64,000 nucleotides of DNA from contig JAHJCU010000005.1 of assembly GCA_018812925.1 (NCBI GenBank), positions 186,001-250,000 of the forward strand. Reading direction: 5' to 3'. Shown piece after piece: positions 1 through 64,000 of the stretch. Source of the DNA: Candidatus Omnitrophota bacterium (GTDB taxonomy: Bacteria > CAIJMQ01). Positions within the stretch are counted from its first letter, which is position 1. Each line of letters begins with the position of its first letter. Below the pieces are notes generated by a model, which saw only the letters and a list, made by a program, of their open reading frames with translations, did no database searches and was not told the origin of the DNA. The translations under genes and the position numbers were made by a program.

Positions 1-230
1 TCCCGATTCTTATACCTATTTATGCCGCAAGTGAAAAACCAATACCAGGAGTCACTTCGCGACTTATTTGCGAGCATTTGGAAAAACTAGGGACGCCTGC
101 CTTGCATTTTGAAAACAAAAAAGAAGTGGTTGCTTATCTGAAAAAGACAATTCAACCTAATGATATTGTTTTAACCGTAGGCGCAGGAGATGTGTACAAA
201 ATAGGTGAGGAATTGTTGGGGAAAAATTGA
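1..230 (+). CDS. murC: UDP-N-acetylmuramate--L-alanine ligase, C-terminal fragment
   Basis: This is the last 76 codons of a gene that begins before the window, read from base 3 and ending in TGA. MurC adds L-alanine to UDP-MurNAc in the cytoplasm, the first step of the peptidoglycan stem peptide. The visible part matches the Mur ligase C-terminal domain: an IYAASEKPIPGV-like segment, where MurC proteins normally have YxAxExPIxGV, and a final VGAGDVYKIGE motif, typical of MurC rather than MurD/E/F. Its stop lies only 5 bases from the stop of the convergent dprA gene, so the two transcripts probably overlap at their ends. The ATP-binding and central domains are outside the window. Confidence 0.85.
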   Translation, partial: PILIPIYAASEKPIPGVTSRLICEHLEKLGTPALHFENKKEVVAYLKKTIQPNDIVLTVGAGDVYKIGEELLGKN

Positions 231-235
231 AATTT

Positions 236-1330
236 TCAGATTTTAGCAAAAAACTTTCCGGGTAATTGTTTTACAATTCCTTTTAGTTCCAGTGATAATA
301 GCACAGACAATGCTTCCGAGGAACTCATTTTAGTTTCTTTGATAATCTCTTCGATCTGTGCTGGCTCAGAAGAGAGCAAGTTATAGATTTTATTTTCTTT
401 TTCTTCCAATTTTATTTTTGGTTTTTCTTCTGTTTTCTCTTGTGTCTGCCAATCTATTTGGGGCATAAGTTCGGATGTAATATCCGTCCATCTAGTAACA
501 AGTTTAGTTCCGTCTTGAATGAGTCTATGTGTTCCTTGAGTGTATTTAGAATCAATTTTCCCGGGTATGGCAAATACATCTCTACCTTGTTCTAATGCAA
601 GATTCGCGGTAATTATCGCCCCGCTTTTCTCGCCCGCTTCGACGACAACTACACCTAAAGATAATCCCGATATTATTCTATTTCTTCTTGGGAAATTAAA
701 TCTATCGGGCGCAGTATTCATTGGAAATTCGGAAACCAAAACCCCGCTTTGTGCTATTTCTTCGGATAATTTTTTGTTTTCTCTCGGATATATAAAATTT
801 AATCCGCTTCCTAAAACCGCAATAGTTCTTCCCTTTTTCTTTAAAGCGCTCTGATGTGCTGATGTATCTATCCCCCGCGCCATTCCGCTAACTATAGTGA
901 AGCCGGCTTGAGTCAAATTGCCTGCTAATTCCGATGTTATGCTATTACCGTAATAAGTTGCTTTTCTTGTTCCGACAATGGCTATGGGCATTTTATAATC
1001 TTGCTCTTGAAATTTTCCCTTTACATATAAGAGTAGGGGGAAAGAAGAAATATTTTTAAGAAGAGGGGGATAATCCGAATCTTGAAAAGTAATAATTTCA
1101 ATACCTAATTTTTCTATCAGGGAAATTTCCTGTTTTAGGTCTAACCATTTCTCTTTATTCCTTATTTTTTCTATTAAGTCTGTTCCGATTCCCCCAACAG
1201 ATGCAAGCTCTTGGTCTGTTGCTTTAAATATGTTTTCCGGCGAACCAAACCTGTCAAGAAGAGCTTTGCCTTTTACCGGTCCAAGACCTTGAATTGCATT
1301 AAGATAAAGCCAGCTTTCAATGTTTTTCAT
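236..1330 (-). CDS. dprA: DNA-processing protein DprA
   Basis: DprA (Smf) binds incoming single-stranded DNA and loads RecA during natural transformation; many non-transforming bacteria also carry it. The 364-residue length is normal. An N-terminal helix-hairpin-helix region (about residues 8-60) is followed by the Rossmann-like core (about 110-290), with AIVGTRKAT, SGMARGIDTSAH, SEFPMNTAPDRFNFPRRNR and the AGEKSGAIITA segment, all hallmarks of the family. A winged-helix-like C-terminus (about 310-360) follows a charged linker. It is the last gene of a minus-strand block and lies 38 bases after tsaD. No clear Shine-Dalgarno sequence precedes the ATG. Confidence 0.95.
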   Translation of the reverse strand: MKNIESWLYLNAIQGLGPVKGKALLDRFGSPENIFKATDQELASVGGIGTDLIEKIRNKEKWLDLKQEISLIEKLGIEIITFQDSDYPPLLKNISSFPLLLYVKGKFQEQDYKMPIAIVGTRKATYYGNSITSELAGNLTQAGFTIVSGMARGIDTSAHQSALKKKGRTIAVLGSGLNFIYPRENKKLSEEIAQSGVLVSEFPMNTAPDRFNFPRRNRIISGLSLGVVVVEAGEKSGAIITANLALEQGRDVFAIPGKIDSKYTQGTHRLIQDGTKLVTRWTDITSELMPQIDWQTQEKTEEKPKIKLEEKENKIYNLLSSEPAQIEEIIKETKMSSSEALSVLLSLELKGIVKQLPGKFFAKI

Positions 1331-1368
1331 TTTAGAATTTATACTTATTTCTCATTTAAACATAATTT

Positions 1369-2367
1369 CTAATGAGATAAATTTGGTTTTGCGTCCAGAG
1401 TCAAAGAAGAGGTTTTGCCTTTTTTAAACATCCAATAAGCCAAACCCGCAATCATTGCGGCGTTGTCCGTACATAATTTAAGTTGATTCGGAAAATAGAC
1501 TTTTAAGTTATTTTTATTTGCCTCCTGTTGCATTTTAAAGCGTATTCTTGAATTTGCGGCAACACCGCCGCCTACGATTATTGTATTTGTTTTTTTGTAT
1601 TCCGCGGCAAGAATAGTTTTTTTAACGAGCGCATCAGCTATTGCTTCCTGAAAGCTTGCGGCTATATCGGGGAGTTCTTTTTTTGTGATTTTTCCTCTTT
1701 TTTCCACATATCTTGAAAGTGAGGTTTTGAGTCCCGAAAAACTAAAATCGAAAGGATTTTTCATTTTAGCGCGAGGAAATTTTATTGCGGAAAGATTGCC
1801 TTTTTTGCTTATTCTGTCTATAACAGGCCCGCCGGGATAACCTAATTTTAAGATTTGTGCTCCCTTATCAAATGCTTCTCCGCAAGCGTCGTCTCTTGTT
1901 TGTCCAAGAAAAGAATAGGTCAGAAAATCTTTAACATAAAAAAGCGAAGTGTGCCCTCCGGAAATTACCAAGCCGATATACGGGAACTTTATTTTAGAAT
2001 CTTCCAGAAAATTTGCGTAAAGATGGGCTTGGATATGATTTACTCCGATAAGCGGAATGGATAAAGCATATGAGAGCGCCTTTGCAAATTCGACGCCTAT
2101 TAACAATGAACCTGCAAGTCCGGGCCCGTATGTTACTGCTATTGCGTCTATTTTGTTTAGCTGGATATTTGCTTTATCAAGTGCTTCTCTTACGACCCAA
2201 CCTATGCTTTCTAATTGTTCACGCGATGCAAGTTCGGGGACGATACCGCCAAAAGGAGCGTGAATTTCGTCTTGGGAAGTTATTATATTAGATATAATTG
2301 TTTTTCCGTCTTTTACAATTGAAGCGGACGTTTCGTCGCAGGACGTTTCTATTCCAAGTATTAACAT
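1369..2367 (-). CDS. tsaD: tRNA N6-adenosine threonylcarbamoyltransferase
   Basis: TsaD transfers the threonylcarbamoyl group from TC-AMP to adenosine 37 of ANN-decoding tRNAs, working with TsaB and TsaE in the cytoplasm. The 332-residue protein starts with the family signature GIETSCDET and carries the metal-binding HIQAH motif with H111 and H115. Further ASKHA-fold segments are VISGGHTSL, the DACGEAFDK loop and GGGVAANSR near residue 265. Length is normal and nothing is missing. It is cotranscribed toward dprA. The rimI gene at 55.9 kb encodes a GNAT enzyme often linked functionally with this pathway but is not adjacent here. Confidence 0.96.
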   Translation of the reverse strand: MLILGIETSCDETSASIVKDGKTIISNIITSQDEIHAPFGGIVPELASREQLESIGWVVREALDKANIQLNKIDAIAVTYGPGLAGSLLIGVEFAKALSYALSIPLIGVNHIQAHLYANFLEDSKIKFPYIGLVISGGHTSLFYVKDFLTYSFLGQTRDDACGEAFDKGAQILKLGYPGGPVIDRISKKGNLSAIKFPRAKMKNPFDFSFSGLKTSLSRYVEKRGKITKKELPDIAASFQEAIADALVKKTILAAEYKKTNTIIVGGGVAANSRIRFKMQQEANKNNLKVYFPNQLKLCTDNAAMIAGLAYWMFKKGKTSSLTLDAKPNLSH

Positions 2368-2378
2368 ATTTTAACTAT

Positions 2379-2414
2379 AGGTTGTCGGTTTTAGGTGTTC
2401 GGTGTTCGGTAAAG
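2379..2414. repeat. Short degenerate heptanucleotide repeat
   Basis: Upstream of tsaD, about five successive 7-base units share the core CGGTGTT with one or two changes each. It is the shortest of the 7-nt phased arrays in the window and has no clear inverted partner. Confidence 0.6.
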
Positions 2415-2426
2415 AACAAAAGCATA

Positions 2427-3002
2427 TTAATAACTATCTCTCCACAGTTTGTTTTCATCCCAACTATTTATATCGTCAGCATTATGTCCTAAACCTGTGA
2501 GTTTATCTTTACCTTTAGAGTAAATGTAATAGGGGAGTTCAGGAACCTTGTCTCCTATTAAAAAGCCCACTTGTTTATTAGTTCCGTCAATATCAGATCT
2601 ATTATTAGTGTAATAGTAATATTCTCCACAAGGGTCTTTTTCTATGTCTTTTATGTATGGACCATGCCATTTAGAATCACCAGTAATATCTGAATCGGGA
2701 ATAGAAGCATTAGGTTGTTTACCTGTGAGCCTCCAAATCAAGACATCTATAGATACCCAATCAGAATGGGAATTTTCAGGATATTTCCCAGTATCATTTT
2801 CATACATAGCAATAGCATTTTCTATTGCAGCAATGTCTGCTTCTGCTCTAACCATTTTGAATACTGGACGTGGTGTGCAAGTTGGGATAATAATTATCAA
2901 AAGTATTACGACAGCTGATAAAAGAACTAGCCGTAAAATAATATCCAAAAAGAAAGAGAGCCATTTGTTTTTAAGTGTAAATCTCAAATTTTTCATCTTC
3001 AT
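2427..3002 (-). CDS. Membrane-anchored GspG-like (pseudopilin C-terminal domain) protein
   Basis: This 191-residue protein has one transmembrane helix at about residues 20-42. The periplasmic part resembles the major pseudopilin GspG of type II secretion: a helix ending in AMYENDTGKYP, then HGPYIKD, DPCGEYYYY, YYIYSKGKD and a final HNADDINSW, which matches the calcium-loop region of GspG. It lacks the type III prepilin leader (G before F-T-L-x-E at the membrane helix start). It therefore should not be processed by prepilin peptidase or polymerise in the usual way. It lies far from the gspC-F operon at 39.7-45.8 kb, and other pseudopilin genes are absent from the window. The family assignment is good; the function is inferred at best. 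Confidence 0.7.
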   Translation of the reverse strand: MKMKNLRFTLKNKWLSFFLDIILRLVLLSAVVILLIIIIPTCTPRPVFKMVRAEADIAAIENAIAMYENDTGKYPENSHSDWVSIDVLIWRLTGKQPNASIPDSDITGDSKWHGPYIKDIEKDPCGEYYYYTNNRSDIDGTNKQVGFLIGDKVPELPYYIYSKGKDKLTGLGHNADDINSWDENKLWRDSY

Positions 3003-3047
3003 TTTTAAAGTTCCGCTAACCGCAAACCGTTATTTTATTTAACGTTT

Positions 3048-4133
3048 TTATTGTTCCAACAGTTCCGAAACAGGAACTATTTTAATTCCTTCGGCTTCTA
3101 TTTTAGGGAGCGCTTTTTTAAGGGCGTTTAATGTTGCGCGTCCGGGATGCGCTATCCCTACGGCTTGTCCGTTTGATAATGCTTGAGAAATCAATTCATC
3201 AATTTGTTGGGCTATATATTCTTCGTCTTTTTCATTGTCGAGAAATATATCTCTTTGAAGATATTTCAATTCTTTTGCGAGTGCTATTTTTTTTGCGCTG
3301 GGATTGGATGTTGTAACACTATTAACAAAAAACATTTCTTCTTTTTTTATAATATCTAACAATTCAGATATTATTTCCTCTTGCCCCATACCTTTGGAAC
3401 CTTCATGATTATTGACTCCTACGGCGTAAGGAACTGTCTTTAAGTTTTGCATAAAAGTAGATTTAATTTCTTCTTTATTCATCCCTTCGGTAATTAATCC
3501 CTGAATTGTATTGCGATTAGTATATATGGATTGGAGAGGTTGGTGTAACAGCACTTCAAATCCCAATTCGTGAGCTAATTCGGCAATTTTTTGCGAAGCG
3601 TTCTGATGAGGAAGAATTGAAATTGTTAATGGATAAGAAAGTTTTAATATTTCTTTTTCTATTTCTCTTCCATATCCCATATCGTCGATTATTATAGAGA
3701 TTTTGGGAATATTGTCTTTACTTATAACCAGAGAATGTGTGGTAATATCCCCTTTGCCTAATGATATTTGCAGTTGTTTACCGTCTTTAAGAAAATTATA
3801 GGATAGTATCTCTCCGCCTGAGTGTTTTATGTTTTTTTCTATAATCTTCAGAGCTTCATTTAACGATATAGATTGTTTGACTACAAATTCTTCGTGGACT
3901 TGCATCCATTTTTCTTTCCCGTTTAAGGATTTTTCTTCCCAATATTTCTTGACTATATTTTCTTCTGTTATGCCTAAAGTGATAAAAGATTTATTCAGAG
4001 AGTCTTCTACTAAAGAGGATAATGATGCTTCTTTGGTTGGATATGTTTTTTTATGATTTAGTATCCCCCAGATGCTTGCTCCTAGGATTAACAACGCTAA
4101 AAGCCCGAATATTAAAACTTTTTTGTTACCCAT
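3048..4133 (-). CDS. Divergent polysaccharide deacetylase family protein
   Basis: The 361-residue protein has an N-terminal membrane anchor (about residues 5-25), a linker of some 120 residues and a C-terminal domain (about 145-360) of the divergent polysaccharide deacetylase family (YibQ/DUF610 type). Motifs are IIDDMGYG, LTISILPH, EVLLHQPL, a GVNNHEGSKG segment and a late VGIAHPGRAT segment. By homology it acts on an envelope polysaccharide in the periplasm; the substrate is unknown. It is next to ctpA, and deacetylases of this family commonly sit beside ctpA with murein hydrolases, which supports a cell-wall role. A heptad repeat array separates it from ctpA. Confidence 0.88.
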   Translation of the reverse strand: MGNKKVLIFGLLALLILGASIWGILNHKKTYPTKEASLSSLVEDSLNKSFITLGITEENIVKKYWEEKSLNGKEKWMQVHEEFVVKQSISLNEALKIIEKNIKHSGGEILSYNFLKDGKQLQISLGKGDITTHSLVISKDNIPKISIIIDDMGYGREIEKEILKLSYPLTISILPHQNASQKIAELAHELGFEVLLHQPLQSIYTNRNTIQGLITEGMNKEEIKSTFMQNLKTVPYAVGVNNHEGSKGMGQEEIISELLDIIKKEEMFFVNSVTTSNPSAKKIALAKELKYLQRDIFLDNEKDEEYIAQQIDELISQALSNGQAVGIAHPGRATLNALKKALPKIEAEGIKIVPVSELLEQ

Positions 4134-4141
4134 TTTAAAAA

Positions 4142-4260
4142 TCAGAAGACAGATGTCAGGTATCAGAAGTCAGATATCAGAAAACAGAATTCAGATTCTT
4201 TCTGTCTCTTCTTAACTGTTATCTATCTTCTGTCCTCTGTCCGCTGTTCTCTGTCTTCTG
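4142..4260. repeat. Heptanucleotide-phased inverted repeat (CAGAAGA family)
   Basis: The left arm contains units of 7 bases such as TCAGAAG, TCAGATA and TCAGAAA. The right arm contains the complementary CTGTCCT, CTGTCCG and CTGTCTT series. The ends form an exact 10-base inverted pair, CAGAAGACAG at 4143 and CTGTCTTCTG at 4251. The right arm runs into the end of ctpA and encodes its last residues. A smaller relative lies at 44472-44532. Confidence 0.75.
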
Positions 4261-5590
4261 TTTTTCCTTCCAGATAATCAACCGCTTTCTGCAACTGTGG
4301 GTCTTTTTGAACGTCTTCTTTTTTATATTCCGCAAGCGATTCCCGAATCAATTTCCTTTCCTCTTTTGAGATTTCCACTTCTATATCGGGTTGGATTCCT
4401 TTGCTTTCTATGGGTTTGCCTCTGGGTATATAATTTGGGATATCTTCTTTTTTATATTCCGCAAGGGATTCCCGAATCAGTTTCCTTTCTTCTTTTGAGA
4501 TTGCTACTTCTATATCGGGTGCTATTCCTTTACCTTCTATACATTCGCCTCGGGGGATATAATAATGTGCGGTGGTGAGTCTCAAGGCATAATCTTTATC
4601 AAGCTCGATTATGGATTGAACGGAACCTTTTCCAAAAGTTTTTGTTCCTATGATTACGGCTCTATTGTCATCTTTCAGCGCTCCTGCCACTATCTCAGAA
4701 GCGCTGGCGCTTCCTTCGTTTACTAATATAACAATACTTTTATTTATAGGAAAAAGCGGTTCGAAGCGAGAATAATATTTTCTTTCATCTTTGCTGTCTC
4801 TTCCTTGTGTATAAACAATTAATTCTCCTTTTGGCAGAAAAAGGTCGGATACTTGAATTGATGCATCAAGCAATCCGCCGGGGTTATTTCTTAAATCTAA
4901 TATAAGAGAATTTGCTCCATTTTTTAATAGCTCTGCTATCGATTCTTTGAGCAGGTTAACAGTATCTTCTCTGAAAGCAGTAATGCGAACATAGCCAATT
5001 TTGTCCTTTATTATATTTGCATCTTTGACACTTTTTATATGAATGACTTCTCTTTCAAGCTCAAATGTAAGCAGGTCTTCTTCTCCTTCTCGCCAAACTT
5101 TGATTGTTACTTTTGTCCCCGGTTTGCCTCTTAATTGTTGCGCTGCTTTCCATGTGGATAATCCCTTGGTCGGCTCGCCATCGATATCAACAATTTTATC
5201 TCCGGATTCTATACCTGCGCGAAAAGCCGGAGTATCTTCAATTGGAGAAATTACGGTAATTATATTGTCCTGAAGAGTTATTACCATCCCCACGCCTTCT
5301 AATTCCCCTTTTGTTTCGACTTCAAACTCTTTTTTTATTTCAGGCGTCATAAACTGGGAATAAGGATCTAGAGAACTTACCATCCCTTCCAAAGAACTAT
5401 CTATTAGTTCTTTTATCCCAACCTCTTTGACGTGTTTTTGCTGGATAGTTGCTATGACTTTGGCTAAAAGTTCCAAATGCGGATAAATTTCTTCTTCTTT
5501 TGCAATCGAATTTCCGCGGGGGATATCCCCGATGGAAAACATGAGAATGAGAAATGCAAGAAATATCAATACATATCTAATTGACTTCAT
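4223..5590 (-). CDS. ctpA: Carboxyl-terminal processing protease (S41 family)
   Basis: This is an exported serine protease that trims C-termini of periplasmic or envelope proteins, often murein hydrolases. It is 455 residues long. A signal or anchor segment (about 5-25) is followed by a PDZ domain (about 90-180, with GVGMVI and GDKIVDIDG) and the S41 catalytic domain. The serine lies in GSASASEIVAGA and the lysine in KTFGKGSVQ. Two oddities are seen. A block of 43 residues is repeated in tandem near the C-terminus, each copy beginning YIPRG and carrying PDIEV and ISKEERKLIRES. The last dozen residues (EDREQRTEDRR) are encoded by the flanking heptad repeat. An AAGGA site 6 bases upstream supports the start. 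Confidence 0.94.
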   Translation of the reverse strand: MKSIRYVLIFLAFLILMFSIGDIPRGNSIAKEEEIYPHLELLAKVIATIQQKHVKEVGIKELIDSSLEGMVSSLDPYSQFMTPEIKKEFEVETKGELEGVGMVITLQDNIITVISPIEDTPAFRAGIESGDKIVDIDGEPTKGLSTWKAAQQLRGKPGTKVTIKVWREGEEDLLTFELEREVIHIKSVKDANIIKDKIGYVRITAFREDTVNLLKESIAELLKNGANSLILDLRNNPGGLLDASIQVSDLFLPKGELIVYTQGRDSKDERKYYSRFEPLFPINKSIVILVNEGSASASEIVAGALKDDNRAVIIGTKTFGKGSVQSIIELDKDYALRLTTAHYYIPRGECIEGKGIAPDIEVAISKEERKLIRESLAEYKKEDIPNYIPRGKPIESKGIQPDIEVEISKEERKLIRESLAEYKKEDVQKDPQLQKAVDYLEGKTEDREQRTEDRR

Positions 5591-5607
5591 CTTTTATCCT
5601 TATGCTT

Positions 5608-5698
5608 CCCGCACCAAAATTTCACAGAAATTTCTCTAAAAATTCGCGGGAATTTCTATAAAATTTCACAGAAATTTCTCCAAAAATCTTGGTGCGGG
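5608..5698. repeat. Palindromic repeat upstream of ctpA
   Basis: The ends CCCGCACCA (5608) and TGGTGCGGG (5690) are exact inverted copies. Inside are several short AATTTC/GAAATT palindromes. Similar nested AAATTTC-rich palindromes occur at 40633-40743. In an RNA it would fold into a branched hairpin. Confidence 0.65.
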
Positions 5699-5706
5699 GG
5701 TAAACT

Positions 5707-5799
5707 TTATTTATTTGTCTTATGTCTATCTCTTTTTCTTCTTTTCTTTAACTTATGAGTAGACATCTTTTTTCTTTTTCTCTTTCTACCGCAAGGCAT
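5707..5799 (-). CDS. Very small basic protein, bS22/COX24 (AURKAIP1)-like
   Basis: A 30-codon gene starts at 5799 behind a strong AAAGGAGGG site and ends in TAA. The peptide begins MPCGRKRKRKK and continues with STHKLKKRRKR, then RDRHK; more than half of its residues are K or R. Peptides of this length and pattern (GRKRKR, then a MxTHKxKKR segment) are annotated as AURKAIP1/COX24-domain proteins and resemble small extra ribosomal proteins such as bS22. A role on the small ribosomal subunit is inferred. The gene lies between dnaJ and ctpA on the same strand. Confidence 0.75.
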   Translation of the reverse strand: MPCGRKRKRKKMSTHKLKKRRKRDRHKTNK

Positions 5800-5855
5800 T
5801 TTAGCCCTCCTTTTTTTAAATACTCAAAGCAGCATTTGCTTTCTAATTTTTCAAA

Positions 5856-6974
5856 CTAAGTAAAGTTTTCAAAAAATTTATCCAAAAACCTTTTTCTATG
5901 TGGAATATTCTTGTCAGTTTCGAGCTTAGAAAATTCCTGCATAAGCTTTTTCTGCTCTTTGCTCAAATTGACCGGAGTTTCTATGAGTAATCTAACATAC
6001 TGATCTCCGCTCCTGCGACCATGAAGATTCGGCATGCCTTTTCCTCTCAAGCGAAACACTTTGCTGTTTTGCACTCCGTGAGGAATTTGTATTTTGGTTT
6101 TCCCATCCAAAGTTGGGATTTCTATTTCTCCACCCAAACAAGCTATTGTTATAGAAATCGGAATATCTGTGATTATATCATCATCTTTTCTTTGAAAGAA
6201 GGGGTCTTCATCAACATGAACAAAAATATAAAGGTCTCCGGAAGAACTACCTTTTACCGCTCCTTCTCCTTCGCCTTTTATTTTGAGACGAGCGCCGGTA
6301 TCTACGCCTTTTGGAATATTAGCAGTAATTTTTTGGGATTTTTTAACTTTTCCTCTTCCGCGACAGCTATTGCAGAGCGTTGTTATTACTGTGCCGGCTC
6401 CTGCGCATTTTGGACATGTGCGTCTTATAATTATACCTATAAATCCCTGTTGAAAAGTGGTTTCGCCCTTTCCGTTGCATTCGGGGCAAGTTTTAACGCT
6501 TGTTCCCGGCTCGTGACCTTCGCCTTTACAGTGAGGACAGGTGTCGTTTTTGGATATTGTAATTTCTTTGATTATTCCCGTGTATGCTTCTTTTAGAGAA
6601 ATTTTTAAATCATATCGCAAGTCTGCACTTCTGCGAGTTCTGGAACGAGAGGTTCCTCCAAAAAATGAACCGAATATATCCTGAAAATCCGTAAAGACAT
6701 CCGAAGAAAAAATGTCAGAAAAATCGCTAAATCCTCCAAATCCTGCTCCTTTGAGTCCGACATGTCCGAATTGGTCATACGTTTGTCTTTTTCCCGGGTC
6801 TGACAAAACAGCGTATGCTTCCGATATTTCCTTGAATTTATCTTCTGCTTCCTTGTTGTTAGGATTTCTGTCAGGATGATATTGAAGAGCTGCTTTTCTA
6901 TAAGTTTTTTTTATCTCGGCTCCTGAAGCGTCACGACTTACGTCCAAAACTTCATAATAATCTTTTTTAGTCAT
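5856..6974 (-). CDS. dnaJ: Chaperone protein DnaJ
   Basis: DnaJ is the Hsp40 co-chaperone that stimulates the DnaK ATPase and delivers unfolded proteins. The 372-residue protein has the full class A layout. It has a J domain with YHPDRNP (about 1-70), a Gly/Phe-rich stretch with GFGGFSD (about 75-100), and four zinc-binding CxxCxGxG motifs between about 145 and 215 ([32 protein letters not shown]). The C-terminal substrate-binding domains include GDLYIFVHV and the RGKGMP loop. No dnaK or grpE is in the window, so this gene is separated from its usual partners. Confidence 0.97.
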
Positions 6975-7017
6975 TAGTTTTTATCTTTTCTGAGGATTTA
7001 AAAGCGGAATATAACTT

Positions 7018-8226
7018 TTATTTCTTTTTTTTCTGCTTTTCTAATATTTTAAGAGCTTGTATCTTTTGCGGAAGCCCGAAAAGTTCTATGAATCCTTTAG
7101 CGGATTGGTGATTAAAAATATCTTCCGGAGAATATGTCGCCATTTTCGTATTATAAAGCGAATTTGGTGAATTTCTTCCTACTACAATACAGTTGGCTTT
7201 GTGTAATTTTAATGTAACTTCGCCGGTTGTATTCTCGTGTATTTTTTCTAAAAATGAGTCAAGCGCTTCTTTTAAATCGGAATACCACAGGCCATAATAG
7301 ACCAACTGGGCATATTTGCTGGAAATAACTTCCTTAAAATGTGTAGTTTCTCTGTCAAGAGTTAGGTTTTCTATTTCTCCTAAAGCTTTATGGAGCATAA
7401 CTGCAGCAGGTGCTTCATATAGTTCTCTGCTTTTTATCCCAACGAGTCTGTCTTCTACCATATCAATTCTTCCTATGCCGTGTTTTGCACCTATACTATT
7501 AAGTTCTACGATAAGCGCAGATAATTCATATTTATTGCCGTCGAGCTTCTTAGGGATACCGTTTTCAAAGTATATTTTTATATATTGAGGCTTGTCGGGG
7601 GTCTTATCTATCGGATTTGTTTTATCCCATGCATCTTCCGGTGGTTCTTGATCGGGGTCTTCTAGAACACCGCATTCTATAGAAGTGCCCCAGATGTTTT
7701 TATCTATGCTGTAGGGACTTTTTTTCGTGGTTGAAACGGGGATATGATGTTTTTTCGCATATTCTATTTCTTCTTCCCTTGATTTAAGTTCCCATTCTCT
7801 TAGGGGAGCTATGATTTTTAAATTTGGGGCAAAAGAAAAGATTGTCAACTCAAATCTTACCTGGTCGTTGCCTTTTCCGGTGCAACCGTGAGCTACGGCA
7901 TCCGCCTTTTCTTTTCTAGCTATTTCTACCAATCCACTCGCGATTAAAGGTCTTGAAAGCGCCGTGGCAAGGGGATATTTCCCTTCATATAAAGCGCCTG
8001 CTTTTAGTGTGGGTGCTATAAATTCATTTGCGAATTCTTTTTTTAAATCTTCAACATATACCTTAAATGCTCCCGTGCTTTTCGCTTTTTTTTCTATTTC
8101 ACTCTTATTAATTTCATCTCCAATAGTAGCGGTATATGTTATGACTTTTGCTTTATATTTATCTTTAAGCCATTTTAAGGCAACGGAAGTATCTAACCCA
8201 CCAGAATAAGCAAGTACTATTTTCAT
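7018..8226 (-). CDS. argG: Argininosuccinate synthase
   Basis: ArgG condenses citrulline and aspartate with ATP in the penultimate step of arginine synthesis. The 402-residue protein begins LAYSGGLDTSVA, the PP-loop ATP-binding signature. It also has AHGCTGKGNDQVRFE, where citrulline and aspartate bind, and KHGIGRIDMVEDR. A GGAGGAG ribosome site precedes the ATG. It is the last arg gene of the cluster argJ-X-argB-argD-argF-PLD-argG. No argH or argC is present, so the pathway is completed elsewhere. Confidence 0.97.
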   Translation of the reverse strand: MKIVLAYSGGLDTSVALKWLKDKYKAKVITYTATIGDEINKSEIEKKAKSTGAFKVYVEDLKKEFANEFIAPTLKAGALYEGKYPLATALSRPLIASGLVEIARKEKADAVAHGCTGKGNDQVRFELTIFSFAPNLKIIAPLREWELKSREEEIEYAKKHHIPVSTTKKSPYSIDKNIWGTSIECGVLEDPDQEPPEDAWDKTNPIDKTPDKPQYIKIYFENGIPKKLDGNKYELSALIVELNSIGAKHGIGRIDMVEDRLVGIKSRELYEAPAAVMLHKALGEIENLTLDRETTHFKEVISSKYAQLVYYGLWYSDLKEALDSFLEKIHENTTGEVTLKLHKANCIVVGRNSPNSLYNTKMATYSPEDIFNHQSAKGFIELFGLPQKIQALKILEKQKKKK

Positions 8227-8247
8227 TTACTCCTCCATTAAAAATTA

Positions 8248-8357
8248 ACATAGAAACACAATAGATATATACATAGAAATATATGGAAATAAATCGAAAT
8301 ATGTTGTCTGTCCACCACGTATTTCTACCATATTTCTACGCATATCTATATATTTCC
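8248..8357. repeat. Decanucleotide-phased inverted repeat, copy 1
   Basis: The left arm is built of degenerate 10-base units around AGAAATATAT; the right arm carries the complementary TATTTCTACC units. The central loop reads GTTGTCTG. A closely similar element with the same loop lies at 60554-60664. It fills the space between argG and the phospholipase relic. Confidence 0.72.
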
Positions 8358-8363
8358 TTTTTA

Positions 8364-8920
8364 TTATTTAGTATTAATAAGCCCTATTATATATCTCTCA
8401 GTCTCTTTTGCCAATTCATTCGAATTTATAAGTACTGAAAGTTCATTATTTTTTGATAATCCGGAATATGTCCAATTATGACTTCCTATTATTGTATACC
8501 TTGAATCTATGAATCTATCACTATTGTTTTTGTATGAGTCAGCGTTTCAACGCTATTGTAATAAACTTTTACTCCTTTTTTCGAAAGGATTTTGCCGGTC
8601 TTCTGATTTTCCTTTGTGCTCTCCTCATCTCGGGAAATATCAAGCAAAACGGTTACATCTACCCCCCTTTTCTTTGCTTCTATCAAAGCATTTACAAAGA
8701 TATTGGACGGGGATTTTGGATATTGGGAATAATATTTAAAAGAATACATCGCAACAAAGATAGATTTGGTTGCAGAATTAAATAGCGAATTAATTGTTTT
8801 ACAATATTGTTCGGAAGTCAGCAATTCTACGTTTTCCGCCGTAAGTGCACAGACGCTGGCTTGTTGCAGTAAAAATAAAAGAAAGAAGGTTATAAATAAA
8901 ATCTTAAACTTTTGTGCCAT
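8364..8920 (-). pseudogene. Frameshifted exported phospholipase D-like (Nuc family) gene
   Basis: The 5' part codes for a signal peptide (MAQKFK, then a hydrophobic run to about residue 25) and the first three quarters of a single-HKD phospholipase D/nuclease. H129, K131 and D136 of HTKTIVID are visible. Translation then meets TAG. A perfect tandem 8-base duplication, TGAATCTA at 8502-8509 and 8510-8517, causes the shift. Removing one copy restores a continuous frame that goes on with IIGSHNWTYSG, the next conserved motif, to a TAA at 8364, giving about 182 residues. The start at 8920 overlaps the argF stop by one base, indicating translational coupling; an in-frame ATG further upstream at 8986 lies inside argF and is less likely. 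It could be a true pseudogene, a phase-variable gene or an assembly error. Confidence 0.8.
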
Positions 8921-9840
8921 TATTTTCCCAAAAGCAAAACCAACAACGCTTTTTGCGCGTGTAATTTGTTTTCTGCCTGTTCCCATACAATAGAGTGTGT
9001 GCCATCCAGCACTTCTGAAGTTATCTCTTCACCTCTATGAGCGGGCAAACAATGCATAACAAGAACGTGCTTTTTGGCTGCCTTGACAAGTTTTTCGTTT
9101 ATCTGGAAATCTCTGAAAGCGTTTAATCTTGCTTTTTTCTGTTCCTCTTCGCCCATGGAAACCCACACATCCGTATAAATTACATCCGCGTTTTTGACCG
9201 CCTCTATAGGATTACTTAATAGTTTGATTTTGCATTTCGGATTTATTTTTTGCGCGTCTTCCAAAATTCCTGAGCTTGGCTCATATCCTTTGGGAGAAGA
9301 AATGGTCAAGTTAATACCTGTTTTTGCCGAGCCGTATATCAATGAATTACAAACATTATTCCCGGCTCCTATATAAGTCAATTTTACATCTTCCAATTTA
9401 CCGACTTTTTCTTTTATAGTAAACATATCTGATAAAATCTGACACGGATGGGAAAAATCAGATAAAGCATTTATCACGGGAATTGAAGAATTCTCAGCCA
9501 ATTTAGTCAGATTGTCGTGGTTATATGTTCTTACAGCTAGAGCATCAAGATAAAGCGAGAAAATCTTTGCCGCATCGGATAGGGTTTCGCCTCTTTTTAA
9601 CTGGAGTTGTTCGGATTGTAAAAACAATGAATTCCCGCCGAGTTCTCTTATGGCTATTTCAAAAGATATTCTCGTTCTTGTGGATAGTTTCTCAAATAAA
9701 AGCCCCAGGCTTTTTCCATCCAATAAATGGATAATCTTTTCCCCTCTTTTTCTTCTGATTTTTAATTCCGAAGCCATTTGAAAAAGAAGATTAATGTCTT
9801 GTTTATTTATATCTTTAATAGAAAGCAAATTTTTATTCAT
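8920..9840 (-). CDS. argF: Ornithine carbamoyltransferase
   Basis: ArgF makes citrulline from ornithine and carbamoyl phosphate. The 306-residue protein has the carbamoyl-phosphate motif STRTRISFE (about residue 53), HPCQILSD (about 131), and the ornithine-side motif HCLPAHRGEE near residue 265. These identify the ornithine rather than the aspartate enzyme. It follows argD by only 4 bases and overlaps the start of the downstream phospholipase-like gene, so it lies inside the arg operon. Confidence 0.97.
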   Translation of the reverse strand: MNKNLLSIKDINKQDINLLFQMASELKIRRKRGEKIIHLLDGKSLGLLFEKLSTRTRISFEIAIRELGGNSLFLQSEQLQLKRGETLSDAAKIFSLYLDALAVRTYNHDNLTKLAENSSIPVINALSDFSHPCQILSDMFTIKEKVGKLEDVKLTYIGAGNNVCNSLIYGSAKTGINLTISSPKGYEPSSGILEDAQKINPKCKIKLLSNPIEAVKNADVIYTDVWVSMGEEEQKKARLNAFRDFQINEKLVKAAKKHVLVMHCLPAHRGEEITSEVLDGTHSIVWEQAENKLHAQKALLVLLLGK

Positions 9841-9844
9841 GGTT

Positions 9845-11032
9845 TTATTTTAGGTTAGTCAATACTTCTTCAAGAATCTTTATCCCTTCATCGATTTCTT
9901 TTTTCTGCACGATAAGAGGAGGAACAAATCTTAATACATTTTCGCCTGCTGTTCCTATGAGCAAACCCTTCTCCATGCATTTTAATAATATACCTCTTGC
10001 TCCGTTAGCAACAGGGGCAATTTCCATCCCCAACATTAGCCCTTTACCTCTTACTTCTTTTATGAACGGATATTTACTTTTTAAACTGTTTAATTTGTCC
10101 TTAAAATAATCTCCCATCTTGCCAGCGTTATCAATCAGATTATCTCCCAACATTGTTTTTAATGTTACAACTGCGGCTTTTGTCGCAAGAGGATTTCCTC
10201 CAAAAGTCGCCGCATGATTGCCGGGACTAATACAGGAAGAAACTTTTTCGTTTGCGATTACGGCTCCTATAGGGACTCCTCCTCCCAACGATTTAGCAAG
10301 CGTAACCATGTCAGGTGTTATCCCGTAATATTCGTAAGCAAAGAGTTTGCCCGTTCTTCCCATTCCGCACTGGACCTCATCCAGAATGAGGAGTATATCG
10401 TTCTCATCGCAGAGTAATCTTACTTGTTTAAGGAATTCTTTTTTTGCGGGATTTATGCCGCTTTCTCCCTGTACCGGTTCAATAAGTATTGCGCAAGTTT
10501 TGTCAGTAATAAGATTTTTGACGGATTCTATATTATTAAACTCTGCATATTTAAAACCCGGCAGTAACGGCTCAAACCCTTTATGGAATTTATCCTGCCC
10601 TGTTGCAGTAAGCGCTCCGTAAGTTCTGCCGTGAAAAGAACCGCTCATTGTGATGATTTCGTACCTGCCCTGTCCGTATTTTCTTGCAAACTTGATAGCC
10701 GCTTCGTTTGCTTCTGCTCCTGAGTTACAGAAAAAACATTTTCCTGGGAAAGAGTTCTCAACGAGAATAGACGCCAATTCAATCTGATTTGGGATAAGGT
10801 ATAAATTGGATGTGTGAATTAGTTTCTCAGCTTGTTCTTTAATTGCTTCAACCAATTTGGGATGAGAATGTCCCAACCCACTAACCGCAATGCCGGAAAG
10901 AAAGTCTATATATTCTTTGCCTTCCACATCCCAAATCTTACATCCTTTTCCGTGAGAAAACGCAATAGTTTTCCCTGCGTATGTTGGGATAATATATTTT
11001 TGGTCTAATTTGATCATCTCTTGTGTATTCAT
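9845..11032 (-). CDS. argD: Acetylornithine aminotransferase
   Basis: This PLP-dependent class III aminotransferase converts N-acetylglutamate semialdehyde to N2-acetylornithine and may also serve the lysine pathway. The 395-residue protein shows FLSGIAVSGLGHSHP near the N-terminus, CFFCNSGAEANEAAIK (about residue 100), ILDEVQCGMGRTGK (about 218) and the PLP-lysine region TLAKSLGGGVPIGA (about 245). It lies immediately upstream of argF and downstream of argB, separated from argB by a heptad repeat array. Confidence 0.95.
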   Translation of the reverse strand: MNTQEMIKLDQKYIIPTYAGKTIAFSHGKGCKIWDVEGKEYIDFLSGIAVSGLGHSHPKLVEAIKEQAEKLIHTSNLYLIPNQIELASILVENSFPGKCFFCNSGAEANEAAIKFARKYGQGRYEIITMSGSFHGRTYGALTATGQDKFHKGFEPLLPGFKYAEFNNIESVKNLITDKTCAILIEPVQGESGINPAKKEFLKQVRLLCDENDILLILDEVQCGMGRTGKLFAYEYYGITPDMVTLAKSLGGGVPIGAVIANEKVSSCISPGNHAATFGGNPLATKAAVVTLKTMLGDNLIDNAGKMGDYFKDKLNSLKSKYPFIKEVRGKGLMLGMEIAPVANGARGILLKCMEKGLLIGTAGENVLRFVPPLIVQKKEIDEGIKILEEVLTNLK

Positions 11033-11052
11033 TTTTAATACGCCTCGCTATG

Positions 11053-11133
11053 TTCGTAACTGGTAAATCGTAAAGAGTAAAGCGTAATTTTAAATTACTA
11101 TTTACCAATTACCATTTACCATTTACCATTTAC
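11053..11133. repeat. Heptanucleotide-phased inverted repeat (GTAAATC/ATTTACC family)
   Basis: The left arm has units of the GTAAATC and GTAAAGA type; the right arm has four ATTACCA/TTTACCA units in exact 7-base phase. The arms can pair around a central AATTTTAAATT. It is closely related to the copy at 13651-13727, sharing the left-arm start TTCGTAACTGGTAA. Confidence 0.75.
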
Positions 11134-11141
11134 GGGTTCTT

Positions 11142-12023
11142 TCATTTTGTTATCTCCGTTCCTACTCCTTTATCGGTAAATACTTCCAGAAGAATGCTAT
11201 GCGAAATTCTTCCGTCTATTATATGTGTTTTCTTTACTCCGCCCAAAGTCGCTTTCTTGCAAGCGTTTACTTTTGGCATCATGCCGCCTTGAATAATCCC
11301 CTTTTTAATAAGTAAATCAATCTCAGATACCGGTATAGTAGAAATAAGCGTTCTTTCATCTTTAATATCTTTCAATATTCCGGGTTGGTTCGTGAGAATT
11401 ATCATTTTCTCTGCTTTCAAAGCGATGGCAATTTCTGCGGCTACGATATCGGCGTTAATATTAAGCGTCATTCCGTTCTCTGTTACGCCTAATGGAGCGA
11501 TTACCGGAATAAAACCTTCTCCGTTAGGCAAATTATTTTCGTTATCCAACGCCTTTATAATCGAAAGATTTATTTCTTCCACTTCTCCCACCCAGCCCAA
11601 GTCTTCCCCCTTTGAGGAATTGAGCTTTTTTGCTTTAATTAATTTACCGTCTTTTCCTGAAAGACCTACTGCGTGAGTTCCTGCCTGATTAATCAAACTA
11701 ACAAGGTCTTTATTTATCTTTCCCAATACCATCTCAACGACTTCTACTGTTTCCTTGTCGGTTTTTCTCATTCCTTCTGAAAATTCCGCTTTTTTACCCA
11801 GTCTTTCCAATAAGTTAGTTACCTGCGGCCCTCCTCCGTGAATTAATACCGGCTTTATGCCGACAAATCTCATCAAAGCCATATCTTGGGCGATATTTTC
11901 TTTAACCTCTTCATTTGCTATGAGCTCACCGCCACATTTTATAACGATAACTTTACCGTGAAATTGTCTTATATACGGCAATGCCTCTACAAGTATTTTC
12001 GCTCTATCAATCGCATTTTTCAT
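11142..12023 (-). CDS. argB: Acetylglutamate kinase
   Basis: ArgB phosphorylates N-acetylglutamate and is commonly the arginine-feedback point. The 293-residue amino-acid-kinase-fold protein has VIKCGGELI (about residue 25), the VLIHGGGPQV motif with the conserved lysine and glycines, TLNINADIVAAEIA (about 190) and QGGMMPKVNAC (about 245). Length and motifs are those of the N-terminally extended, arginine-sensitive type, although sensitivity itself cannot be read from sequence. It lies 2 bases after the small membrane gene. Confidence 0.96.
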   Translation of the reverse strand: MKNAIDRAKILVEALPYIRQFHGKVIVIKCGGELIANEEVKENIAQDMALMRFVGIKPVLIHGGGPQVTNLLERLGKKAEFSEGMRKTDKETVEVVEMVLGKINKDLVSLINQAGTHAVGLSGKDGKLIKAKKLNSSKGEDLGWVGEVEEINLSIIKALDNENNLPNGEGFIPVIAPLGVTENGMTLNINADIVAAEIAIALKAEKMIILTNQPGILKDIKDERTLISTIPVSEIDLLIKKGIIQGGMMPKVNACKKATLGGVKKTHIIDGRISHSILLEVFTDKGVGTEITK

Positions 12024-12025
12024 GG

Positions 12026-12358
12026 TTATTCTTTCCCATTTAATTTACCATCTTTTTTAAGATTCCCAACCCAAGATAACAAAAACGCTAAAACCAAATA
12101 GAAGATTATAGTTATCAATAATCCTGAAATACCATTAGGTGCAACGCCTATTCCTCCTCTCGAAAAATAGCTACCAAAACCTAAGGAATTTGCCAAACAA
12201 GCTGGTATGTAAAAGAACAAAATAACAAATCCCAAAGATCCAGGGAATTCTTGAGAAGTATTAGAAATTAATAATATAAGAGGAATTCCCAAAAACAATA
12301 TTAAAAAAGATGTGAATAATCCCTTTCTTAATTTTGTGAACTTAAATATATTTATCAT
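12026..12358 (-). CDS. Small membrane protein in the arg operon
   Basis: The 110-residue protein is unrecognised. I chose the ATG at 12358 because it overlaps the argJ stop as ATGA and the following gene starts 2 bases after its own stop; a longer reading to 12412 would run 54 bases into argJ. It starts MINIFKFTK and has about three hydrophobic segments (roughly residues 12-32, 38-58 and 75-97), a glycine-rich loop (GSYFSRGGIGV), and a charged end, KKDGKLNGKE. Position between argJ and argB suggests cotranscription; a transport role is only a guess. Confidence 0.7.
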   Translation of the reverse strand: MINIFKFTKLRKGLFTSFLILFLGIPLILLISNTSQEFPGSLGFVILFFYIPACLANSLGFGSYFSRGGIGVAPNGISGLLITIIFYLVLAFLLSWVGNLKKDGKLNGKE

Positions 12359-13581
12359 GTCGTATAATGAGCATTTATTTTCACATATTCTTCCGTAAGG
12401 TCGCAAGTCCATACCGTGGTTTCTTTATCGCCGTGGTGCAAATCAACTTCAATAATTATTGCATTCTCTTTTTTCAAAGAGACGGAAAGTTCCTTTTCAT
12501 TATAATCAACAAATTTCCCTTTCTCTATCAAAGATGTCCCCTGTAATTTCAATGATATTTTATCGGGGTTAAACTTCACCTTAACCGAACCCACAGCAGA
12601 AATTATTCTTCCCCAATTCGGGTCGGCGCCATACATAGCTGTCTTAACCAATGCAGAATTTGCAACTGCTTTCGCGGCTCTATGCGCATCCTTGTCATTC
12701 CAGGCGCCTTTAACTTTTACTTCTATAAGTTTGGTAGCTCCTTCTCCGTCGGAAGCCATTTTCTTCGCAAGTTCTTCGCATAAAAATGTAAGCGCTTGTG
12801 TAAACGCGGGAAAATTTTCACTTTTAGGTTTTATTCTCTCGTTTCTTGCCAAACCGTTAGCCATTATGAGCACGGTATCATCGGGAGACATACACCCGTC
12901 AACCGTTAATCTGTTAAAAGATTTATTAACTGCAATATGCAACGATTCTTTGAGCGCGTCTTTGGATATGGACGCATCAGTCGTCAAAAATACAAGCATA
13001 GTCGCAACGTTGGGACAAATCATTCCCACGCCTTTTGCAATACCGCCGATTTTAATCGTCTTGTTGCCTCTTCCCTTTATTCCCGTATCAATAGACAACT
13101 CTTTTGGCTTCGTATCTGTTGTCATTATCGCGGAAGCGGCAAGAACTCCGCCGTTGTAATTTAATTTTTCCACAGCTTCAATTATTCCCTTCTTAACTTT
13201 ATCCATCGGCATTTTCTTACCTATAATGCCGGTTGATGACACCAAAACTTCTTCTTTTTTCACTCCCAAATTTTCAGCAGTTAAAGTAGCCATCTCCTCG
13301 GCGTCTTTAATCCCTTGTTCTCCGGTAGAAGCATTCGCATTACCGCTATTTACTATAACAGCTCTGAAATTATCTCCATTTTTTAGATATTTCAAATCAA
13401 CAATAACAGCCGCGCCTTTAAATTTATTTGTCGTAAACATCCCGGCGGTTAAAGCAGGGCCTTCGGAATATATAAGGGCTAAATCTTTTCCGCCCTTGTG
13501 TTTAATTCCGCAGGCTACACCCGAGGCTTTAAACCCCAAGGGTGCTGTAACCCCACCTTCTATATTTTTAAATTTAAACAT
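12355..13581 (-). CDS. argJ: Bifunctional glutamate N-acetyltransferase/amino-acid acetyltransferase
   Basis: ArgJ recycles the acetyl group from N-acetylornithine to glutamate and, when bifunctional, also acetylates glutamate from acetyl-CoA. The protein has the self-cleavage site: MTTDTKPKE or the equivalent AIMTTDT, where the threonine becomes the N-terminal nucleophile of the beta chain (about residue 175). It also has VNSGNANASTG and DPNWGRIISA. I place the start at 13581 (MFKFKNIEGGV, 408 residues); the longer reading to 13626 adds 15 residues with no family match. It heads the arg cluster. A TATAAT is present about 10 bases upstream of the chosen start, with only a weak -35. Confidence 0.95.
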   Translation of the reverse strand: MFKFKNIEGGVTAPLGFKASGVACGIKHKGGKDLALIYSEGPALTAGMFTTNKFKGAAVIVDLKYLKNGDNFRAVIVNSGNANASTGEQGIKDAEEMATLTAENLGVKKEEVLVSSTGIIGKKMPMDKVKKGIIEAVEKLNYNGGVLAASAIMTTDTKPKELSIDTGIKGRGNKTIKIGGIAKGVGMICPNVATMLVFLTTDASISKDALKESLHIAVNKSFNRLTVDGCMSPDDTVLIMANGLARNERIKPKSENFPAFTQALTFLCEELAKKMASDGEGATKLIEVKVKGAWNDKDAHRAAKAVANSALVKTAMYGADPNWGRIISAVGSVKVKFNPDKISLKLQGTSLIEKGKFVDYNEKELSVSLKKENAIIIEVDLHHGDKETTVWTCDLTEEYVKINAHYTT

Positions 13582-13650
13582 ATATTTAACTATTATACGG
13601 TTAGGGCTACCTGCTTTGACGAGCAATGTGAGGCAGGCGATACCCGCTTT

Positions 13651-13727
13651 TTCGTAACTGGTAATCCGTAAATCGTAAAGCGTAATTTTGAAATTACTAA
13701 TTACCGATTACCATTTACAATTTACGC
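13651..13727. repeat. Heptanucleotide-phased inverted repeat, sister of the 11053 copy
   Basis: The left arm (TTCGTAACTGGTAA, then GTAAATC-like units) pairs with a right arm of ATTACCG/ATTACCA/TTTACAA units around GAATTTTGAAATT-type sequence. It lies in the divergent region between argJ and folD. Confidence 0.72.
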
Positions 13728-13751
13728 AATGCAATTCGTCACCGTTATCCT

Positions 13752-13780
13752 TTATCATTATGTTTCTACAATGCTATAAT
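13752..13780 (+). promoter_or_regulatory. Sigma-70-type promoter for folD
   Basis: TTATCA (4 of 6 to TTGACA) and a perfect TATAAT are 17 bases apart, about 35 bases before the folD start. It faces away from argJ. Confidence 0.6.
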
Positions 13781-13815
13781 AACACTTATTTTTGAAATAT
13801 TAAATGGAGAATATT

Positions 13816-14673
13816 ATGGAAGCGAAACTTATAGACGGCAAGGATATAGCCACAAAAATTAAAGAGGAACTAATACCTGAGCTGAAGGATATAAAAGCCA
13901 AAGGAATAATTCCCCGGCTTGAAGCGGTTATTGTGGGTGAGAATCAAGGGGCTAAGATATATGCAGGAAATCAGGACAAAGCGTGCAAGGAATTGAGTAT
14001 TTCCTACAAACTCAATGAACTTCCTGAATCTACTTCACAAGACCAATTGATAGGTTTCATACAACAACTGAATGAAAATCCCAAAGTAACAGGGATTATA
14101 TTACTGATGCCTGTGCCTTCCCATATAAATGCGCGGGAAGTTCAGATGAAGATTTGTCCTTCCAAAGATGTTGAGGGGATACATCCTTTCAATATTGGAA
14201 AACTTGTCTATGGCGAAGCGGTTATTGCTCCCTGTACTGCGCTTGCGGTTATGGAGCTCTTAAAAAGTACAAATGTTTGCCTAAAAGGTAAAGAAGTTGT
14301 AATAGTAGGACATTCGGAGATTATCGGCAAACCTTTAACTCTTCTTTTGCTTCAATCCCGATTAGAATCTCCAACACCTACAATATGCCATATTGCCACT
14401 AAGGATTTGGCTTTTCATATAAAAAGAGCGGATATTCTTATCGTTGCGGTCGGTAAAGTAGGTCTAATAACAGGCGATATGCTCAAAGAAGGGGCTATCG
14501 TTATTGATGTGGGAATAAACAAAGTCGATGACAAAATAGTCGGTGATGTCGTTTTTGATGAAGCAGTAAAAAAAGCATCTTTTATAACTCCTGTTCCCGG
14601 TGGAGTTGGTCCTGTAACAACTGCAATGCTTCTAAAAAATACAGTGGAAGCGGCGAAGAATATCGGGAAATAG
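13816..14673 (+). CDS. folD: Bifunctional methylenetetrahydrofolate dehydrogenase/cyclohydrolase
   Basis: FolD interconverts 5,10-methylene-, methenyl- and 10-formyl-tetrahydrofolate, supplying one-carbon units. The 285-residue product has KIYAGNQDKAC (catalytic Lys region), a PVPSHIN segment where most family members have QLPLP, the DVEGIHPFNIG motif (about residue 117), the nucleotide-binding VIVGHSEIIGKP (about 165) and the end motif TPVPGGVGPVT. I start at 13816 because GGAG lies 6 bases upstream. An in-frame ATG at 13804 would make the GGAG part of the coding sequence. Confidence 0.94.
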   Translation: MEAKLIDGKDIATKIKEELIPELKDIKAKGIIPRLEAVIVGENQGAKIYAGNQDKACKELSISYKLNELPESTSQDQLIGFIQQLNENPKVTGIILLMPVPSHINAREVQMKICPSKDVEGIHPFNIGKLVYGEAVIAPCTALAVMELLKSTNVCLKGKEVVIVGHSEIIGKPLTLLLLQSRLESPTPTICHIATKDLAFHIKRADILIVAVGKVGLITGDMLKEGAIVIDVGINKVDDKIVGDVVFDEAVKKASFITPVPGGVGPVTTAMLLKNTVEAAKNIGK

Positions 14674-14853
14674 CTCAATCGTTTCCCAATGTGTAATATC
14701 CTCGCCCCATAAGTGTTCCCTCTTTTCCTTAGCAGCATTTCTGTATTTAAAATAGCGTTTGTAAATTTGATTATTTTAGAAGATAATTCAAAGGATTTAA
14801 CAGGCAATACGTCTAACCAAGTGAAAATGCTAAATTACTTCAAGGAGTGATTA

Positions 14854-15417
14854 GTGGAAAAAGAGCAAGATATAATACTGGTTCAGAAAGCGAAAGAAGG
14901 CGATAAAGATGCATTTTGCGAATTAGTGAAAAAATATAAAAGACAAGTTTATTTCGTCGCTTATAGAATGACTAATAATCACTTTGAAGCCGACGACCTT
15001 TCACAAGAGGCTTTTGTCAAAGCATATGAATCTATAGGTAACTTCAAAGAAAAATCTGCTTTTTCTACATGGATATACAGAATAATTACTAATATGACAA
15101 TTGACTATATTAGGAAAAACAGAACAAAACAAGTATTTGAATTAGATGAAAATATATCTATAAAAAATAGCTATTACATCAATAATCCGATAGAAGAACG
15201 TGAATTACATAAAGAAATAAAGAAAGCTATAGGGTCTTTGCCATTAGAGCAAAGAGCAGTAGTGGAATTATCTATACTTGAGGGGTTAACTCATAAAAAA
15301 ATAGCAGAAATTTTAGATTGTCCTGAGAAGACAGTATCCTGGCGTTTATTTCAAGCAAGAAATAAACTTAAGGAAAAGTTAGAGATATATAGGGAGGTGA
15401 ACAGAAATGAATTGTGA
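14854..15417 (+). CDS. ECF-family RNA polymerase sigma factor
   Basis: The 187-residue protein is a group 4 (ECF) sigma factor. Region 2 (about residues 22-90) includes YRMTNNHFEADDLSQEAFVK and the -10-recognition WIYRIITNMTIDYIR. Region 4 (about 130-175) includes LPLEQRAVVELS and the helix-turn-helix TVSWRLFQARNKLK. The start is GTG at 14854 behind AAGGAG at 7 bases. It overlaps the next gene by 11 bases, and that gene is an anti-sigma factor. It heads a seven-gene operon of exported proteins ending at 26513, so it probably controls that operon and itself. I see no certain ECF promoter in the 180 bases upstream. Confidence 0.93.
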   Translation: MEKEQDIILVQKAKEGDKDAFCELVKKYKRQVYFVAYRMTNNHFEADDLSQEAFVKAYESIGNFKEKSAFSTWIYRIITNMTIDYIRKNRTKQVFELDENISIKNSYYINNPIEERELHKEIKKAIGSLPLEQRAVVELSILEGLTHKKIAEILDCPEKTVSWRLFQARNKLKEKLEIYREVNRNEL

Positions 15418-16381
15418 AGAAGTTAAAAAGATATTATCGGATTATCTGGCTGATTCATTAAATTCGGATTATAACAACGAAATCAAAGGACATCTTGATG
15501 AGTGCAAAGAATGTACAGATTGTTTTAGAGCTTTAGTCGAAACAGACAATATAGTAAAACTTATTGCTAATGAGGAACCTTCCGAAGAATACTGGGACAA
15601 CTATTTGCCAAAATTTAAAAGTAAGTTAGGTAAAGATTCAACTCCGAAACTATCTGAAAATAGAAGTCCGTTTCATCTCTTTACACCTAAATTTTCATTT
15701 GTTTTTAATGGAGTTTTACTAGCATTTCTGATTCTCTTAGGTGCTCTTCTTTACAGAAATAATCAACAGACGAAATTGTTGCAGATTGCTCTATTAGAAA
15801 AACAAGCGGAGACAATACATCCTAAAACTACGACAGAATTTATTATGCCTGTAGTATCAAGGCAAGCGATTCATGAAGATACTATGAAGAATACCAAGCT
15901 CTTTCAAGAAATAAGTGATATGTTCCCCAAAACGATTCAGTGGGTAGTTGCAAGTGATGGGCAAATTGAGTTGGGGCTTAGTAAAAACACATTGGCATCG
16001 AAAGCAATTACAGAAGAATCACAACCGATATTTCTGAAATTTAATATTATGAGAACTGCTGAGACCCCGGAGCTTGTTTCTTCTGCAAGCATGATGGTGT
16101 TAAATGGTAATGAAGTTAATGCTAAGTTATGGGGAGTATCAGAAACAGACTATACAACTTATAGATATCATTGTTTACCTTTATTAAGAACAGACGGAAA
16201 AATTGATGTTCGCATCAGGGTATCTCTCGATAATACCAGCTTAGAAACCGAGCTTACTGCAAATGAAGGGGACAATGTAGAAGTAGGCAGATTAAGAAAA
16301 GCAGACGCAGAATATTCTATTTATCTCAACGTTGTTTCTAAAGGTATTGATATTGTTAAAACTGAGGATATGGGGATATGA
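15407..16381 (+). CDS. Zinc-finger transmembrane anti-sigma factor
   Basis: This is a 324-residue membrane regulator. The N-terminal cytoplasmic domain has the ZAS zinc site: C3, H29, C33 and C36 (HLDECKEC). One transmembrane helix lies at about residues 100-118. The remaining 200 residues are outside the cytoplasm, with no family I recognise. By analogy with RsiW/ChrR-type proteins it would hold the upstream sigma factor until an envelope signal releases it. A GGGAGGTG ribosome site lies inside the end of the sigma gene, and it ends with a 4-base ATGA overlap onto the next gene. Confidence 0.88.
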   Translation: MNCEEVKKILSDYLADSLNSDYNNEIKGHLDECKECTDCFRALVETDNIVKLIANEEPSEEYWDNYLPKFKSKLGKDSTPKLSENRSPFHLFTPKFSFVFNGVLLAFLILLGALLYRNNQQTKLLQIALLEKQAETIHPKTTTEFIMPVVSRQAIHEDTMKNTKLFQEISDMFPKTIQWVVASDGQIELGLSKNTLASKAITEESQPIFLKFNIMRTAETPELVSSASMMVLNGNEVNAKLWGVSETDYTTYRYHCLPLLRTDGKIDVRIRVSLDNTSLETELTANEGDNVEVGRLRKADAEYSIYLNVVSKGIDIVKTEDMGI

Positions 16382-17931
16382 AACGACTGATTTTCATAGT
16401 TATATTGCTTTTTGCTGTCGTAAAAGTTGAGGCCTCTATTTCATTGTCTGTGAAGGAATCCGACCGCAACTTTTTTTCAAAAGAGCAAATTGAATGCACT
16501 CTATTTATTTGTAACGATACATTAGAGGCTAATAATATAATTGTTAAATGGAAAACTTCTGTTTTTTCAGCTGTAATTCAGGAAGGTGAAGAAAAAATAG
16601 AGTTAGGAGAACTTGAAGGTAAAGCTGTTCAAATTACTCTGGAAATGCCGGAAGTAAAACATCGTTCTCCTTTTGTTTTGAAGGTGCAGATAATCTGTGA
16701 TGAAAAATTAGAAGTAGAAAAACAATGGGATTATTCCGTTTTTCCGGAAAATATATCAGATACAATCAAAAACATTCTCAAGAATAAAGAAATAGGGGTT
16801 TTTGATTCTCCAGGGAAAATAAAACAAATATTTAATGAATATGAAATTCCTTTTACTTCATTAACCAATCAGTTAAGCACCCAAACTTTTGAAGGGGATT
16901 TAATTATTATCGGTCCGGAAGAAAATGCAAGACAGCTAATAAATATTCTCCCTATTCTTAAAGATAAAACAACAGAAGGGATTTCAGTTATATCTTTTCA
17001 GAAGGAATGGGACATAGAAGACCAGTTTCTTATTTCTCTAACAAACATTTCAACCCAACCATTAGAGATAAAAAAGATAGAAATTCTTTCACCGGATCAC
17101 CCCGTTTTTACAGAGCTTAATGAAAATGATTTGAGTAATTGGCGAGAAGATGAGGTGGTAACTAATTTCCCTCTAATAAAACCTATTAAAGGGAATTTTA
17201 GGATTTTGGCAGAAGCAGAGTTCTCAACTTCTGCTTTGTCGGAAGTTATTTTAGGAGAAGGTAAATTCATATTCTGTCAATTACAGGTAATTGATAAATT
17301 CCAGTCAGAGCCAATAGCTCAAACTCTCTTTGCAAACCTCATTAGATATGCTCTCATTAAACAAGAACCTCTGCAATCGGCAGTCATTTATGGCAATCCG
17401 GAAACAGGGATTATGGAAATTCTAAATTCTCTAAGTGTTGCAAAAGATACTACTGGAGATTCAAATTTCGTAATAGCGTGTATTGATGAGGATTCAGAGG
17501 AATTTATTAAAAAACTTCAAACACAAGCCTCTTCACATATAAAAGAGATTACTAAGAATGGCGGGTTAATTCTTATATTTGCAACTTTCCCGGATGCTGT
17601 TGTTCTTCTTGGAATTAAAGAAGACATTAAACGCATGAAAATTGCTCCGTTGGGACAACAGAGGATATATTATCGTCATGAAGAGATTATTGCTTTAGAT
17701 AATAGTAGTCCCTTATTGTGGGGGATTAGTGAGGACGAAAGCAACTTGTTAATGAAAAGAGGAAAGATGTTTAAACTTCAATTTGGAAATGCAGATGTAG
17801 TTATTTGCCAATCTCTATTTAATGAAGTTGACCCTGTAAGTATAAGAACAATGTCTCAACTAATTACAAATTTTGGAATAAAAATAGAAAAGGATGTAGT
17901 CAATGAAAATGGGGAAGCAAATATTGAATAA
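16378..17931 (+). CDS. Exported protein with GATase-like region, unknown function
   Basis: The 517-residue protein starts with a signal peptide (about residues 1-20, ending VEA). The next 100 residues look like a beta-sandwich. Around residues 150-200 there is a GDLIIIGPEENARQL segment followed by an ISVISFQKEWD strand. Later, GKFIFCQLQVID followed by PIAQTLFANLIRYAL recalls the class I GATase-like domains of many exported glycosidase-associated proteins, where the catalytic triad is usually lost. I see no catalytic cysteine triad here. It starts on the stop of the anti-sigma gene, so it is translationally coupled to it. Confidence 0.65.
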   Translation: MKRLIFIVILLFAVVKVEASISLSVKESDRNFFSKEQIECTLFICNDTLEANNIIVKWKTSVFSAVIQEGEEKIELGELEGKAVQITLEMPEVKHRSPFVLKVQIICDEKLEVEKQWDYSVFPENISDTIKNILKNKEIGVFDSPGKIKQIFNEYEIPFTSLTNQLSTQTFEGDLIIIGPEENARQLINILPILKDKTTEGISVISFQKEWDIEDQFLISLTNISTQPLEIKKIEILSPDHPVFTELNENDLSNWREDEVVTNFPLIKPIKGNFRILAEAEFSTSALSEVILGEGKFIFCQLQVIDKFQSEPIAQTLFANLIRYALIKQEPLQSAVIYGNPETGIMEILNSLSVAKDTTGDSNFVIACIDEDSEEFIKKLQTQASSHIKEITKNGGLILIFATFPDAVVLLGIKEDIKRMKIAPLGQQRIYYRHEEIIALDNSSPLLWGISEDESNLLMKRGKMFKLQFGNADVVICQSLFNEVDPVSIRTMSQLITNFGIKIEKDVVNENGEANIE

Positions 17932-17968
17932 TCACTCGATTTATTCGGGTAAAAAGGAGGGTAGGCGT

Positions 17969-19045
17969 ATGAAAAATAGGATAGGTAAAAATGCAGTGAT
18001 GTTAGCGCTACTATTCGTTTGCTTTGTTTCTCTTGCAGGATTCACTTATGCAGAGCAATTAACTGTGGCGATTCTTAACTTTGATACAAAAGAGGTAAAA
18101 GAACTTACAGCCCAAGATAAAAGTATTGGTATTTTGGGTGCAAAAATAGCTGATTTGTTAGCCGTGGAACTTTCTATTGATCCCAACATCAGCTTGGTAG
18201 AAAGAGATAAATTAGGTAATATCCTTGAGGAAATGGGGTTAGGCAGAACAGGTATATTAGATGCAGAGCAAGCATCAAAGATTGGACAGATGACAGGGGC
18301 TCAAATTTTAGTTACCGGCCGTGCATTTACGTTAGAAAGAGAGTTGGTAATAATTGCCAAAATTGTAGGGACAGAAACAAGCAAGGTCCAGGTAGTATTG
18401 GACAAAGGGAACTTATCTGAAGACCTGACTGCTATAGCAAAGAGATTGTCCCAGAAAGTAGCTTTGGTAATTCTTGAAAAAGGTTCTACTATGATAGCTA
18501 AAGAACCCAAGAAAGAGGAAGATAAGATACAAGAGCTTAAGGATAAAATAAATAACAAAGATAAACCTAAAGTATTAGTAGCTATCTCTGAAAGACATGT
18601 TACTGGCGGAGCTATTGATCCCGCGGCAGAACAAGAGTTTACTTATATTTTGAATGAATGCGATTTTATAGTAGCAAGTAAAAAAGGACTTGATTTAAGT
18701 GGTTGGGCAAAAGAATATCTTAAAGATGCAAATCTTAATATGCCTGTAAATATTGATGCAAATGTAATTATTGTTGGTGAGGCATTTAGCGAATTTGGAG
18801 CTCGGACAGGCAATTTGATTTCCTGTAAAGCACGAGTTGAAATTAAAGCTATTCAAGTTCGCGATAAGGAAACCCATGAAATCTTACAGACTCCTCAACT
18901 TTTAGCTATTGACAGGGAAACTAATACTGCGGTGGATTTATCCGAACAAATTACTGCTAAAACGGCAATCCAAGAAGCTACCGCTAATATCGCTTATCGC
19001 ATGATTCCAAAAATTGTAGAGAGGTGGAATAACAAAAATAATTAA
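17969..19045 (+). CDS. CsgG-like exported protein without lipobox
   Basis: The 358-residue product begins at an ATG 7 bases after AAAGGAGGG. A longer frame beginning at 17903 lies within the previous gene and is unlikely. A signal peptide ends near FTYAEQ and is of signal peptidase I type; there is no lipobox cysteine. Residues about 30-190 match the CsgG/TolB-like fold: VAILNFDT, LVERDKLGNILEE and QILVTGRAF. The rest (about 200-358) may be a second related domain with VIIVGEAFSEFG. CsgG proper is an outer membrane lipoprotein nonamer that secretes curli; this protein is probably periplasmic. Confidence 0.8.
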   Translation: MKNRIGKNAVMLALLFVCFVSLAGFTYAEQLTVAILNFDTKEVKELTAQDKSIGILGAKIADLLAVELSIDPNISLVERDKLGNILEEMGLGRTGILDAEQASKIGQMTGAQILVTGRAFTLERELVIIAKIVGTETSKVQVVLDKGNLSEDLTAIAKRLSQKVALVILEKGSTMIAKEPKKEEDKIQELKDKINNKDKPKVLVAISERHVTGGAIDPAAEQEFTYILNECDFIVASKKGLDLSGWAKEYLKDANLNMPVNIDANVIIVGEAFSEFGARTGNLISCKARVEIKAIQVRDKETHEILQTPQLLAIDRETNTAVDLSEQITAKTAIQEATANIAYRMIPKIVERWNNKNN

Positions 19046-19060
19046 ATGTAAGAACTAATA

Positions 19061-22000
19061 ATGACAAATAAATTCTTACATATCAGCTCTCTTGTGCTTT
19101 TGCTCTTCATCTTACTGGTAGGAGCAAATGCACAAGGGGTATCTGAAACAAAATCCCAACCAACAATTGCGGTATTGGGGACAATATCTGAACTATCTGA
19201 TTTATGCGCGCTTGTTGAGGCAGGGCTATTTCAGAAAGGGATTAATTTAGTTGAACGGGCAAAGATAGATAGCATATTAAAAGAACAAAAATTAACTGCT
19301 TCAGGACTTGTTGACAGAGATAACCTTATTAAATTAGGACAACTACTTCGAGCAGACGGTTTTCTATTGATATCCATAGAAGAAGAACAAAAAGAAATCA
19401 AAGATAAGCCGCAAGAAAAAGCTCTTCCAATTCTCCGTATTCGCCTTATCGACACAGCATATGGACTGCGTTTTCTGGATACATTTGAAGAATGGGACAG
19501 CACAAAACTAAAAGAAACCGCAGAGAGGATTACAGAAAATGTATCTGCAATAGCTCCTAAACTAATCTTGCCCCCTGATAAAGCAATTCCGATAGGTATT
19601 GTTGGTATTCACCGAGTTGAATTAGATGAACGCTACCAATGGCTTACAAGAGCATTACCAACAATGCTTTCTGCGCGTCTAAATAAAGAACCACGAATAA
19701 TAATGCTTGAAAGAGAAGATTTGAAGATGTTATTAGATGAGAAACTTCTAACACAAGGAAAAGATACGGCATTCTGGGGTTCAGCAATATTAATTGACGG
19801 ATATCTACAAAGAGAAGACAAGGAAGGAATAAAACTGCAAGGAGATAAAGAAGAAGTAAAGTTGCAACTTCAGATAAAGGATTTCGCAGGTAAAGAAAGA
19901 GCTGTTTTTACAGAGTTGGTTAATCCTGATAAACCACTAACAGCAGTAGACAAAGTAGTACTCAACATTATTAAAGGATTACTCAATGCGCCATCTATAA
20001 CTGTATGGGAACCAGAGAAAGAAGCGGAAGAGTTTTTTCGGCAAGGAGAACTTCTTAGGAAAAATAGAAGAAACAAAGATGCAATAGCACCGCTTGAAAC
20101 GGCTTATGCTCTTCAACCTGATAATGTTTCTTACACTGGAGCACTTTTTGAGAATGAATGGGATACGCGTTTTACAGACGAGTGGGAAATGAAATGGGGC
20201 TCATATGCTAAACGTGTAGCAACAGGTATTTCTTATTATTCGGATTTAGAATTGGCTTACGTAGTTTCTCGCTTGATTCGACAAATAAAAGCAGGATATG
20301 AGAGTGGGGCAATACTTGCAAATGAGGCGTTTAAATGGCAAGAACTAATTGGGAAAGGATACACTTCTAGTAATCGGAATCAGAGATATTTAGTAAACTC
20401 TGTTTCCACCTCTACACAAGAGGTTAGGGACATAAACCGAGAGAACCGTAGAATTTGGGTAGAACTTGTGAGGGAAATTATTAAAGCAAATCCTAATGAT
20501 TGGCGTAGTAATCGTATATCTATAGATATAACTTGTATTAGTTCCGATGTTCCTGATGAGTTAATAAACAATATGAAGAAGATTTTAATGGAACTAATTA
20601 TGCCTCCAGAAGATGGAGGAAAAATTCAATCATTTGATGAAAGATTTCGGCTTTGCGAGTATGCAATAGGCTCGGGGCTTTTTTACAATATGAGTCATAT
20701 AAAAGACATGGGAAAATTTAACAAAATGTGGGAGGAATATCTTAAAGAATTGTCTGAAGTTAAAGATCCTTTAGTTAGATTTTATGGCTATATGACTTTA
20801 TCAAATGATATAGCAAGAAGTGGAAGTAAAGAGGCGAAGGATTACTGTTTGAAAGCTATAGATATTCTATTAAATGAACTTAAAAGCCCCAATGAGCCTT
20901 TTGAAAATGAACATTTGAACAGCCCCAAATTTAATATTAGGAATGATATGAGATTATGCATATCATTTGCCGGTTTTACTCCTATAGAAGAAATAAGCAT
21001 CTATGAGAAGTTGTATTATTCCCTCATAGAAAATAATGATTGCGAGAATTTATCTGATTGGTGGGGATTTTGGCATGGCAGCCCATATCTTAATTGTAAA
21101 GACCCTGAAATAGCAAAACGCTATATTAAACTTTTGGAAGGGATAGCTGAGGTTATGAAAAATTGCAAAGAAGACCGAGAGGCTTTAGAAAGATGGAGTA
21201 ATATAACAGATTGGATAGCAGACACGAGAAAAACATTTCCCCAGTTAGAATTAGAAAAAACCCCATCCAATTTCTCTTTTCCTGTCAATATGCTTCTAAA
21301 TAAAGAAAATTGGCCAAAGAAAAATATATCTTACGACTATTCAAAAGCATTACTCCAAAACAATATGCTCTGGGTTACTTTTGCAGAATCCTATGAAAAA
21401 CCAATAATTGGACTTGCAGGCGTAGACCTTGAGAAGAAAAATTTAATCTCATTGTGGCAGGTTGATTTTGATAGAGATATAAAGGAGTGGAAAAAACTCT
21501 GCCTCCCTGTGGTAGATTTCTCCATGCCATTAAGCGGAGCAATAACAGGAATAGCAATAAATGAACATACCAGTTATATAGCGATGAGAGAAATAGGATT
21601 AGTAGAATTGCCTGGAGGTTCTGTTAGAGGTGTAAAATTATTTGAAAATCCCAAGATATTAACTGAAAAAGATGGGCTTCCATCGATATCAATTATGGGG
21701 ATGGTTGGAGATGGGGATAAATTATGGATAGCTTATGGAGGCTTTGGTAAAGAAAGCGGGTTAGGTATATATACCCCTAAAACAAAGCATTGGGAAACAG
21801 TTCTTTGCAGTACAGTAAAAGGTGATACTCCTTTCAATATGGGTAATCCGTATGCCATATCAAACCTTACTTTTTCTCCAAAGAGAGATAAGTTATTTTT
21901 TATAGTAGGAGAAGTTGTTGATTCCCGTTGTTTGGGTTGCTTTGACGAGTGGACCCATTTGTGGGGGCTTTGGAAAATTAATATCGAAACGAGAAAAGTA

Positions 22001-22474
22001 GAGTTTATATGGGATAGAGAACAAGATTGTGGTTATTACCCTGATGTAAAGTATATTATAGATTCAGGCTATAAATGGTGGCTAAAGATAAGAGAATGCC
22101 TTATAGAATTCGATCCCGATTTAGAAAAAGGGAAAATCATCGTGGGGGGTTATTATGGGGAAATGTTATTAAGAGGGAAAAAACCAGTACCTCAATTGGA
22201 AATTGATTCTTCTTTTTCTAGGAAAAAGATTCCAATTGAATTGGGGAGCTTAACTGTTCACAATGATAGATGCTGGGAAAGATTAGGTAACAATCAAATA
22301 ATATCAATACATAAGGATGATAAAGGACATGAAGACACTAAAATATTTAATAATGACATCTTAAATGGAGACGCCGTACGTGAATTTTTCAGCACACCTT
22401 ATGGATTGATTGCTATCGGCAACGGAGTAGTAGGACTGATAGAAACCGAGAATATAGATACAAAAAATGAATAG
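19061..22474 (+). CDS. Large exported CsgG-like/helical/propeller protein, paralog 1
   Basis: The 1,137-residue protein has a signal peptide (about 1-25, ANAQG). Residues about 32-190 are CsgG-like (IAVLGTISEL, LVERAKIDSILKEQ, LGQLLRADGFLLI). Residues about 190-330 are a second CsgG-like unit (GIVGIHRVEL, IIMLEREDLKMLL). A TPR-like pair (DAIAPLETAYALQPDN) follows near 350. The middle (about 390-730) is mostly helical. The C-terminal 370 residues look like a beta-propeller, with a two-component-regulator-propeller-type motif (LTEKDGLPSIS, then KLWIAYGG and LGIYTPKT). It overlaps its paralog by 8 bases. No catalytic motif is seen; a sensing or scaffold role outside the cytoplasm is inferred. 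Confidence 0.72.
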   Translation: MTNKFLHISSLVLLLFILLVGANAQGVSETKSQPTIAVLGTISELSDLCALVEAGLFQKGINLVERAKIDSILKEQKLTASGLVDRDNLIKLGQLLRADGFLLISIEEEQKEIKDKPQEKALPILRIRLIDTAYGLRFLDTFEEWDSTKLKETAERITENVSAIAPKLILPPDKAIPIGIVGIHRVELDERYQWLTRALPTMLSARLNKEPRIIMLEREDLKMLLDEKLLTQGKDTAFWGSAILIDGYLQREDKEGIKLQGDKEEVKLQLQIKDFAGKERAVFTELVNPDKPLTAVDKVVLNIIKGLLNAPSITVWEPEKEAEEFFRQGELLRKNRRNKDAIAPLETAYALQPDNVSYTGALFENEWDTRFTDEWEMKWGSYAKRVATGISYYSDLELAYVVSRLIRQIKAGYESGAILANEAFKWQELIGKGYTSSNRNQRYLVNSVSTSTQEVRDINRENRRIWVELVREIIKANPNDWRSNRISIDITCISSDVPDELINNMKKILMELIMPPEDGGKIQSFDERFRLCEYAIGSGLFYNMSHIKDMGKFNKMWEEYLKELSEVKDPLVRFYGYMTLSNDIARSGSKEAKDYCLKAIDILLNELKSPNEPFENEHLNSPKFNIRNDMRLCISFAGFTPIEEISIYEKLYYSLIENNDCENLSDWWGFWHGSPYLNCKDPEIAKRYIKLLEGIAEVMKNCKEDREALERWSNITDWIADTRKTFPQLELEKTPSNFSFPVNMLLNKENWPKKNISYDYSKALLQNNMLWVTFAESYEKPIIGLAGVDLEKKNLISLWQVDFDRDIKEWKKLCLPVVDFSMPLSGAITGIAINEHTSYIAMREIGLVELPGGSVRGVKLFENPKILTEKDGLPSISIMGMVGDGDKLWIAYGGFGKESGLGIYTPKTKHWETVLCSTVKGDTPFNMGNPYAISNLTFSPKRDKLFFIVGEVVDSRCLGCFDEWTHLWGLWKINIETRKVEFIWDREQDCGYYPDVKYIIDSGYKWWLKIRECLIEFDPDLEKGKIIVGGYYGEMLLRGKKPVPQLEIDSSFSRKKIPIELGSLTVHNDRCWERLGNNQIISIHKDDKGHEDTKIFNNDILNGDAVREFFSTPYGLIAIGNGVVGLIETENIDTKNE

Positions 22475-25400
22475 AAAATTTTTGAGTTTTGCATTGCTTG
22501 TTCTAGTAATAATAATCCCATTAGAAGCGGCTGAGACAAAATCCCAACCAACAATTGCAGTTCTGGGAACAACAACGGAACTGTCTGATTTATGTTCGCT
22601 TGTTGAGGCGGGGCTGTTTCAAAAAGGGTTGGCTTTAGTTGAACGGGCAAAAATAGACAGCATATTAAAAGAGCAGAAGCTAACTGCCTCGGGACTCGTT
22701 GAACGAGATAATCTCCTAAAATTAGGACAATTAATCCGAGCAGATGGATTCCTGTTGATATCAATAGAGGAAGTCCCAAAAGAAAACAAAAACAAACTTC
22801 TTCGTATTCGTCTTATTGACACAGCACATGGACTATGTTTTCTGGATACCTTTGAATCTTGGGATGATACAAAATTAAAAGAAACTACAGAAAGAATTAC
22901 AGGAAATGTATCTGCAATGGCTCCCAAACTAATCCTGCCTCCAGATAAAGCAATCCCGATAGGTATAGTAGGTATTCATAGGGTCGAACTTGATGAACGC
23001 TATCAATGGCTTACAAGAGCATTACCTGTAATGCTGTCAGCACGTCTAAACAAAGAGCCAAGAATAATAATGCTTGAACGTGAAGACCTGAAGATGCTCT
23101 TGGACGAGAAACTACTGACAAAAGGACAAGACACAGCATTCTTAAATTCTGCCATATTAATTGATGGATATCTACAAAGAGGAGAAAAGGAAGGGATAAA
23201 GCTACGAGATGAGGAGGATGAAATAAAGTTAGAACTACATATGAAAGATTTCTTAGGTAAAGAAAGAGCTGTATTTACAGAGTTAGTTCATCCTGATGAA
23301 CCATTAACAACAGTAGAGAAAGTAGTACCCAACATCATCAAAGAATTACTTAATGCTTCATCTATAACTGTATGGGAACCCAAGAAAGAGGCTGAAGAAT
23401 TTTTCCTACAAGGAGATTTGTTAAAGAAACACGGAAGACACAAAGATGCAATATCACCCCTTGAAACGGCATATGCTCTTCAACCAGATAATATTATTTA
23501 CACAGGAGCACTTTTTGAGAATGAATGGGGTACTCGTGTTATACAGGGAGGACATACTGTAGAAACAGGTATCTCTAATTATTCAGATTTAGAATTGGCT
23601 TGTACTGTCTCTCGTTTGGTTCGACAAATAAAAACGGGATACGAGAACGGTTCAGTATCTGCAGATGATATTCTAAAATGGGAAGAATTAATCGGTAAAG
23701 GAGGCGCTTGGAAAGGCGGCTATCTTATAAATTCCGCTTCGTCTTCTACTCAAGAAGTTAGAGATATAAACCGCGAAAACCGAAATTTTTTTGTAGAGAT
23801 ACTAAAAAAAATTAGTAAAAGAAACAATAACAGGTATCTTCCTTTAACTGCAGTTTACATTAGTTCTGACAATCCATACGAATTGATAAAAAACTTTAGA
23901 GAATTTGCGCAGGAAGTTATTTTGCCTCCTAAAATAGGCGAAATGGAGCAATCATTTGATGAAAGATATGTTGCTTGCCGTTTAATATTAACACAACTGC
24001 CGGATCGTTGGGGACCGTACGCTCTTTCTGAGAAGAGTCAATTAAGAGAACAAAGCAAAAAATTTCAGGAATTATGGATAGAATATGTTAAAGAACTAAC
24101 ACAAATTAAAGACCCATTAGTAAGATTTTCAAGTTGTTTATGTCTTGCGCAAATATTAAAAAGAGGAAGTCCAGAAGCAAAGGAATATTGTTTGAAGGCA
24201 GTAGATATCTTGCTAACAGAACTTAATAGTCCCAATGAACCTTTTAAAAGTAATTCAAGGACGTATAAAGAATCTATGCGTAGCGATATGAAATGTGGTA
24301 TAAGGTTTGCGGGATTTCCCTATGATGAAGAAGTTAGCATTTTTGAGAAGATTTATGAACCCTTAATAGTAAATAAAGACTGTCATAATTTAATGTTATG
24401 GCGTCCGACGCTAATAGGGTTTGCACCTATTTTCCGTCCCACTCCCGAAGAAGAAAGGCGCTACATAAAACTCTTAGAAAGAATAGCTGATGTTTTTGAG
24501 ACTTGTGGCACTGATAAATGGGTTTTAACCGAGATAAAAGATTATTTAATAAGAGCAAAGAAGAAATTCCCTGAGTTAGGATCTTCCAATAATCCAACAA
24601 CTCTTCCAGTTAATATCTTACTAAGCAATAAAGACTGGCAACAGAACAAGAAATTTAAACATACAAAATTTATGTGTCAGGATGATATGTTATGGATTTC
24701 TTTTGCAGAGCCTGGCGTCGGTCTTGCGGGAATAAATCTCAAGACAAGACAATTAACTTCGCTCTGGTATACAGATTTAGGCGGCAGGGAAATAGCATTT
24801 CCTTGTTTCTGGGAACCACCACTTTCTTTAGTAACTCCAATAAATGGTATAGCAGTAAGCGCAAATGCGAGTTATGTTGCTATCTGGAATATTGGTTTAA
24901 TAGAGTTCCCGGGAAGTTCTGTTGTTGGCAAAAAATCTTTTGCAACTCCTAAAATATTTACTGAAAAAGACGGGCTTCCTTCAATATCAATTACAAGTAT
25001 GGCTGGAAATGGAGATAAATTATGGGTTGCTTATGGAGGAACAGAACAAAGACATGGTAGAAGAGCATATGGTACTGTTTATTCAGCCGCAGAAAAAGAT
25101 AGCGGATTAGGTATATATAATCCTAAAACAAGACATTGGGAAACTGTATTTTGTAGTACCCTAAAAAGCGGTAATAATCCTTTCAATTCAGGGAACCCCT
25201 ATGTCATTTCTGACCTTACGTTTTCTTCTAAGAAAGACAAATTATTTTTTGTGGTAGGTAATCAAACTCGTGAGTCAGCTCAAAGAATTGATGAAATGAA
25301 TAAGTGGTGGGGGCTTTGGAAAATTGATGTCAGCACAAGAAAACCTAAGTTTCTATGGTATAGAGAAGGGAATGATGATAATAGTTGTTATTCCCTAATA

Positions 25401-25817
25401 TCTGGGCATATTTTAGATTCTGGAGATAAATTGTGGATTAAAGGAGAGGGCTCTCTTGTAGAATTTGATCCTAATTCAGAAAAGGCTAAAATTATAATAA
25501 ACAGGTCCTGGTCAAGAAATACACATCCACCTCAACCTGAAAAAGAAATAGATTATTCTTTTTCTGAAAAGAAGAACCTATTTAGCTATGGTTCTTTTGA
25601 TTGTAAATGTTCTGCTGTCTATAAAGATACATTTTGGGGGCGATTGGGGAGAAATCAGTTAATAACTACACATAAGAAAAAAGAAGAAGTGCAAATAATT
25701 GACAACAATATTCTGGATGGTGATCCAGTGCAATATTTTTTCAGCACACCTTATGGATTAATTGCCATCGGCAATGGAACTGTAGGACTGATAGAAACAG
25801 AAGGTATTGGGAAATAA
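22467..25817 (+). CDS. Large exported CsgG-like/helical/propeller protein, paralog 2
   Basis: The 1,116-residue protein repeats the full architecture of the gene before it. It has a signal peptide (about 1-20), two CsgG-like units, a TPR-like segment (DAISPLETAYALQPDN), a helical middle and a propeller-like C-terminus ending STPYGLIAIGNG. From PKLILPPDK on, 66 residues differ from paralog 1 at only one position, while the middle regions have diverged strongly. Recent tandem duplication followed by divergence, or gene conversion of the N-terminal part, would explain this. It starts inside the end of paralog 1. Confidence 0.72.
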   Translation: MNRKFLSFALLVLVIIIPLEAAETKSQPTIAVLGTTTELSDLCSLVEAGLFQKGLALVERAKIDSILKEQKLTASGLVERDNLLKLGQLIRADGFLLISIEEVPKENKNKLLRIRLIDTAHGLCFLDTFESWDDTKLKETTERITGNVSAMAPKLILPPDKAIPIGIVGIHRVELDERYQWLTRALPVMLSARLNKEPRIIMLEREDLKMLLDEKLLTKGQDTAFLNSAILIDGYLQRGEKEGIKLRDEEDEIKLELHMKDFLGKERAVFTELVHPDEPLTTVEKVVPNIIKELLNASSITVWEPKKEAEEFFLQGDLLKKHGRHKDAISPLETAYALQPDNIIYTGALFENEWGTRVIQGGHTVETGISNYSDLELACTVSRLVRQIKTGYENGSVSADDILKWEELIGKGGAWKGGYLINSASSSTQEVRDINRENRNFFVEILKKISKRNNNRYLPLTAVYISSDNPYELIKNFREFAQEVILPPKIGEMEQSFDERYVACRLILTQLPDRWGPYALSEKSQLREQSKKFQELWIEYVKELTQIKDPLVRFSSCLCLAQILKRGSPEAKEYCLKAVDILLTELNSPNEPFKSNSRTYKESMRSDMKCGIRFAGFPYDEEVSIFEKIYEPLIVNKDCHNLMLWRPTLIGFAPIFRPTPEEERRYIKLLERIADVFETCGTDKWVLTEIKDYLIRAKKKFPELGSSNNPTTLPVNILLSNKDWQQNKKFKHTKFMCQDDMLWISFAEPGVGLAGINLKTRQLTSLWYTDLGGREIAFPCFWEPPLSLVTPINGIAVSANASYVAIWNIGLIEFPGSSVVGKKSFATPKIFTEKDGLPSISITSMAGNGDKLWVAYGGTEQRHGRRAYGTVYSAAEKDSGLGIYNPKTRHWETVFCSTLKSGNNPFNSGNPYVISDLTFSSKKDKLFFVVGNQTRESAQRIDEMNKWWGLWKIDVSTRKPKFLWYREGNDDNSCYSLISGHILDSGDKLWIKGEGSLVEFDPNSEKAKIIINRSWSRNTHPPQPEKEIDYSFSEKKNLFSYGSFDCKCSAVYKDTFWGRLGRNQLITTHKKKEEVQIIDNNILDGDPVQYFFSTPYGLIAIGNGTVGLIETEGIGK

Positions 25818-25859
25818 ATTTATTAGAACAATAAAACAAGTAGAGTAAGGAGAATAATT

Positions 25860-26513
25860 ATGAGATATTTATTAAGAGTTGTGTTATTAGTAGCGATATT
25901 GGGTATAACTAATATCGCATTTTCAGAAGAGCCCGTTATTCCTTCTCTTGCCCCAGATATTATGGAAGCAATATTAACTGAAGGTAGAGATTTGCTTAGA
26001 ACTATTATGACAGTTGAAAAAACATATTTTTCCGAATATGGGAAACATACAACTAAATGGAAAGATATAAATGCGGATGTCGATTTGACTAAGAATAAAT
26101 ATTTCATTACGCCTCCGGTTATTATTGTTTGGGGTAATGGTTTTAAAGCTACTGTTAAAGGTTCTGGAAAAGCAGATTGGATTTGCATCAGTATAAACCA
26201 AAATGGTGTTATAACTCATATGAATATTAAGCGAGCAATAGGAAGCGAAGGGCAAGATTTAGTTGCTTTGATTAGAACGCAGGAAAGGGTTTATTTTTCA
26301 AAGAACAACAGATATACGGATAAATGGGAAGACATAAGCGCAGAAATTGATTTAACTAATAATAAGTTTTTCATTACGACTCCCGTTATTACTGTTTCCG
26401 GGAATGGAAGTTATACTACTTTTACTGCTACCATAACGGGTTCGAGAGAAGCAAAGGGAGTTAGTATAAGCATAAACCAAAACGGGAGTGTAACAGCAAC
26501 AGGTCTGTATTAA
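25860..26513 (+). CDS. Secreted protein with two pilin-like C-terminal domain copies
   Basis: The 217-residue protein has a signal peptide (about 1-20). Two copies of a domain of about 95 residues follow (about 38-125 and 130-217). Each opens with a helix (LLRTIMTVEKTYFSEYG; LVALIRTQERVYFSKN), continues with KWKDI/KWEDI and FITPPVI/FITTPVI, and ends with SINQNG. The helix-plus-sheet pattern recalls the globular domain of type IV pilins, but there is no pilin leader or hydrophobic spine. An AAGGAG site supports the start. It is the last gene of the sigma-factor operon. Confidence 0.7.
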   Translation: MRYLLRVVLLVAILGITNIAFSEEPVIPSLAPDIMEAILTEGRDLLRTIMTVEKTYFSEYGKHTTKWKDINADVDLTKNKYFITPPVIIVWGNGFKATVKGSGKADWICISINQNGVITHMNIKRAIGSEGQDLVALIRTQERVYFSKNNRYTDKWEDISAEIDLTNNKFFITTPVITVSGNGSYTTFTATITGSREAKGVSISINQNGSVTATGLY

Positions 26514-26543
26514 ACAGTTAAAAAGTAGATGATAGTATCTAAA

Positions 26544-26590
26544 GGGGAAAATCTCTTCTTTAATAAGAGATTTCCCCCCCCTTTTGTTTG
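26544..26590 (+). terminator. Rho-independent terminator of the sigma-factor operon
   Basis: GGGGAAAATCTCTT pairs with AAGAGATTTCCCC across a 7-base loop, giving a near-perfect stem followed by CCCCTTTTG. It lies 30 bases after the last operon gene and is one of the strongest hairpins in the window. Confidence 0.85.
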
Positions 26591-26661
26591 TAGCAATTCC
26601 TCAATGTCTTTGATAAAATAAACCGATGCTTAAGGCTTTTCTAATATAATTTAATCGCGCA

Positions 26662-29600
26662 ATGGAACTTAAAAGTTTAAAGATTTTCGGATTCAAGTCA
26701 TTTCCCGATGAAACCAAGTTTGAATTTGAGCCCGGCGTTACCGCAATAGTTGGTCCCAACGGTTGCGGAAAAAGTAATATCGTTGACGCTATCCGCTGGA
26801 CTCTGGGTGAACAAAATGTCCATTCTCTTCGCGCGGGTCTAACAGAGCAGCTTATCTTTAACGGCAGTCAAACGCGCCAGCCGCTTGGTATGGCAGAAGT
26901 TTCGCTTACTTTCTCCAATCCCAGCCATTATGCTCCGCCTTCTTTAGGCGGCAGTGACAAAGTAAATCTTACTTTTTCTGAAATAACTATTACGCGCAAA
27001 ATTTTCCGTTCGGGTGAAAGCGAATATTTTATTAATAAAGCTCCCTGCCGATTAAAAGATATTACGGAAGTTTTTATGGATACGGGTCTTGGTGTCAATG
27101 CATATTCGGTAATAAGCCAAGACCAAATCGATATGATACTTAACGCTAAACCCGAAGAACGCAGATATATATTCGAAGAAGCTGCCGGCATAACCAAATA
27201 CAGTAAGAGGAAAAACGAAGCATTAAGAAAATTAGACCTTACCAAACAAAACTTACTCAGAGTTCAGGATATTATCGCCGAGCTGGAACGCCAGAGCAAC
27301 GTATTGAAAAGGCAGGTATATAAAGCCAAACGTTATCGGGGTTTCAATGATGAACTTAAAAGCCTTCAGGTGACGGATGCTTTTTACCAATACAAAGGTT
27401 TCCAGGAAGAAAAAAGCAGGATAGATAAATCAATAGAAAATTTCGGGAAAGAGAAAAGCGACATAGATGTTGTTTTCAAAAAAGAGGAAGAAACTTTCAG
27501 AAATCTGCAGGACGGATTAACGAAGCTGGAAACCGAACTTGAAGAAAAAAGGGAAGAACAGCTTCGGCTATTTGCCGAGATAGAAAGAGGCAATTCCACG
27601 ATTATCGTCAATGAGGAAAGAATAAAAAATTTAACCCTTAAGTTGGCGGAAGAGGGTGTCGTAAAAACAAAATTAAACGAAGAATTTTCCGCTATTTCCC
27701 AGCAGCTCAAATCTCATTTAAAAACCATTGAGTTGGCGAAAAAAGAAGAAGAAGCTTTAAGCATAGAAGCCGAAGAGGTTTCCGGAAAGATTACCGAAAT
27801 ATCCGATAGGGAAAAAACAAACGAAAAAGAACTGGAAGAGAAAAATTCGCAATTGATAGAGCTATTATCCGAACAAGCGCGTCTTAAAAACGCTTTGGAA
27901 AATTCAAAAATCAATGCGCATAATCTGGAAATCAGGTTAAAGAAATTAGCAGAAGAAAAAGAGGGTATGGTTGTCCTTAAACTGTCTTTAGAAACCGAAC
28001 TTAATACTAAAAAACAAGAGTTAGAAAACAGCAAAAAAGAGGCAGAGGAAGTAGAAGCAAGGATTAAATCGTTTGAGAAGAGTTTAATAAAAATAGAGGA
28101 AGCGTTAAAAAGAGTAGAAGACGGTATTATTAACGTTAAATCCGAACTGCAGGCGAAAAGAACCCATCTTTCCGCGTTAGAAGAAATGCATTCCAAAGAC
28201 GAAGGGATGCAGAGTTCGGTTAAATTTATCATGGAATCGGAAGAAAAATCTCATGCTTACGGCTTGATTTTTAATACATTACAAGTGTCCGAAGAATTCC
28301 AAAAAGCGATTGAAGTGGCGTTGATGGATAATGTTCAGGGTTTGATAGTAAAAGACAATGACGCTGTTTCAAAACTTATAGAGATGCTAAAGGACAAAGA
28401 AAGAGGCAGAGCCACTTTCTTCCCCGTGGCAAATATAACAAGAAGCAGGGCAAGCGGTGATTCTAAATATGAATTTGCCATAGATAAAATAAAATTCCCG
28501 CAGGAATACGCAGGCATATTTAATTATCTCCTAGATAAAGTGGTTATTGCCAAGAATTGGGATGAAGCGCTCAAGTTATATTCCTCTTTAAGTGAAGAAT
28601 ATAAGATAGTAACCCGCGACGGGGAGCTATTACATCCCGGCGGTTTTATACAGGGCGGTTCCAGAAACCAAATGCATGCGTTGATCGGCAGAAAAGAGAG
28701 AATAGACAAGATGCAAAAGGAAGTATCCGTCTTGGAAGAAAAATTAAAATCGGTCGAACAAAAGAAAATCGAAGAACTCAACAAAATTAAAAAAATAGAA
28801 CAGGATTTACAAGAACAAAGAAGGAATTTAGCTAATAAGAACGAGAATAGGGCAAAGTTGGAAAATGAAAGCGGTTCAATTGTAGAAAAACTAAGTGAAC
28901 TTCAAAAAAGAGACAAGTTCTTAATAGACGAAGAGAAAAATCTTGTTCAAGAAAAGGAACTGGCGGGAGAAAAACATAAAGAAACCCAAGAAGAATTAGA
29001 AGCTATACAAACAAAAACAAACGAGCATAACCTGGCTATCGGTTCCATAAAAAAATCCGTTGAATCCTTAAGCGAAGAAGAGACAAAAATAAAGGAAATT
29101 TCGGAAGAGAAAAGAATAAAACTGTTCAATTTGAGGCAATCCCTCAAAAACGCCGAAGATACGCTTAAGAATCTGGAAGATAAAAAGAAAATGTTGCTTG
29201 AAAGAATTCCGAATCTAAGCGTTGAAGCCGAAGAAGCCAACAAGAGAATGGAGCTTTTAAAGAAAGAAACGGAAGACAGCAAGGCGAAACTAATAGAGAA
29301 TAAACAGCAGATAGAGTCTTTAAAACAGAATTTGGAAGAACTAAAAACCAAAAGGACTGTTATCGGTGAACAAAGCAAAGATAAAGAACAATTCATAAGG
29401 GAAAAAGGTTCACAACTGGAAGAAAGAAGAAACGCTTTGCAATCTTTGGAAATAGAAAAGACAAAAATTGAAACCGAAATTAAAGACTTAAAGGAAAATA
29501 TTTCTTCCAACCATGCAATATCGTTAGACGATTTCACGCCTCCTGAAACCGAAACGGCAAAGGAGCATATCAAAGAAAGAGTTGAAGATTTAAAAGATAA

Positions 29601-30303
29601 ACTCACGGGCATGGGCAATGTAAACCTTGCCGCGATAGAGGAAGAAGAAGAGCTTAACGAAAGATATAGTTTCTATCTTACACAGCAAAAAGATTTACTT
29701 GATTCCGAACAATCTTTGAGGGATACAATAACGCAAATAAATTCCACCGCGCGCAGTTTGTTCAGAACCACGCTTGATAATGTAAGGAAAGAATTCAGAG
29801 ATGTTTTTATAAATCTCTTTCAGGGCGGAGAAGCTGATTTGAAACTTGTCGGTTCACAGGATATTCTGGAAGCGGGAATTGATATAGTCGTATCGCCTCC
29901 GGGTAAAAAACTTTCTTCAATTAGTTTGCTCTCGGGCGGAGAAAGAGCATTAACTTCTATTGCCCTGCTTTTTGCTCTTTTTAAAGTAAAACCTTCCCCG
30001 TTTTGTGTTCTTGACGAGATAGATGCTCCTTTGGATGAAAACAATATAGAAAGGTTTACGAATTTCTTAAAAGATTTGGCAAAAGATACCCAGTTTATAA
30101 TAATTTCCCATAACAAAAAGACCTTGTCTATTTCAGAAATCTTGTACGGCGTAACGATGGAAGAACCCGGCGTTTCCAAGATGATATCCGTAAAATTTGT
30201 TGGGCGTCATAAAGATGATGCAGATAAAAACAAAACTGAAACTGCCACTAAACTCGCTGATGCTAAAGTTTCTAATAAAACTGTTACGCAGGCGGCGGAA
30301 TAA
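26662..30303 (+). CDS. smc: Chromosome segregation protein SMC
   Basis: SMC is the DNA-bridging ATPase of bacterial condensin. The 1,213-residue protein has the Walker A motif GPNGCGKSN near residue 32, two long coiled-coil arms (about 165-500 and 680-1010) and a hinge between about 515 and 670, with VALMDNVQGLIV and GGFIQGGSRN. The head closes with the signature LLSGGERA (about 1088) and Walker B VLDEIDAPLD. A lysine- and threonine-rich tail follows. A TATAAT ends only 11 bases before the ATG, so the transcript may have almost no leader. ftsY follows 8 bases later. Confidence 0.97.
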   Translation: MELKSLKIFGFKSFPDETKFEFEPGVTAIVGPNGCGKSNIVDAIRWTLGEQNVHSLRAGLTEQLIFNGSQTRQPLGMAEVSLTFSNPSHYAPPSLGGSDKVNLTFSEITITRKIFRSGESEYFINKAPCRLKDITEVFMDTGLGVNAYSVISQDQIDMILNAKPEERRYIFEEAAGITKYSKRKNEALRKLDLTKQNLLRVQDIIAELERQSNVLKRQVYKAKRYRGFNDELKSLQVTDAFYQYKGFQEEKSRIDKSIENFGKEKSDIDVVFKKEEETFRNLQDGLTKLETELEEKREEQLRLFAEIERGNSTIIVNEERIKNLTLKLAEEGVVKTKLNEEFSAISQQLKSHLKTIELAKKEEEALSIEAEEVSGKITEISDREKTNEKELEEKNSQLIELLSEQARLKNALENSKINAHNLEIRLKKLAEEKEGMVVLKLSLETELNTKKQELENSKKEAEEVEARIKSFEKSLIKIEEALKRVEDGIINVKSELQAKRTHLSALEEMHSKDEGMQSSVKFIMESEEKSHAYGLIFNTLQVSEEFQKAIEVALMDNVQGLIVKDNDAVSKLIEMLKDKERGRATFFPVANITRSRASGDSKYEFAIDKIKFPQEYAGIFNYLLDKVVIAKNWDEALKLYSSLSEEYKIVTRDGELLHPGGFIQGGSRNQMHALIGRKERIDKMQKEVSVLEEKLKSVEQKKIEELNKIKKIEQDLQEQRRNLANKNENRAKLENESGSIVEKLSELQKRDKFLIDEEKNLVQEKELAGEKHKETQEELEAIQTKTNEHNLAIGSIKKSVESLSEEETKIKEISEEKRIKLFNLRQSLKNAEDTLKNLEDKKKMLLERIPNLSVEAEEANKRMELLKKETEDSKAKLIENKQQIESLKQNLEELKTKRTVIGEQSKDKEQFIREKGSQLEERRNALQSLEIEKTKIETEIKDLKENISSNHAISLDDFTPPETETAKEHIKERVEDLKDKLTGMGNVNLAAIEEEEELNERYSFYLTQQKDLLDSEQSLRDTITQINSTARSLFRTTLDNVRKEFRDVFINLFQGGEADLKLVGSQDILEAGIDIVVSPPGKKLSSISLLSGGERALTSIALLFALFKVKPSPFCVLDEIDAPLDENNIERFTNFLKDLAKDTQFIIISHNKKTLSISEILYGVTMEEPGVSKMISVKFVGRHKDDADKNKTETATKLADAKVSNKTVTQAAE

Positions 30304-30311
30304 TTCTTAAA

Positions 30312-31271
30312 ATGTTTTTCAAAAAGAAACAGACACACCCCATTAGAAGTCCCGATATAAAGTCAGAAATTACTTCCAATAAGACCCATTTCGGACTTCT
30401 AAAAACCAGAACATCCGTTTTAGAAAAGATTTCCAATCTATTTAAGAAAAATGTAGAAACAGAAAACTTATGGAGTGAACTGGAACAGATTCTTATAGAA
30501 TCAGATATGGGCGTTAGGTTGTCCTGCGAAGTTTTGGAAAATTTAAGGAAAAACATAAAAATAACTATTAGCAAAGACGAGATACTAAAAAACTTAGAAA
30601 AAGAGATTTTAAAAAATTTTCTTCAAGTTCCAAGAAATTTAAACGCTTGCGATACACCCCCTTCGATTATTCTTGTTCTTGGTGTAAACGGAGTAGGTAA
30701 AACGCTTACTACCGGCAAGTTAGCTTATAGATTGAAAAATGAAGGCAAGAAGGTTATTCTGGCTGCAGGTGATACTTTTAGAGCGGCGGCTATTGAACAA
30801 CTCGGTATTTTTAGTAAGAAAATAGATATAGATATAATAAAGCATAGTCACGGCGCCGACCCTGCGGCTGTCTGTTATGATGCAATAGAGGCGGCACAAG
30901 CAAGAGGCGCGGATTTTTTACTTATTGATACCGCAGGCAGGTCGCATGTCGATAAAAGTCTTATGGAGAGCTTGAAAAAGATAAAAAGAGTGATAGATAA
31001 TCGTCTGCCGGGTGCTTTGAAAGAAGTGTTTTTGGTATTGGATGCCACCACAGGACAGAACGCTCTTTCTCAGGCAAAAGTCTTTGCAGATTCACTCGGT
31101 GTTACAGGTATTGTTCTCACAAAATTAGACGGAACTGCAAAAGGCGGTATAATAGTGGCAATAGAACAGGAAATTAAGGTTCCTATTAAGTTTGTAGGAA
31201 CAGGAGAGAGTCTGGAAAACTTTGAAGTGTTTGACCCGAATGTTTTTGTAGAATCACTGTTTGAGGAATAA
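30312..31271 (+). CDS. ftsY: Signal recognition particle receptor FtsY
   Basis: FtsY is the membrane-side GTPase that docks SRP-ribosome complexes at the translocon. The 319-residue protein has a short charged N-terminus without the long acidic A domain, then the four-helix N domain (about 20-100) and the G domain. G1 is GVNGVGKTLTTGK, DTFRAAAIEQL follows, G3 is DTAGRSHVD, and G4 is TKLDGTAKGG. Smc-ftsY adjacency is common in bacteria, and here they are 8 bases apart. Confidence 0.96.
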   Translation: MFFKKKQTHPIRSPDIKSEITSNKTHFGLLKTRTSVLEKISNLFKKNVETENLWSELEQILIESDMGVRLSCEVLENLRKNIKITISKDEILKNLEKEILKNFLQVPRNLNACDTPPSIILVLGVNGVGKTLTTGKLAYRLKNEGKKVILAAGDTFRAAAIEQLGIFSKKIDIDIIKHSHGADPAAVCYDAIEAAQARGADFLLIDTAGRSHVDKSLMESLKKIKRVIDNRLPGALKEVFLVLDATTGQNALSQAKVFADSLGVTGIVLTKLDGTAKGGIIVAIEQEIKVPIKFVGTGESLENFEVFDPNVFVESLFEE

Positions 31272-31282
31272 TTCTAAAAATG

Positions 31283-31424
31283 ATTATAAAAATCCGAAAT
31301 ACGAATATCGAAAATCGAAACAAATTCAAAATTATAATTACCAAAATTCTAAACATTTGTTTTGAAAATTTGAATTTTTGTCATTCGTGCTTCGGATTTA
31401 GGATTTCGAATTTCAAAAGACAAA
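31283..31424. repeat. Heptanucleotide-phased inverted repeat (CGAAATA/TTCGGAT family)
   Basis: The left arm has GAAATAC, GAATATC, GAAAATC and GAAACAA units in 7-base phase. The right arm has TCGTGCT, TCGGATT, TAGGATT and TCGAATT units that complement it. It fills the space between ftsY and hisS. The same right-arm series appears at about 36750-36790. Confidence 0.72.
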
Positions 31425-31449
31425 ATGGTAGTATTAAATTAAAAATATT

Positions 31450-32742
31450 ATGGCGACAAAATATCAATCATTAAGAGGCACAAAAGATATTCTTCCCGAA
31501 GACAGCCGAACCTGGCGTTATGTGGAAGGAAAAATATCCGATATATTTGCGCGATTTGGCTATCAGGAAATAAGAACTCCTATTTTTGAAATGACGGAGC
31601 TTTTTGTAAGAAGTATCGGCGCCTCAACTGATATCGTAAATAAAGAGATGTATACTTTCCCTGACAAAAAAGGTAGGAGCCTAACGCTTAGACCCGAAGG
31701 CACGGCGCCTGTTGTAAGAGCGTATATACAAAATCAACTCTATCAAAAAGATGAGGTTTTGAAACTCTATTACAAAGGGCCTTTTTTTAGATATGAAAGG
31801 CCGCAAGCAGGCAGAGAGCGGCAGTTTCATCAGTTCGGCGTGGAAGTATTGGGCGCATCCAGTCCTGCCATAGACGCGGAAATTATTTATTTAGGATGTT
31901 TTATCTTGAAAAGTTTAGGGTTGGATAATGCTAAACTTTTATTGGGCAGTGTGGGTTGTTCCGATTGCAGACCTGCATATGAAAAACTGATTGTTTCTAC
32001 ACTTAAAGAATCCACTTCTAAGCTTTGTGATGATTGCCAAAAAAGATATAAGACCAATCCGTTAAGAATGCTTGATTGCAAAAACGAAGATTGCAAAAAA
32101 CAATTGAAGAAAATACCGTCTTTTGCCGGGTCTCTTTGTGACGATTGCAAAAAATATTTAAACGAAACAGAAGAATTGCTTAAACTTTTAGAAGTAAGTT
32201 ATACAATAAGCCCTCATCTTGTAAGAGGGCTGGATTATTACACCCGCACGACTTTTGAGTTTGTTTATTCAGGTTTGGGAGCACAGTCAACTGTAATCGG
32301 AGGCGGACGGTATAATAATCTTATAAAAGAATTCGGCGGTCCGTCAGTTTCAGCGTGCGGTTTTGCCGGAGGTATGGAGCGTTTAATCTCGGTCCTTAAA
32401 AACGAGGGAAAAATACCATCTCTTTCGGACGGATTGGATGTTTTTATAGCCCAAATCCCCGCCAATACTGAAACGGCGGGTAAAGGCGATGAATGTTTTA
32501 AGACGGCATTCAAACTTTTGCAGGAAATAAGATGCTTTAAGATATCCGCGGATATGGATTATAGAAACGGCAGTTTAAAATCGCAGTTTAGAAAAGCCAA
32601 CAAACTAAAAGCGAGTTATGTTATCGTTATCGGCGAAGATGAAATAAAAAAAGGTATAGTGAAATTGAAAGATATGAAAACAGGAAATGAAGAAAATATA
32701 AAACTTGACGAAGCAACAAGTAAATTAAAGGAAAAATTTTAA
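31450..32742 (+). CDS. hisS: Histidine--tRNA ligase
   Basis: This class II synthetase charges tRNA-His. The 430-residue protein starts SLRGTKDILPED, and has motif 2 with GPFFRYERPQAGR (about 112-125), the histidine-binding RGLDYYTRTTFE (about 258) and GGGRYNNL. The C-terminal anticodon-binding domain is present. The insertion domain has four CxxC-type pairs between about 176 and 235 (CSDC, CDDC, CKNEDC and CDDC), a zinc-binding feature seen in some bacterial HisRS. aspS begins 2 bases after its stop. Confidence 0.96.
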   Translation: MATKYQSLRGTKDILPEDSRTWRYVEGKISDIFARFGYQEIRTPIFEMTELFVRSIGASTDIVNKEMYTFPDKKGRSLTLRPEGTAPVVRAYIQNQLYQKDEVLKLYYKGPFFRYERPQAGRERQFHQFGVEVLGASSPAIDAEIIYLGCFILKSLGLDNAKLLLGSVGCSDCRPAYEKLIVSTLKESTSKLCDDCQKRYKTNPLRMLDCKNEDCKKQLKKIPSFAGSLCDDCKKYLNETEELLKLLEVSYTISPHLVRGLDYYTRTTFEFVYSGLGAQSTVIGGGRYNNLIKEFGGPSVSACGFAGGMERLISVLKNEGKIPSLSDGLDVFIAQIPANTETAGKGDECFKTAFKLLQEIRCFKISADMDYRNGSLKSQFRKANKLKASYVIVIGEDEIKKGIVKLKDMKTGNEENIKLDEATSKLKEKF

Positions 32743-32744
32743 TC

Positions 32745-34529
32745 ATGACAAAAATAGAGGGTTTAGGAGATTGGAAAAGAACGCAATATTGCGGCGAGGT
32801 TTCAGACAAAGAAATAGGTAACACTGTTACCCTGATGGGTTGGGTTAGAACAAGCCGCGACCATGGCGGAGTTATCTTTATTGACCTGTGGGATAAAACC
32901 GGTATCGTCCAAATCGTATTCAGTCCGCAGGTTAGCGCGGAAATACATAGTAGAGGGGCGAGTTTAAAAAGCGAATTTGTCATTGCCATAAAAGGTAATG
33001 TCAGACCGCGTCCTCAAGGCACGGAAAACACAGCTCTTCCCACCGGAAAGATAGAAGTTGTCGTAGATGAAATGAAAGTTTTGAACGAATCGGAAACTCC
33101 TCCCTTTGAACTTGATGAAGAACAAATAGGCGAGGAAGTTCGGCTTAAATATAGATACATTGACTTAAGAAGAGAAAGGATGCAGAAAAATCTCTTATTA
33201 AGACATAAAGCCACTCAAGAGACAAGAAAATTCCTGACCGAAAAAGGATTCCTTGAAATAGAAACACCGTTTTTAGCTCGAAGCACGCCTGAAGGCGCGC
33301 GCGATTATCTTATTCCTTCGCGGCTCAATCCGTATTCGTTTTATGCCCTTACTCAATCGCCACAACTATTCAAACAATTGCTTATGGTTGGCGGAGCGGA
33401 TAAATATTTTCAACTCGTCCGTTGTTTCAGAGATGAGGATTTGAGAAAAGACAGGCAACCCGAATTTACACAAATAGATATGGAAATGTCTTTCGTGGAA
33501 AAAGAAGACATTATGGAAATCTCCGAAAGTTTAATGAAACGCATTTTTGAAACGGCAGGACACAAAATCAAAACACCTTTTACTAAAATCACTTACGACG
33601 AAGCAATATCCCGTTACGGCGTGGATAAACCCGATATAAGATTCGGATTGGAACTAAAAGATATAACCGACATCGCAAAACAAACTGATTTAAAAATCTT
33701 TCATCAGGTGCTGGAAAAAGGCGGTATAGTAAAAGCCATAAATGTTTCAGGCGGCGCAGAAACCCTTTCAATTAAAGTGCGAAACGATTTAATAGAATAT
33801 ATCAAAGGTTTCGGCGCAGGGGGGCTCGCGTGGATAGAAGTGAAAGCGGACTCTTGCCATTCGCCCATCGTGAAATATTTCAAAGAAGAACAGCTAAATA
33901 GATTAAAAGAAGTTCTGGGCACAAAAGCAGGCGACTTAATCCTGATAGTAGCCGATAACAAACAGATAACAAATACCGCGCTTGGAAGTTTAAGAATGAA
34001 ATTAGCTGAGGATTTGGGATTGTTAAAAGATGTGGAGCCCTTCTCGTTGGTATGGGTTATAGATTTCCCGCTTCTGCATTATTCTATGGAAGAAAACAAG
34101 TTGGAATTTGCTCATCATCCGTTTACTTCACCTGTTGAAGAGGACTTGAAATATCTTGATAGCGAACCCGAAAAAGTAAAAAGCAAAGCTTATGATGTTG
34201 TCTTAAACGGAACCGAAATCGCAAGCGGTAGTATAAGATTACATAACCGCGCGTTGCAGGAACAAGTATTCAAAACTGTCGGCTTAAGCAAAGAAGAAAC
34301 AGAAGAAAAATTCGGCTTCCTGTTGGAAGCCCTCAAATATGGCGCGCCGCCACACGGCGGCATAGCGTTTGGTTTTGACAGACTTATGGCAATAATGATG
34401 GGAGAGGATTCCATCAGAGATGTAATCGCATTCCCCAAAACACAAAAAGGCATCTGCCTTACCACCAAAGCCCCATCATCCGTCAACGAAAAACAATTAA
34501 AAGAACTGCATATAAAGTTAGATAAGTAG
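32745..34529 (+). CDS. aspS: Aspartate--tRNA ligase
   Basis: This class II synthetase charges tRNA-Asp. At 594 residues it is of the long bacterial type with an N-terminal OB-fold anticodon-binding domain (about 1-110) and the GAD insertion (about 300-410). Motifs are RYIDLRRERM, YALTQSPQLFKQ, the FRDEDLRKDRQPEF motif 2 and the final GGIAFGFDRL motif 3. Whether it also charges tRNA-Asn cannot be told from the sequence. tRNA-Asp itself is encoded at 54.8 kb. Confidence 0.96.
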   Translation: MTKIEGLGDWKRTQYCGEVSDKEIGNTVTLMGWVRTSRDHGGVIFIDLWDKTGIVQIVFSPQVSAEIHSRGASLKSEFVIAIKGNVRPRPQGTENTALPTGKIEVVVDEMKVLNESETPPFELDEEQIGEEVRLKYRYIDLRRERMQKNLLLRHKATQETRKFLTEKGFLEIETPFLARSTPEGARDYLIPSRLNPYSFYALTQSPQLFKQLLMVGGADKYFQLVRCFRDEDLRKDRQPEFTQIDMEMSFVEKEDIMEISESLMKRIFETAGHKIKTPFTKITYDEAISRYGVDKPDIRFGLELKDITDIAKQTDLKIFHQVLEKGGIVKAINVSGGAETLSIKVRNDLIEYIKGFGAGGLAWIEVKADSCHSPIVKYFKEEQLNRLKEVLGTKAGDLILIVADNKQITNTALGSLRMKLAEDLGLLKDVEPFSLVWVIDFPLLHYSMEENKLEFAHHPFTSPVEEDLKYLDSEPEKVKSKAYDVVLNGTEIASGSIRLHNRALQEQVFKTVGLSKEETEEKFGFLLEALKYGAPPHGGIAFGFDRLMAIMMGEDSIRDVIAFPKTQKGICLTTKAPSSVNEKQLKELHIKLDK

Positions 34530-34530
34530 T

Positions 34531-34578
34531 TGATGGTTTATGGTGGATGGTTTATAGTGAATAGATATGGTGAATTGA
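34531..34578 (+). repeat. Heptanucleotide repeat, single arm
   Basis: Seven-base units GATGGTT, TATGGTG, GATGGTT, TATAGTG and AATAGAT follow one another directly after aspS. The complementary arm is not obvious nearby. A related series occurs in the left arm at 54857. Confidence 0.6.
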
Positions 34579-34579
34579 T

Positions 34580-35320
34580 ATGAAAATATATTGCTGTCTC
34601 TCTGTGGTGCTTCTTTTTGTGATATTTTGTCAATCCTCATTTGCTCAATCATCTCAAATTAACCCAAAGCAAGCGATACAGCAATCTTCAATCAGCAAAC
34701 AAGATAAAGCTGTACAAAACAGTAACATAGATGGACAGAATGAAAATAATGAATGGTCGCTTAGTAATAAAATTGCCACTGTTGCAATTATTTTAGTTTT
34801 CTGTCAGTTTGTTGCTTTGTGCATTACTATTGGGATAATGAAGGGGACTGCTGTACGGCAATTGCGGGCCTACGTTTTGCCAGATACTGGTGGTCTCATT
34901 GATGGTACAATGTTGAATCCACCTGACTCATCTCTTGCTAACATACCAGGTGCTTATCTCATCATTCGGAATACTGGTCAGACGCCTGCTTATAACCTTA
35001 TAAGTTTGGCAAAAATAGACATTGCATCAATAAACAAACCTTCTCTGGATGTCCCACTATTGCATGAAGTGTTTTCCGCTACTCTAGGAGTCGGTAGCAC
35101 AATGTCTAAAGCGATATGGTTTAATCGACAACTTACGCAAGAAGAACTTAAAAATATTTCGAAAAAGACTTATGCAATTTACTTGCATGGCCGAATTGAA
35201 TATAGAGATGTCTTTAAGAAAAGGAGAATTACTAACTTCAGGTTCCACTATTCTGGAAAATTCCCACCTTTGAAGGGCATGTTATTTAATTTCAGTGAAC
35301 AAGGCAATGATGCAAAATAA
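34580..35320 (+). CDS. Exported or membrane protein of unknown function
   Basis: The 246-residue protein has an N-terminal signal-like segment (about 1-22), a polar serine/glutamine/asparagine-rich stretch, and a transmembrane helix at about 65-90. A domain of about 150 residues follows, with QLRAYVLPD, IIRNTGQTPAYNL and LHGRIEYRDVF. Proteins with this RAYV/RNTGQTPA/GRIEYRD pattern are widespread hypothetical membrane proteins with a beta-rich extracytoplasmic domain. I know no function for them. It is the first of three unrelated unknown genes between aspS and the MFS gene. Confidence 0.7.
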   Translation: MKIYCCLSVVLLFVIFCQSSFAQSSQINPKQAIQQSSISKQDKAVQNSNIDGQNENNEWSLSNKIATVAIILVFCQFVALCITIGIMKGTAVRQLRAYVLPDTGGLIDGTMLNPPDSSLANIPGAYLIIRNTGQTPAYNLISLAKIDIASINKPSLDVPLLHEVFSATLGVGSTMSKAIWFNRQLTQEELKNISKKTYAIYLHGRIEYRDVFKKRRITNFRFHYSGKFPPLKGMLFNFSEQGNDAK

Positions 35321-35350
35321 TAGACAACTAATTAAATATAGGAATTCTAT

Positions 35351-35884
35351 ATGTTATTTCTAAAGTTGCTCTTTTCTCCAAAATTGAGAACGCTTCGAAA
35401 TTTATTATTAGAATCAAAAACATTAGCTGGTCCACCAGACAAGGATCCTTTTATACTTAGCATGATGTTCTTTTCACACCTTTTTTACATGCATGGCTTC
35501 CTATGTGCAAATCAACCAATTCCAGCTTTCCCCAACGCGTATAAAAATATTTCAAATCATGTTTTCAAAAGTACTTACGTAGCATTACCAATCTATTTTG
35601 GGTATCGCTGTGGTTTGCACAACTCAAACATTAAAACTAATGAAGAATTCAAACAGATAATATTGAAGAAATATCCAACTTTGGATCATGATGTTGCAGA
35701 TATTTTAATCTCAGAGTGGAGTAATACTACCAAAGAGCATCTAAACCACCTTTTATTCAAACATTTTGATAAATACTCCGTTTTCCAAAAAGTCTTTAAA
35801 GATGCTACTGCTACAGAAAAATGGTTTATAAATTTCTTAAATCAAACATTTGATTACGCTTTGCAGGCTTATCCTATATCGTGA
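35351..35884 (+). CDS. Hypothetical protein
   Basis: The 177-residue protein is unrecognised. It is rich in aromatic and basic residues (FFSHLFYMHG, YFGYRCG, DKYSVF) and predicted mostly helical, with no signal peptide and no metal-binding pattern. It follows the previous gene by 30 bases on the same strand. No good Shine-Dalgarno sequence is visible at the ATG. Confidence 0.55.
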   Translation: MLFLKLLFSPKLRTLRNLLLESKTLAGPPDKDPFILSMMFFSHLFYMHGFLCANQPIPAFPNAYKNISNHVFKSTYVALPIYFGYRCGLHNSNIKTNEEFKQIILKKYPTLDHDVADILISEWSNTTKEHLNHLLFKHFDKYSVFQKVFKDATATEKWFINFLNQTFDYALQAYPIS

Positions 35885-35919
35885 AATAGTAAAAATAGAA
35901 GCATTAAAAACAAATATAT

Positions 35920-36576
35920 ATGCAAAAAGAAATCATAATGGAATTTATAAAAGATTTATCAATAGTCATTGGGCTTTGGGTGCTATTTTATAAAATTGCT
36001 GCATGGCATTTAGAACACAGAGGTAAGCGAAATATTGAACTGGCAGAAGAAACCCTATCTTTATTCTATGAAGCAAAAGATGTCATTATGTGGATTCGCT
36101 ACCCCGGAAGTTTTGTCAACGAAATAGATTCAATCAAACAAGAAACCAGTGAGAGCGAGGCAGAATTTAATGCTAGAAAAAAGGCAAGTATTGTTTTTGT
36201 GCGGTATAACCAAAATAAGGAACTATTTAATAAAATACATTCAATAAGATATAGATTTATGGCACAGATAGGCAAAGAAAAAGCGAAGCCCTTTAATGAC
36301 TTAAACCAAATTATAAAAGAAATAATCTTAGCTGCGAGACAATTAGAAAGCTTATGGTCGGAAGGAAGTTTTACAGATGAAGAAAAAAGAAAAAAACATC
36401 GTAAAAAAATAAACGAAGCTCAAGATGTGTTTTGGGATACATTCTCTGATGATGACCCAATTAATCCCAAATTAGATAAGGTTATTGAAGATATTGAGAA
36501 GATATGTAAAGAAATTATAATGGCAAAAGGGACATTATACGGTTTTTTGAATTTACCAATAGGAAGACGTAAATAA
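35920..36576 (+). CDS. Hypothetical protein with N-terminal membrane helix
   Basis: The 218-residue protein has one hydrophobic helix near the start (about 8-24), then a long, charged, largely helical region (ELAEETLSLFYEAKDVI; RQLESLWSEG). It resembles a family of small hypothetical membrane-bound helical proteins found in many Gram-negatives, of unknown function. An alternative ATG at 35938 is in frame; neither has a clear ribosome site, so the start is uncertain. Confidence 0.58.
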   Translation: MQKEIIMEFIKDLSIVIGLWVLFYKIAAWHLEHRGKRNIELAEETLSLFYEAKDVIMWIRYPGSFVNEIDSIKQETSESEAEFNARKKASIVFVRYNQNKELFNKIHSIRYRFMAQIGKEKAKPFNDLNQIIKEIILAARQLESLWSEGSFTDEEKRKKHRKKINEAQDVFWDTFSDDDPINPKLDKVIEDIEKICKEIIMAKGTLYGFLNLPIGRRK

Positions 36577-36639
36577 AAATAGAGAAATAGGGTCAGGTCT
36601 CCGCACTAACTAATCGTAAAGAAAAAACGGTTATCGAAA

Positions 36640-36795
36640 AGAAGAAAACGGTTATCGTAATTACGAAAACTGAAACAGATTGCCACGCTCACTACGTTCG
36701 CTCGCAACGACACATAGTGTCAGTTTGGAAAATTTGAACATTATAATTTAGAATTTGTTTCGTGCTTCGTATTTCGTGCTTCGAGTTTAAAACAT
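36640..36795. repeat. Mixed repeat cluster before the MFS gene
   Basis: It holds AACGGTTATCG units (also seen at about 45780), a palindromic block with GATTGCCACGCTCACTACG and TTCGCTCGCAACGACA of the kind widely dispersed in environmental genomes, and a 7-base series TTTCGTG, CTTCGTA, TTTCGTG, CTTCGAG. The stretch 36577-36854 holds no gene. Confidence 0.6.
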
Positions 36796-36854
36796 TAACG
36801 TTACTATTTTAAAAATGGTTTACAATTTATCATTGCTAATGTAAACTTCCTTCT

Positions 36855-38048
36855 ATGATTTTACTGATTATTGTAAGCGCGGCTTTTGGTTTGAGTGTCG
36901 GGCTATACGATTTTCTCCTGCCGCTTTTCTTAGACGATATGGGGATGTCATACGGCAGTATGGGTATTATTTTTTCTTTTTCCGCAATATTTATGTTCTT
37001 TGTCAGGGTTTATGCCGGGCATATTTCTGATTTGTTTGGCAGGAAGCACGTTTTTTCTTTATCTGTTTTCCTTTGCGGTTTATCTACTTTATTAACTCCT
37101 TTTCTTCCTAACATTGCATCTCAAGTGGTATTACGGTCTTTGAGGGAAATTGCAAGAGCCGTTAAGGAAACACTTCAGCAGTTATTGATTTTTGATAAGT
37201 GGAAGGAGTCGTTCCGGCATTTATCCGCCTGGATAGGGGGGGCTGATTTTACTTTTCAGGGGATAGGAATTCTTCTGGGAGGATTTTTACTTATAAAAAT
37301 AGGTTATAAGTATTCTTTTATTATCCCCGGAGCAATTGTAGTCCTTGTTTGTCTTCTGTTCCTCTTTAAGTTTAAAGAAAGCTATATTCCCCTGAAGACT
37401 CAAAAAGTTTTATCGGGTGATAATGTTTTGGCAACGGATTCTTTTTATTGGTCTTCTCCCTTTCAACATCGTTTGCCACGCCCTTTAGTGCTTATGGCTG
37501 TATCAGGATTTATTCTTGGAACAGGGGTGAGCATGAGCCATTCTTTTATGGCGCCTTTGTTTTTCTTGAATAAGTTCGCTATATCACCTGCCTGGGTTGC
37601 TATTATTTTAGCTTTTCACAGGTTAAGTTTCGGTCTGCCTATGATTATGGCAGGCAAAATTGTTAAGTGGAATCTTAAAAGGACAATAATTATTTTTGTT
37701 TTATTACAGGGTATTTTTGTATCTCTTACCGCAGTACCCGGATATTTTTTAACTGCGGCAATTATATGGCTTATGCATGATTTATTTGGTGCCAGCTTGT
37801 GGGTGCCTGCGCGCAATACCCTGATTCAGCAGTATGCGAGGGAAGGCAAGCGCGGACTTGATGTGGGGATGGTTCTTTCGTGGCAGGGGATGGGATGGAT
37901 ATTTGGGCCTTTGCTTGCGGGTTTGGCGGCTAAGAGTTCTATAAATTATCCTTTTATTTTAAGCGGTATAATAACTTCGCTTTCTGTTATTCCTCTTTTT
38001 TGGTTGAAAGATTCTTTCAAAAAATCGCAATTCGTAAAGGGTAATTAA
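36855..38048 (+). CDS. Major facilitator superfamily transporter
   Basis: The 397-residue protein has about twelve hydrophobic segments in two halves. The loop after helix 2 carries GHISDLFGRKH, the MFS motif A (G-x3-D-x2-G-R-K). It begins directly in a membrane helix (MILLIIVSAAFGLSVG). The second half contains WVPARNTLIQQYAREGKRG and GMGWIFGPLLAG. An efflux or drug/sugar transporter is likely, but the substrate cannot be told. It stands alone between repeat arrays. Confidence 0.88.
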   Translation: MILLIIVSAAFGLSVGLYDFLLPLFLDDMGMSYGSMGIIFSFSAIFMFFVRVYAGHISDLFGRKHVFSLSVFLCGLSTLLTPFLPNIASQVVLRSLREIARAVKETLQQLLIFDKWKESFRHLSAWIGGADFTFQGIGILLGGFLLIKIGYKYSFIIPGAIVVLVCLLFLFKFKESYIPLKTQKVLSGDNVLATDSFYWSSPFQHRLPRPLVLMAVSGFILGTGVSMSHSFMAPLFFLNKFAISPAWVAIILAFHRLSFGLPMIMAGKIVKWNLKRTIIIFVLLQGIFVSLTAVPGYFLTAAIIWLMHDLFGASLWVPARNTLIQQYAREGKRGLDVGMVLSWQGMGWIFGPLLAGLAAKSSINYPFILSGIITSLSVIPLFWLKDSFKKSQFVKGN

Positions 38049-38180
38049 AGATTCGTAAACGGTAATCAGTAATTCGTAAATAGTAATAAACAAGTAGCTA
38101 AAAATAGAAAAAATTATGGATTACTGGTTACTAATTACCAAATTCACAAATTACAGTTTACGCTTTACCAATTACCAGTT
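38032..38180. repeat. Long heptanucleotide-phased inverted repeat (GTAATTC/ATTACCA family)
   Basis: The left arm starts inside the last codons of the MFS gene with TCGTAAA, GGGTAAT, CGGTAAT and CAGTAAT units. The right arm carries GGATTAC, TGGTTAC, TAATTAC, AGTTTAC, GCTTTAC, CAATTAC and CAGTTAC. The two are roughly complementary, each in 7-base phase, and together cover about 150 bases, the largest array of its kind in the window. Confidence 0.75.
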
Positions 38181-38186
38181 ACGAAC

Positions 38187-38215
38187 TTGATTAACAAGCT
38201 TCTTTGGATTATAAT
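38187..38215 (+). promoter_or_regulatory. Sigma-70-type promoter for rpmA
   Basis: TTGATT and a perfect TATAAT are 17 bases apart, about 38 bases before the rpmA start. It is one of the best promoter matches in the window and follows directly on the repeat's right arm. Confidence 0.72.
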
Positions 38216-38253
38216 CATCCCTTCAATTATATATTTATAAGGAGGTTTTAAAT

Positions 38254-38502
38254 ATGGCACAAAAAGCCGGAGGTGCATCAAATAATCAGGGTAGAGATTC
38301 TGTATCTAAAAGGCTTGGAATTAAGAAGTTTGGCGGTGAAAAGGTTAAAGCGGGAAGTATTATTGTAAGGCAAAGAGGGACAAAGATTAAACCGGGGAAA
38401 AATGTGGGATTGGGTTCTGACCATACTATTTTCGCTATGGTGGACGGAGCTGTCGCATACACCGGAAAGAAGCAAAAAACTGTAAGCGTTATTACCTCGT
38501 AA
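38254..38502 (+). CDS. rpmA: 50S ribosomal protein bL27
   Basis: L27 sits at the peptidyl-transferase centre. The 82-residue protein starts MAQKAGGAS and has [26 protein letters not shown] and [12 protein letters not shown], all diagnostic. It has no cleaved N-terminal extension of the Firmicutes type. A near-perfect AAGGAGG site precedes the ATG. The usual partner rplU (L21) is not upstream, since the MFS gene and repeats lie there. Confidence 0.97.
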
Positions 38503-38601
38503 ACATTTAACATTCTTACTGCTTATTTTGATTAGTTCGCCGTTATATCAAAGTCGGCAGTCATGTCGTTCCGCTTCGCTGATAAGGCGAAATAAGATAT
38601 T

Positions 38602-39753
38602 ATGAAAGAAATTACCATTCTTGGCTCTACAGGCTCAATAGGGAAAAACACGCTGGAAGTTGTGTCTCAGTTAAACGGACAATTCAAAGTTGTCGGTTTG
38701 AGCGCCCAAAATAATATAGAACTCTTAACAGAACAAGTCGAAAAATTCCATCCAAAATGGGTTGCTATTGCCGATGATGCAAAAGGCGAACAATTCAGGA
38801 AACAATTCAAAGGTTCCCTGGAAGAAATTTTTATCGGAAGCGAAGCTGTTACGAAGCTTGCAGGTAAAAAAGTTGATTTGATTGTAATTGCGCTTGTGGG
38901 TTCTGCGGGGATGTTGCCTACATTTGAAGCAATAAAAACCGGAAACGATATAGCCCTTGCCAATAAAGAGGTTTTGGTAATTGCCGGTAAAGAGGTTATG
39001 GCAAAGGCAAAAGAAAGAAATATTAAGATATTTCCTTTGGACAGTGAGCATTGTTCTATATTCCAAAGCATAGACAAAGAAAAAAAAGAGGCAATTCATA
39101 AAGTTATTTTAACGGCTTCCGGAGGACCCTTTTATAATTATGATGAGAATAAGTTTTCGTCCATTAAAGCAAAAGATGCGCTTATACATCCTACTTGGGA
39201 TATGGGAGCGAAAATCACCGTAGATTCGGCTACGTTGATGAACAAAGGTTTTGAAGTTATTTCAGCAAAGTGGTTCTTTGATTTAGATTGGGATAAAATT
39301 GATGTGATAATTCATCCGCAATCCGTGGTCCATTCTTTAGTGGAATTTGTTGACGGGACGACATTGGCTGTGTTATCCGAACCCGATATGAGAATTACTA
39401 TTAAACATATTTTGACATATCCCAATAGAACTCAAGGTCAATTTAAGACGATTGATTTAAATGAAATTTCCGAACTTACTTTTTCAAAGCCGGATGAGAA
39501 AAGATTCCCTGCTTTAAGGCTTGCTTGTTCGGCAGGCAGGATTGGGGGAACAATGCCTGCTGTTCTTAATGCTTCCAATGAAGTGGCTGTAGAGGTGTTT
39601 TTGAAAGACAAAATATCATTCCCGCAAATTTGGCAGGTCTGTGAATCCGTTATGAAAAGACACAGCCCCAATCTTGAACAAGAATTGCAGAATATTTTAA
39701 AAGCAGACCATTGGGCAAGAATACAAGTCGGTAGTATAATAGAGAAGTTATGA
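38602..39753 (+). CDS. dxr: 1-deoxy-D-xylulose 5-phosphate reductoisomerase
   Basis: Dxr makes 2-C-methylerythritol 4-phosphate, the committed step of the non-mevalonate isoprenoid pathway. The 383-residue protein starts ITILGSTGSIGKNTLEV (NADPH binding), and has ALANKEVLV, PLDSEHCSIFQ (about 150, metal site), the flexible-loop region TASGGPF, and MNKGFEVISAKWFF. Its TGA overlaps the ATG of the next gene, a GspC-like protein, so isoprenoid synthesis and type II secretion are translationally linked here. Confidence 0.96.
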   Translation: MKEITILGSTGSIGKNTLEVVSQLNGQFKVVGLSAQNNIELLTEQVEKFHPKWVAIADDAKGEQFRKQFKGSLEEIFIGSEAVTKLAGKKVDLIVIALVGSAGMLPTFEAIKTGNDIALANKEVLVIAGKEVMAKAKERNIKIFPLDSEHCSIFQSIDKEKKEAIHKVILTASGGPFYNYDENKFSSIKAKDALIHPTWDMGAKITVDSATLMNKGFEVISAKWFFDLDWDKIDVIIHPQSVVHSLVEFVDGTTLAVLSEPDMRITIKHILTYPNRTQGQFKTIDLNEISELTFSKPDEKRFPALRLACSAGRIGGTMPAVLNASNEVAVEVFLKDKISFPQIWQVCESVMKRHSPNLEQELQNILKADHWARIQVGSIIEKL

Positions 39754-40604
39754 GAAGAGGATGGATTAAATATTTAAATATTTTTCTCTGCGTTATAGTG
39801 ATATACCTATCATTTAATATTTTTTTATTCCTACGTTCTTATGGAAAAGAAAAGGCAGAAGCTGCTGTTTTGCCGATTTCTCCTGAATCTCAATCTCTCG
39901 CAAAGTCTGAAAAAAATCTTAGTGATTACGCGGTAATTTATAAAAGAAATTTATTTAATATTAGTGAAATTTCTAAACCTACAACTACTTCTTCCAAAAT
40001 TTCGTCTTTTAAATTAAAAGGGACGGTAGTGGGCTCCGAAGAATTTACATTCTGTATAATAGAAGATAGAAGCAAGAGAAAAGATGACCTTTATCAAAAA
40101 GGTGATAAAATACAGGATATGGAAGTTAATGAGATTATGGCTGACAGCGTGATATTAACAAGGGGCACTGAAAAAATAGTTTTGTATATCAACGAAAAAG
40201 GAGAGGAAATCAAAACAAATGATAGAACTGTTGTTACTGCCGGTTTGCCGTCGCCTGATTTTCCCAGTTTAGAAAATCCTGCTCCTAATAAGTGGATTTT
40301 AAGCAGAGAAGATATTCTTCAGGCAACGAGCAATGTTTCGCAGATTATGTCGGGTTTGAAAATTAAGCCTAATTTTTCTGCGGGTAAAATGGAAGGTTTT
40401 AGGATTGACGACATTGACGATGGAAGCATAGCTTTGGAAATGGGAATAAAGAAAGGCGATGTTGTTAAGAAAATAAACGGCGAAACGATAGATAGCCCCA
40501 AAAAGATTTTTGAGTTTTACAGGAATTTGGAACAGTCTAACTCAATTCAATTGGAGGTTGGCAGAGGCGATTCAACGGAAACTTTAACTTATGAAATAAA
40601 ATAA
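39750..40604 (+). CDS. gspC: Type II secretion system inner-membrane protein GspC-like with PDZ domain
   Basis: The 284-residue protein has one N-terminal transmembrane helix (about 10-29) and a periplasmic homology region (about 60-145), where VIYKRNLFNISE and FKLKGTVVGSEE match GspC/PulC. A C-terminal PDZ domain (about 205-284) has GFRIDDIDDGSIALEMGIK and GDVVKKINGETI. GspC links the inner-membrane platform to the secretin encoded next. It starts on the dxr stop codon (ATGA). Confidence 0.85.
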   Translation: MRRGWIKYLNIFLCVIVIYLSFNIFLFLRSYGKEKAEAAVLPISPESQSLAKSEKNLSDYAVIYKRNLFNISEISKPTTTSSKISSFKLKGTVVGSEEFTFCIIEDRSKRKDDLYQKGDKIQDMEVNEIMADSVILTRGTEKIVLYINEKGEEIKTNDRTVVTAGLPSPDFPSLENPAPNKWILSREDILQATSNVSQIMSGLKIKPNFSAGKMEGFRIDDIDDGSIALEMGIKKGDVVKKINGETIDSPKKIFEFYRNLEQSNSIQLEVGRGDSTETLTYEIK

Positions 40605-40632
40605 TAAATTTATGATTATGCCCTTGCAATTC

Positions 40633-40743
40633 GCACCCTGAAATTTCATAGAAATTTCGGGTACTTAGTCCTTGAAATGCTTTGCATTTCTAAGGGAAGA
40701 ATTGCGGGTACTTAATCCCGGAAATCCTAAGGATTTCTCGGGG
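40633..40743. repeat. Cluster of three palindromes between gspC and gspD
   Basis: Three hairpins follow one another: ACCCTGAAATTTC with GAAATTTCGGGT (40635-40662), TCCTTGAAATGC with GCATTTCTAAGGGA (40669-40697), and CCCGGAAATCC with GGATTTCTCGGG (40717-40742). Each has the pattern C-rich/GAAAT/loop/ATTTC/G-rich. A single unit of the same type is at 57798-57820. Confidence 0.7.
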
Positions 40744-40757
40744 CACATATTAAAAAA

Positions 40758-42644
40758 ATGCGATTTAAATCAGTTATTTGTGCGGTTTTATTTTTTATAA
40801 TGTTTTTGAATGTTAACTGCGCTCTTGCCAACTCTCCATTGCCGGGAGCAGACGCCGAACAACTTATCTCTATAAATTTTGAGGATGTTGATTTAAGAAT
40901 AGTTACGAATTTTGTTTCGAAAGTGACAGGAAAGAATTTTCTTCTCGACGATAGGGTTAGAGGAAATGTAACTATTATCTCCCCAACTCAAATACCCGTG
41001 GAAGAAGTATATACAGTGTTTTTGTCTGTGCTTGAGGTGAGGGGATTCACCGCTATTCCTGCCGGCAGAGTTACGAAAATAGTGCCTATGGCAACAGCCA
41101 GGCAATCTTCCCTGCCGACAAGTATTGGCAAGGAAATTTCAGAAATGCCGTTCGAAGATAAGATGATTACGCATCTTATTCCTTTAGAGTATGCAGATAG
41201 CCAGCAGCTTCTGGCTATACTTGCTCCGCTTATTTCTGCGCAGGGGCATTTGACTTCCTACCAGCCTACGAATACTTTGATTGTTACGGATACATCTTCC
41301 AATATCCGCAAACTCTTGACGATTATAAATAGTTTTGACATTGAAGGCGCAAAGTTAGAGACATCTATAATTTCTTTAAAATATGCTTCTGCTCAAACGA
41401 TTTCTGAAAAAGTCAGTAGCGCCGTAGAAAGCGCCGGTAGCACATCAATTACTAGTGCAAGGTCTGTAAGAGGCGCTGCGCCAAGGGCTCCTATGTCTGT
41501 GGGAGGGGGAATTACTCTTATTCCCGATGAGCGTATAAATTCTATTATTTTAGTAGCCAATCAAGATGATACTTTAAGAGTAAGGGAGCTCATTGAACAA
41601 TTGGATATCTTACCTCCCCCCGGCAGAGAGACCATACATATTTATAAATTAAAATACGCTGACGCAGAAGAATTGGCTAAAGTTCTATCGGCTATGCCTT
41701 TAGGAAAAGAGGCAGCCTCAAAAGGAGCCAAACCTATCAGTATCAGTGCCGATGTTTCCACTCGTTCCTTAATTGTTACCGCAGACCCTGAGGATTATAG
41801 CAACATAAAAGAAGTGATAGACCAGCTTGATTCTGTAAGACCTCAAGTTTTCTTAGAAGCGTTGATTGCCGATGTGTCTATGGATATGATGACAGATTTA
41901 GGTGTTGAATGGGGTACAGTAGATAACCCGGTAGAGGGGGAATACAGAGGGTTTGGGGGTGCGAAATATGGCACAGGGTCTCTTTATGAAAAAGCTGCAA
42001 CTTTCTCCGGTCTTATTATAGGCGCTATGAAAGGGACAACTTCGGGAATACCTAATGTGGGGATGATTATACAAGCGTATAGTAAAAAAACTGGGTTTGA
42101 TATTCTTTCCACTCCGCAGATACTTACTCTGGATAATAAAGAAGCTAAAATATTAGTCGGCGAGAATATTCCTTATCTAACTTCATCCCGTATAACCGAG
42201 CAGGATACTGTTGTAAATAGTTATGCATATAAAGATGTAGGTATAGAATTAACGATAACTCCTTATATAGGAACGGAAAATAACCTTAAACTTGATATAC
42301 ATCAGAAAGTTACGAAACTTGTTCCCACAGCAACCGGAACAGAACTGCCTACAACGACGATACGAGAAGCGAAAACAAGCGTGTCGGTCGATGATGGTTC
42401 TACGATTGTTATCGGAGGACTTATAAGAGACGATAGCACTGAAGTGTTGTATAAAGTTCCGTTATTGGGAGATATATGGATTTTAGGCGCATTATTTAGA
42501 AGAACCGAGAAAAAAATTGAGAGAAGAAACCTTCTTATATTTATAACCCCTTACATTATAAGAAAGAAGGAAAAAATAGAAGAATTGACACAAAATAAAA
42601 AGGAACTTCAGGATAAATTCAAGATAGAGGAAGCAGTTAAGTGA
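40758..42644 (+). CDS. gspD: Type II secretion system secretin
   Basis: GspD forms the outer-membrane channel of the type II secretion system. The 628-residue protein has a signal peptide (about 1-25) and an N0 domain (about 35-105, with ISINFEDVDLRIV). Three N1-N3 ring domains (about 130-370) follow, with TNTLIVTDTSSNIRKL, INSIILVANQDD and TRSLIVTADPEDYSNI. The C-terminal secretin domain carries VFLEALIADVS, TPQILTLDNKEAKILVGENIPYL-type motifs and VPLLGDIWILGALFR (about 565). The order gspC-D-E-F is conserved. Confidence 0.95.
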   Translation: MRFKSVICAVLFFIMFLNVNCALANSPLPGADAEQLISINFEDVDLRIVTNFVSKVTGKNFLLDDRVRGNVTIISPTQIPVEEVYTVFLSVLEVRGFTAIPAGRVTKIVPMATARQSSLPTSIGKEISEMPFEDKMITHLIPLEYADSQQLLAILAPLISAQGHLTSYQPTNTLIVTDTSSNIRKLLTIINSFDIEGAKLETSIISLKYASAQTISEKVSSAVESAGSTSITSARSVRGAAPRAPMSVGGGITLIPDERINSIILVANQDDTLRVRELIEQLDILPPPGRETIHIYKLKYADAEELAKVLSAMPLGKEAASKGAKPISISADVSTRSLIVTADPEDYSNIKEVIDQLDSVRPQVFLEALIADVSMDMMTDLGVEWGTVDNPVEGEYRGFGGAKYGTGSLYEKAATFSGLIIGAMKGTTSGIPNVGMIIQAYSKKTGFDILSTPQILTLDNKEAKILVGENIPYLTSSRITEQDTVVNSYAYKDVGIELTITPYIGTENNLKLDIHQKVTKLVPTATGTELPTTTIREAKTSVSVDDGSTIVIGGLIRDDSTEVLYKVPLLGDIWILGALFRRTEKKIERRNLLIFITPYIIRKKEKIEELTQNKKELQDKFKIEEAVK

Positions 42645-42645
42645 T

Positions 42646-42768
42646 CCCCGTTAGAGATTAAAATTTTTTTATGATTTATATCAATGTTGCAGAAACAAAG
42701 ATAAAGAAGGTTCACACGTTAAGTATAATTTACGCTTTGATGTATCGTCGGAGCTATCTCTAGCGGGG
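42646..42768. mobile_element. MITE-like element A, 123 bp with 13-bp terminal inverted repeats
   Basis: The left end CCCCGTTAGAGAT (42646) and right end ATCTCTAGCGGGG (42756) are inverted copies with one mismatch. There is no ORF between them. It lies just after gspD and ends 5 bases before the gspE start. A second element with the same ends is at 47645-47773. Confidence 0.6.
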
Positions 42769-42772
42769 TAAA

Positions 42773-44470
42773 ATGGATTTTAATATCAGCCAGCTGCTTC
42801 TTAAAGAAAACCTTGTCAATGAAGACGACTTAAATAAGTTTCTCAAACTTTCCAAAGAACGAAACGAGCGCCTTGATAAAGTTCTCCTTAAAGAAGGACA
42901 TATAACCGAAGAAACACTTTTGCAATTCTTAAGTAAAATATTGTCCATCCCATTTATTCCTGAACTTTCCATAGATAAAATTGAGGAGTCCGTTCTTAAA
43001 TCCATCCCGTTAAAAATTCTTAAAAACTATAAACTGCTCCCCGTAGAGAAAAATCAAGATACTCTTACCTTAGCAACTTCAGACCCGTTAAATTTACCTT
43101 CCACAGGAGAACTTGCCAGTATTACCGGATATAAAATTAAACTTGTGCTTGCCTGCGAAAAAGAAATTTTTGGCAATTTAGATAAATTATACAGGCCGCA
43201 GTCGGGTTCTACGGAAGATGTTATGAAGGAAATGAAAGAAGACCTTTCTGCGTTTACAAGAGACGAAAAAGCCGAAGACTTATTAGACCTTGCAAATAAA
43301 GCGCCGGTAATTAAATTCGTAAATTTAGTGATTTTCCAGGCAATTGAAAAAAGAGCAAGCGATATACACATAGAACCCCTGCCCGGAAAACTGAGAATAA
43401 GATACCGCATAGACGGCATTTTATATGACGCATTGACTCCGCCCAAATCCTATCATTCAGCGATTGTTTCAAGGGTTAAGGTTATGGCAAGTTTGAATAT
43501 TGCCGAAAGAAGATTGCCACAGGATGGCAGGTTTGACATAAAATCGGGAGAAAAAGAGGTTGATATACGGGTATCCGTAATTCCTGTTGCAGGAGGCGAG
43601 AGGGTTGTTTTGAGGTTGCTTGACAGGGGAAGTCTTTTTGATTTGGGAGAACTGGGATTTGATGAACAAATGTTCAAAACCGTTGATAGTTTGATTCATC
43701 TTTCCAACGGTATTATTTTGGTTACCGGACCTACGGGTTCAGGAAAAACAACTACTCTTTATGCCGCGCTTTCAAGAATAAATTCTCCCGATAAAAATAT
43801 AGTAACGGTTGAAGACCCGATAGAATATCAGTTGCCCGGCATTGCTCAAATTCAGGTTAAACCCGAAATAAATCTTACATTTGCAAACGGTCTGCGTTCA
43901 ATACTGCGTCATGACCCCGATATTATAATGGTAGGCGAAATGAGAGATTTGGACACCGTTGATATTGCAGTAAGAGCTTCTTTGACGGGTCACTTGGTTT
44001 TTTCTACTATTCATACCAATGATACGGCCGGAGCCATTACAAGGCTTATCGATATAGGCGTGGAACCGTATCTTCTCACATCATCGGTGAGAGCGATAAT
44101 AGCGCAAAGGTTAATTAGAAAAATATGTTCTCACTGCAAGACAGAATACAATTTGGAACAGAAAGACGAAATTATGGAATTTGAAAAACTCGGCATAAAA
44201 AAAGAAGAACTTCCCAAGAAATTGTTCAAAGGCAAAGGGTGCACTTATTGTCATGAGGGATATTCGGGACGAATAGCTATATTTGAAATTTTGCTTATTC
44301 AAGAAGAGATTGAAAAGATGATAATGGAGAAAAAAACGTCTCGAGCTATCAGAAATGAAGCTAAAAAGCACGGCATGAGGACTTTAAGAGGCGATGGGAT
44401 AAAAAAAGTTTATGAAGGCGTTACGACTCTATCTGAGGTTTTAAGCGAAACGCAGGAAATAATGGAATAG
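42773..44470 (+). CDS. gspE: Type II secretion system ATPase GspE
   Basis: GspE powers pseudopilus assembly. The 565-residue protein has an N-terminal MshEN/GspE-N domain (about 1-150) and the ATPase core, with RASDIHIEPL (about 200), LPQDGRFDI, Walker A GPTGSGKTTT (about 322), the ASP box RHDPDIIMVGEMRD (about 385) and HTNDT. A tetracysteine zinc motif, CSHC and CTYC, lies at about 448-488. Whether it serves secretion or type IV pili cannot be told from the ATPase alone; the neighbours gspC and gspD favour secretion. Confidence 0.95.
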   Translation: MDFNISQLLLKENLVNEDDLNKFLKLSKERNERLDKVLLKEGHITEETLLQFLSKILSIPFIPELSIDKIEESVLKSIPLKILKNYKLLPVEKNQDTLTLATSDPLNLPSTGELASITGYKIKLVLACEKEIFGNLDKLYRPQSGSTEDVMKEMKEDLSAFTRDEKAEDLLDLANKAPVIKFVNLVIFQAIEKRASDIHIEPLPGKLRIRYRIDGILYDALTPPKSYHSAIVSRVKVMASLNIAERRLPQDGRFDIKSGEKEVDIRVSVIPVAGGERVVLRLLDRGSLFDLGELGFDEQMFKTVDSLIHLSNGIILVTGPTGSGKTTTLYAALSRINSPDKNIVTVEDPIEYQLPGIAQIQVKPEINLTFANGLRSILRHDPDIIMVGEMRDLDTVDIAVRASLTGHLVFSTIHTNDTAGAITRLIDIGVEPYLLTSSVRAIIAQRLIRKICSHCKTEYNLEQKDEIMEFEKLGIKKEELPKKLFKGKGCTYCHEGYSGRIAIFEILLIQEEIEKMIMEKKTSRAIRNEAKKHGMRTLRGDGIKKVYEGVTTLSEVLSETQEIME

Positions 44471-44471
44471 T

Positions 44472-44532
44472 AATTAGACAGACAACAGAATACAGATAAC
44501 AGAAAAAGTTAATATCTGATTTCTGTCTTTTG
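44472..44532. repeat. Heptanucleotide repeat (ACAGAAT/CTGTCTT family)
   Basis: Units GACAGAC, AACAGAA, TACAGAT and AACAGAA are followed by a short complementary ATCTGATTTCTGTCTTTTG arm. It is a shorter relative of the array at 4142-4260 and fills the gap between gspE and gspF. Confidence 0.65.
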
Positions 44533-44539
44533 AAAAAAC

Positions 44540-45751
44540 ATGGCAGTATTTGAATACAAGGCTTTAAATAAGAGCGGCAGGGCAATTAAGGGAATAATAG
44601 ATGCTTCTTCTCTAGAAGAAGCAAGAGATAAATTACGGGAACAATCTCTTTTTCCCGTTGAGGTGGGTACTGTTACTCAATCCTCTGCCGGTCGAAATTC
44701 CCTGTCTTTTAGAAGGACAAGCAATGAAGACATTGCATTGTTTTCACATCAACTTGCCAGTTTGATAAAAGGCGGGCTCCCGCTTTTATCCAGCTTGAAT
44801 GCCATAGCCGAACAGATGGGTTCACATTATTTGAGAAGAGTAGTATTGGGCTTGGCGGAGTCTGTCAAGGAAGGTAAATTATTCGCAGAATCCCTTTCTT
44901 TATTTAGCAGAGTTTTCTCGCCTATTTATATAAATATGGTAAAAAGCGGAGAAGAAACCGGTAGTTTGGCGGATATTCTTCTTAGAATTTCCGCGCTGAT
45001 GAGGGAAAGCATTAATTTGCGCAATAAAGTTAGAAACGCTTTAATCTATCCTGTGGTGATTGGTTTTGTCAGCATGGGAGTTCTTATTTTTCTTATGATA
45101 GTCGTGGTTCCCACTCTTTCGGGATTATTTGAACAGATGAATAGAACTTTGCCTCCCCTTACTTTGGGTTTAATAAATGTATCTAATTTTTTAAAAGATT
45201 ATTGGATTATAGTTTTAAGCGCAGTAGTTGTTTTAATTGTGGTATTTGTATGGTTGCTTCGCATAAAAAAAACAAGAGAAAAAATTGACAACTTAAAATT
45301 AAAACTTCCCATCATAGGAGAAATTCTTAGAAAGTCGCTTGTTGCAAACTTTGCAAGAACTGTATCCACTCTTCGCAAAGGTGGAGTTACGATTATTACA
45401 TCGCTGGAGCTTGCAAAGGACGCGGTTAGAAACGAAGTTATGTCGGAGGCGATATATCAGGCAAAAGAAGACATATCCCGCGGAGACAGCATGAGTAAAG
45501 CTTTAAGAAAAAGCGGTGTTTTTCCGCCGCTTTTTTTGCACATGGTTGAAGTAGGGGAGAAAAGCGGAAATTTAGAACATATGCTGGACGATATATCAAA
45601 TAGTTATGAAGAAGAAGTGACAATGGCTTTAAATAGATTTACGACTCTTCTTGAGCCCCTGGTTATAATCACTATGGGTCTTATAGTTGGTATTATTGCT
45701 ATCTCTATTCTTTTGCCGATATTTGAAATGAATCAGATAATAGGGCTATAA
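44540..45751 (+). CDS. gspF: Type II secretion system inner-membrane protein GspF
   Basis: GspF is the polytopic platform protein. The 403-residue protein starts FEYKALNKSGRAIKG, has two T2SSF domains (about 70-195 and 270-395), each with a SxxR-type pattern (FSHQLASLIKGGLPLL; FARTVSTLRKGGVTII), and three transmembrane segments near 170, 225 and 380. The signature VKSGEETGSLADIL and its repeat VEVGEKSGNLEHML are clear. No pseudopilin genes follow it; dapA does. Confidence 0.94.
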   Translation: MAVFEYKALNKSGRAIKGIIDASSLEEARDKLREQSLFPVEVGTVTQSSAGRNSLSFRRTSNEDIALFSHQLASLIKGGLPLLSSLNAIAEQMGSHYLRRVVLGLAESVKEGKLFAESLSLFSRVFSPIYINMVKSGEETGSLADILLRISALMRESINLRNKVRNALIYPVVIGFVSMGVLIFLMIVVVPTLSGLFEQMNRTLPPLTLGLINVSNFLKDYWIIVLSAVVVLIVVFVWLLRIKKTREKIDNLKLKLPIIGEILRKSLVANFARTVSTLRKGGVTIITSLELAKDAVRNEVMSEAIYQAKEDISRGDSMSKALRKSGVFPPLFLHMVEVGEKSGNLEHMLDDISNSYEEEVTMALNRFTTLLEPLVIITMGLIVGIIAISILLPIFEMNQIIGL

Positions 45752-45862
45752 TAGACAAAAGGTTATAGTTAGTGAAAATAACGGTTATCGGTTTTCGTGA
45801 TAATCAAATAATAAACACTGAAATGGGTTTTTTAAAACTAATTAATTCCTATGGAGGGAAAA

Positions 45863-46732
45863 ATGTTTGATGGTTCAATTGTAGCGGTAGTTACTCCTTT
45901 TGATGAAAAGGGCGAAATTGATTTTGAAAGTTTAGAGAATTTAATAGAGTTTCATATTTCGGAAAAAACGGATGGTATAGTGCCCTGCGGATGTACCGGC
46001 GAAGCCGCTACATTAAACCATGCCGAACAGAAAAAAATAATAGAATTTGTGGTAGAGAAAGTAAACGGAAGAATCCCTGTTGTGGCGGGAACCGGTTCTA
46101 ATTCCACCAAAGAGTCAATTGATTTAACATCCTTTGCGAAAAAAGTAGGCGCAGATGCTGCGTTAATAATAACGCCTTACTACAATAAACCTACGCCAGA
46201 AGGACAATATCTGCATTATAAAAAAATAGCCGAAGAAGTTGGTATGCCAGTTATTCTTTACAATGTGCCCGGTCGGACGGGTACAAATATGTTGCCGGAA
46301 ACAATAGCAAGACTTTCAAAAGTTCCCAATATAGTTGCTATAAAAGAAGCTAACCCATCTCTTGACCAAGTAAGCAAGATAATTTCGCTTTGCGACATAA
46401 CGGTTTTATCGGGTAACGATTCTGTAACTCTGCCGATTCTTTCGGTTGGCGGAAAAGGAGTTATTTCCGTGGCGGCAAATGTGGTTCCAAGACAAGTGCA
46501 CGAGCTTGTTAGTAATTTCAAAAAAGGTAAATTAGAAGAAGCGCAAAAAATACACTTGGAATTATTCCCGTTATTTGAAGCTCTTTTCTACGAAACAAAT
46601 CCAATTCCTTTAAAAGAAGCACTTGCCTTAATGGGGAAAATCCAACCGCATTTAAGACTGCCTCTTTGCAGAATGGGGGAAGAAAGTAAAGCAAGATTGG
46701 TTAAGGTTATTAAAGACTTGGGTTTAATATAA
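45863..46732 (+). CDS. dapA: 4-hydroxy-tetrahydrodipicolinate synthase
   Basis: DapA condenses pyruvate with aspartate semialdehyde in lysine and diaminopimelate synthesis, feeding peptidoglycan. I start at 45863 (MFDGSIVAVVTPF, 289 residues) because the GGAGGG at 45853 is then a good ribosome site; the in-frame ATG at 45851 would use that site as coding sequence. Motifs are GCTGEAATL (Thr-Thr catalytic region), PYYNKPTPEG, YNVPGRTG with the conserved tyrosine, and the Schiff-base lysine in AIKEA (about residue 161). Confidence 0.95.
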   Translation: MFDGSIVAVVTPFDEKGEIDFESLENLIEFHISEKTDGIVPCGCTGEAATLNHAEQKKIIEFVVEKVNGRIPVVAGTGSNSTKESIDLTSFAKKVGADAALIITPYYNKPTPEGQYLHYKKIAEEVGMPVILYNVPGRTGTNMLPETIARLSKVPNIVAIKEANPSLDQVSKIISLCDITVLSGNDSVTLPILSVGGKGVISVAANVVPRQVHELVSNFKKGKLEEAQKIHLELFPLFEALFYETNPIPLKEALALMGKIQPHLRLPLCRMGEESKARLVKVIKDLGLI

Positions 46733-46790
46733 GATTTTCCCGCATTTTTTTATTTAAATCAAGGGTTTTACAGGTAAAAACCAACGGTCT

Positions 46791-46982
46791 TTAGGACGCT
46801 TTTTTGACTTTTCCAGAACGGATGCAGGACGTGCAGGCACGTATTCTCTTCACGCCTTCCTCGGTTATCGCTCTTACCCGTTGCAAATTAGGTAGCCATC
46901 TCCTTCTTGTTTTTTTATTGGAATGGCTGACGTTATTACCCGTAACGGGTCTTTTTCCGCATATTTGGCATATTCTAGACAT
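46791..46982 (-). CDS. rpmB: 50S ribosomal protein bL28
   Basis: The 63-residue protein starts [22 protein letters not shown], with the CxxC zinc pair characteristic of L28, then RRRWLPNLQ and a second CTSC pair near residue 50. It is the zinc-binding form (four cysteines). It is a single minus-strand gene between plus-strand genes. No clear Shine-Dalgarno sequence precedes the ATG. Confidence 0.95.
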
Positions 46983-47089
46983 TGGACCGAAATTGTATAC
47001 TATTCAATATAAATTTGCAAGACCTGTTAGAGAGAACCATATAAACTCAATGCTTGTAAAGATATTGGGCTACATATACAATTGGGATT

Positions 47090-47617
47090 ATGGGAACAAT
47101 TCAATATCCTTTACCGGTAAAATTAATTATGGCTATTTTTACCAGACAGTTAGAGCTTTTTGACGGGATAGAAGCAAAATTGGAAGAGGAATATGGAAAA
47201 TTGGATTTTAAAAGCTCTATATTTGATTTTGATTATACCGATTATTATCAAGATGAAATGGGCCCTGGCTTAAAGAAGAAATTCATAAGCTTCAAGAATT
47301 TAATAAAACTTGAAAAAGTTAATTCAATCAAGAACTTTACGAACGTTTTAGAGGAAAAATATTCTATCAAAAATAAGCGAGTGATAAATATTGATCCCGG
47401 TTATATCAGCAATGCCCAACTTGTTCTTGCCTCCACCAAAAATTTTTTTCACAGAATATATTTGGGGAAAGGGATTTATGCCGAAGTTACGCTATTTTTC
47501 AAGGAAGGGACTTTCCAGCCATTACCGTGGACATATCCCGATTATAAAGTCGAAAGTTCGATAAACATTTTCAACAAAATACGGGGAATTTATAGAGAGC
47601 AATTGGTCCAATTATGA
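47090..47617 (+). CDS. DUF4416 family protein
   Basis: The 175-residue protein has the features of DUF4416: a start with PLPVKLIMAIF, a DFDYTDYYQDEMG motif (about 46-58), IDPGYISNAQLVLAS (about 100) and a late VTLFFKEGTFQPLPWTYPDY segment (about 131-150). The family is confined largely to thermophilic and anaerobic bacteria and has no known function; conserved histidines and acidic residues suggest an enzyme, but that is inference. It is upstream of, and on the same strand as, the cell-wall genes. Confidence 0.85.
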   Translation: MGTIQYPLPVKLIMAIFTRQLELFDGIEAKLEEEYGKLDFKSSIFDFDYTDYYQDEMGPGLKKKFISFKNLIKLEKVNSIKNFTNVLEEKYSIKNKRVINIDPGYISNAQLVLASTKNFFHRIYLGKGIYAEVTLFFKEGTFQPLPWTYPDYKVESSINIFNKIRGIYREQLVQL

Positions 47618-47644
47618 GAATACCTGCATGGGTTGCGGGGGTTT

Positions 47645-47773
47645 ACCCCGTTAGAAATTAAAAGAAAAAGTTATACTATATCTCTAGTTTCAAAACCAAA
47701 ATAAAGAGTGTTTAGCCCTTAAGGCTGATTTACGGTCACCATAAATACAATGGCGACCTATCTCTAACGAGGT
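47645..47773. mobile_element. MITE-like element B, about 129 bp
   Basis: The left end ACCCCGTTAGAAAT (47645) and right end ATCTCTAACGAGGT (47760) are inverted copies with two mismatches and match the ends of element A. The inside has an additional hairpin, GGTCACCAT with ATGGCGACC. It lies between DUF4416 and the SPOR gene and has no ORF. Confidence 0.6.
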
Positions 47774-47820
47774 TTACATTTCATAAGTAATTTGTTAACA
47801 TAAAGTCCAATAAAAAAGTT

Positions 47821-48381
47821 ATGTTTAGAAGGCGAAAAAAACTCTACTTTAAAAATACAGTGTCCAAATTTCCTGCAATAATTTTTGTTATCTCCGTTAT
47901 TATAGGCGGGTTTTTTTTATTCAAGATAATATCTACGCTGGTTAAGGAAAGTGAAAGCGCTGCGGAATTTGCCCCCATAGAAGTAAAAACCGAAACAAAA
48001 AAGAAGACAGAGATAGTTACTCCTCCAAAAGAAATTGTCTCAAAACCTGCGAAAATTTCTAAGCCTGCAGTTAAGCCGCCGACCGAAAAAACAGTAGTAA
48101 AAACAACTAATCAGGAAAAACAAGTAATTACTCCTGTCTCATCAGAGTTCTATACTATACAGGTGGCTACTTTTAGCGACATGAGAAGAACACAGAATTT
48201 AGCCAACGAATTAAAGAAGAATTTTTCTCCTGTATACATAAAAATAAGAGGCAAGTTATTTGAAGTATGTGTAGGAAAATTTTCCAACCCGCAAGAAGGT
48301 CATGAAGTTCTTTCAAAAATAAGAAAAGATTTCCACGATGCTTTTTCCAGAAGAATTCAGCCCCCATTTGAAGAAAAATAG
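47821..48381 (+). CDS. SPOR domain-containing membrane protein
   Basis: The 186-residue protein has a short basic cytoplasmic start, one transmembrane helix (about 20-42), and a lysine-, proline- and threonine-rich linker (about 55-105). A C-terminal SPOR domain (about 110-183) contains YTIQVATFSDMRRTQNLAN and YIKIRGKLFEVCVGKF. SPOR domains bind denuded glycan strands at division sites. Its position next to an amidase fits a septal cell-wall role. Confidence 0.86.
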   Translation: MFRRRKKLYFKNTVSKFPAIIFVISVIIGGFFLFKIISTLVKESESAAEFAPIEVKTETKKKTEIVTPPKEIVSKPAKISKPAVKPPTEKTVVKTTNQEKQVITPVSSEFYTIQVATFSDMRRTQNLANELKKNFSPVYIKIRGKLFEVCVGKFSNPQEGHEVLSKIRKDFHDAFSRRIQPPFEEK

Positions 48382-48455
48382 CCGCATATTTTTTTAATTC
48401 CCAATATTATAAAAATATTGTATAACATTATAAATAACGACATTTTTTAGAAAAA

Positions 48456-48484
48456 TTGATATTTGAGGATAAGGAAGTTATAAT
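48456..48484 (+). promoter_or_regulatory. Sigma-70-type promoter for the amidase gene
   Basis: TTGATA (4 of 6 to TTGACA, or 5 of 6 if the last A counts) and perfect TATAAT are 17 bases apart, about 82 bases before the amidase start. The leader is AT-rich. Confidence 0.65.
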
Positions 48485-48566
48485 AAAAATCGCGAAAAAG
48501 GTCTGCGTTGCTTAGAAATAGACTTTTAATTGGGTGCGTGAAATATGCGAAAAGGTATGAGAGGGT

Positions 48567-49388
48567 ATGGTTAATATTCTACGAAAAAACTTTAGAAAAT
48601 TGAAATGCCGTCTGTTTAGATGTCGGACGGCGTTTTTCTATAAAACATCGAGAGTTGCCGGTATATTTATTGCCCTTTTTATCCTTTTTAATCTTTGGGG
48701 TTGCGCAACGGCGCCTCATAGGAGAGTTCCTCCTCGGGGGGTTTATCATATAGTGGGTAGCGGCCAGACGATTTACAGAATTGCAAAGACTTATAATGTT
48801 GAGGTAAATGTGATTATGCTGGCAAATCAAATCAACGATCCTACCAAAATTGGTGTTGGGCAACAGTTGTTCATTCCCGGCGCAGAGACGGTTTTATGGA
48901 TTGAACCTTATCGGCCTGTTATTAAAGAATCGGTGGAGAAAATCGTCGGTCAGAAAAATTATTTTTCTAAATGGAAATACATTACCCTGCATCACAGCGC
49001 AACATCGCAGGGAAATGCCGAACGTTTTGACAGAAATCACCGTAGTCGCGGTATGGGCGGGCTTTTTTATCATTTTGTAATTGGCAATGGCACTGCTTCC
49101 GATGACGGTGAAATTGAAGTAGGTTGGCGTTGGCAAAAACAAGCGCAGGCAAATAGACCATATGATATACAGATTTGTTTGGTCGGTAATTTCAATGAAC
49201 AACAAGTCAGCAATGCGCAGTTCGGGACATTAGTAGAGTTGATTAATGTTTTACGAAAACAATATGGTATCCCTATATCCAATATACGAGGACACAAGGA
49301 CATAAAAGGCTCTACGACAGAATGTCCGGGGAATTATTTCCCATTTGATAGAATCAAAACAGAGTTAAGAAAAACCAATCCCTATTAA
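48567..49388 (+). CDS. LysM and N-acetylmuramoyl-L-alanine amidase lipoprotein
   Basis: The 273-residue protein has a lipoprotein signal with the lipobox LWGC (Cys at about 46). A LysM domain (about 60-110) has YHIVGSGQTIYRIAKTYNV and GVGQQLFIPG. An Amidase_2 (PGRP-like) domain (about 135-265) has the zinc residues His in ITLHHSATS, His in IRGHKDI and Cys in TECPG. It would cut the bond between MurNAc and the stem peptide. The start follows GAGAGGG. Unlike most Amidase_2 proteins it is N-terminally lipid-anchored with a single LysM. Confidence 0.9.
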   Translation: MVNILRKNFRKLKCRLFRCRTAFFYKTSRVAGIFIALFILFNLWGCATAPHRRVPPRGVYHIVGSGQTIYRIAKTYNVEVNVIMLANQINDPTKIGVGQQLFIPGAETVLWIEPYRPVIKESVEKIVGQKNYFSKWKYITLHHSATSQGNAERFDRNHRSRGMGGLFYHFVIGNGTASDDGEIEVGWRWQKQAQANRPYDIQICLVGNFNEQQVSNAQFGTLVELINVLRKQYGIPISNIRGHKDIKGSTTECPGNYFPFDRIKTELRKTNPY

Positions 49389-49392
49389 ACTT

Positions 49393-50370
49393 ATGACGAA
49401 TAGAAGAAATATATTTATTATTGGGTTGTTTTTTGTTTTATTATCTGTCTCGGCGGTTTTTTTAAATCAATATTATCAGGTACAAAAAATATTGAAAGAA
49501 GAAACCGAAAAAGAAAGGATTCTGTTAGAGAAAAGAAAATCGGATTGGCTAATATTGGAACAGACATTATCAGAATATATAACCAGTTTTAATGGAGAAG
49601 CTGGTATTTTAATCAAAGATTTGCAGTCAAATTGGAAGATATCTTTTAATAAAGATAAATTGTTCCCTTCGGCAAGCGTAGTAAAGATTCCCATTCTGGT
49701 TTCATGTCTTAGCGCAATCGGGGATGGGAAACTTAATCCTGATTCTGTTATACGTCTTAGGTCTATAGATAAAGCTTCAGGCTCCGGGGTTCTGAAAAAT
49801 ATGTCTACAGGTAAAGAAATTAGTATTAATGAGTTGTTTGAGCTTATGATTACTAAAAGCGACAATACGGCTGCCAATATACTGATAGACCGTTTGGGTT
49901 TTGAATATCTCAATTCATCTTTTAAATCTTTGGGGATTAAAAATACAAATTTGTCCCGTAAGATGGTTGATTTTAAGGCACGCAGTCGAGGTGTTGAGAA
50001 TTATACGACTGCAGAAGATCTTGCCCTTGTTTTAGAGAAAATTTATCGTGGAGAAATTGTTAACAGCGATATTTCAGAGCAATGTCTGGATTTGTTAAAA
50101 CAACAAAAAATAAATGACCGTATCCCCAAATATTTACCCAAAGAAGCTGTTATTGCTCACAAAACCGGGCTTGAACGTTTTGTTTGTCACGATGCAGGAA
50201 TTGTGTATACTCCTAATGGTGATTTTGTTATTTGCGCATTAGTTAAGCATTCAGAAACCACCAGCAAATCAGCGAAAAAATTTATTGCAAACATAGCTGA
50301 AATCGCATATCAATATTTCGAAAACAAACAGACTATGGCTGGCGCCATAACTTTTTCAGTTATCAATTAG
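49393..50370 (+). CDS. Beta-lactamase-fold serine hydrolase, membrane-anchored
   Basis: The 325-residue protein has an uncleaved N-terminal membrane helix (about 6-25), a coiled-coil-like stretch (about 30-50) and a class A beta-lactamase fold. The catalytic S95-V-V-K98, the SDN motif in ITKSDNTAAN, and the KTG in AHKTGLERFV are present. A clear E166-x-x-N motif of true class A lactamases is not seen, so a wall-associated or penicillin-interacting hydrolase is likelier than antibiotic resistance. It lies 4 bases after the amidase gene. Confidence 0.8.
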   Translation: MTNRRNIFIIGLFFVLLSVSAVFLNQYYQVQKILKEETEKERILLEKRKSDWLILEQTLSEYITSFNGEAGILIKDLQSNWKISFNKDKLFPSASVVKIPILVSCLSAIGDGKLNPDSVIRLRSIDKASGSGVLKNMSTGKEISINELFELMITKSDNTAANILIDRLGFEYLNSSFKSLGIKNTNLSRKMVDFKARSRGVENYTTAEDLALVLEKIYRGEIVNSDISEQCLDLLKQQKINDRIPKYLPKEAVIAHKTGLERFVCHDAGIVYTPNGDFVICALVKHSETTSKSAKKFIANIAEIAYQYFENKQTMAGAITFSVIN

Positions 50371-50408
50371 TATGTAGGAAAGGATTATATGAAAAGGATT
50401 CTACTGAA

Positions 50409-50528
50409 ATGCCAAAGGAAGAGAAGAAAACGCGTATGAAGAACATGCGTAAAATCATAAACGAAAACAATGTTTATCATTGGGCAGCAAATATAGTTAC
50501 AGAACTGACTGCTCTGAAAAAGGTTTAA
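50409..50528 (+). pseudogene. Relic of trehalose-6-phosphate synthase C-terminus
   Basis: An ORF of 39 codons starting MPKEEKKTRMKN and going on with NVYHWAANIVTEL is very like the last segment of OtsA, where MPxEExxxRM and HxxYRWAxNLVxEL are conserved. A few further matching codons can be read upstream (GLYE), out to about 50386, with no start. The rest of the roughly 460-residue enzyme is missing. It is most simply the tail of a deleted gene; a small expressed peptide is possible but unlikely. Confidence 0.5.
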
Positions 50529-50530
50529 AG

Positions 50531-50559
50531 TTTACAATGACTTCATTAAGTTATATTAG
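50531..50559 (+). promoter_or_regulatory. Possible promoter for hflK
   Basis: TTTACA and TATTAG are separated by 17 bases, about 46 bases before the hflK start. Matches are 5 of 6 and 4 of 6. Confidence 0.45.
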
Positions 50560-50605
50560 CGAGTGAAACCGCTTCTCAATTATGGGAAATAAGGAGGTAA
50601 GTGAA

Positions 50606-51607
50606 ATGGAATGGAAAGATGTGCAAGGGGTAGAAGATGCGATTGATGTAGGTAAGCAGAAATTTAGTGATTTTGGGCGGTTTATGCCATGGATAATTAT
50701 GGGCTTTTTTGTTCTGATTATTTTAATGGGTTCAATTTATTCTATCGGTCCGGATGAAGTTGGCGTAAGGCAGCGGTTTGGTAAATACCTTAATTTAAGT
50801 TCTCCGGGACTGCATATAAAGATTCCTTTTGGTATAGAGAAAGTTACTCCGATTAAAGTGGAGAAAGTTTTTAAGGAGGAGTTTGGAGTCAGGACATTGC
50901 AGCCAGGCGTGAGAACATCGTATTCTTCGAAACAATACCTTGAAGAATCTTTGATGCTTACAGGTGATTTAAACATCTTAGATGTGCGTTGGATTGTGCA
51001 ATATAAAGTAAAGGACCCTGTGAAGTTACTTTTTGCGGTTAGAGACCCCAAGGATAATATACGGGATGTATCTGAAGTAGTTATGCGTCGGCTTGTCGGG
51101 GATTACAGCGTAGATGAGGTTCTTACTACTCAAAGAGAAGAGATAGATTATTTAGCACAGGACGAACTGCAGAAAATATTAGATGATTATCAGACAGGTG
51201 TTCAGATTATTACGGTTAAGCTGTTAGATGTAAATCCTCCCGAAAAGGTCAAACCTGCCTTTAATGAGGTCAATGAGGCAAAGCAGGAAAAAGAAAAGGT
51301 GATTAACCAGGCTTGGGAGGCTTATAATAAGGTTATTCCCAGGGCAACAGGAGAAGCAGAAAAAACCATACGGGAAGCAGAGGGTTATGCCTTGGACAAG
51401 ATAAACCGGGCAAAAGGTGAGGCAGAAAGGTTCCTTGTTACTTTGGGAGAATATAAAAAGGCACCACAGATAACCCAGAAAAGATTGTATTTAGAGACAA
51501 TGATGGAAGTCCTGCCTCGGGCAAAACAGAAGTATATCATTGACCCTAAACAATCCTCAATTTTACCTTTATTAAATATAGGCGAGCAGGGAGGGGCAAA
51601 ACAATGA
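50606..51607 (+). CDS. hflK: FtsH protease regulator subunit HflK
   Basis: HflK and HflC form a membrane cage that surrounds and restrains FtsH. The 333-residue protein has a transmembrane helix at about 25-45 followed by an SPFH/prohibitin domain (about 48-235), with IGPDEVGVRQRFGKY and a LLDVNPPEKVKPAFNEV segment. A long helix with the pattern ATGEAEKTIREAEGYA follows. I start at 50606 because GGAGG lies 6 bases upstream; the ATG at 50582 would include that site. hflC overlaps by 4 bases. Confidence 0.92.
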   Translation: MEWKDVQGVEDAIDVGKQKFSDFGRFMPWIIMGFFVLIILMGSIYSIGPDEVGVRQRFGKYLNLSSPGLHIKIPFGIEKVTPIKVEKVFKEEFGVRTLQPGVRTSYSSKQYLEESLMLTGDLNILDVRWIVQYKVKDPVKLLFAVRDPKDNIRDVSEVVMRRLVGDYSVDEVLTTQREEIDYLAQDELQKILDDYQTGVQIITVKLLDVNPPEKVKPAFNEVNEAKQEKEKVINQAWEAYNKVIPRATGEAEKTIREAEGYALDKINRAKGEAERFLVTLGEYKKAPQITQKRLYLETMMEVLPRAKQKYIIDPKQSSILPLLNIGEQGGAKQ

Positions 51608-52569
51608 AAAAAGGAATGTTAGGGACTGTTTTAGGAATTTTAATGGTAGCGGTTATTTTGGTGATAATCGCATTTATAAGTGGTGCGTTATTTATTGTTG
51701 ATGAAAGTCAGCAGGTGGTAATTACTCAATTTGGTAAACCCATAGGTAACCCGATAGTTGCTGCAGGATTACATTTTAAAAAACCTTTTATTCAACAGAT
51801 ACATTATTTTGAGAAAAGGATTTTAGATTGGGATGGTGACGCTAATCAGATTCCTACCCAAGACAAGAAATATATCTGGGTAGATACCACTGCCCGTTGG
51901 AAAATAGTTGATGCGTTGAAGTTTTTGCAATCCGTAGGTAATGAAATGAGCGCACACAGCCGATTAGACGATATTATTAATTCAGCGACCAGAGATGTGA
52001 TTACAAACCATCTTTTGGTTGAGGCGGTAAGGGATTCCGACCGTATCTTGGAAAGCAAAGAATTGGGTGCGGATGCTATTTTTGCCGATGAAGCGCTTGA
52101 ACGCATTTCTGTAGGTAGGCAACAACTTACACGGGTTATTTTAGAAAAGGCAAAGATATTGGCACCTCAGTATGGGATTGAAATCGTAGACGTGCGTATA
52201 AAACGTGTCAATTATGTAGAAGATGTGCGCAATAAAGTTTACGACAGGATGATTTCAGAAAGAAAACGCGCAGCGGAAAAATACCGTTCAGAAGGCCAAG
52301 GAAAATCAGCGGAGATTTCAGGCCAAGTAGGAAAAGAATTAAAGCTCATTACTTCCGATGCATATCGTCAGGCGCAGGGAATTGTAGGTAAAGCTGATGC
52401 CGAGGCAATTAACATATATGCACAGTCCTATAGTCTTGACCCGGAATTCTATGCATTTCTAAAAACATTAGAGACATATCAAAAAACAATAGATGAGAAT
52501 TCTACGATAATCTTGACCACCGACAGCGATTATTATAAGTATCTAAAAAGTATGGATCATATGAAATAA
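51604..52569 (+). CDS. hflC: FtsH protease regulator subunit HflC
   Basis: The 321-residue partner of HflK has a transmembrane helix at about 10-32 and an SPFH domain with FIVDESQQVVITQFGKP (about 30), KYIWVDTTARWKI and GIEIVDVRIKRVNY (about 195). A helical tail includes RSEGQGKSAEISG. It begins at ATGA over the hflK stop with GGAGGGG upstream, so the two are made in step. No ftsH is in the window. Confidence 0.94.
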   Translation: MKKGMLGTVLGILMVAVILVIIAFISGALFIVDESQQVVITQFGKPIGNPIVAAGLHFKKPFIQQIHYFEKRILDWDGDANQIPTQDKKYIWVDTTARWKIVDALKFLQSVGNEMSAHSRLDDIINSATRDVITNHLLVEAVRDSDRILESKELGADAIFADEALERISVGRQQLTRVILEKAKILAPQYGIEIVDVRIKRVNYVEDVRNKVYDRMISERKRAAEKYRSEGQGKSAEISGQVGKELKLITSDAYRQAQGIVGKADAEAINIYAQSYSLDPEFYAFLKTLETYQKTIDENSTIILTTDSDYYKYLKSMDHMK

Positions 52570-52705
52570 CATAGCAAGATTATTAAAAATAAAAGTAGAT
52601 TTTATAAGAAAATCACCTTTTGATAACTATTTAAAGATTTTCAGTAGTTAGGAAAATTTTATACTTTCCTATCCCATAACCATAAAAATTTTATAAGGAG
52701 GGATT

Positions 52706-53764
52706 ATGTATAGTGAAGTGCTTAAATATGTTTTTTGGGGAAATAGTATTTTGGATTATATGATGGCAGGCATAATTTTGGTGGGAGGTTTTATACTCAT
52801 TAAAATAGGATTGTGTTATTTTATAAAACGACTTAAAAATTTTGCAGGAAAAACCCCTTCAAAGATAGGAGAATTTTTTTCAAGTGGAGTTGAAAAAATA
52901 GGCATTCCTTTTTTATATCTTCTTATCGTTTATCTTTCTGTAAAAACACTTACATTTGGTCCTGATATGGAAAGAGGGTTAAACTATTTTGGTTTGGCTA
53001 TTGCGCTCATATTTTCCGCCCGCCTTGTTATTATACTTATAGGATATGGTTTAAAGATGTATTTTTCCAAAAGTGGTGATGATACGACCCTTGAACGTAG
53101 TATTAAAGGTCTTTTGATAATAACAAAAATATTGGTATGGACAGGAGCAATTGTATTCTTTTTAGATAATCTCGGTATTAAAATCACAGCGGTTATAGCT
53201 GGTTTAGGTATAGGAGGTATAGCTATAGCTCTTGCAGGACAGGCAATTTTGAAAGACCTTTTTAGTTACTTTTCCATAATTTTTGACCATCCGTTTAAAG
53301 TCGGAGATTTTATTATCATAGATGATTATCTGGGAACAATAGAATATATCGGTATAAAAACAACACGCATACGAAGTTTGGGCGGAGAAATGCTTATATT
53401 TTCAAATTCCGACCTTACGGATTCACGACTGCGCAATTACAAGTTAATGGAAAAAAGGCGTGTCGCATTTAGGCTCGGAGTTGTTTATCAAACATCACTG
53501 GAAAAATTGAAAGAAATACCAAAAATCATAGAAAACACTATAAAAAATGTCAAAGATACAGTTTTTGACAGAGCTCATTTTTTTTCTTATGGGGATTTTA
53601 GTTTGATATTTGAGGTTGTATATTATGTTGTTGGTCCTGAATACAATAAGTATATGGATATTCAGCAGGAAATTAATTTCTGTCTTAAAGAAGAGTTTGG
53701 GAAAAAAGGAATTGAGTTTGCGTATCCAACTCAAACTCTTTATATAAATAAATCCGCATCCTAA
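52706..53764 (+). CDS. MscS-family mechanosensitive ion channel
   Basis: The 352-residue protein has four or five transmembrane helices in its first 165 residues. The pore helix and the following beta domain are diagnostic: IKITAVIAGLGIGGIAIALAGQ (about 155-175), LFSYFSIIFDHPFKVGDFI (about 185) and TTRIRSLGGEMLIFSNSDL. It opens on membrane tension to release solutes after osmotic downshock. A TAAGGAGGG site supports the start. The C-terminal domain (about 265-350) is present. Confidence 0.92.
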   Translation: MYSEVLKYVFWGNSILDYMMAGIILVGGFILIKIGLCYFIKRLKNFAGKTPSKIGEFFSSGVEKIGIPFLYLLIVYLSVKTLTFGPDMERGLNYFGLAIALIFSARLVIILIGYGLKMYFSKSGDDTTLERSIKGLLIITKILVWTGAIVFFLDNLGIKITAVIAGLGIGGIAIALAGQAILKDLFSYFSIIFDHPFKVGDFIIIDDYLGTIEYIGIKTTRIRSLGGEMLIFSNSDLTDSRLRNYKLMEKRRVAFRLGVVYQTSLEKLKEIPKIIENTIKNVKDTVFDRAHFFSYGDFSLIFEVVYYVVGPEYNKYMDIQQEINFCLKEEFGKKGIEFAYPTQTLYINKSAS

Positions 53765-53806
53765 TTTTTCCTTGCAAGAGAAAAATTAAAAGCGGAAGAA
53801 GGTGCA

Positions 53807-54109
53807 ATGTTTATATTCTCCAATTTTTTAATCGCATTTGCCGATGTTTTGGGTTTAGTTCTTACCATAGCATATTGGTTGATACTTATCCGCGTTTTAA
53901 TCAGTTGGGTCAATCCTGACCCTTATAATCCTATTGTGCAGTTTCTTTATAAGGCTACTGAACCTATACTTGCGCCGATAAGGAAATTACTCCCTTTTAG
54001 TCTAAAATTTAGCATAGATATTTCACCTATAATAGCTTTTCTAATAATCTGGTTTTTGAAAATATTTTTAGTGCAGACGTTTATAGATTTAGCGCTTAAA
54101 CTAAAATAA
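53807..54109 (+). CDS. YggT family integral membrane protein
   Basis: The 100-residue protein has two hydrophobic regions of the YggT family (about 8-35 and 70-98) around the conserved RVLISWVNPDPYNPIVQFL and ATEPILAPIRKLLP segments. YggT proteins are implicated in osmotic or potassium homeostasis and in cell division, but their mechanism is unknown. It follows the MscS gene by 42 bases, so the two may act together under osmotic stress. Confidence 0.9.
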   Translation: MFIFSNFLIAFADVLGLVLTIAYWLILIRVLISWVNPDPYNPIVQFLYKATEPILAPIRKLLPFSLKFSIDISPIIAFLIIWFLKIFLVQTFIDLALKLK

Positions 54110-54321
54110 ATCTAGAAGGTAAAAGATACAAAATACCATTGCAAACCGATTTAGGAGTCTTATATTACCGCAAGGATTTTCTGTAGAATAAGGGATGCAA
54201 ATCTGTTTTGAAGATATTAGAGTGTATCTGAATCCGGAACGAGACTCTTTTCACATGAAAATTTTCGGAGTCGAAAGAATAGGCAAATATTCCATATAAG
54301 AGACAACGGAACAGAGTTTTC

Positions 54322-54705
54322 TTACTTGCTTTTTCCTCTGATTTTTATACCTTTTGTTCTTAATTTTTCTGTTTTGGCTTTTGAACATTCAATGCAAAGA
54401 AATATTGGGGTTGTATCTCTTTTGTCATAGTTTGGCGCTTTAACTAATCTCCATAGGTTTTCTTCTTTTCCGCAACCATCACATTTGCCGGTATCTTTAA
54501 ACTGCCAAACTTCTATTGCATAACTAGTAAATATGAATCTATCAATCCAGAAAAAAATTGCTCCACCGATTAGATTAGCTATAATTGTAGCTCCAATTCC
54601 TGCTCCCAATTTTCTTACAACAAGCCATAGGATGGGGGTGCTTAATTGCCATCGGAACAAATATAAGAAGAATCTTCTCAGATTAGCTTTATTTTTAGTG
54701 TGCAA
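54322..54705 (-). CDS. Small membrane protein with zinc-ribbon tail
   Basis: The 127-residue protein has two hydrophobic segments (about 18-33 and 36-56, the second ending in WIDRFIFTS) followed by a cytoplasmic domain with CDGC (about 75) and CIEC (about 103). The N-terminal RWQLSTPILW plus ANLIGGAIFFWIDRFIF pattern is found in hypothetical small membrane proteins of bacteria and archaea. Four cysteines in two CxxC pairs suggest zinc. It is the only protein gene of a short minus-strand unit downstream of two tRNAs. The 212 bases before it (54110-54321) hold nothing I can identify. Confidence 0.7.
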   Translation of the reverse strand: MHTKNKANLRRFFLYLFRWQLSTPILWLVVRKLGAGIGATIIANLIGGAIFFWIDRFIFTSYAIEVWQFKDTGKCDGCGKEENLWRLVKAPNYDKRDTTPIFLCIECSKAKTEKLRTKGIKIRGKSK

Positions 54706-54757
54706 CCTAGGCTCATCCTTTATATTGATAGTGGCAAAGAATGACTTAATACTCCGT

Positions 54758-54834
54758 TGGCGGGGTCGACGAGGCTCGAACTCGCGACCTCCTGCGTGAC
54801 AGGCAGGCGTTCTAACCAGCTGAACTACGACCCC
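54758..54834 (-). tRNA. tRNA-Asp (GTC)
   Basis: The minus strand reads GGGGTCGTAGTTCAGCTGG and ends CGACCCCG plus encoded CCA. Acceptor stem GGGGTCG pairs with CGACCCC, the anticodon stem CCTGC/GCAGG encloses CTGTCAC with anticodon GTC, and the T-arm holds TTCGAGC. Seventy-seven bases with CCA. Confidence 0.97.
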
Positions 54835-54856
54835 AAAATCTTTCGCTAATGCGAAA

Positions 54857-54934
54857 GATAGTTGACAGTGTATAGTTTATGGTTTGTGGTTAAAAATATG
54901 TCTTCTATAAACTATAAACACTAAACTATCAACT
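54857..54934. repeat. Heptanucleotide-phased inverted repeat between tRNA genes
   Basis: The left arm GATAGTTGACAG, then TATAGTT, TATGGTT and TGTGGTT, pairs with TATAAAC, TATAAAC, ACTAAAC and TATCAAC. The units are 7 bases long. It lies exactly between tRNA-Val and tRNA-Asp, which otherwise could be cotranscribed. Confidence 0.72.
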
Positions 54935-54938
54935 CTGT

Positions 54939-55013
54939 TGGTGGGCGATAGAGGATTTGAACCTCTGACCTCCTCCGTGTAAGGGAGGCGCTCTCCCGCT
55001 AAGCTAATCGCCC
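54939..55013 (-). tRNA. tRNA-Val (TAC)
   Basis: The minus strand reads GGGCGATTAGCTTAGCGGG and ends ATCGCCCA plus encoded CCA. Anticodon loop CTTACAC in stem CCTCC/GGAGG gives anticodon TAC, which reads GUN valine codons. The T-arm has AGAGG, TTCAAAT, CCTCT. Seventy-five bases with CCA. Confidence 0.97.
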
Positions 55014-55143
55014 TTTTTCTATTTCGCAACACGCAGTCTATCACAAATTGCGGATATATTTCAAAGCCCGATTGATTTAATAATTATACCTATTGCATTC
55101 TTAGCGTGCTTTAATAGGGTCGATTAATTCCCTGTTTTTGTAT

Positions 55144-55172
55144 TTGTCAAACCCTCTCAAAAATTGTATTAT
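55144..55172 (+). promoter_or_regulatory. Sigma-70-type promoter for purN
   Basis: TTGTCA and TATTAT, each one mismatch from consensus, lie 17 bases apart and about 22 bases before the purN start. Confidence 0.68.
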
Positions 55173-55194
55173 AACTATCGGTAGAGGATGAAAG

Positions 55195-55821
55195 ATGAAT
55201 AAGAAAAAATTAAAAATAGCCGTTTTGGGTTCTACGAGGGGAACGAATCTGGAAGCTATTTTTAATACTATCCAAACAGGTGAATTGGATGCTGAGATAA
55301 TAGCGGTAATTTCTGACAAGAAAAATGCTTACATATTGGAAAGAGCTAGAAGCTATGGACTTCCCGCTTTTTTTATTGACCCAAAAGATTTTAATAAACG
55401 GGAAGATTACGACAAAAATATAATAGAGAAATTGAAAAACGAAAAAACAGATCTTGTTCTTCTTATCGGATATATGAGGATTCTTTCTCTATGTTTTGTC
55501 GAGCAATTCAAAAATAAAATTATGAATATTCACCCGTCTTTGCTTCCCGCATTTGCGGGAGGTATGGACCTGGATGTTCATAAATTGGTAATAGAACAAG
55601 AGGTAGAAATTACCGGTTGCACACTTCATTTTGTGGATGAGGGGACGGATACTGGACCTATTATTTTACAAAAGACCGTCGAAGTAAACAAGGACGATAC
55701 CCCTCAATCTCTTAAAGGAAAAGTCCAGGAAGCCGAACAAAAAATTATCGTGGAGGGAATAAAACTTTTTCAGAAGGGACAACTGAAAGTAGAAAACGGG
55801 AAAGTTAAAATTCTTTCCTAA
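55195..55821 (+). CDS. purN: Phosphoribosylglycinamide formyltransferase
   Basis: PurN transfers a formyl group from 10-formyl-THF to GAR, the third step of purine synthesis. The 208-residue protein has AVLGSTRGTNLEAI (phosphate loop), GYMRILS and the catalytic region NIHPSLLPAF (Asn-His). The typical DEGTDTGPII motif (about 145) carries the catalytic aspartate. FolD at 13.8 kb provides its cofactor. The residue normally next to the catalytic histidine, and a GGMDLDVHK segment where most have GLxxHxxA, vary slightly from the usual form. Confidence 0.92.
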   Translation: MNKKKLKIAVLGSTRGTNLEAIFNTIQTGELDAEIIAVISDKKNAYILERARSYGLPAFFIDPKDFNKREDYDKNIIEKLKNEKTDLVLLIGYMRILSLCFVEQFKNKIMNIHPSLLPAFAGGMDLDVHKLVIEQEVEITGCTLHFVDEGTDTGPIILQKTVEVNKDDTPQSLKGKVQEAEQKIIVEGIKLFQKGQLKVENGKVKILS

Positions 55822-55889
55822 TAACAATATTATTAAAAGATTAAGCAGTAAAACTGCCTTGTCTTGCGATAAAACATCGGAAACTTTAT

Positions 55890-56327
55890 ATGGACTATGT
55901 AATCAGATATGTAAAAAAAAGCGACATTGACCAAATCCAAAAAATAGAAGAAGAATCTTTTCCGCATCCTTTTTCCATAAACCAGTTTCTTCAGTTGTAT
56001 GTTAATTACAATGAAATATTTTTCGTTGCCGAAAAAAACAAAGAAATTTTGGGATATATAGTCGGGATAATGGGATTTAGAAAAATTACCGTCGCTTCAA
56101 TTGCGGTAAAAGAAGAATGGAGAAGGAAAGGTGTTGCTACTAAATTGATACGCTACTTTACAAAAAAGATGAAGACAATAGTAAAAACGCTTGAATTGCA
56201 AGTCCGCATAAGCAACAAACCTGCTATATTTTTTTACGAAGGTATCGGATTTACTTGCAAGAGTATTTTGCGTGGTTATTATCCTGACAAAGAAGATGCT
56301 ATTTTATATTGCAAAGCTTTGTGTTGA
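55890..56327 (+). CDS. rimI: GNAT acetyltransferase, RimI-like
   Basis: The 145-residue protein belongs to the GNAT family. RimI acetylates the N-terminal alanine of ribosomal protein bS18. Acetyl-CoA binding is in RRKGVATKLI (the R/Q-x-x-G-x-G/A type loop, about 87), with the upstream beta strand ITVASIAVKEEWR and the C-terminal FYEGIGF, NxxAxxFYxxxGF in RimI. The start has only a poor ribosome site. Other protein N-acetyltransferases of this size cannot be excluded. Confidence 0.82.
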   Translation: MDYVIRYVKKSDIDQIQKIEEESFPHPFSINQFLQLYVNYNEIFFVAEKNKEILGYIVGIMGFRKITVASIAVKEEWRRKGVATKLIRYFTKKMKTIVKTLELQVRISNKPAIFFYEGIGFTCKSILRGYYPDKEDAILYCKALC

Positions 56328-56457
56328 GAATTTTTAATGGAATTGATCATTGCCTTTATTAAAGCGAAATGCTTGACATGGCGGGATGTTTTGGTTAGTA
56401 TACAAAGAGTTTTTAAGATGCTTTAAATGAAAAAACTTCAAATAAGGAGGTGGAAAA

Positions 56458-56691
56458 ATGGTTGCATTTACCGCTGGTCTTGTAGCTTTTGTTTTGGGGC
56501 TTATTGGATTGATTGGTTGGTGGGGTTATTTTGTGGCAGTTCTCAAAGGAACTGTGCCTCTTATTCTTATGTTAGGAGGACTTATAGCTTTATACGGCGC
56601 ATATACCGCACAGCAAGATAAGATAGAAGAAAAAAAAGAAGAAAAGAAAGCCAAACTAAACGATAAAAAAGAGAAAAAAGAAAAGAAGTAA
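56458..56691 (+). CDS. Small membrane protein with a charged tail
   Basis: The 77-residue protein begins at the ATG right after AAGGAGGTGGAAA, one of the strongest ribosome sites in the window. It has two hydrophobic helices (about 3-25 and 29-51) and a tail of 24 residues made almost only of lysine and glutamate, starting at QQDKIEEKKEEKK. An overlapping frame from 56427 lacks such a site and is rejected. I recognise no family. High expression is likely from the ribosome site; function unknown. Confidence 0.75.
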   Translation: MVAFTAGLVAFVLGLIGLIGWWGYFVAVLKGTVPLILMLGGLIALYGAYTAQQDKIEEKKEEKKAKLNDKKEKKEKK

Positions 56692-56881
56692 GTATTTTTA
56701 GTTGTCTATATTAAGTGAGTGGAATTTTGTTTTGATATTGTCGCGTATCTTTTTTTTGATGGTTTATTTTATTGAAAAGGGCGTGACAATGGCGAAGTAG
56801 AATTATGGGAAATTCGTCCTTATTTCATTTCCGGTTATAAGTTTTATTTCAATTGTTCATCTTCTATAAAAATTTAAAATT

Positions 56882-57622
56882 ATGAAGTTAAAAAATCAGG
56901 TATCATTGGTTACAGGAGCTGCGCAGGGTATTGGCAAAGCCATTGCTTTTAAATTGGCAGAAGAAGGCTCTGATGTTGTTCTTATTGATATGAATGAAGA
57001 AAAATGCAAAGAAGTTGCAGCCGAAATCCAAAAAAAGAGTAGGAAATCTTGGATTTATAAAGTAGATATAGCCGATTATAAACAGGTTGAAGCGCTTTTT
57101 GACAATGAAATGGAACAATGGGGCAGAATCGATGTGCTCGTTAATAATGCGGGCATTACCAAAGATAATCTTATTTTAAGAATGAAAGAAGAAGAATGGG
57201 ATGATGTAATAAAAATAAATCTTAAGGGTGCATTTAATTTCTGCAAGTCAGCAAGCAGGTTTATGATGAAGCAAAGAGCAGGAACGATTATCAACATATC
57301 TTCAATCATAGGTATTATGGGCAATGCAGGACAAGTAAATTATTCGGCCTCGAAAGCGGGAATAATAGGTCTTACGAAATCTTTGGCAAAGGAGCTAGCT
57401 TCACGCAATATAAGAGTAAATGCTGTTGCTCCGGGGTTTATTGAAACATCCATGACAAAGGATTTAAATGAAGAAAGAAAACGACTAATGCTTAATGCAA
57501 TCCCATTGAAGAGAATAGGTTCGCCTGAAGAGGTGGCAAATCTCGTTCTATTTCTTGCTAGCGAGGATTCCTCTTATATAACGGGTCAAGTTATCAATGT
57601 GGATGGTGGTATGGTAATGTAG
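56882..57622 (+). CDS. fabG: 3-oxoacyl-[acyl-carrier-protein] reductase
   Basis: FabG reduces beta-ketoacyl-ACP with NADPH in each fatty-acid elongation cycle. The 246-residue short-chain dehydrogenase has the cofactor motif TGAAQGIGKAIA, NNAG at about residue 87, the catalytic Ser in INISSIIGIMGN, Tyr-Lys in YSASK (about 152-156) and the family segment NAVAPGFIETSM. It stands alone here rather than in a fab cluster. Close SDR relatives acting on other substrates cannot be ruled out. Confidence 0.9.
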   Translation: MKLKNQVSLVTGAAQGIGKAIAFKLAEEGSDVVLIDMNEEKCKEVAAEIQKKSRKSWIYKVDIADYKQVEALFDNEMEQWGRIDVLVNNAGITKDNLILRMKEEEWDDVIKINLKGAFNFCKSASRFMMKQRAGTIINISSIIGIMGNAGQVNYSASKAGIIGLTKSLAKELASRNIRVNAVAPGFIETSMTKDLNEERKRLMLNAIPLKRIGSPEEVANLVLFLASEDSSYITGQVINVDGGMVM

Positions 57623-57629
57623 TATAAAT

Positions 57630-57751
57630 GACCGTAACCCGTAACCTGTAAAGAGTAATACGATTAAAAACTGCCTGCCTGAAAATCTTACTTTGCACCA
57701 ACAAACAGGTTAGCATAATTCTTAATTTTAAAATTAAGAATTACCATTTAC
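57630..57751. repeat. Heptanucleotide repeat with embedded 26-bp perfect palindrome
   Basis: ACCGTAA, CCCGTAA, CCTGTAA and AGAGTAA units are followed by a spacer and a right side with TTACCATTTACCC. Inside is AATTCTTAATTTT at 57717 with its exact inverse to 57742. It lies between convergent fabG and the phosphoesterase and could act as a shared terminator. Confidence 0.7.
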
Positions 57752-57797
57752 CCTTAGAGATTGATGAGCAATCTCAAGGACTTTGGTCCCGGGAATC

Positions 57798-57820
57798 TTT
57801 TAGATTCCACGGGGCAAATT
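57798..57820. repeat. Single palindrome of the 40633 type
   Basis: CCCGGGAATC, a short loop, then GATTCCACGGGG. It resembles the third hairpin of the 40633-40743 cluster, with G-rich ends and an inner GAATC/GATTC stem. Confidence 0.55.
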
Positions 57821-57834
57821 ACTAATTACGAAAG

Positions 57835-58569
57835 TTATTCTCCTAATTCCAATCTTTCTGCAAGCCTATTAGGTAGCCCGGCTTCAAGAATCTTTTCTTG
57901 TGCTTTTTTTATGTCGTATTCCATTCTTCTTATTTCTACAATTTTATTATCTTTGTCATATATGGCATAACAAGCTTTTGGGTCGCCGTCTCTTGGCTGA
58001 CCTATGCTGCCGACATTTATAAAATACTTGTAACCGTCTTCTATTTGTATTCTTATTTCTTTTGAAAATTTGATAGATCCCTTGATTTCCGACTGTTCAC
58101 AGAAAGTAATTGGCACGTGAGAATGTCCCGCGAATAAAAGAGAAGTTTTCTGAATTTCTATGCTTTTATGAGCTTGAAAAGTCGAACGAATATACTCCCA
58201 TTTTTCAGGATTTTGAAGCGTGGAATGTACTAATGTTATGTCGTCTATTGTTTGAACTAAGGGCAGTTTTTGCAGGAATTCTTTATCTTTTTTGGACAAT
58301 TTGTTCATTGTCCATTGTATTGCTTCTTTGGCATATGAATTAAAATTGTCTATTGAAGACAATTCAACCGCTCCATAATCATGATTCCCGGCAACGGCTA
58401 CGCATTTTAATTTTTTCAACTCTTCGATACATTCGCAAGGATTTGCCCCATAACCCACAATATCTCCAACAAACAGATATTTATCAACCTTATCTTTTTT
58501 GATTTCGTCTATTACCTTTTGGAATGCTTCTAAATTGCTATGGACATCGGATATTATTGCGTATTTCAT
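57835..58569 (-). CDS. Calcineurin-like metallophosphoesterase
   Basis: The 244-residue protein has the complete metallophosphoesterase motif set: ISDVHSN (about 5-11), GDIVGYG (about 35), GNHDYG (about 60), HSTLQNP and GHSHVP (about 147). It resembles the YfcE/MJ0936 and PrpE-like group of small single-domain phosphodiesterases. Its substrate is unknown. It lies downstream of, and convergent with, fabG. Confidence 0.87.
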   Translation of the reverse strand: MKYAIISDVHSNLEAFQKVIDEIKKDKVDKYLFVGDIVGYGANPCECIEELKKLKCVAVAGNHDYGAVELSSIDNFNSYAKEAIQWTMNKLSKKDKEFLQKLPLVQTIDDITLVHSTLQNPEKWEYIRSTFQAHKSIEIQKTSLLFAGHSHVPITFCEQSEIKGSIKFSKEIRIQIEDGYKYFINVGSIGQPRDGDPKACYAIYDKDNKIVEIRRMEYDIKKAQEKILEAGLPNRLAERLELGE

Positions 58570-58662
58570 AGCTCTTCCATATTTTAATAATTTTGCATTC
58601 GCATACTAAAAGAATACAAGTATGAAATTTAGCTTTTATTTTCTTAAGTGGCAAATACCAGC

Positions 58663-58699
58663 GCGCTACTCTGAAAAAAGTATAATTTCAGAGTAGCGC
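58663..58699. terminator. Perfect hairpin, probable terminator for the DUF5679 gene
   Basis: GCGCTACTCTGAAA and TTTCAGAGTAGCGC are exact inverted copies of 14 bases around AAAGTATAA. It follows the DUF5679 gene on the minus strand by 50 bases, ahead of the phosphoesterase gene. There is no long T run on either side, so termination is inferred from stem strength. Confidence 0.6.
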
Positions 58700-58748
58700 T
58701 TTGATGTTTAGTATCTAACCGATCATTTCTTTAATATTGAGAAATCGT

Positions 58749-58889
58749 TTATTTTCCCAATATCCGAAACATTCCGGTGCCACAGTCAGGACATTTGCCT
58801 TTCATTGCTTTTCTGCCGTTCTTTAAAGTTGTAGCTTCGGCATTTTTCATTTCCTTCTTTGCCTTGCACTTCACACAATAACCTTCCAT
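58749..58889 (-). CDS. DUF5679 zinc-ribbon protein
   Basis: The 46-residue protein reads MEGYCVKCKAKKEM, then a TTLKNGRKA segment and KCPDCGTGMFRI. Two CxxC pairs (CVKC and CPDC) give a zinc ribbon. The layout, YCVKCKxKxEM then KNGRxA then CPxCGTxMFRI, is that of the small DUF5679 family, whose role is unknown. AAAGGAGGA precedes the ATG by a good spacing. Confidence 0.85.
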   Translation of the reverse strand: MEGYCVKCKAKKEMKNAEATTLKNGRKAMKGKCPDCGTGMFRILGK

Positions 58890-58948
58890 AAATCCTCCTT
58901 TGCGTAGCACCCCGCATCCTACATGGTACGGAGCAGTGTTTGGGTTTT

Positions 58949-58957
58949 ATTATACCA
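58949..58957 (-). promoter_or_regulatory. Extended -10 promoter for the DUF5679 gene
   Basis: On the minus strand TGGTATAAT is a TGnTATAAT extended -10; no -35 is needed. It lies about 60 bases before the start. The leader carries an imperfect inverted repeat around CATGG. Confidence 0.5.
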
Positions 58958-59030
58958 ACAATTCCCTCATTACGGTCTTTTCTCTCTTTGGGAATAAGTA
59001 AATAATATACTTTTATTCAATCTTATGCAA

Positions 59031-60020
59031 TTATCCATCTTTTCTTTGATTTATTATTTCCAGAAGTTCTTTCTGTGTTACACCTGCGGTGCCGAGTTTA
59101 CCGACTACAATGCCTGCGGTAAAATTGGAAAGAATAGCGGCTTCTTTTAATGAAGCGTTTGCTGATAGCGCCAATGCTACTGTTGCAATTACCGTATCGC
59201 CTGCGCCTGTTACATCATGAATTTCCTTCCCTAAAGAAGGTATCTCGCTAAGGGTTTCCTTTTCCAACAGCGTCATTCCCTGTTCTCCACAGGTGAGTAA
59301 AATATTCTTAACTCCTAATCTTTCTCTAAGTTCATGGACTATTTTCCTTTTTGGTGTATCATCTGCTTTGGCCAGTATTTGCAGGGCTTCCTTAAGATTT
59401 GGTTTTATTAAAGTAGCGCCGGAATAATCCTCTATATTTTTCAATGTCGGGTCAACGAGAACCGGGATTTTGGATGTTTTGAACATGCTTAAAATTTTGC
59501 TCAATAATTTTCGATTTAATAATCCTTTAGCATAATCTGATATTACGACGCAATCTGTTTTAGGAATGCGTTTTGTTATATATTCCGTTATCTTTTTGAT
59601 TGATGCGTATGAGATCTCTTTGTTTGTTTCTCGGTCTAATCTTATTACTTGTTGAAAATGGGCTATAACTCTTAATTTATGTGTAGTGGGTCTTTTATTT
59701 TCAGTAATAATCCCGCTTGTGGCTAGTCCGCAATTTCGCATTAGTTTTAAGAAATCTTTTGCCTGCGAATCGTCGCCTATTACTCCTACAAGAAAAGGAT
59801 TTCCTCCCAGGGTTTTAATATTATAGGCTACATTTGCAGCTCCGCCTAATGAAAGTTTTCTCTGACCATTTTTAATTTTTACTATGGGAACAGGCGCTTC
59901 GGGGGAAATTCTTTCAATTTTTCCTCCGAGAAATTCATCAAGCATCAGGTCGCCGATTACTAATACTCTGCATTTCCCAATTTTTTTTATTATTTCTAAT
60001 AATCTTTTATTTTCTGCCAA
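59031..60020 (-). CDS. rfaE1: D-glycero-beta-D-manno-heptose-7-phosphate kinase
   Basis: RfaE1 phosphorylates heptose-7-phosphate at O1 for the LPS inner core. The 329-residue PfkB-family protein has VLVIGDLMLDEF, GGAANVAYN (about 57), VVISDYAKG and the late GxGD anion hole as DVTGAGDTVIA (about 268). It matches the stand-alone kinase half of HldE; the adenylyltransferase half is not fused and is not adjacent. Its start overlaps the end of the oxidoreductase gamma gene by 14 bases. Confidence 0.9.
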   Translation of the reverse strand: MAENKRLLEIIKKIGKCRVLVIGDLMLDEFLGGKIERISPEAPVPIVKIKNGQRKLSLGGAANVAYNIKTLGGNPFLVGVIGDDSQAKDFLKLMRNCGLATSGIITENKRPTTHKLRVIAHFQQVIRLDRETNKEISYASIKKITEYITKRIPKTDCVVISDYAKGLLNRKLLSKILSMFKTSKIPVLVDPTLKNIEDYSGATLIKPNLKEALQILAKADDTPKRKIVHELRERLGVKNILLTCGEQGMTLLEKETLSEIPSLGKEIHDVTGAGDTVIATVALALSANASLKEAAILSNFTAGIVVGKLGTAGVTQKELLEIINQRKDG

Positions 60021-60546
60021 TTTCTTCGCCTTTTCTTAGAGCTTGAATATTTATATCCAGAATCTCTTTTTTTGCTTTCGGAAAAATATTACTTAACGAT
60101 TCTTCCAATTTTTTTAGCGGGATAATTTTACTTTTCCCTATATAAGCGCCCAAAGCTATCATATTAGCTGTCTTTATATTTCCTATTTCTTCGGCTATTT
60201 CAGTGGCGGGAATAAATATGGGTTGAATGTCTTTTCTTGTAATTTCCCTGTCAACGAGAGATGAATTTATTATCAGAAGCCCGTTCTTGTTTAATCTGGA
60301 TTCGAATTTATTAAGCGAAGCGCTATTCATGATTATAAGACTACTTGGGATTTCAACCAACGCAGAGGCGATTTCACTGTCCGAAATGATTACTGAACAA
60401 TTTGCCGTTCCGCCACGCATTTCTGCCCCGTATGACGGAATGAATGTAACATATTTTTCGTCTTTTAGCGCTGCCCAAGCCAAAACCTTGCCCATTGTTA
60501 CTATTCCCTGTCCGCCAGAACCGGCGCAAATTATTTTTTCTTTCAT
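60007..60546 (-). CDS. 2-oxoacid:ferredoxin oxidoreductase, gamma subunit
   Basis: The 179-residue protein begins IICAGSGGQGIVTMGK, the hallmark of the gamma (POR) domain. PSYGAEMRGGTANCSVI (about 38-55) is equally typical. It lies last in the order ferredoxin-alpha-beta-gamma used by many 2-oxoglutarate and branched-chain 2-oxoacid oxidoreductases. The substrate is not certain. Its 3' end runs 14 bases into rfaE1. Confidence 0.9.
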   Translation of the reverse strand: MKEKIICAGSGGQGIVTMGKVLAWAALKDEKYVTFIPSYGAEMRGGTANCSVIISDSEIASALVEIPSSLIIMNSASLNKFESRLNKNGLLIINSSLVDREITRKDIQPIFIPATEIAEEIGNIKTANMIALGAYIGKSKIIPLKKLEESLSNIFPKAKKEILDINIQALRKGEEIGRK

Positions 60547-60553
60547 GATTTTT

Positions 60554-60664
60554 TAGAAAATAAAATAGAAATAAATAGAAATATATTGAAATGCATTGAA
60601 ATAAGTTGTCTGACTACTATGTATTTCTATCATATTTCCACGTATATCTACGTATTTCTATTCT
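60554..60664. repeat. Decanucleotide-phased inverted repeat, copy 2
   Basis: AGAAATAAAT, AGAAATATAT and TGAAATGCAT units face TATTTCTATC, ATATTTCCAC and GTATATCTAC units across a GTTGTCTG loop. It matches the copy at 8248-8357. It separates the beta and gamma subunit genes. Confidence 0.75.
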
Positions 60665-60673
60665 TTATTTTTG

Positions 60674-61411
60674 TTAACTGTCATCTTTTATTTCTCCCAA
60701 AGGATAATAGAGGAGCATATTTTCCCTGACCCAATCGTATGACTTTATCGAACTTAATCTCAAATTTGTTGGACAAGGAGAAAGGACTTCGACTAAAGAA
60801 AATCCTGCTTTTTCCATCTGCAGGACAAATGCTTTTTTGATATATTTTTTCAATCTTATTATATTTTTGGGAGAAATAACTGTTTCTCTTGCAAGATAAA
60901 CAGCACCTTCTATCGATTTAAGCATTTCAGGAACTCTTAATGGAAATCCTGCGGATTTCGGGTCTCTTCCAAATGGAGTTGTTTGTGTCTTTTGTTTAAT
61001 TAGAGTAGTTGGAGCCATCTGCCCGCCTGTCATACCATAGACAGCATTATTTACAAATATTGTGGTTATATTTTCACCTCTTGCTGCAGTATGCACAATT
61101 TCTCCTGTTCCTATAGCAGCTAAGTCCCCGTCTCCCTGATAGGTAAAAACTATTTTGTTTGGCTGGACTCGTTTTATGCCTGTGGCAACTGCTGGAGTTC
61201 TACCGTGAGGTGCTTCAGCCATATCTATATTAAGATAATCATATGCAAGCACAGCGCATCCTACAGGCGCTATGCCTATTGTTATTTCTCTTATGTTTAA
61301 CTCGTCTATGACTTCAGCTACTATTCTATGGATGACGCCGTGTCCGCAACCAGGGCAATAATGAGTAACGACGTCCTTCATAGTTTTTGGCAGACCAAAT
61401 TTCTTTTCCAT
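60674..61411 (-). CDS. 2-oxoacid:ferredoxin oxidoreductase, beta subunit (TPP-binding)
   Basis: The 245-residue protein (start placed at MEKKFGLPK, 61411; the longer frame to 61450 adds 13 unlike residues) has HYCPGCGHGVIHR (about 20), PHGRTPAVATG, and the thiamine diphosphate motif GDGDLAAIG near residue 90, followed by NNAVYGMTGGQMAPTT. The pattern is that of KorB/VorB-type subunits, which decarboxylate 2-oxoacids and reduce ferredoxin. The alpha subunit gene lies 22 bases upstream. Confidence 0.92.
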   Translation of the reverse strand: MEKKFGLPKTMKDVVTHYCPGCGHGVIHRIVAEVIDELNIREITIGIAPVGCAVLAYDYLNIDMAEAPHGRTPAVATGIKRVQPNKIVFTYQGDGDLAAIGTGEIVHTAARGENITTIFVNNAVYGMTGGQMAPTTLIKQKTQTTPFGRDPKSAGFPLRVPEMLKSIEGAVYLARETVISPKNIIRLKKYIKKAFVLQMEKAGFSLVEVLSPCPTNLRLSSIKSYDWVRENMLLYYPLGEIKDDS

Positions 61412-61433
61412 AATTTTAAAAATAGTTAAATTT

Positions 61434-62483
61434 TTATAGTTTCGATTCAATAATACTTATTATTTCTTCTTCTTTCGGGACTCCACCGCCTGTTCTTCCA
61501 TAGAAATAAACAGGAGCTTTTCCTTCTGTTGCAAGTCTTACGTCTTCAACCATTTGTCCTGTGCTCATTTCTATTGTAAGTAAAAATTTAGCTTTAGATG
61601 CAGCTTTTTTAATGGCTTGTTCAGGGAAGGGCCAAAGAGTAATAGGTCTTATTAGTCCTGCTTTTATATTTTTTGCTCTTAATTTTCTTAAAACACTTTT
61701 ACAGATACGAGCAACAGTTCCGTAGGCGACCAATATTATTTCTGCGTCATTAGTTGATATTTCCTCAACAAGACAGAATTCTTTCTTTATTTTTTGAAAT
61801 TTTCTTTGTAATTTTTCATTATGTGCTTCTAATGCGCCGTCTCCCAAATACATGCTATGTATTGCATTTGGGGTTCTGTTCTTTGCTCCGGTTAAAGCCC
61901 AATCTTTAGTTACATGAAGAGTTTCTTTTTTTTCTATTATTGTGGTAGGTTCCATCATTTGCCCCAAATATCCGTCTGCAAGAATTATTACAGGTGTTCG
62001 GTATTTATCTGCAACATCAAAAGCAGTAAAAGTTAGGTCTATCATTTCTTGAACAGTCGAAGGTGCAATTACAATAAGATTATAGTCGCCGTGCCCGCCT
62101 CCTTTGACAGATTGGAAATAATCGCTTTGTGAGCCGGCTATATTTCCAAGTCCGGGACCTCCTCTTGCAATATTTGCTATTACACAGGGCAGTTCGTCTC
62201 CTGCCATATATGAAATAGCTTCCTGCATTAAAGATATTCCCGGAGATGAAGAAGTCGTCATTGTCCTTACGCCTGCAGCTGATGCGCCTAAGACCATATT
62301 TATGGCGGCAAGTTCGCTTTCAGCCTGAATAAATACTCGGTTTTTTTCAGGCATTTGCCGTGACATATAAGCGGTTATTTCATTCTGTGGCGTTATTGGG
62401 TATCCAAAATACGCTTTACAGCCCGCTTGAATAGAAGCTTCTGCCAACGCCTCGTTGCCTGAAATTAGAATTTTATTTTTCAT
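61434..62483 (-). CDS. vorB: 2-oxoacid:ferredoxin oxidoreductase, alpha subunit (VorB type)
   Basis: The 349-residue protein has ISGNEALAEASIQAGCK, FGYPITPQNEI, AESELAAINMVLGAS and TTSSSPGISLMQE, all diagnostic of the pyrimidine/core alpha domain. GGGHGDYNLIVIAPS and the QMMEPT turn agree with proteins annotated 3-methyl-2-oxobutanoate dehydrogenase subunit VorB. A 2-oxoglutarate (KorA) role is an alternative. It follows the ferredoxin gene by 15 bases and needs the other subunits encoded here. Confidence 0.88.
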   Translation of the reverse strand: MKNKILISGNEALAEASIQAGCKAYFGYPITPQNEITAYMSRQMPEKNRVFIQAESELAAINMVLGASAAGVRTMTTSSSPGISLMQEAISYMAGDELPCVIANIARGGPGLGNIAGSQSDYFQSVKGGGHGDYNLIVIAPSTVQEMIDLTFTAFDVADKYRTPVIILADGYLGQMMEPTTIIEKKETLHVTKDWALTGAKNRTPNAIHSMYLGDGALEAHNEKLQRKFQKIKKEFCLVEEISTNDAEIILVAYGTVARICKSVLRKLRAKNIKAGLIRPITLWPFPEQAIKKAASKAKFLLTIEMSTGQMVEDVRLATEGKAPVYFYGRTGGGVPKEEEIISIIESKL

Positions 62484-62498
62484 ATAAAGGACACTAAA

Positions 62499-62765
62499 TT
62501 ACATAATCAAAGACTTTTTTCTTTTTGAATTTATATCGAATTCTCCATAGATTTCTATAGCGACGTCAGGGCATACGAGGAAACAAATTCCGCATCCGGA
62601 ACACTTTTCTTTATGTATAACTTCTACCGGATAAAACCCTTTTTTGTTTATTTTTTTTGATATCCCTAACACACCGCGTGGGCAGAAGTTAATACAAATC
62701 TGGCAACCTTTACATTTCTCTTCTTTTATTTGTATCCCGTAAGAAACCTCTTTTTGGCTTATCAT
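62499..62765 (-). CDS. 4Fe-4S ferredoxin-like (delta) subunit
   Basis: The 88-residue protein has two 4Fe-4S motifs, CKGCQICINFCP (about 18-29) and CSGCGICFLVCP (about 54-65), spaced as in bacterial two-cluster ferredoxins. As first gene of the oxidoreductase operon it is the electron-transfer subunit (KorD/VorD type) that receives electrons from the TPP site. The cysteines are complete. Confidence 0.93.
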   Translation of the reverse strand: MISQKEVSYGIQIKEEKCKGCQICINFCPRGVLGISKKINKKGFYPVEVIHKEKCSGCGICFLVCPDVAIEIYGEFDINSKRKKSLIM

Positions 62766-62833
62766 GAATTTATTTTCCTTTTTAGATATAAGAATCCAGC
62801 CTTGTACAAATTATAAGCAAAGTTTAACAACTT

Positions 62834-63907
62834 TTACCGTTTTTTCCAAATATAAAACATCCCTATACCTAAGAATAAGATATTAGGAAACCATATACCC
62901 ATTGCGGGAGGGATGGTACCTTTTTCAGACATAGCTACCAACAAGGAAAAAAGGACGTAGTATATAAGACAAAGCCCCAATGCCCAACTCATTCTTCCCG
63001 CAGCGTTTTGGTGTAGGGATAAAAGACAGAAAGGAATTGATATAACAAGAAGCGTAAAATTTATAAACGGCAGGGAAAAACGGGAATGAAATTGTGTCAA
63101 GTAAGGATAACGCGAAAGGGATGTTTTATATTCCAAAATGTATTTTTTAATCGTTTTCATTGGCATTATTGAAGGGCTCTTACTGTAGAGCCAAAGTTCG
63201 TGGGCAGACAAGGAAAGCGCGCTTTCTTTACTATCAAACACTTCTATTTCTTTCACATTGCCGTCCTTGTCGAATATCTTTTTTACCCCGTCTATTAGAA
63301 CCCATTTGTCTTTTTTCCATAAAGCTTTTTTTGCAGTTATTATTACACTATTACCGTTTCCTATTTCGTTATATACACTCTTAATTTCGTTCATTTCGCT
63401 TTCTTTCCCGCTGAAATTCTTTGTAAAATAGACAATATCTTGCGAAGCAAACTGAAAATTCTCTTTACTTTTGTTTAAGTATTCTTCTTCGCCTTGAATT
63501 CTGCCTTTCCATGTTTCTTCTTTTTTTTCTTCGCAAAAGGGAACTAAATTTATATTTATACCAAGACAGAAAGAAGAAATTATCAACCCCGATATTAAAA
63601 GAGGCATAGTAATTCTTAAAGCTGATATCCCGGATAATCTCATTGCCATTATTTCTCTATCTTGAGCCAGATGCCCGATTGAAAACCAGACTCCTATTAA
63701 AACCGTAAGAGGCGATAATTGCATCCAAAGAGAAGGCAGGAAAAATGCGTAATATTTTGCTACGTCGATTATTCCTGCGCCTTTGTCTAAAAATTGGTTC
63801 AAGTTCGACAGGAGGTTCACCAGACAGTAGAAAAAACAGAACATAATTCCTGCAAACAAATATGTGGGTAAAAAATGTTTTAAAAGATATTTGTCGAGTA
63901 TTTTCAT
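62834..63907 (-). CDS. LptF/LptG-family LPS export permease
   Basis: The 357-residue protein has the six-helix permease layout: three N-terminal helices (about 12-125), a large periplasmic beta-jellyroll region (about 130-265) and three C-terminal helices (about 275-355). The start ILDKYLLKHFLPTYLFAG and the REIMAMRLSGIS motif (about 80, the cytoplasmic coupling helix that contacts LptB) are diagnostic. With LptB it pulls LPS from the inner membrane. It starts on the stop of the partial gene upstream, which is another member of the family. Confidence 0.9.
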   Translation of the reverse strand: MKILDKYLLKHFLPTYLFAGIMFCFFYCLVNLLSNLNQFLDKGAGIIDVAKYYAFFLPSLWMQLSPLTVLIGVWFSIGHLAQDREIMAMRLSGISALRITMPLLISGLIISSFCLGININLVPFCEEKKEETWKGRIQGEEEYLNKSKENFQFASQDIVYFTKNFSGKESEMNEIKSVYNEIGNGNSVIITAKKALWKKDKWVLIDGVKKIFDKDGNVKEIEVFDSKESALSLSAHELWLYSKSPSIMPMKTIKKYILEYKTSLSRYPYLTQFHSRFSLPFINFTLLVISIPFCLLSLHQNAAGRMSWALGLCLIYYVLFSLLVAMSEKGTIPPAMGIWFPNILFLGIGMFYIWKKR

Positions 63908-64000
63908 AACTGTTTCTTTAATAAATACGGCATGCAGAAACTTAATAGAAAGATATTAGGAAGCCACATGATTATAAAGGGGTAAAATAATCCTTTTTGG
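63904..64000 (-). CDS. Second LptF/LptG-family permease, C-terminal fragment
   Basis: Only the last 31 codons are inside the window. They end KKQL and include GLFYPF and WLPNIFLLS, which match the last transmembrane helix of this family and mirror the IWFPNILFLG ending of the neighbouring gene. Its TGA overlaps the ATG of that gene (ATGA), the classic LptF-LptG arrangement. Confidence 0.75.
   Translation of the reverse strand, partial: QKGLFYPFIIMWLPNIFLLSFCMPYLLKKQL

Follow-up and report, generated by a model that had tools for sequence, protein, structure and literature searches.

Introduction

Which genes an ECF sigma factor controls, and what those genes do at the cell surface, are the questions raised by a seven-gene locus in the 64-kb stretch of Ratteibacteria DNA, from an uncultured bacterium, analysed here (the window), where a sigma/anti-sigma pair stands first and five genes for exported proteins follow. 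ECF sigma/anti-sigma pairs commonly regulate the operon they head. An initial annotation interpreted the locus as an envelope or surface system in which CsgG-like proteins sense, transport or scaffold something, an overall interpretation that our analysis partly supports.

Results

A single operon behind a conserved promoter

Seven ORFs lie tightly packed on the forward strand, at the positions first assigned to them, with the regulatory pair at the head and a hairpin terminator at the end (Table 1). As called, with gene 4 starting at 17903, successive ORFs overlap by 11, 4, 29 or 8 bases or are separated by gaps of 15 and 42 bases. An aaaggaggg Shine-Dalgarno sequence precedes 17969, which is therefore preferred as the more likely start of gene 4; this start converts the 29-base overlap with gene 3 to a 37-base gap.

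Table 1. Features of the sigma/anti-sigma operon and the evidence for each.
Feature	Position	Strand	Evidence
ECF-type promoter, TCAAAG-N16-CGTCTAA (TCAAAGGATTTAACAGGCAATACGTCTAA)	14788..14816	+	conserved element; weight matrix
Gene 1, ECF sigma factor, GTG start, 187 aa	14854..15417	+	Pfam Sigma70_r2 1e-22, Sigma70_r4_2 2e-14
Gene 2, zinc-binding transmembrane anti-sigma factor, 324 aa	15407..16381	+	Pfam zf-HC2, residues 3-36, 3.6e-6
Gene 3, exported protein, 517 aa, stand-alone non-catalytic C-terminal GH2 module	16378..17931	+	homology
Gene 4, exported CsgG-domain protein	17969..19045 (alternative start 17903)	+	PF03783 8.3e-11, model positions 8-103 of 210
Gene 5, exported protein, 1137 aa, two CsgG-like units (second weak), TPR, helical solenoid, beta-rich C-terminal third	19061..22474	+	PF03783 9e-6
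Gene 6, exported tandem paralog of gene 5, 1116 aa	22467..25817	+	CsgG match above curated cut-off
Gene 7, exported protein, 217 aa, two type IV pilin globular heads after a cleavable signal	25860..26513	+	homology
Intrinsic terminator, hairpin and T run	26544..26586	+	-16.5 kcal/mol, z -3.08

The terminator first described is real (1 of 200 shuffles gives an equally good hairpin) and is the only one, standing at the operon end, and no second ECF-type promoter lies inside the operon; scans for sigma-70-type promoters and terminators found no excess over shuffles. Because GC3 is uniformly low across all seven genes (0.25-0.28, versus 0.32-0.39 in neighbouring genes), the operon behaves as a single block. 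The sigma and anti-sigma genes, with their 11-base overlap, are probably cotranscribed.

A leader had been proposed ahead of the sigma gene; this region carries an ECF-type promoter, whose 3' end lies 37 bases ahead of the sigma start codon, and shows no match to an Rfam family. In a leave-one-out weight matrix the site scores 21.8, against 7.4 for the runner-up in the window and 13.1 for the best of 15 Markov copies, and it is the sole site of its type within the window. All 19 specified bases recur ahead of the orthologous sigma genes of G003, G000:C3 and G001, and the core ahead of those of G002 and G000:C11. The promoter is kept across these loci although the flanking and upstream genes differ (folD, pyrC and others; the contigs of G001 and G003 stop just beyond folD), and it also stands immediately ahead of lone prepilin genes (G003:C44, G000:C9, G001:C65). 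When 2 mismatches were allowed in the core, there was hardly any excess over a reversed control, so that weak sites are not claimed for the regulon, including one with 3 mismatches ahead of an HflK/HflC-type operon (G000:C11 and G002:C122). Perfect core matches in G000:C10 and G001:C40, both within coding sequence, were set aside.

The promoter probably drives the seven-gene operon, with transcription expected to start near 14823. That the pair regulates the operon it heads, as first proposed, is very probable, and is well supported at the level of sequence by an element that also precedes the orthologous pairs. The genes downstream of an ordinary ECF pair might instead be unrelated accessories, read through without being functional targets, and both the absence of the cargo from all relatives searched and a GC3 that differs from the neighbours fit such an account. 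We nevertheless find it quite doubtful: genes 1-7 overlap or lie close together with neither a promoter of this type nor a terminator between them, the sigma and anti-sigma genes have the cargo's GC3, and the outside domain of the anti-sigma factor is found only in the window copy.

A conserved regulatory pair with exchanged cargo

The initial assignment of the first two genes holds. The sigma factor comprises regions 2 and 4 only, is 62-70% identical to the sigma factors of G001, G002, G003 and G000:C3, and falls within a clade of six (support 100/99). Its partner contains an HxxxCxxC motif at residues 29-36 within its zinc-binding domain and one transmembrane segment (residues ~91-115), followed by an exported extension (residues ~145-324, ~180 residues) that alignment shows to be mostly absent from the orthologs (162-240 aa). 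Searches of 1194 ORFs, of Pfam and of PDB sequences gave no relative of this extension (what matched in the PDB being attributable to chance), and the AlphaFold2 model of the anti-sigma factor (mean pLDDT 37.5) is too poor for fold claims. The window copy has, judging from this alignment, gained an exported domain.

Gene-order conservation, which the initial annotation had named beforehand as a test that could refute it, gave a divided result: the order of the pair is kept at four other loci, but the five-gene cargo has no second occurrence in any relative searched. A DUF1559-type prepilin follows the pair at G000:C3, G001:C14 and G002:C127, which is the usual arrangement in the genus and family to which the window belongs (Candidatus Ratteibacteria). 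The prepilins behind the relatives' pairs or lone promoters carry N_methyl, and DUF1559 reaches its cut-off in 2 of the 4 tested; genes for a GH94/SOGP phosphorylase, an MFS_2 sugar transporter, GH31 and rhamnosidase-like proteins adjoin these loci. Among known proteins, these prepilins come closest to the DUF1559/SBP_bac_10 prepilins of Planctomycetes (PMC8567305, PMC2754498), whereas the window has a doubled head of another pilin family, without the assembly helix. Set against these loci, the window copy is one in which the ancestral prepilin cargo has evidently been replaced while the promoter was kept. The cargo's tie to the ancestral regulon would then run through operon structure alone, since no relative keeps this cargo behind the pair.

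Could the operon instead serve envelope stress and repair? On this view the CsgG/TolB-clan proteins would be chaperones or cell-wall factors of the periplasm, comparable to LpoB or TolB, and misfolding of outer-membrane or pilin proteins would be what the anti-sigma factor senses, on the model of RpoE/RseA. SigW, SigM and RpoE are among the best-scoring NCBIfam models for the sigma factor, though all fall under cut-off, the HflK/HflC site occurs in two genomes, and CsgG and the N-terminal domain of TolB belong to one Pfam clan (PMC3173608). However, strong promoter copies sit at prepilin and sigma genes rather than at chaperone or protease genes, and the cargo includes no recognisable chaperone or protease; we regard this account as rather unlikely.

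Five exported proteins

All five cargo proteins have Sec-type N-termini, in agreement with the signal peptides first described, and none has a lipobox; these calls come from a hydrophobicity heuristic rather than SignalP, the lipobox scan of genes 4-6 covering the first 45 residues. Type II secretion genes (GspC/D/E/F) and LptF/G in the same window indicate a diderm host, and the operon's products have the appearance of envelope or exported proteins, as had been suggested.

For gene 3, described as GATase-like, support is indirect, through homology to GH2 proteins in their C-terminal part. Its residues 19-339 match positions ~590-930 of proteins of 1111-1323 aa with GH2 N-terminal, sandwich and TIM-barrel domains, one of which carries a sub-threshold DUF4350 match, and the homology also extends over a longer alignment. 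The matched region lies beyond the barrel, and gene 3 is without a catalytic TIM barrel. The double pilin-like domain of gene 7 proves to be a duplicated pilin head, copy 2 being 43-49% and copy 1 about 34-45% identical to pilins of G000-G003 that have an FTLVELLVV helix; in gene 7 the hydrophobic signal ends in AFS|EE, without a GFTLVEL motif, and the prepilin assembly/methylation helix is absent.

Genes 4, 5 and 6 all match CsgG above the Pfam curated cut-off, bearing out the three proteins with CsgG-like units, and in each case the match lies within the front half of the model (positions 48-96 and 48-95 of 210 in genes 5 and 6, respectively; gene 4, Table 1). The C-terminal half of gene 4 has no match in Pfam, and gene 4 finds nothing among PDB sequences. 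Genes 5 and 6 are about 60-61% identical; the product of gene 6 comprises CsgG-like units 1 (~24-158) and 2 (~158-303), a TPR (309-342), an alpha-solenoid (~335-708) and a beta-rich region (730-1116). The two units are not significant as an internal repeat in hhalign, and the second has no significant Pfam match. The AlphaFold2 model of gene 6 (mean pLDDT 37.4) is of low confidence except in parts of the solenoid and too poor for fold claims, and in structure comparison only residues ~335-708 resemble common alpha-solenoids. The propeller-like region described earlier is not confirmed: no Pfam propeller match was found in genes 5 and 6, and the beta-rich C-terminus of gene 6 is a low-confidence prediction. 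PDB sequence searches with both genes returned TPR only, a search of genome contigs gave no close relatives, and among 386 genomes only short CsgG-domain matches were found, except in the distant genome G307. There, a protein matches residues 9-355 of gene 5 (E 1e-10), and relatives of genes 5 and 6 lie in tandem, with HEAT/ankyrin repeats either fused to them or located next to them.

Since three of its products carry CsgG domains and another is a small exported protein, the operon might be taken to encode an outer-membrane channel that secretes the doubled pilin head, as in curli export. Such a channel function is unlikely because no lipobox is present and the CsgG matches are confined to the front half of the domain (to position ~103 of 210), which also speaks against the transport role first considered. 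With csg partners missing too (no Pfam or NCBIfam match to csgA/B/E/F among the seven products, and no curlin repeat) and a GspD secretin present in the same window, we rejected the curli-like channel as very improbable. What the three proteins have in common with the curli secretion lipoprotein is the front half of the CsgG domain, which in genes 5 and 6, unlike CsgG, is fused to TPR, solenoid and beta-rich regions.

Discussion

The pair resembles ECF/class I (zinc, ZAS) anti-sigma pairs in its sigma regions 2 and 4, a zf-HC2 domain with one transmembrane segment, adjacent overlapping genes and an ECF-spaced promoter heading its own operon, but differs in a cargo of exported orphan proteins and an anti-sigma outside domain without known relative. 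We give roughly even weight to the reading in which this is an autoregulated ECF module whose ancestral job was to turn on DUF1559-type prepilins for export, frequently with sugar-use genes alongside, and of which a paralogous copy has been re-used for a new exported set. The anti-sigma factor would tether its partner to the inner membrane until an envelope or surface cue acts on its new outside domain; the released sigma factor would then transcribe its own operon from its own promoter. An analogous logic governs Sigma-I/RsgI of cellulolytic clostridia (PMC6056542), where an alternative sigma factor and a membrane anti-sigma factor with an outside domain control polysaccharide-related exported genes, and the ECF/anti-sigma pairs that control glycan loci in Bacteroides; the likeness is one of analogy, not demonstrated homology, and no carbohydrate-binding domain is identified in the window anti-sigma factor.

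TolB consists of a CsgG-clan N-terminal domain followed by a propeller. Like TolB, the products of genes 5 and 6 are exported and have a CsgG-clan N-terminal domain and a beta-rich C-terminal part (in a low-confidence model), but a ~370-residue solenoid lies in between, the propeller of TolB has no Pfam match here, and the operon contains no Tol-Pal genes. Once exported by Sec with the rest of the cargo, the CsgG/TolB-clan proteins may be soluble, possibly oligomerising scaffolds, periplasmic or at the surface after type II secretion, which would form no curli-type channel but hold the GH2 accessory module and the doubled pilin head, as parts that may bind glycans or filaments. A role of the cargo as a surface or glycan-contact scaffold is what we infer. 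The fuller proposal is speculative and, in our estimate, unlikely: the products of genes 4-6 would form a new family of soluble surface scaffolds of the CsgG/TolB clan, built from two CsgG-like units, TPR, solenoid and beta-propeller, and would arrange the detached modules of glycosidases and pilins into an exported complex for glycan contact. A sigma/anti-sigma switch with lineage-exchanged cargo and a constant promoter would have this complex produced when needed.

The locus offers a testable sigma regulon, with promoter sequence, spacing and targets in several genomes, for a candidate phylum represented by assembled genomes, and one in which a single regulator pair appears to keep its promoter yet change its exported cargo. 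The presence of CsgG domains within large exported proteins that do not resemble channels also matters for the interpretation of 'CsgG' annotations in environmental genomes.

Organization of the operon

An ORF check of the window bore out the positions that the initial annotation had assigned to the seven genes, which overlap at four junctions (stop past the next start) and are separated by 15 and 42 bases at the other two; a better start for gene 4, with aaaggaggg just ahead, turns one overlap into a 37-base gap. A hairpin and T run lie downstream, and an Rfam search of the region upstream matched no family. All seven genes share a GC3 of 0.25-0.28 (vs. 0.32-0.39 in surrounding genes), which fits one accessory block; the assembly comprises 14 contigs (1.47 Mb).

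Positions of the operon and other features (L-numbers, DNA stretches from genomes compared)
Feature	Sequence	Position	Remarks
ECF-type promoter	window	14788-14816 (+)	TCAAAG-N16-CGTCTAA
Operon	window	14854-26513 (+)	
Starts, genes 3-7	window	16378, 17969, 19061, 22467, 25860	gene 4 alternative, 17903
Hairpin and T run	window	26544	
gspC, gspD, gspE, gspF	window	39750-45751	type II secretion, in this order; 13 kb downstream of operon
Class A beta-lactamase-like product	window	49393-50370	model matches below cut-offs
Third sigma gene of clade	L166	5689-6237 (-)	= G000:C11:399691-400227
GYF_2/DUF975 protein gene	L086	11781-13067	
Weak promoter version	L138; L139	near 13771; 322	

Sigma factor, anti-sigma factor and promoter

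Genes 1 and 2 encode an ECF sigma factor (Pfam) and a zf-HC2 anti-sigma factor with one TM helix (Pfam; motif/TM scan). The window probably belongs to Candidatus Ratteibacteria. The nearest sigma factors (62-70% identity) are found in related genomes, one of them (G002) of the same genus, at G000:C3, G001:C14, G002:C127 and G003:C18 (genome:contig); with an additional sigma factor at G000:C11, these five relatives and the window protein form a single clade (support 100/99). An anti-sigma gene adjoins the sigma gene in four of the five related loci. The window anti-sigma factor has 324 aa (vs. 162-240 aa in other loci), and its ~180 additional residues, located outside the membrane, have no relative among 1194 ORFs compared, Pfam or PDB sequences. 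The G000:C11 sigma gene follows pyrC, with a promoter-like site ahead; it lacks the anti-sigma and prepilin genes that come after its G002 ortholog, and an MFS gene lies ~210 bases further on.

Comparison of sigma-gene upstream regions revealed TCAAAGGATTTAAC-N9-GTCTAA in the window, G003, G000:C3 and G001, with the promoter core also present in G002 and G000:C11. Because the genes upstream differ between loci (folD, pyrC, others), this likeness is not due to shared flanks. TCAAAG and CGTCTAA are 16 bases apart, the usual spacing for ECF promoters. Scored with a weight matrix built without it, the window site reaches 21.8, against 7.4 for the runner-up in 64 kb and 13.1 for the top of 15 Markov copies. 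Allowing ≤3 mismatches, G000, G001, G002 and G003 contain 5, 4, 2 and 5 matches, respectively (reversed-pattern control: 1, 0, 0 and 0). Control of the operon by its own sigma/anti-sigma pair and promoter is well supported by sequence, and we consider it highly probable. A weak version of the promoter precedes an ABC-permease/HflK-HflC-type operon in two genomes.

Exported proteins

The part identities of genes 3 and 7 are well supported. The product of gene 3 carries a signal peptide and lacks the barrel; its similarity is to the non-catalytic C-terminal portion of GH2 proteins from G002, G004, G005 and G048. Gene 7 comprises two copies of a pilin head whose family is present in G000-G003, with a cleavable signal in place of the prepilin assembly helix. 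The same genome encodes a GYF_2/DUF975 membrane protein with a C-terminal pilin head domain, also without prepilin helix.

Genes 4-6 are partially identified. Gene 4 encodes a single CsgG domain (Pfam), while genes 5 and 6 are tandem paralogs (60-61% identity) containing a CsgG-like unit, a weaker second unit, TPR and a helical stretch, with beta-rich C-terminal parts. Since a lipobox scan of these three products found none and their Pfam matches to CsgG are confined to the model's front half, a pore appears unlikely. CsgG is linked by Pfam clan to the TolB N-domain (PMC3173608), making TolB the nearest analogy to the layout of genes 5 and 6; a propeller in the window proteins is unproven.

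Distribution and possible roles

None of the genomes searched contains the five-gene cargo set. Among them, longer kin of genes 5 and 6 turn up only in G307, from a distant lineage, in several tandem copies with HEAT and ankyrin repeats fused or adjoining. These exported proteins (L228, L216, L229) contain two CsgG-like units, TPR and a beta-rich region, and such tandem proteins are absent from two congeners of G307.

Outside the sigma genes, good promoter matches lie directly ahead of N_methyl prepilin-motif genes (G003:C44, G000:C9, G001:C65); another, at a contig end (G003:C71), lies behind a peptidyl-prolyl-isomerase-like gene, which also precedes a prepilin in G001 and G002. The sigma/anti-sigma pair is followed by an N_methyl-type prepilin in G000:C3, G001:C14 and G002:C127. 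The four prepilins tested all match N_methyl (Pfam), and DUF1559 passes its cut-off in two of them and falls short in the other two; DUF1559 prepilins are heavily expanded in Planctomycetes (PMC8567305, PMC2754498). Neighboring genes encode GH94/SOGP phosphorylase, MFS_2 sugar transporter, GH31 and rhamnosidase-like proteins. Given these prepilins behind the promoter or pair, and the adjoining sugar-use genes, the pair appears ancestrally to have governed exported prepilins in a sugar-use context. The gsp genes, together with LptF/G in the window, indicate a diderm cell that may also have a path through its outer membrane. Tentatively, once exported, the cargo may serve as a scaffold or a contact complex.
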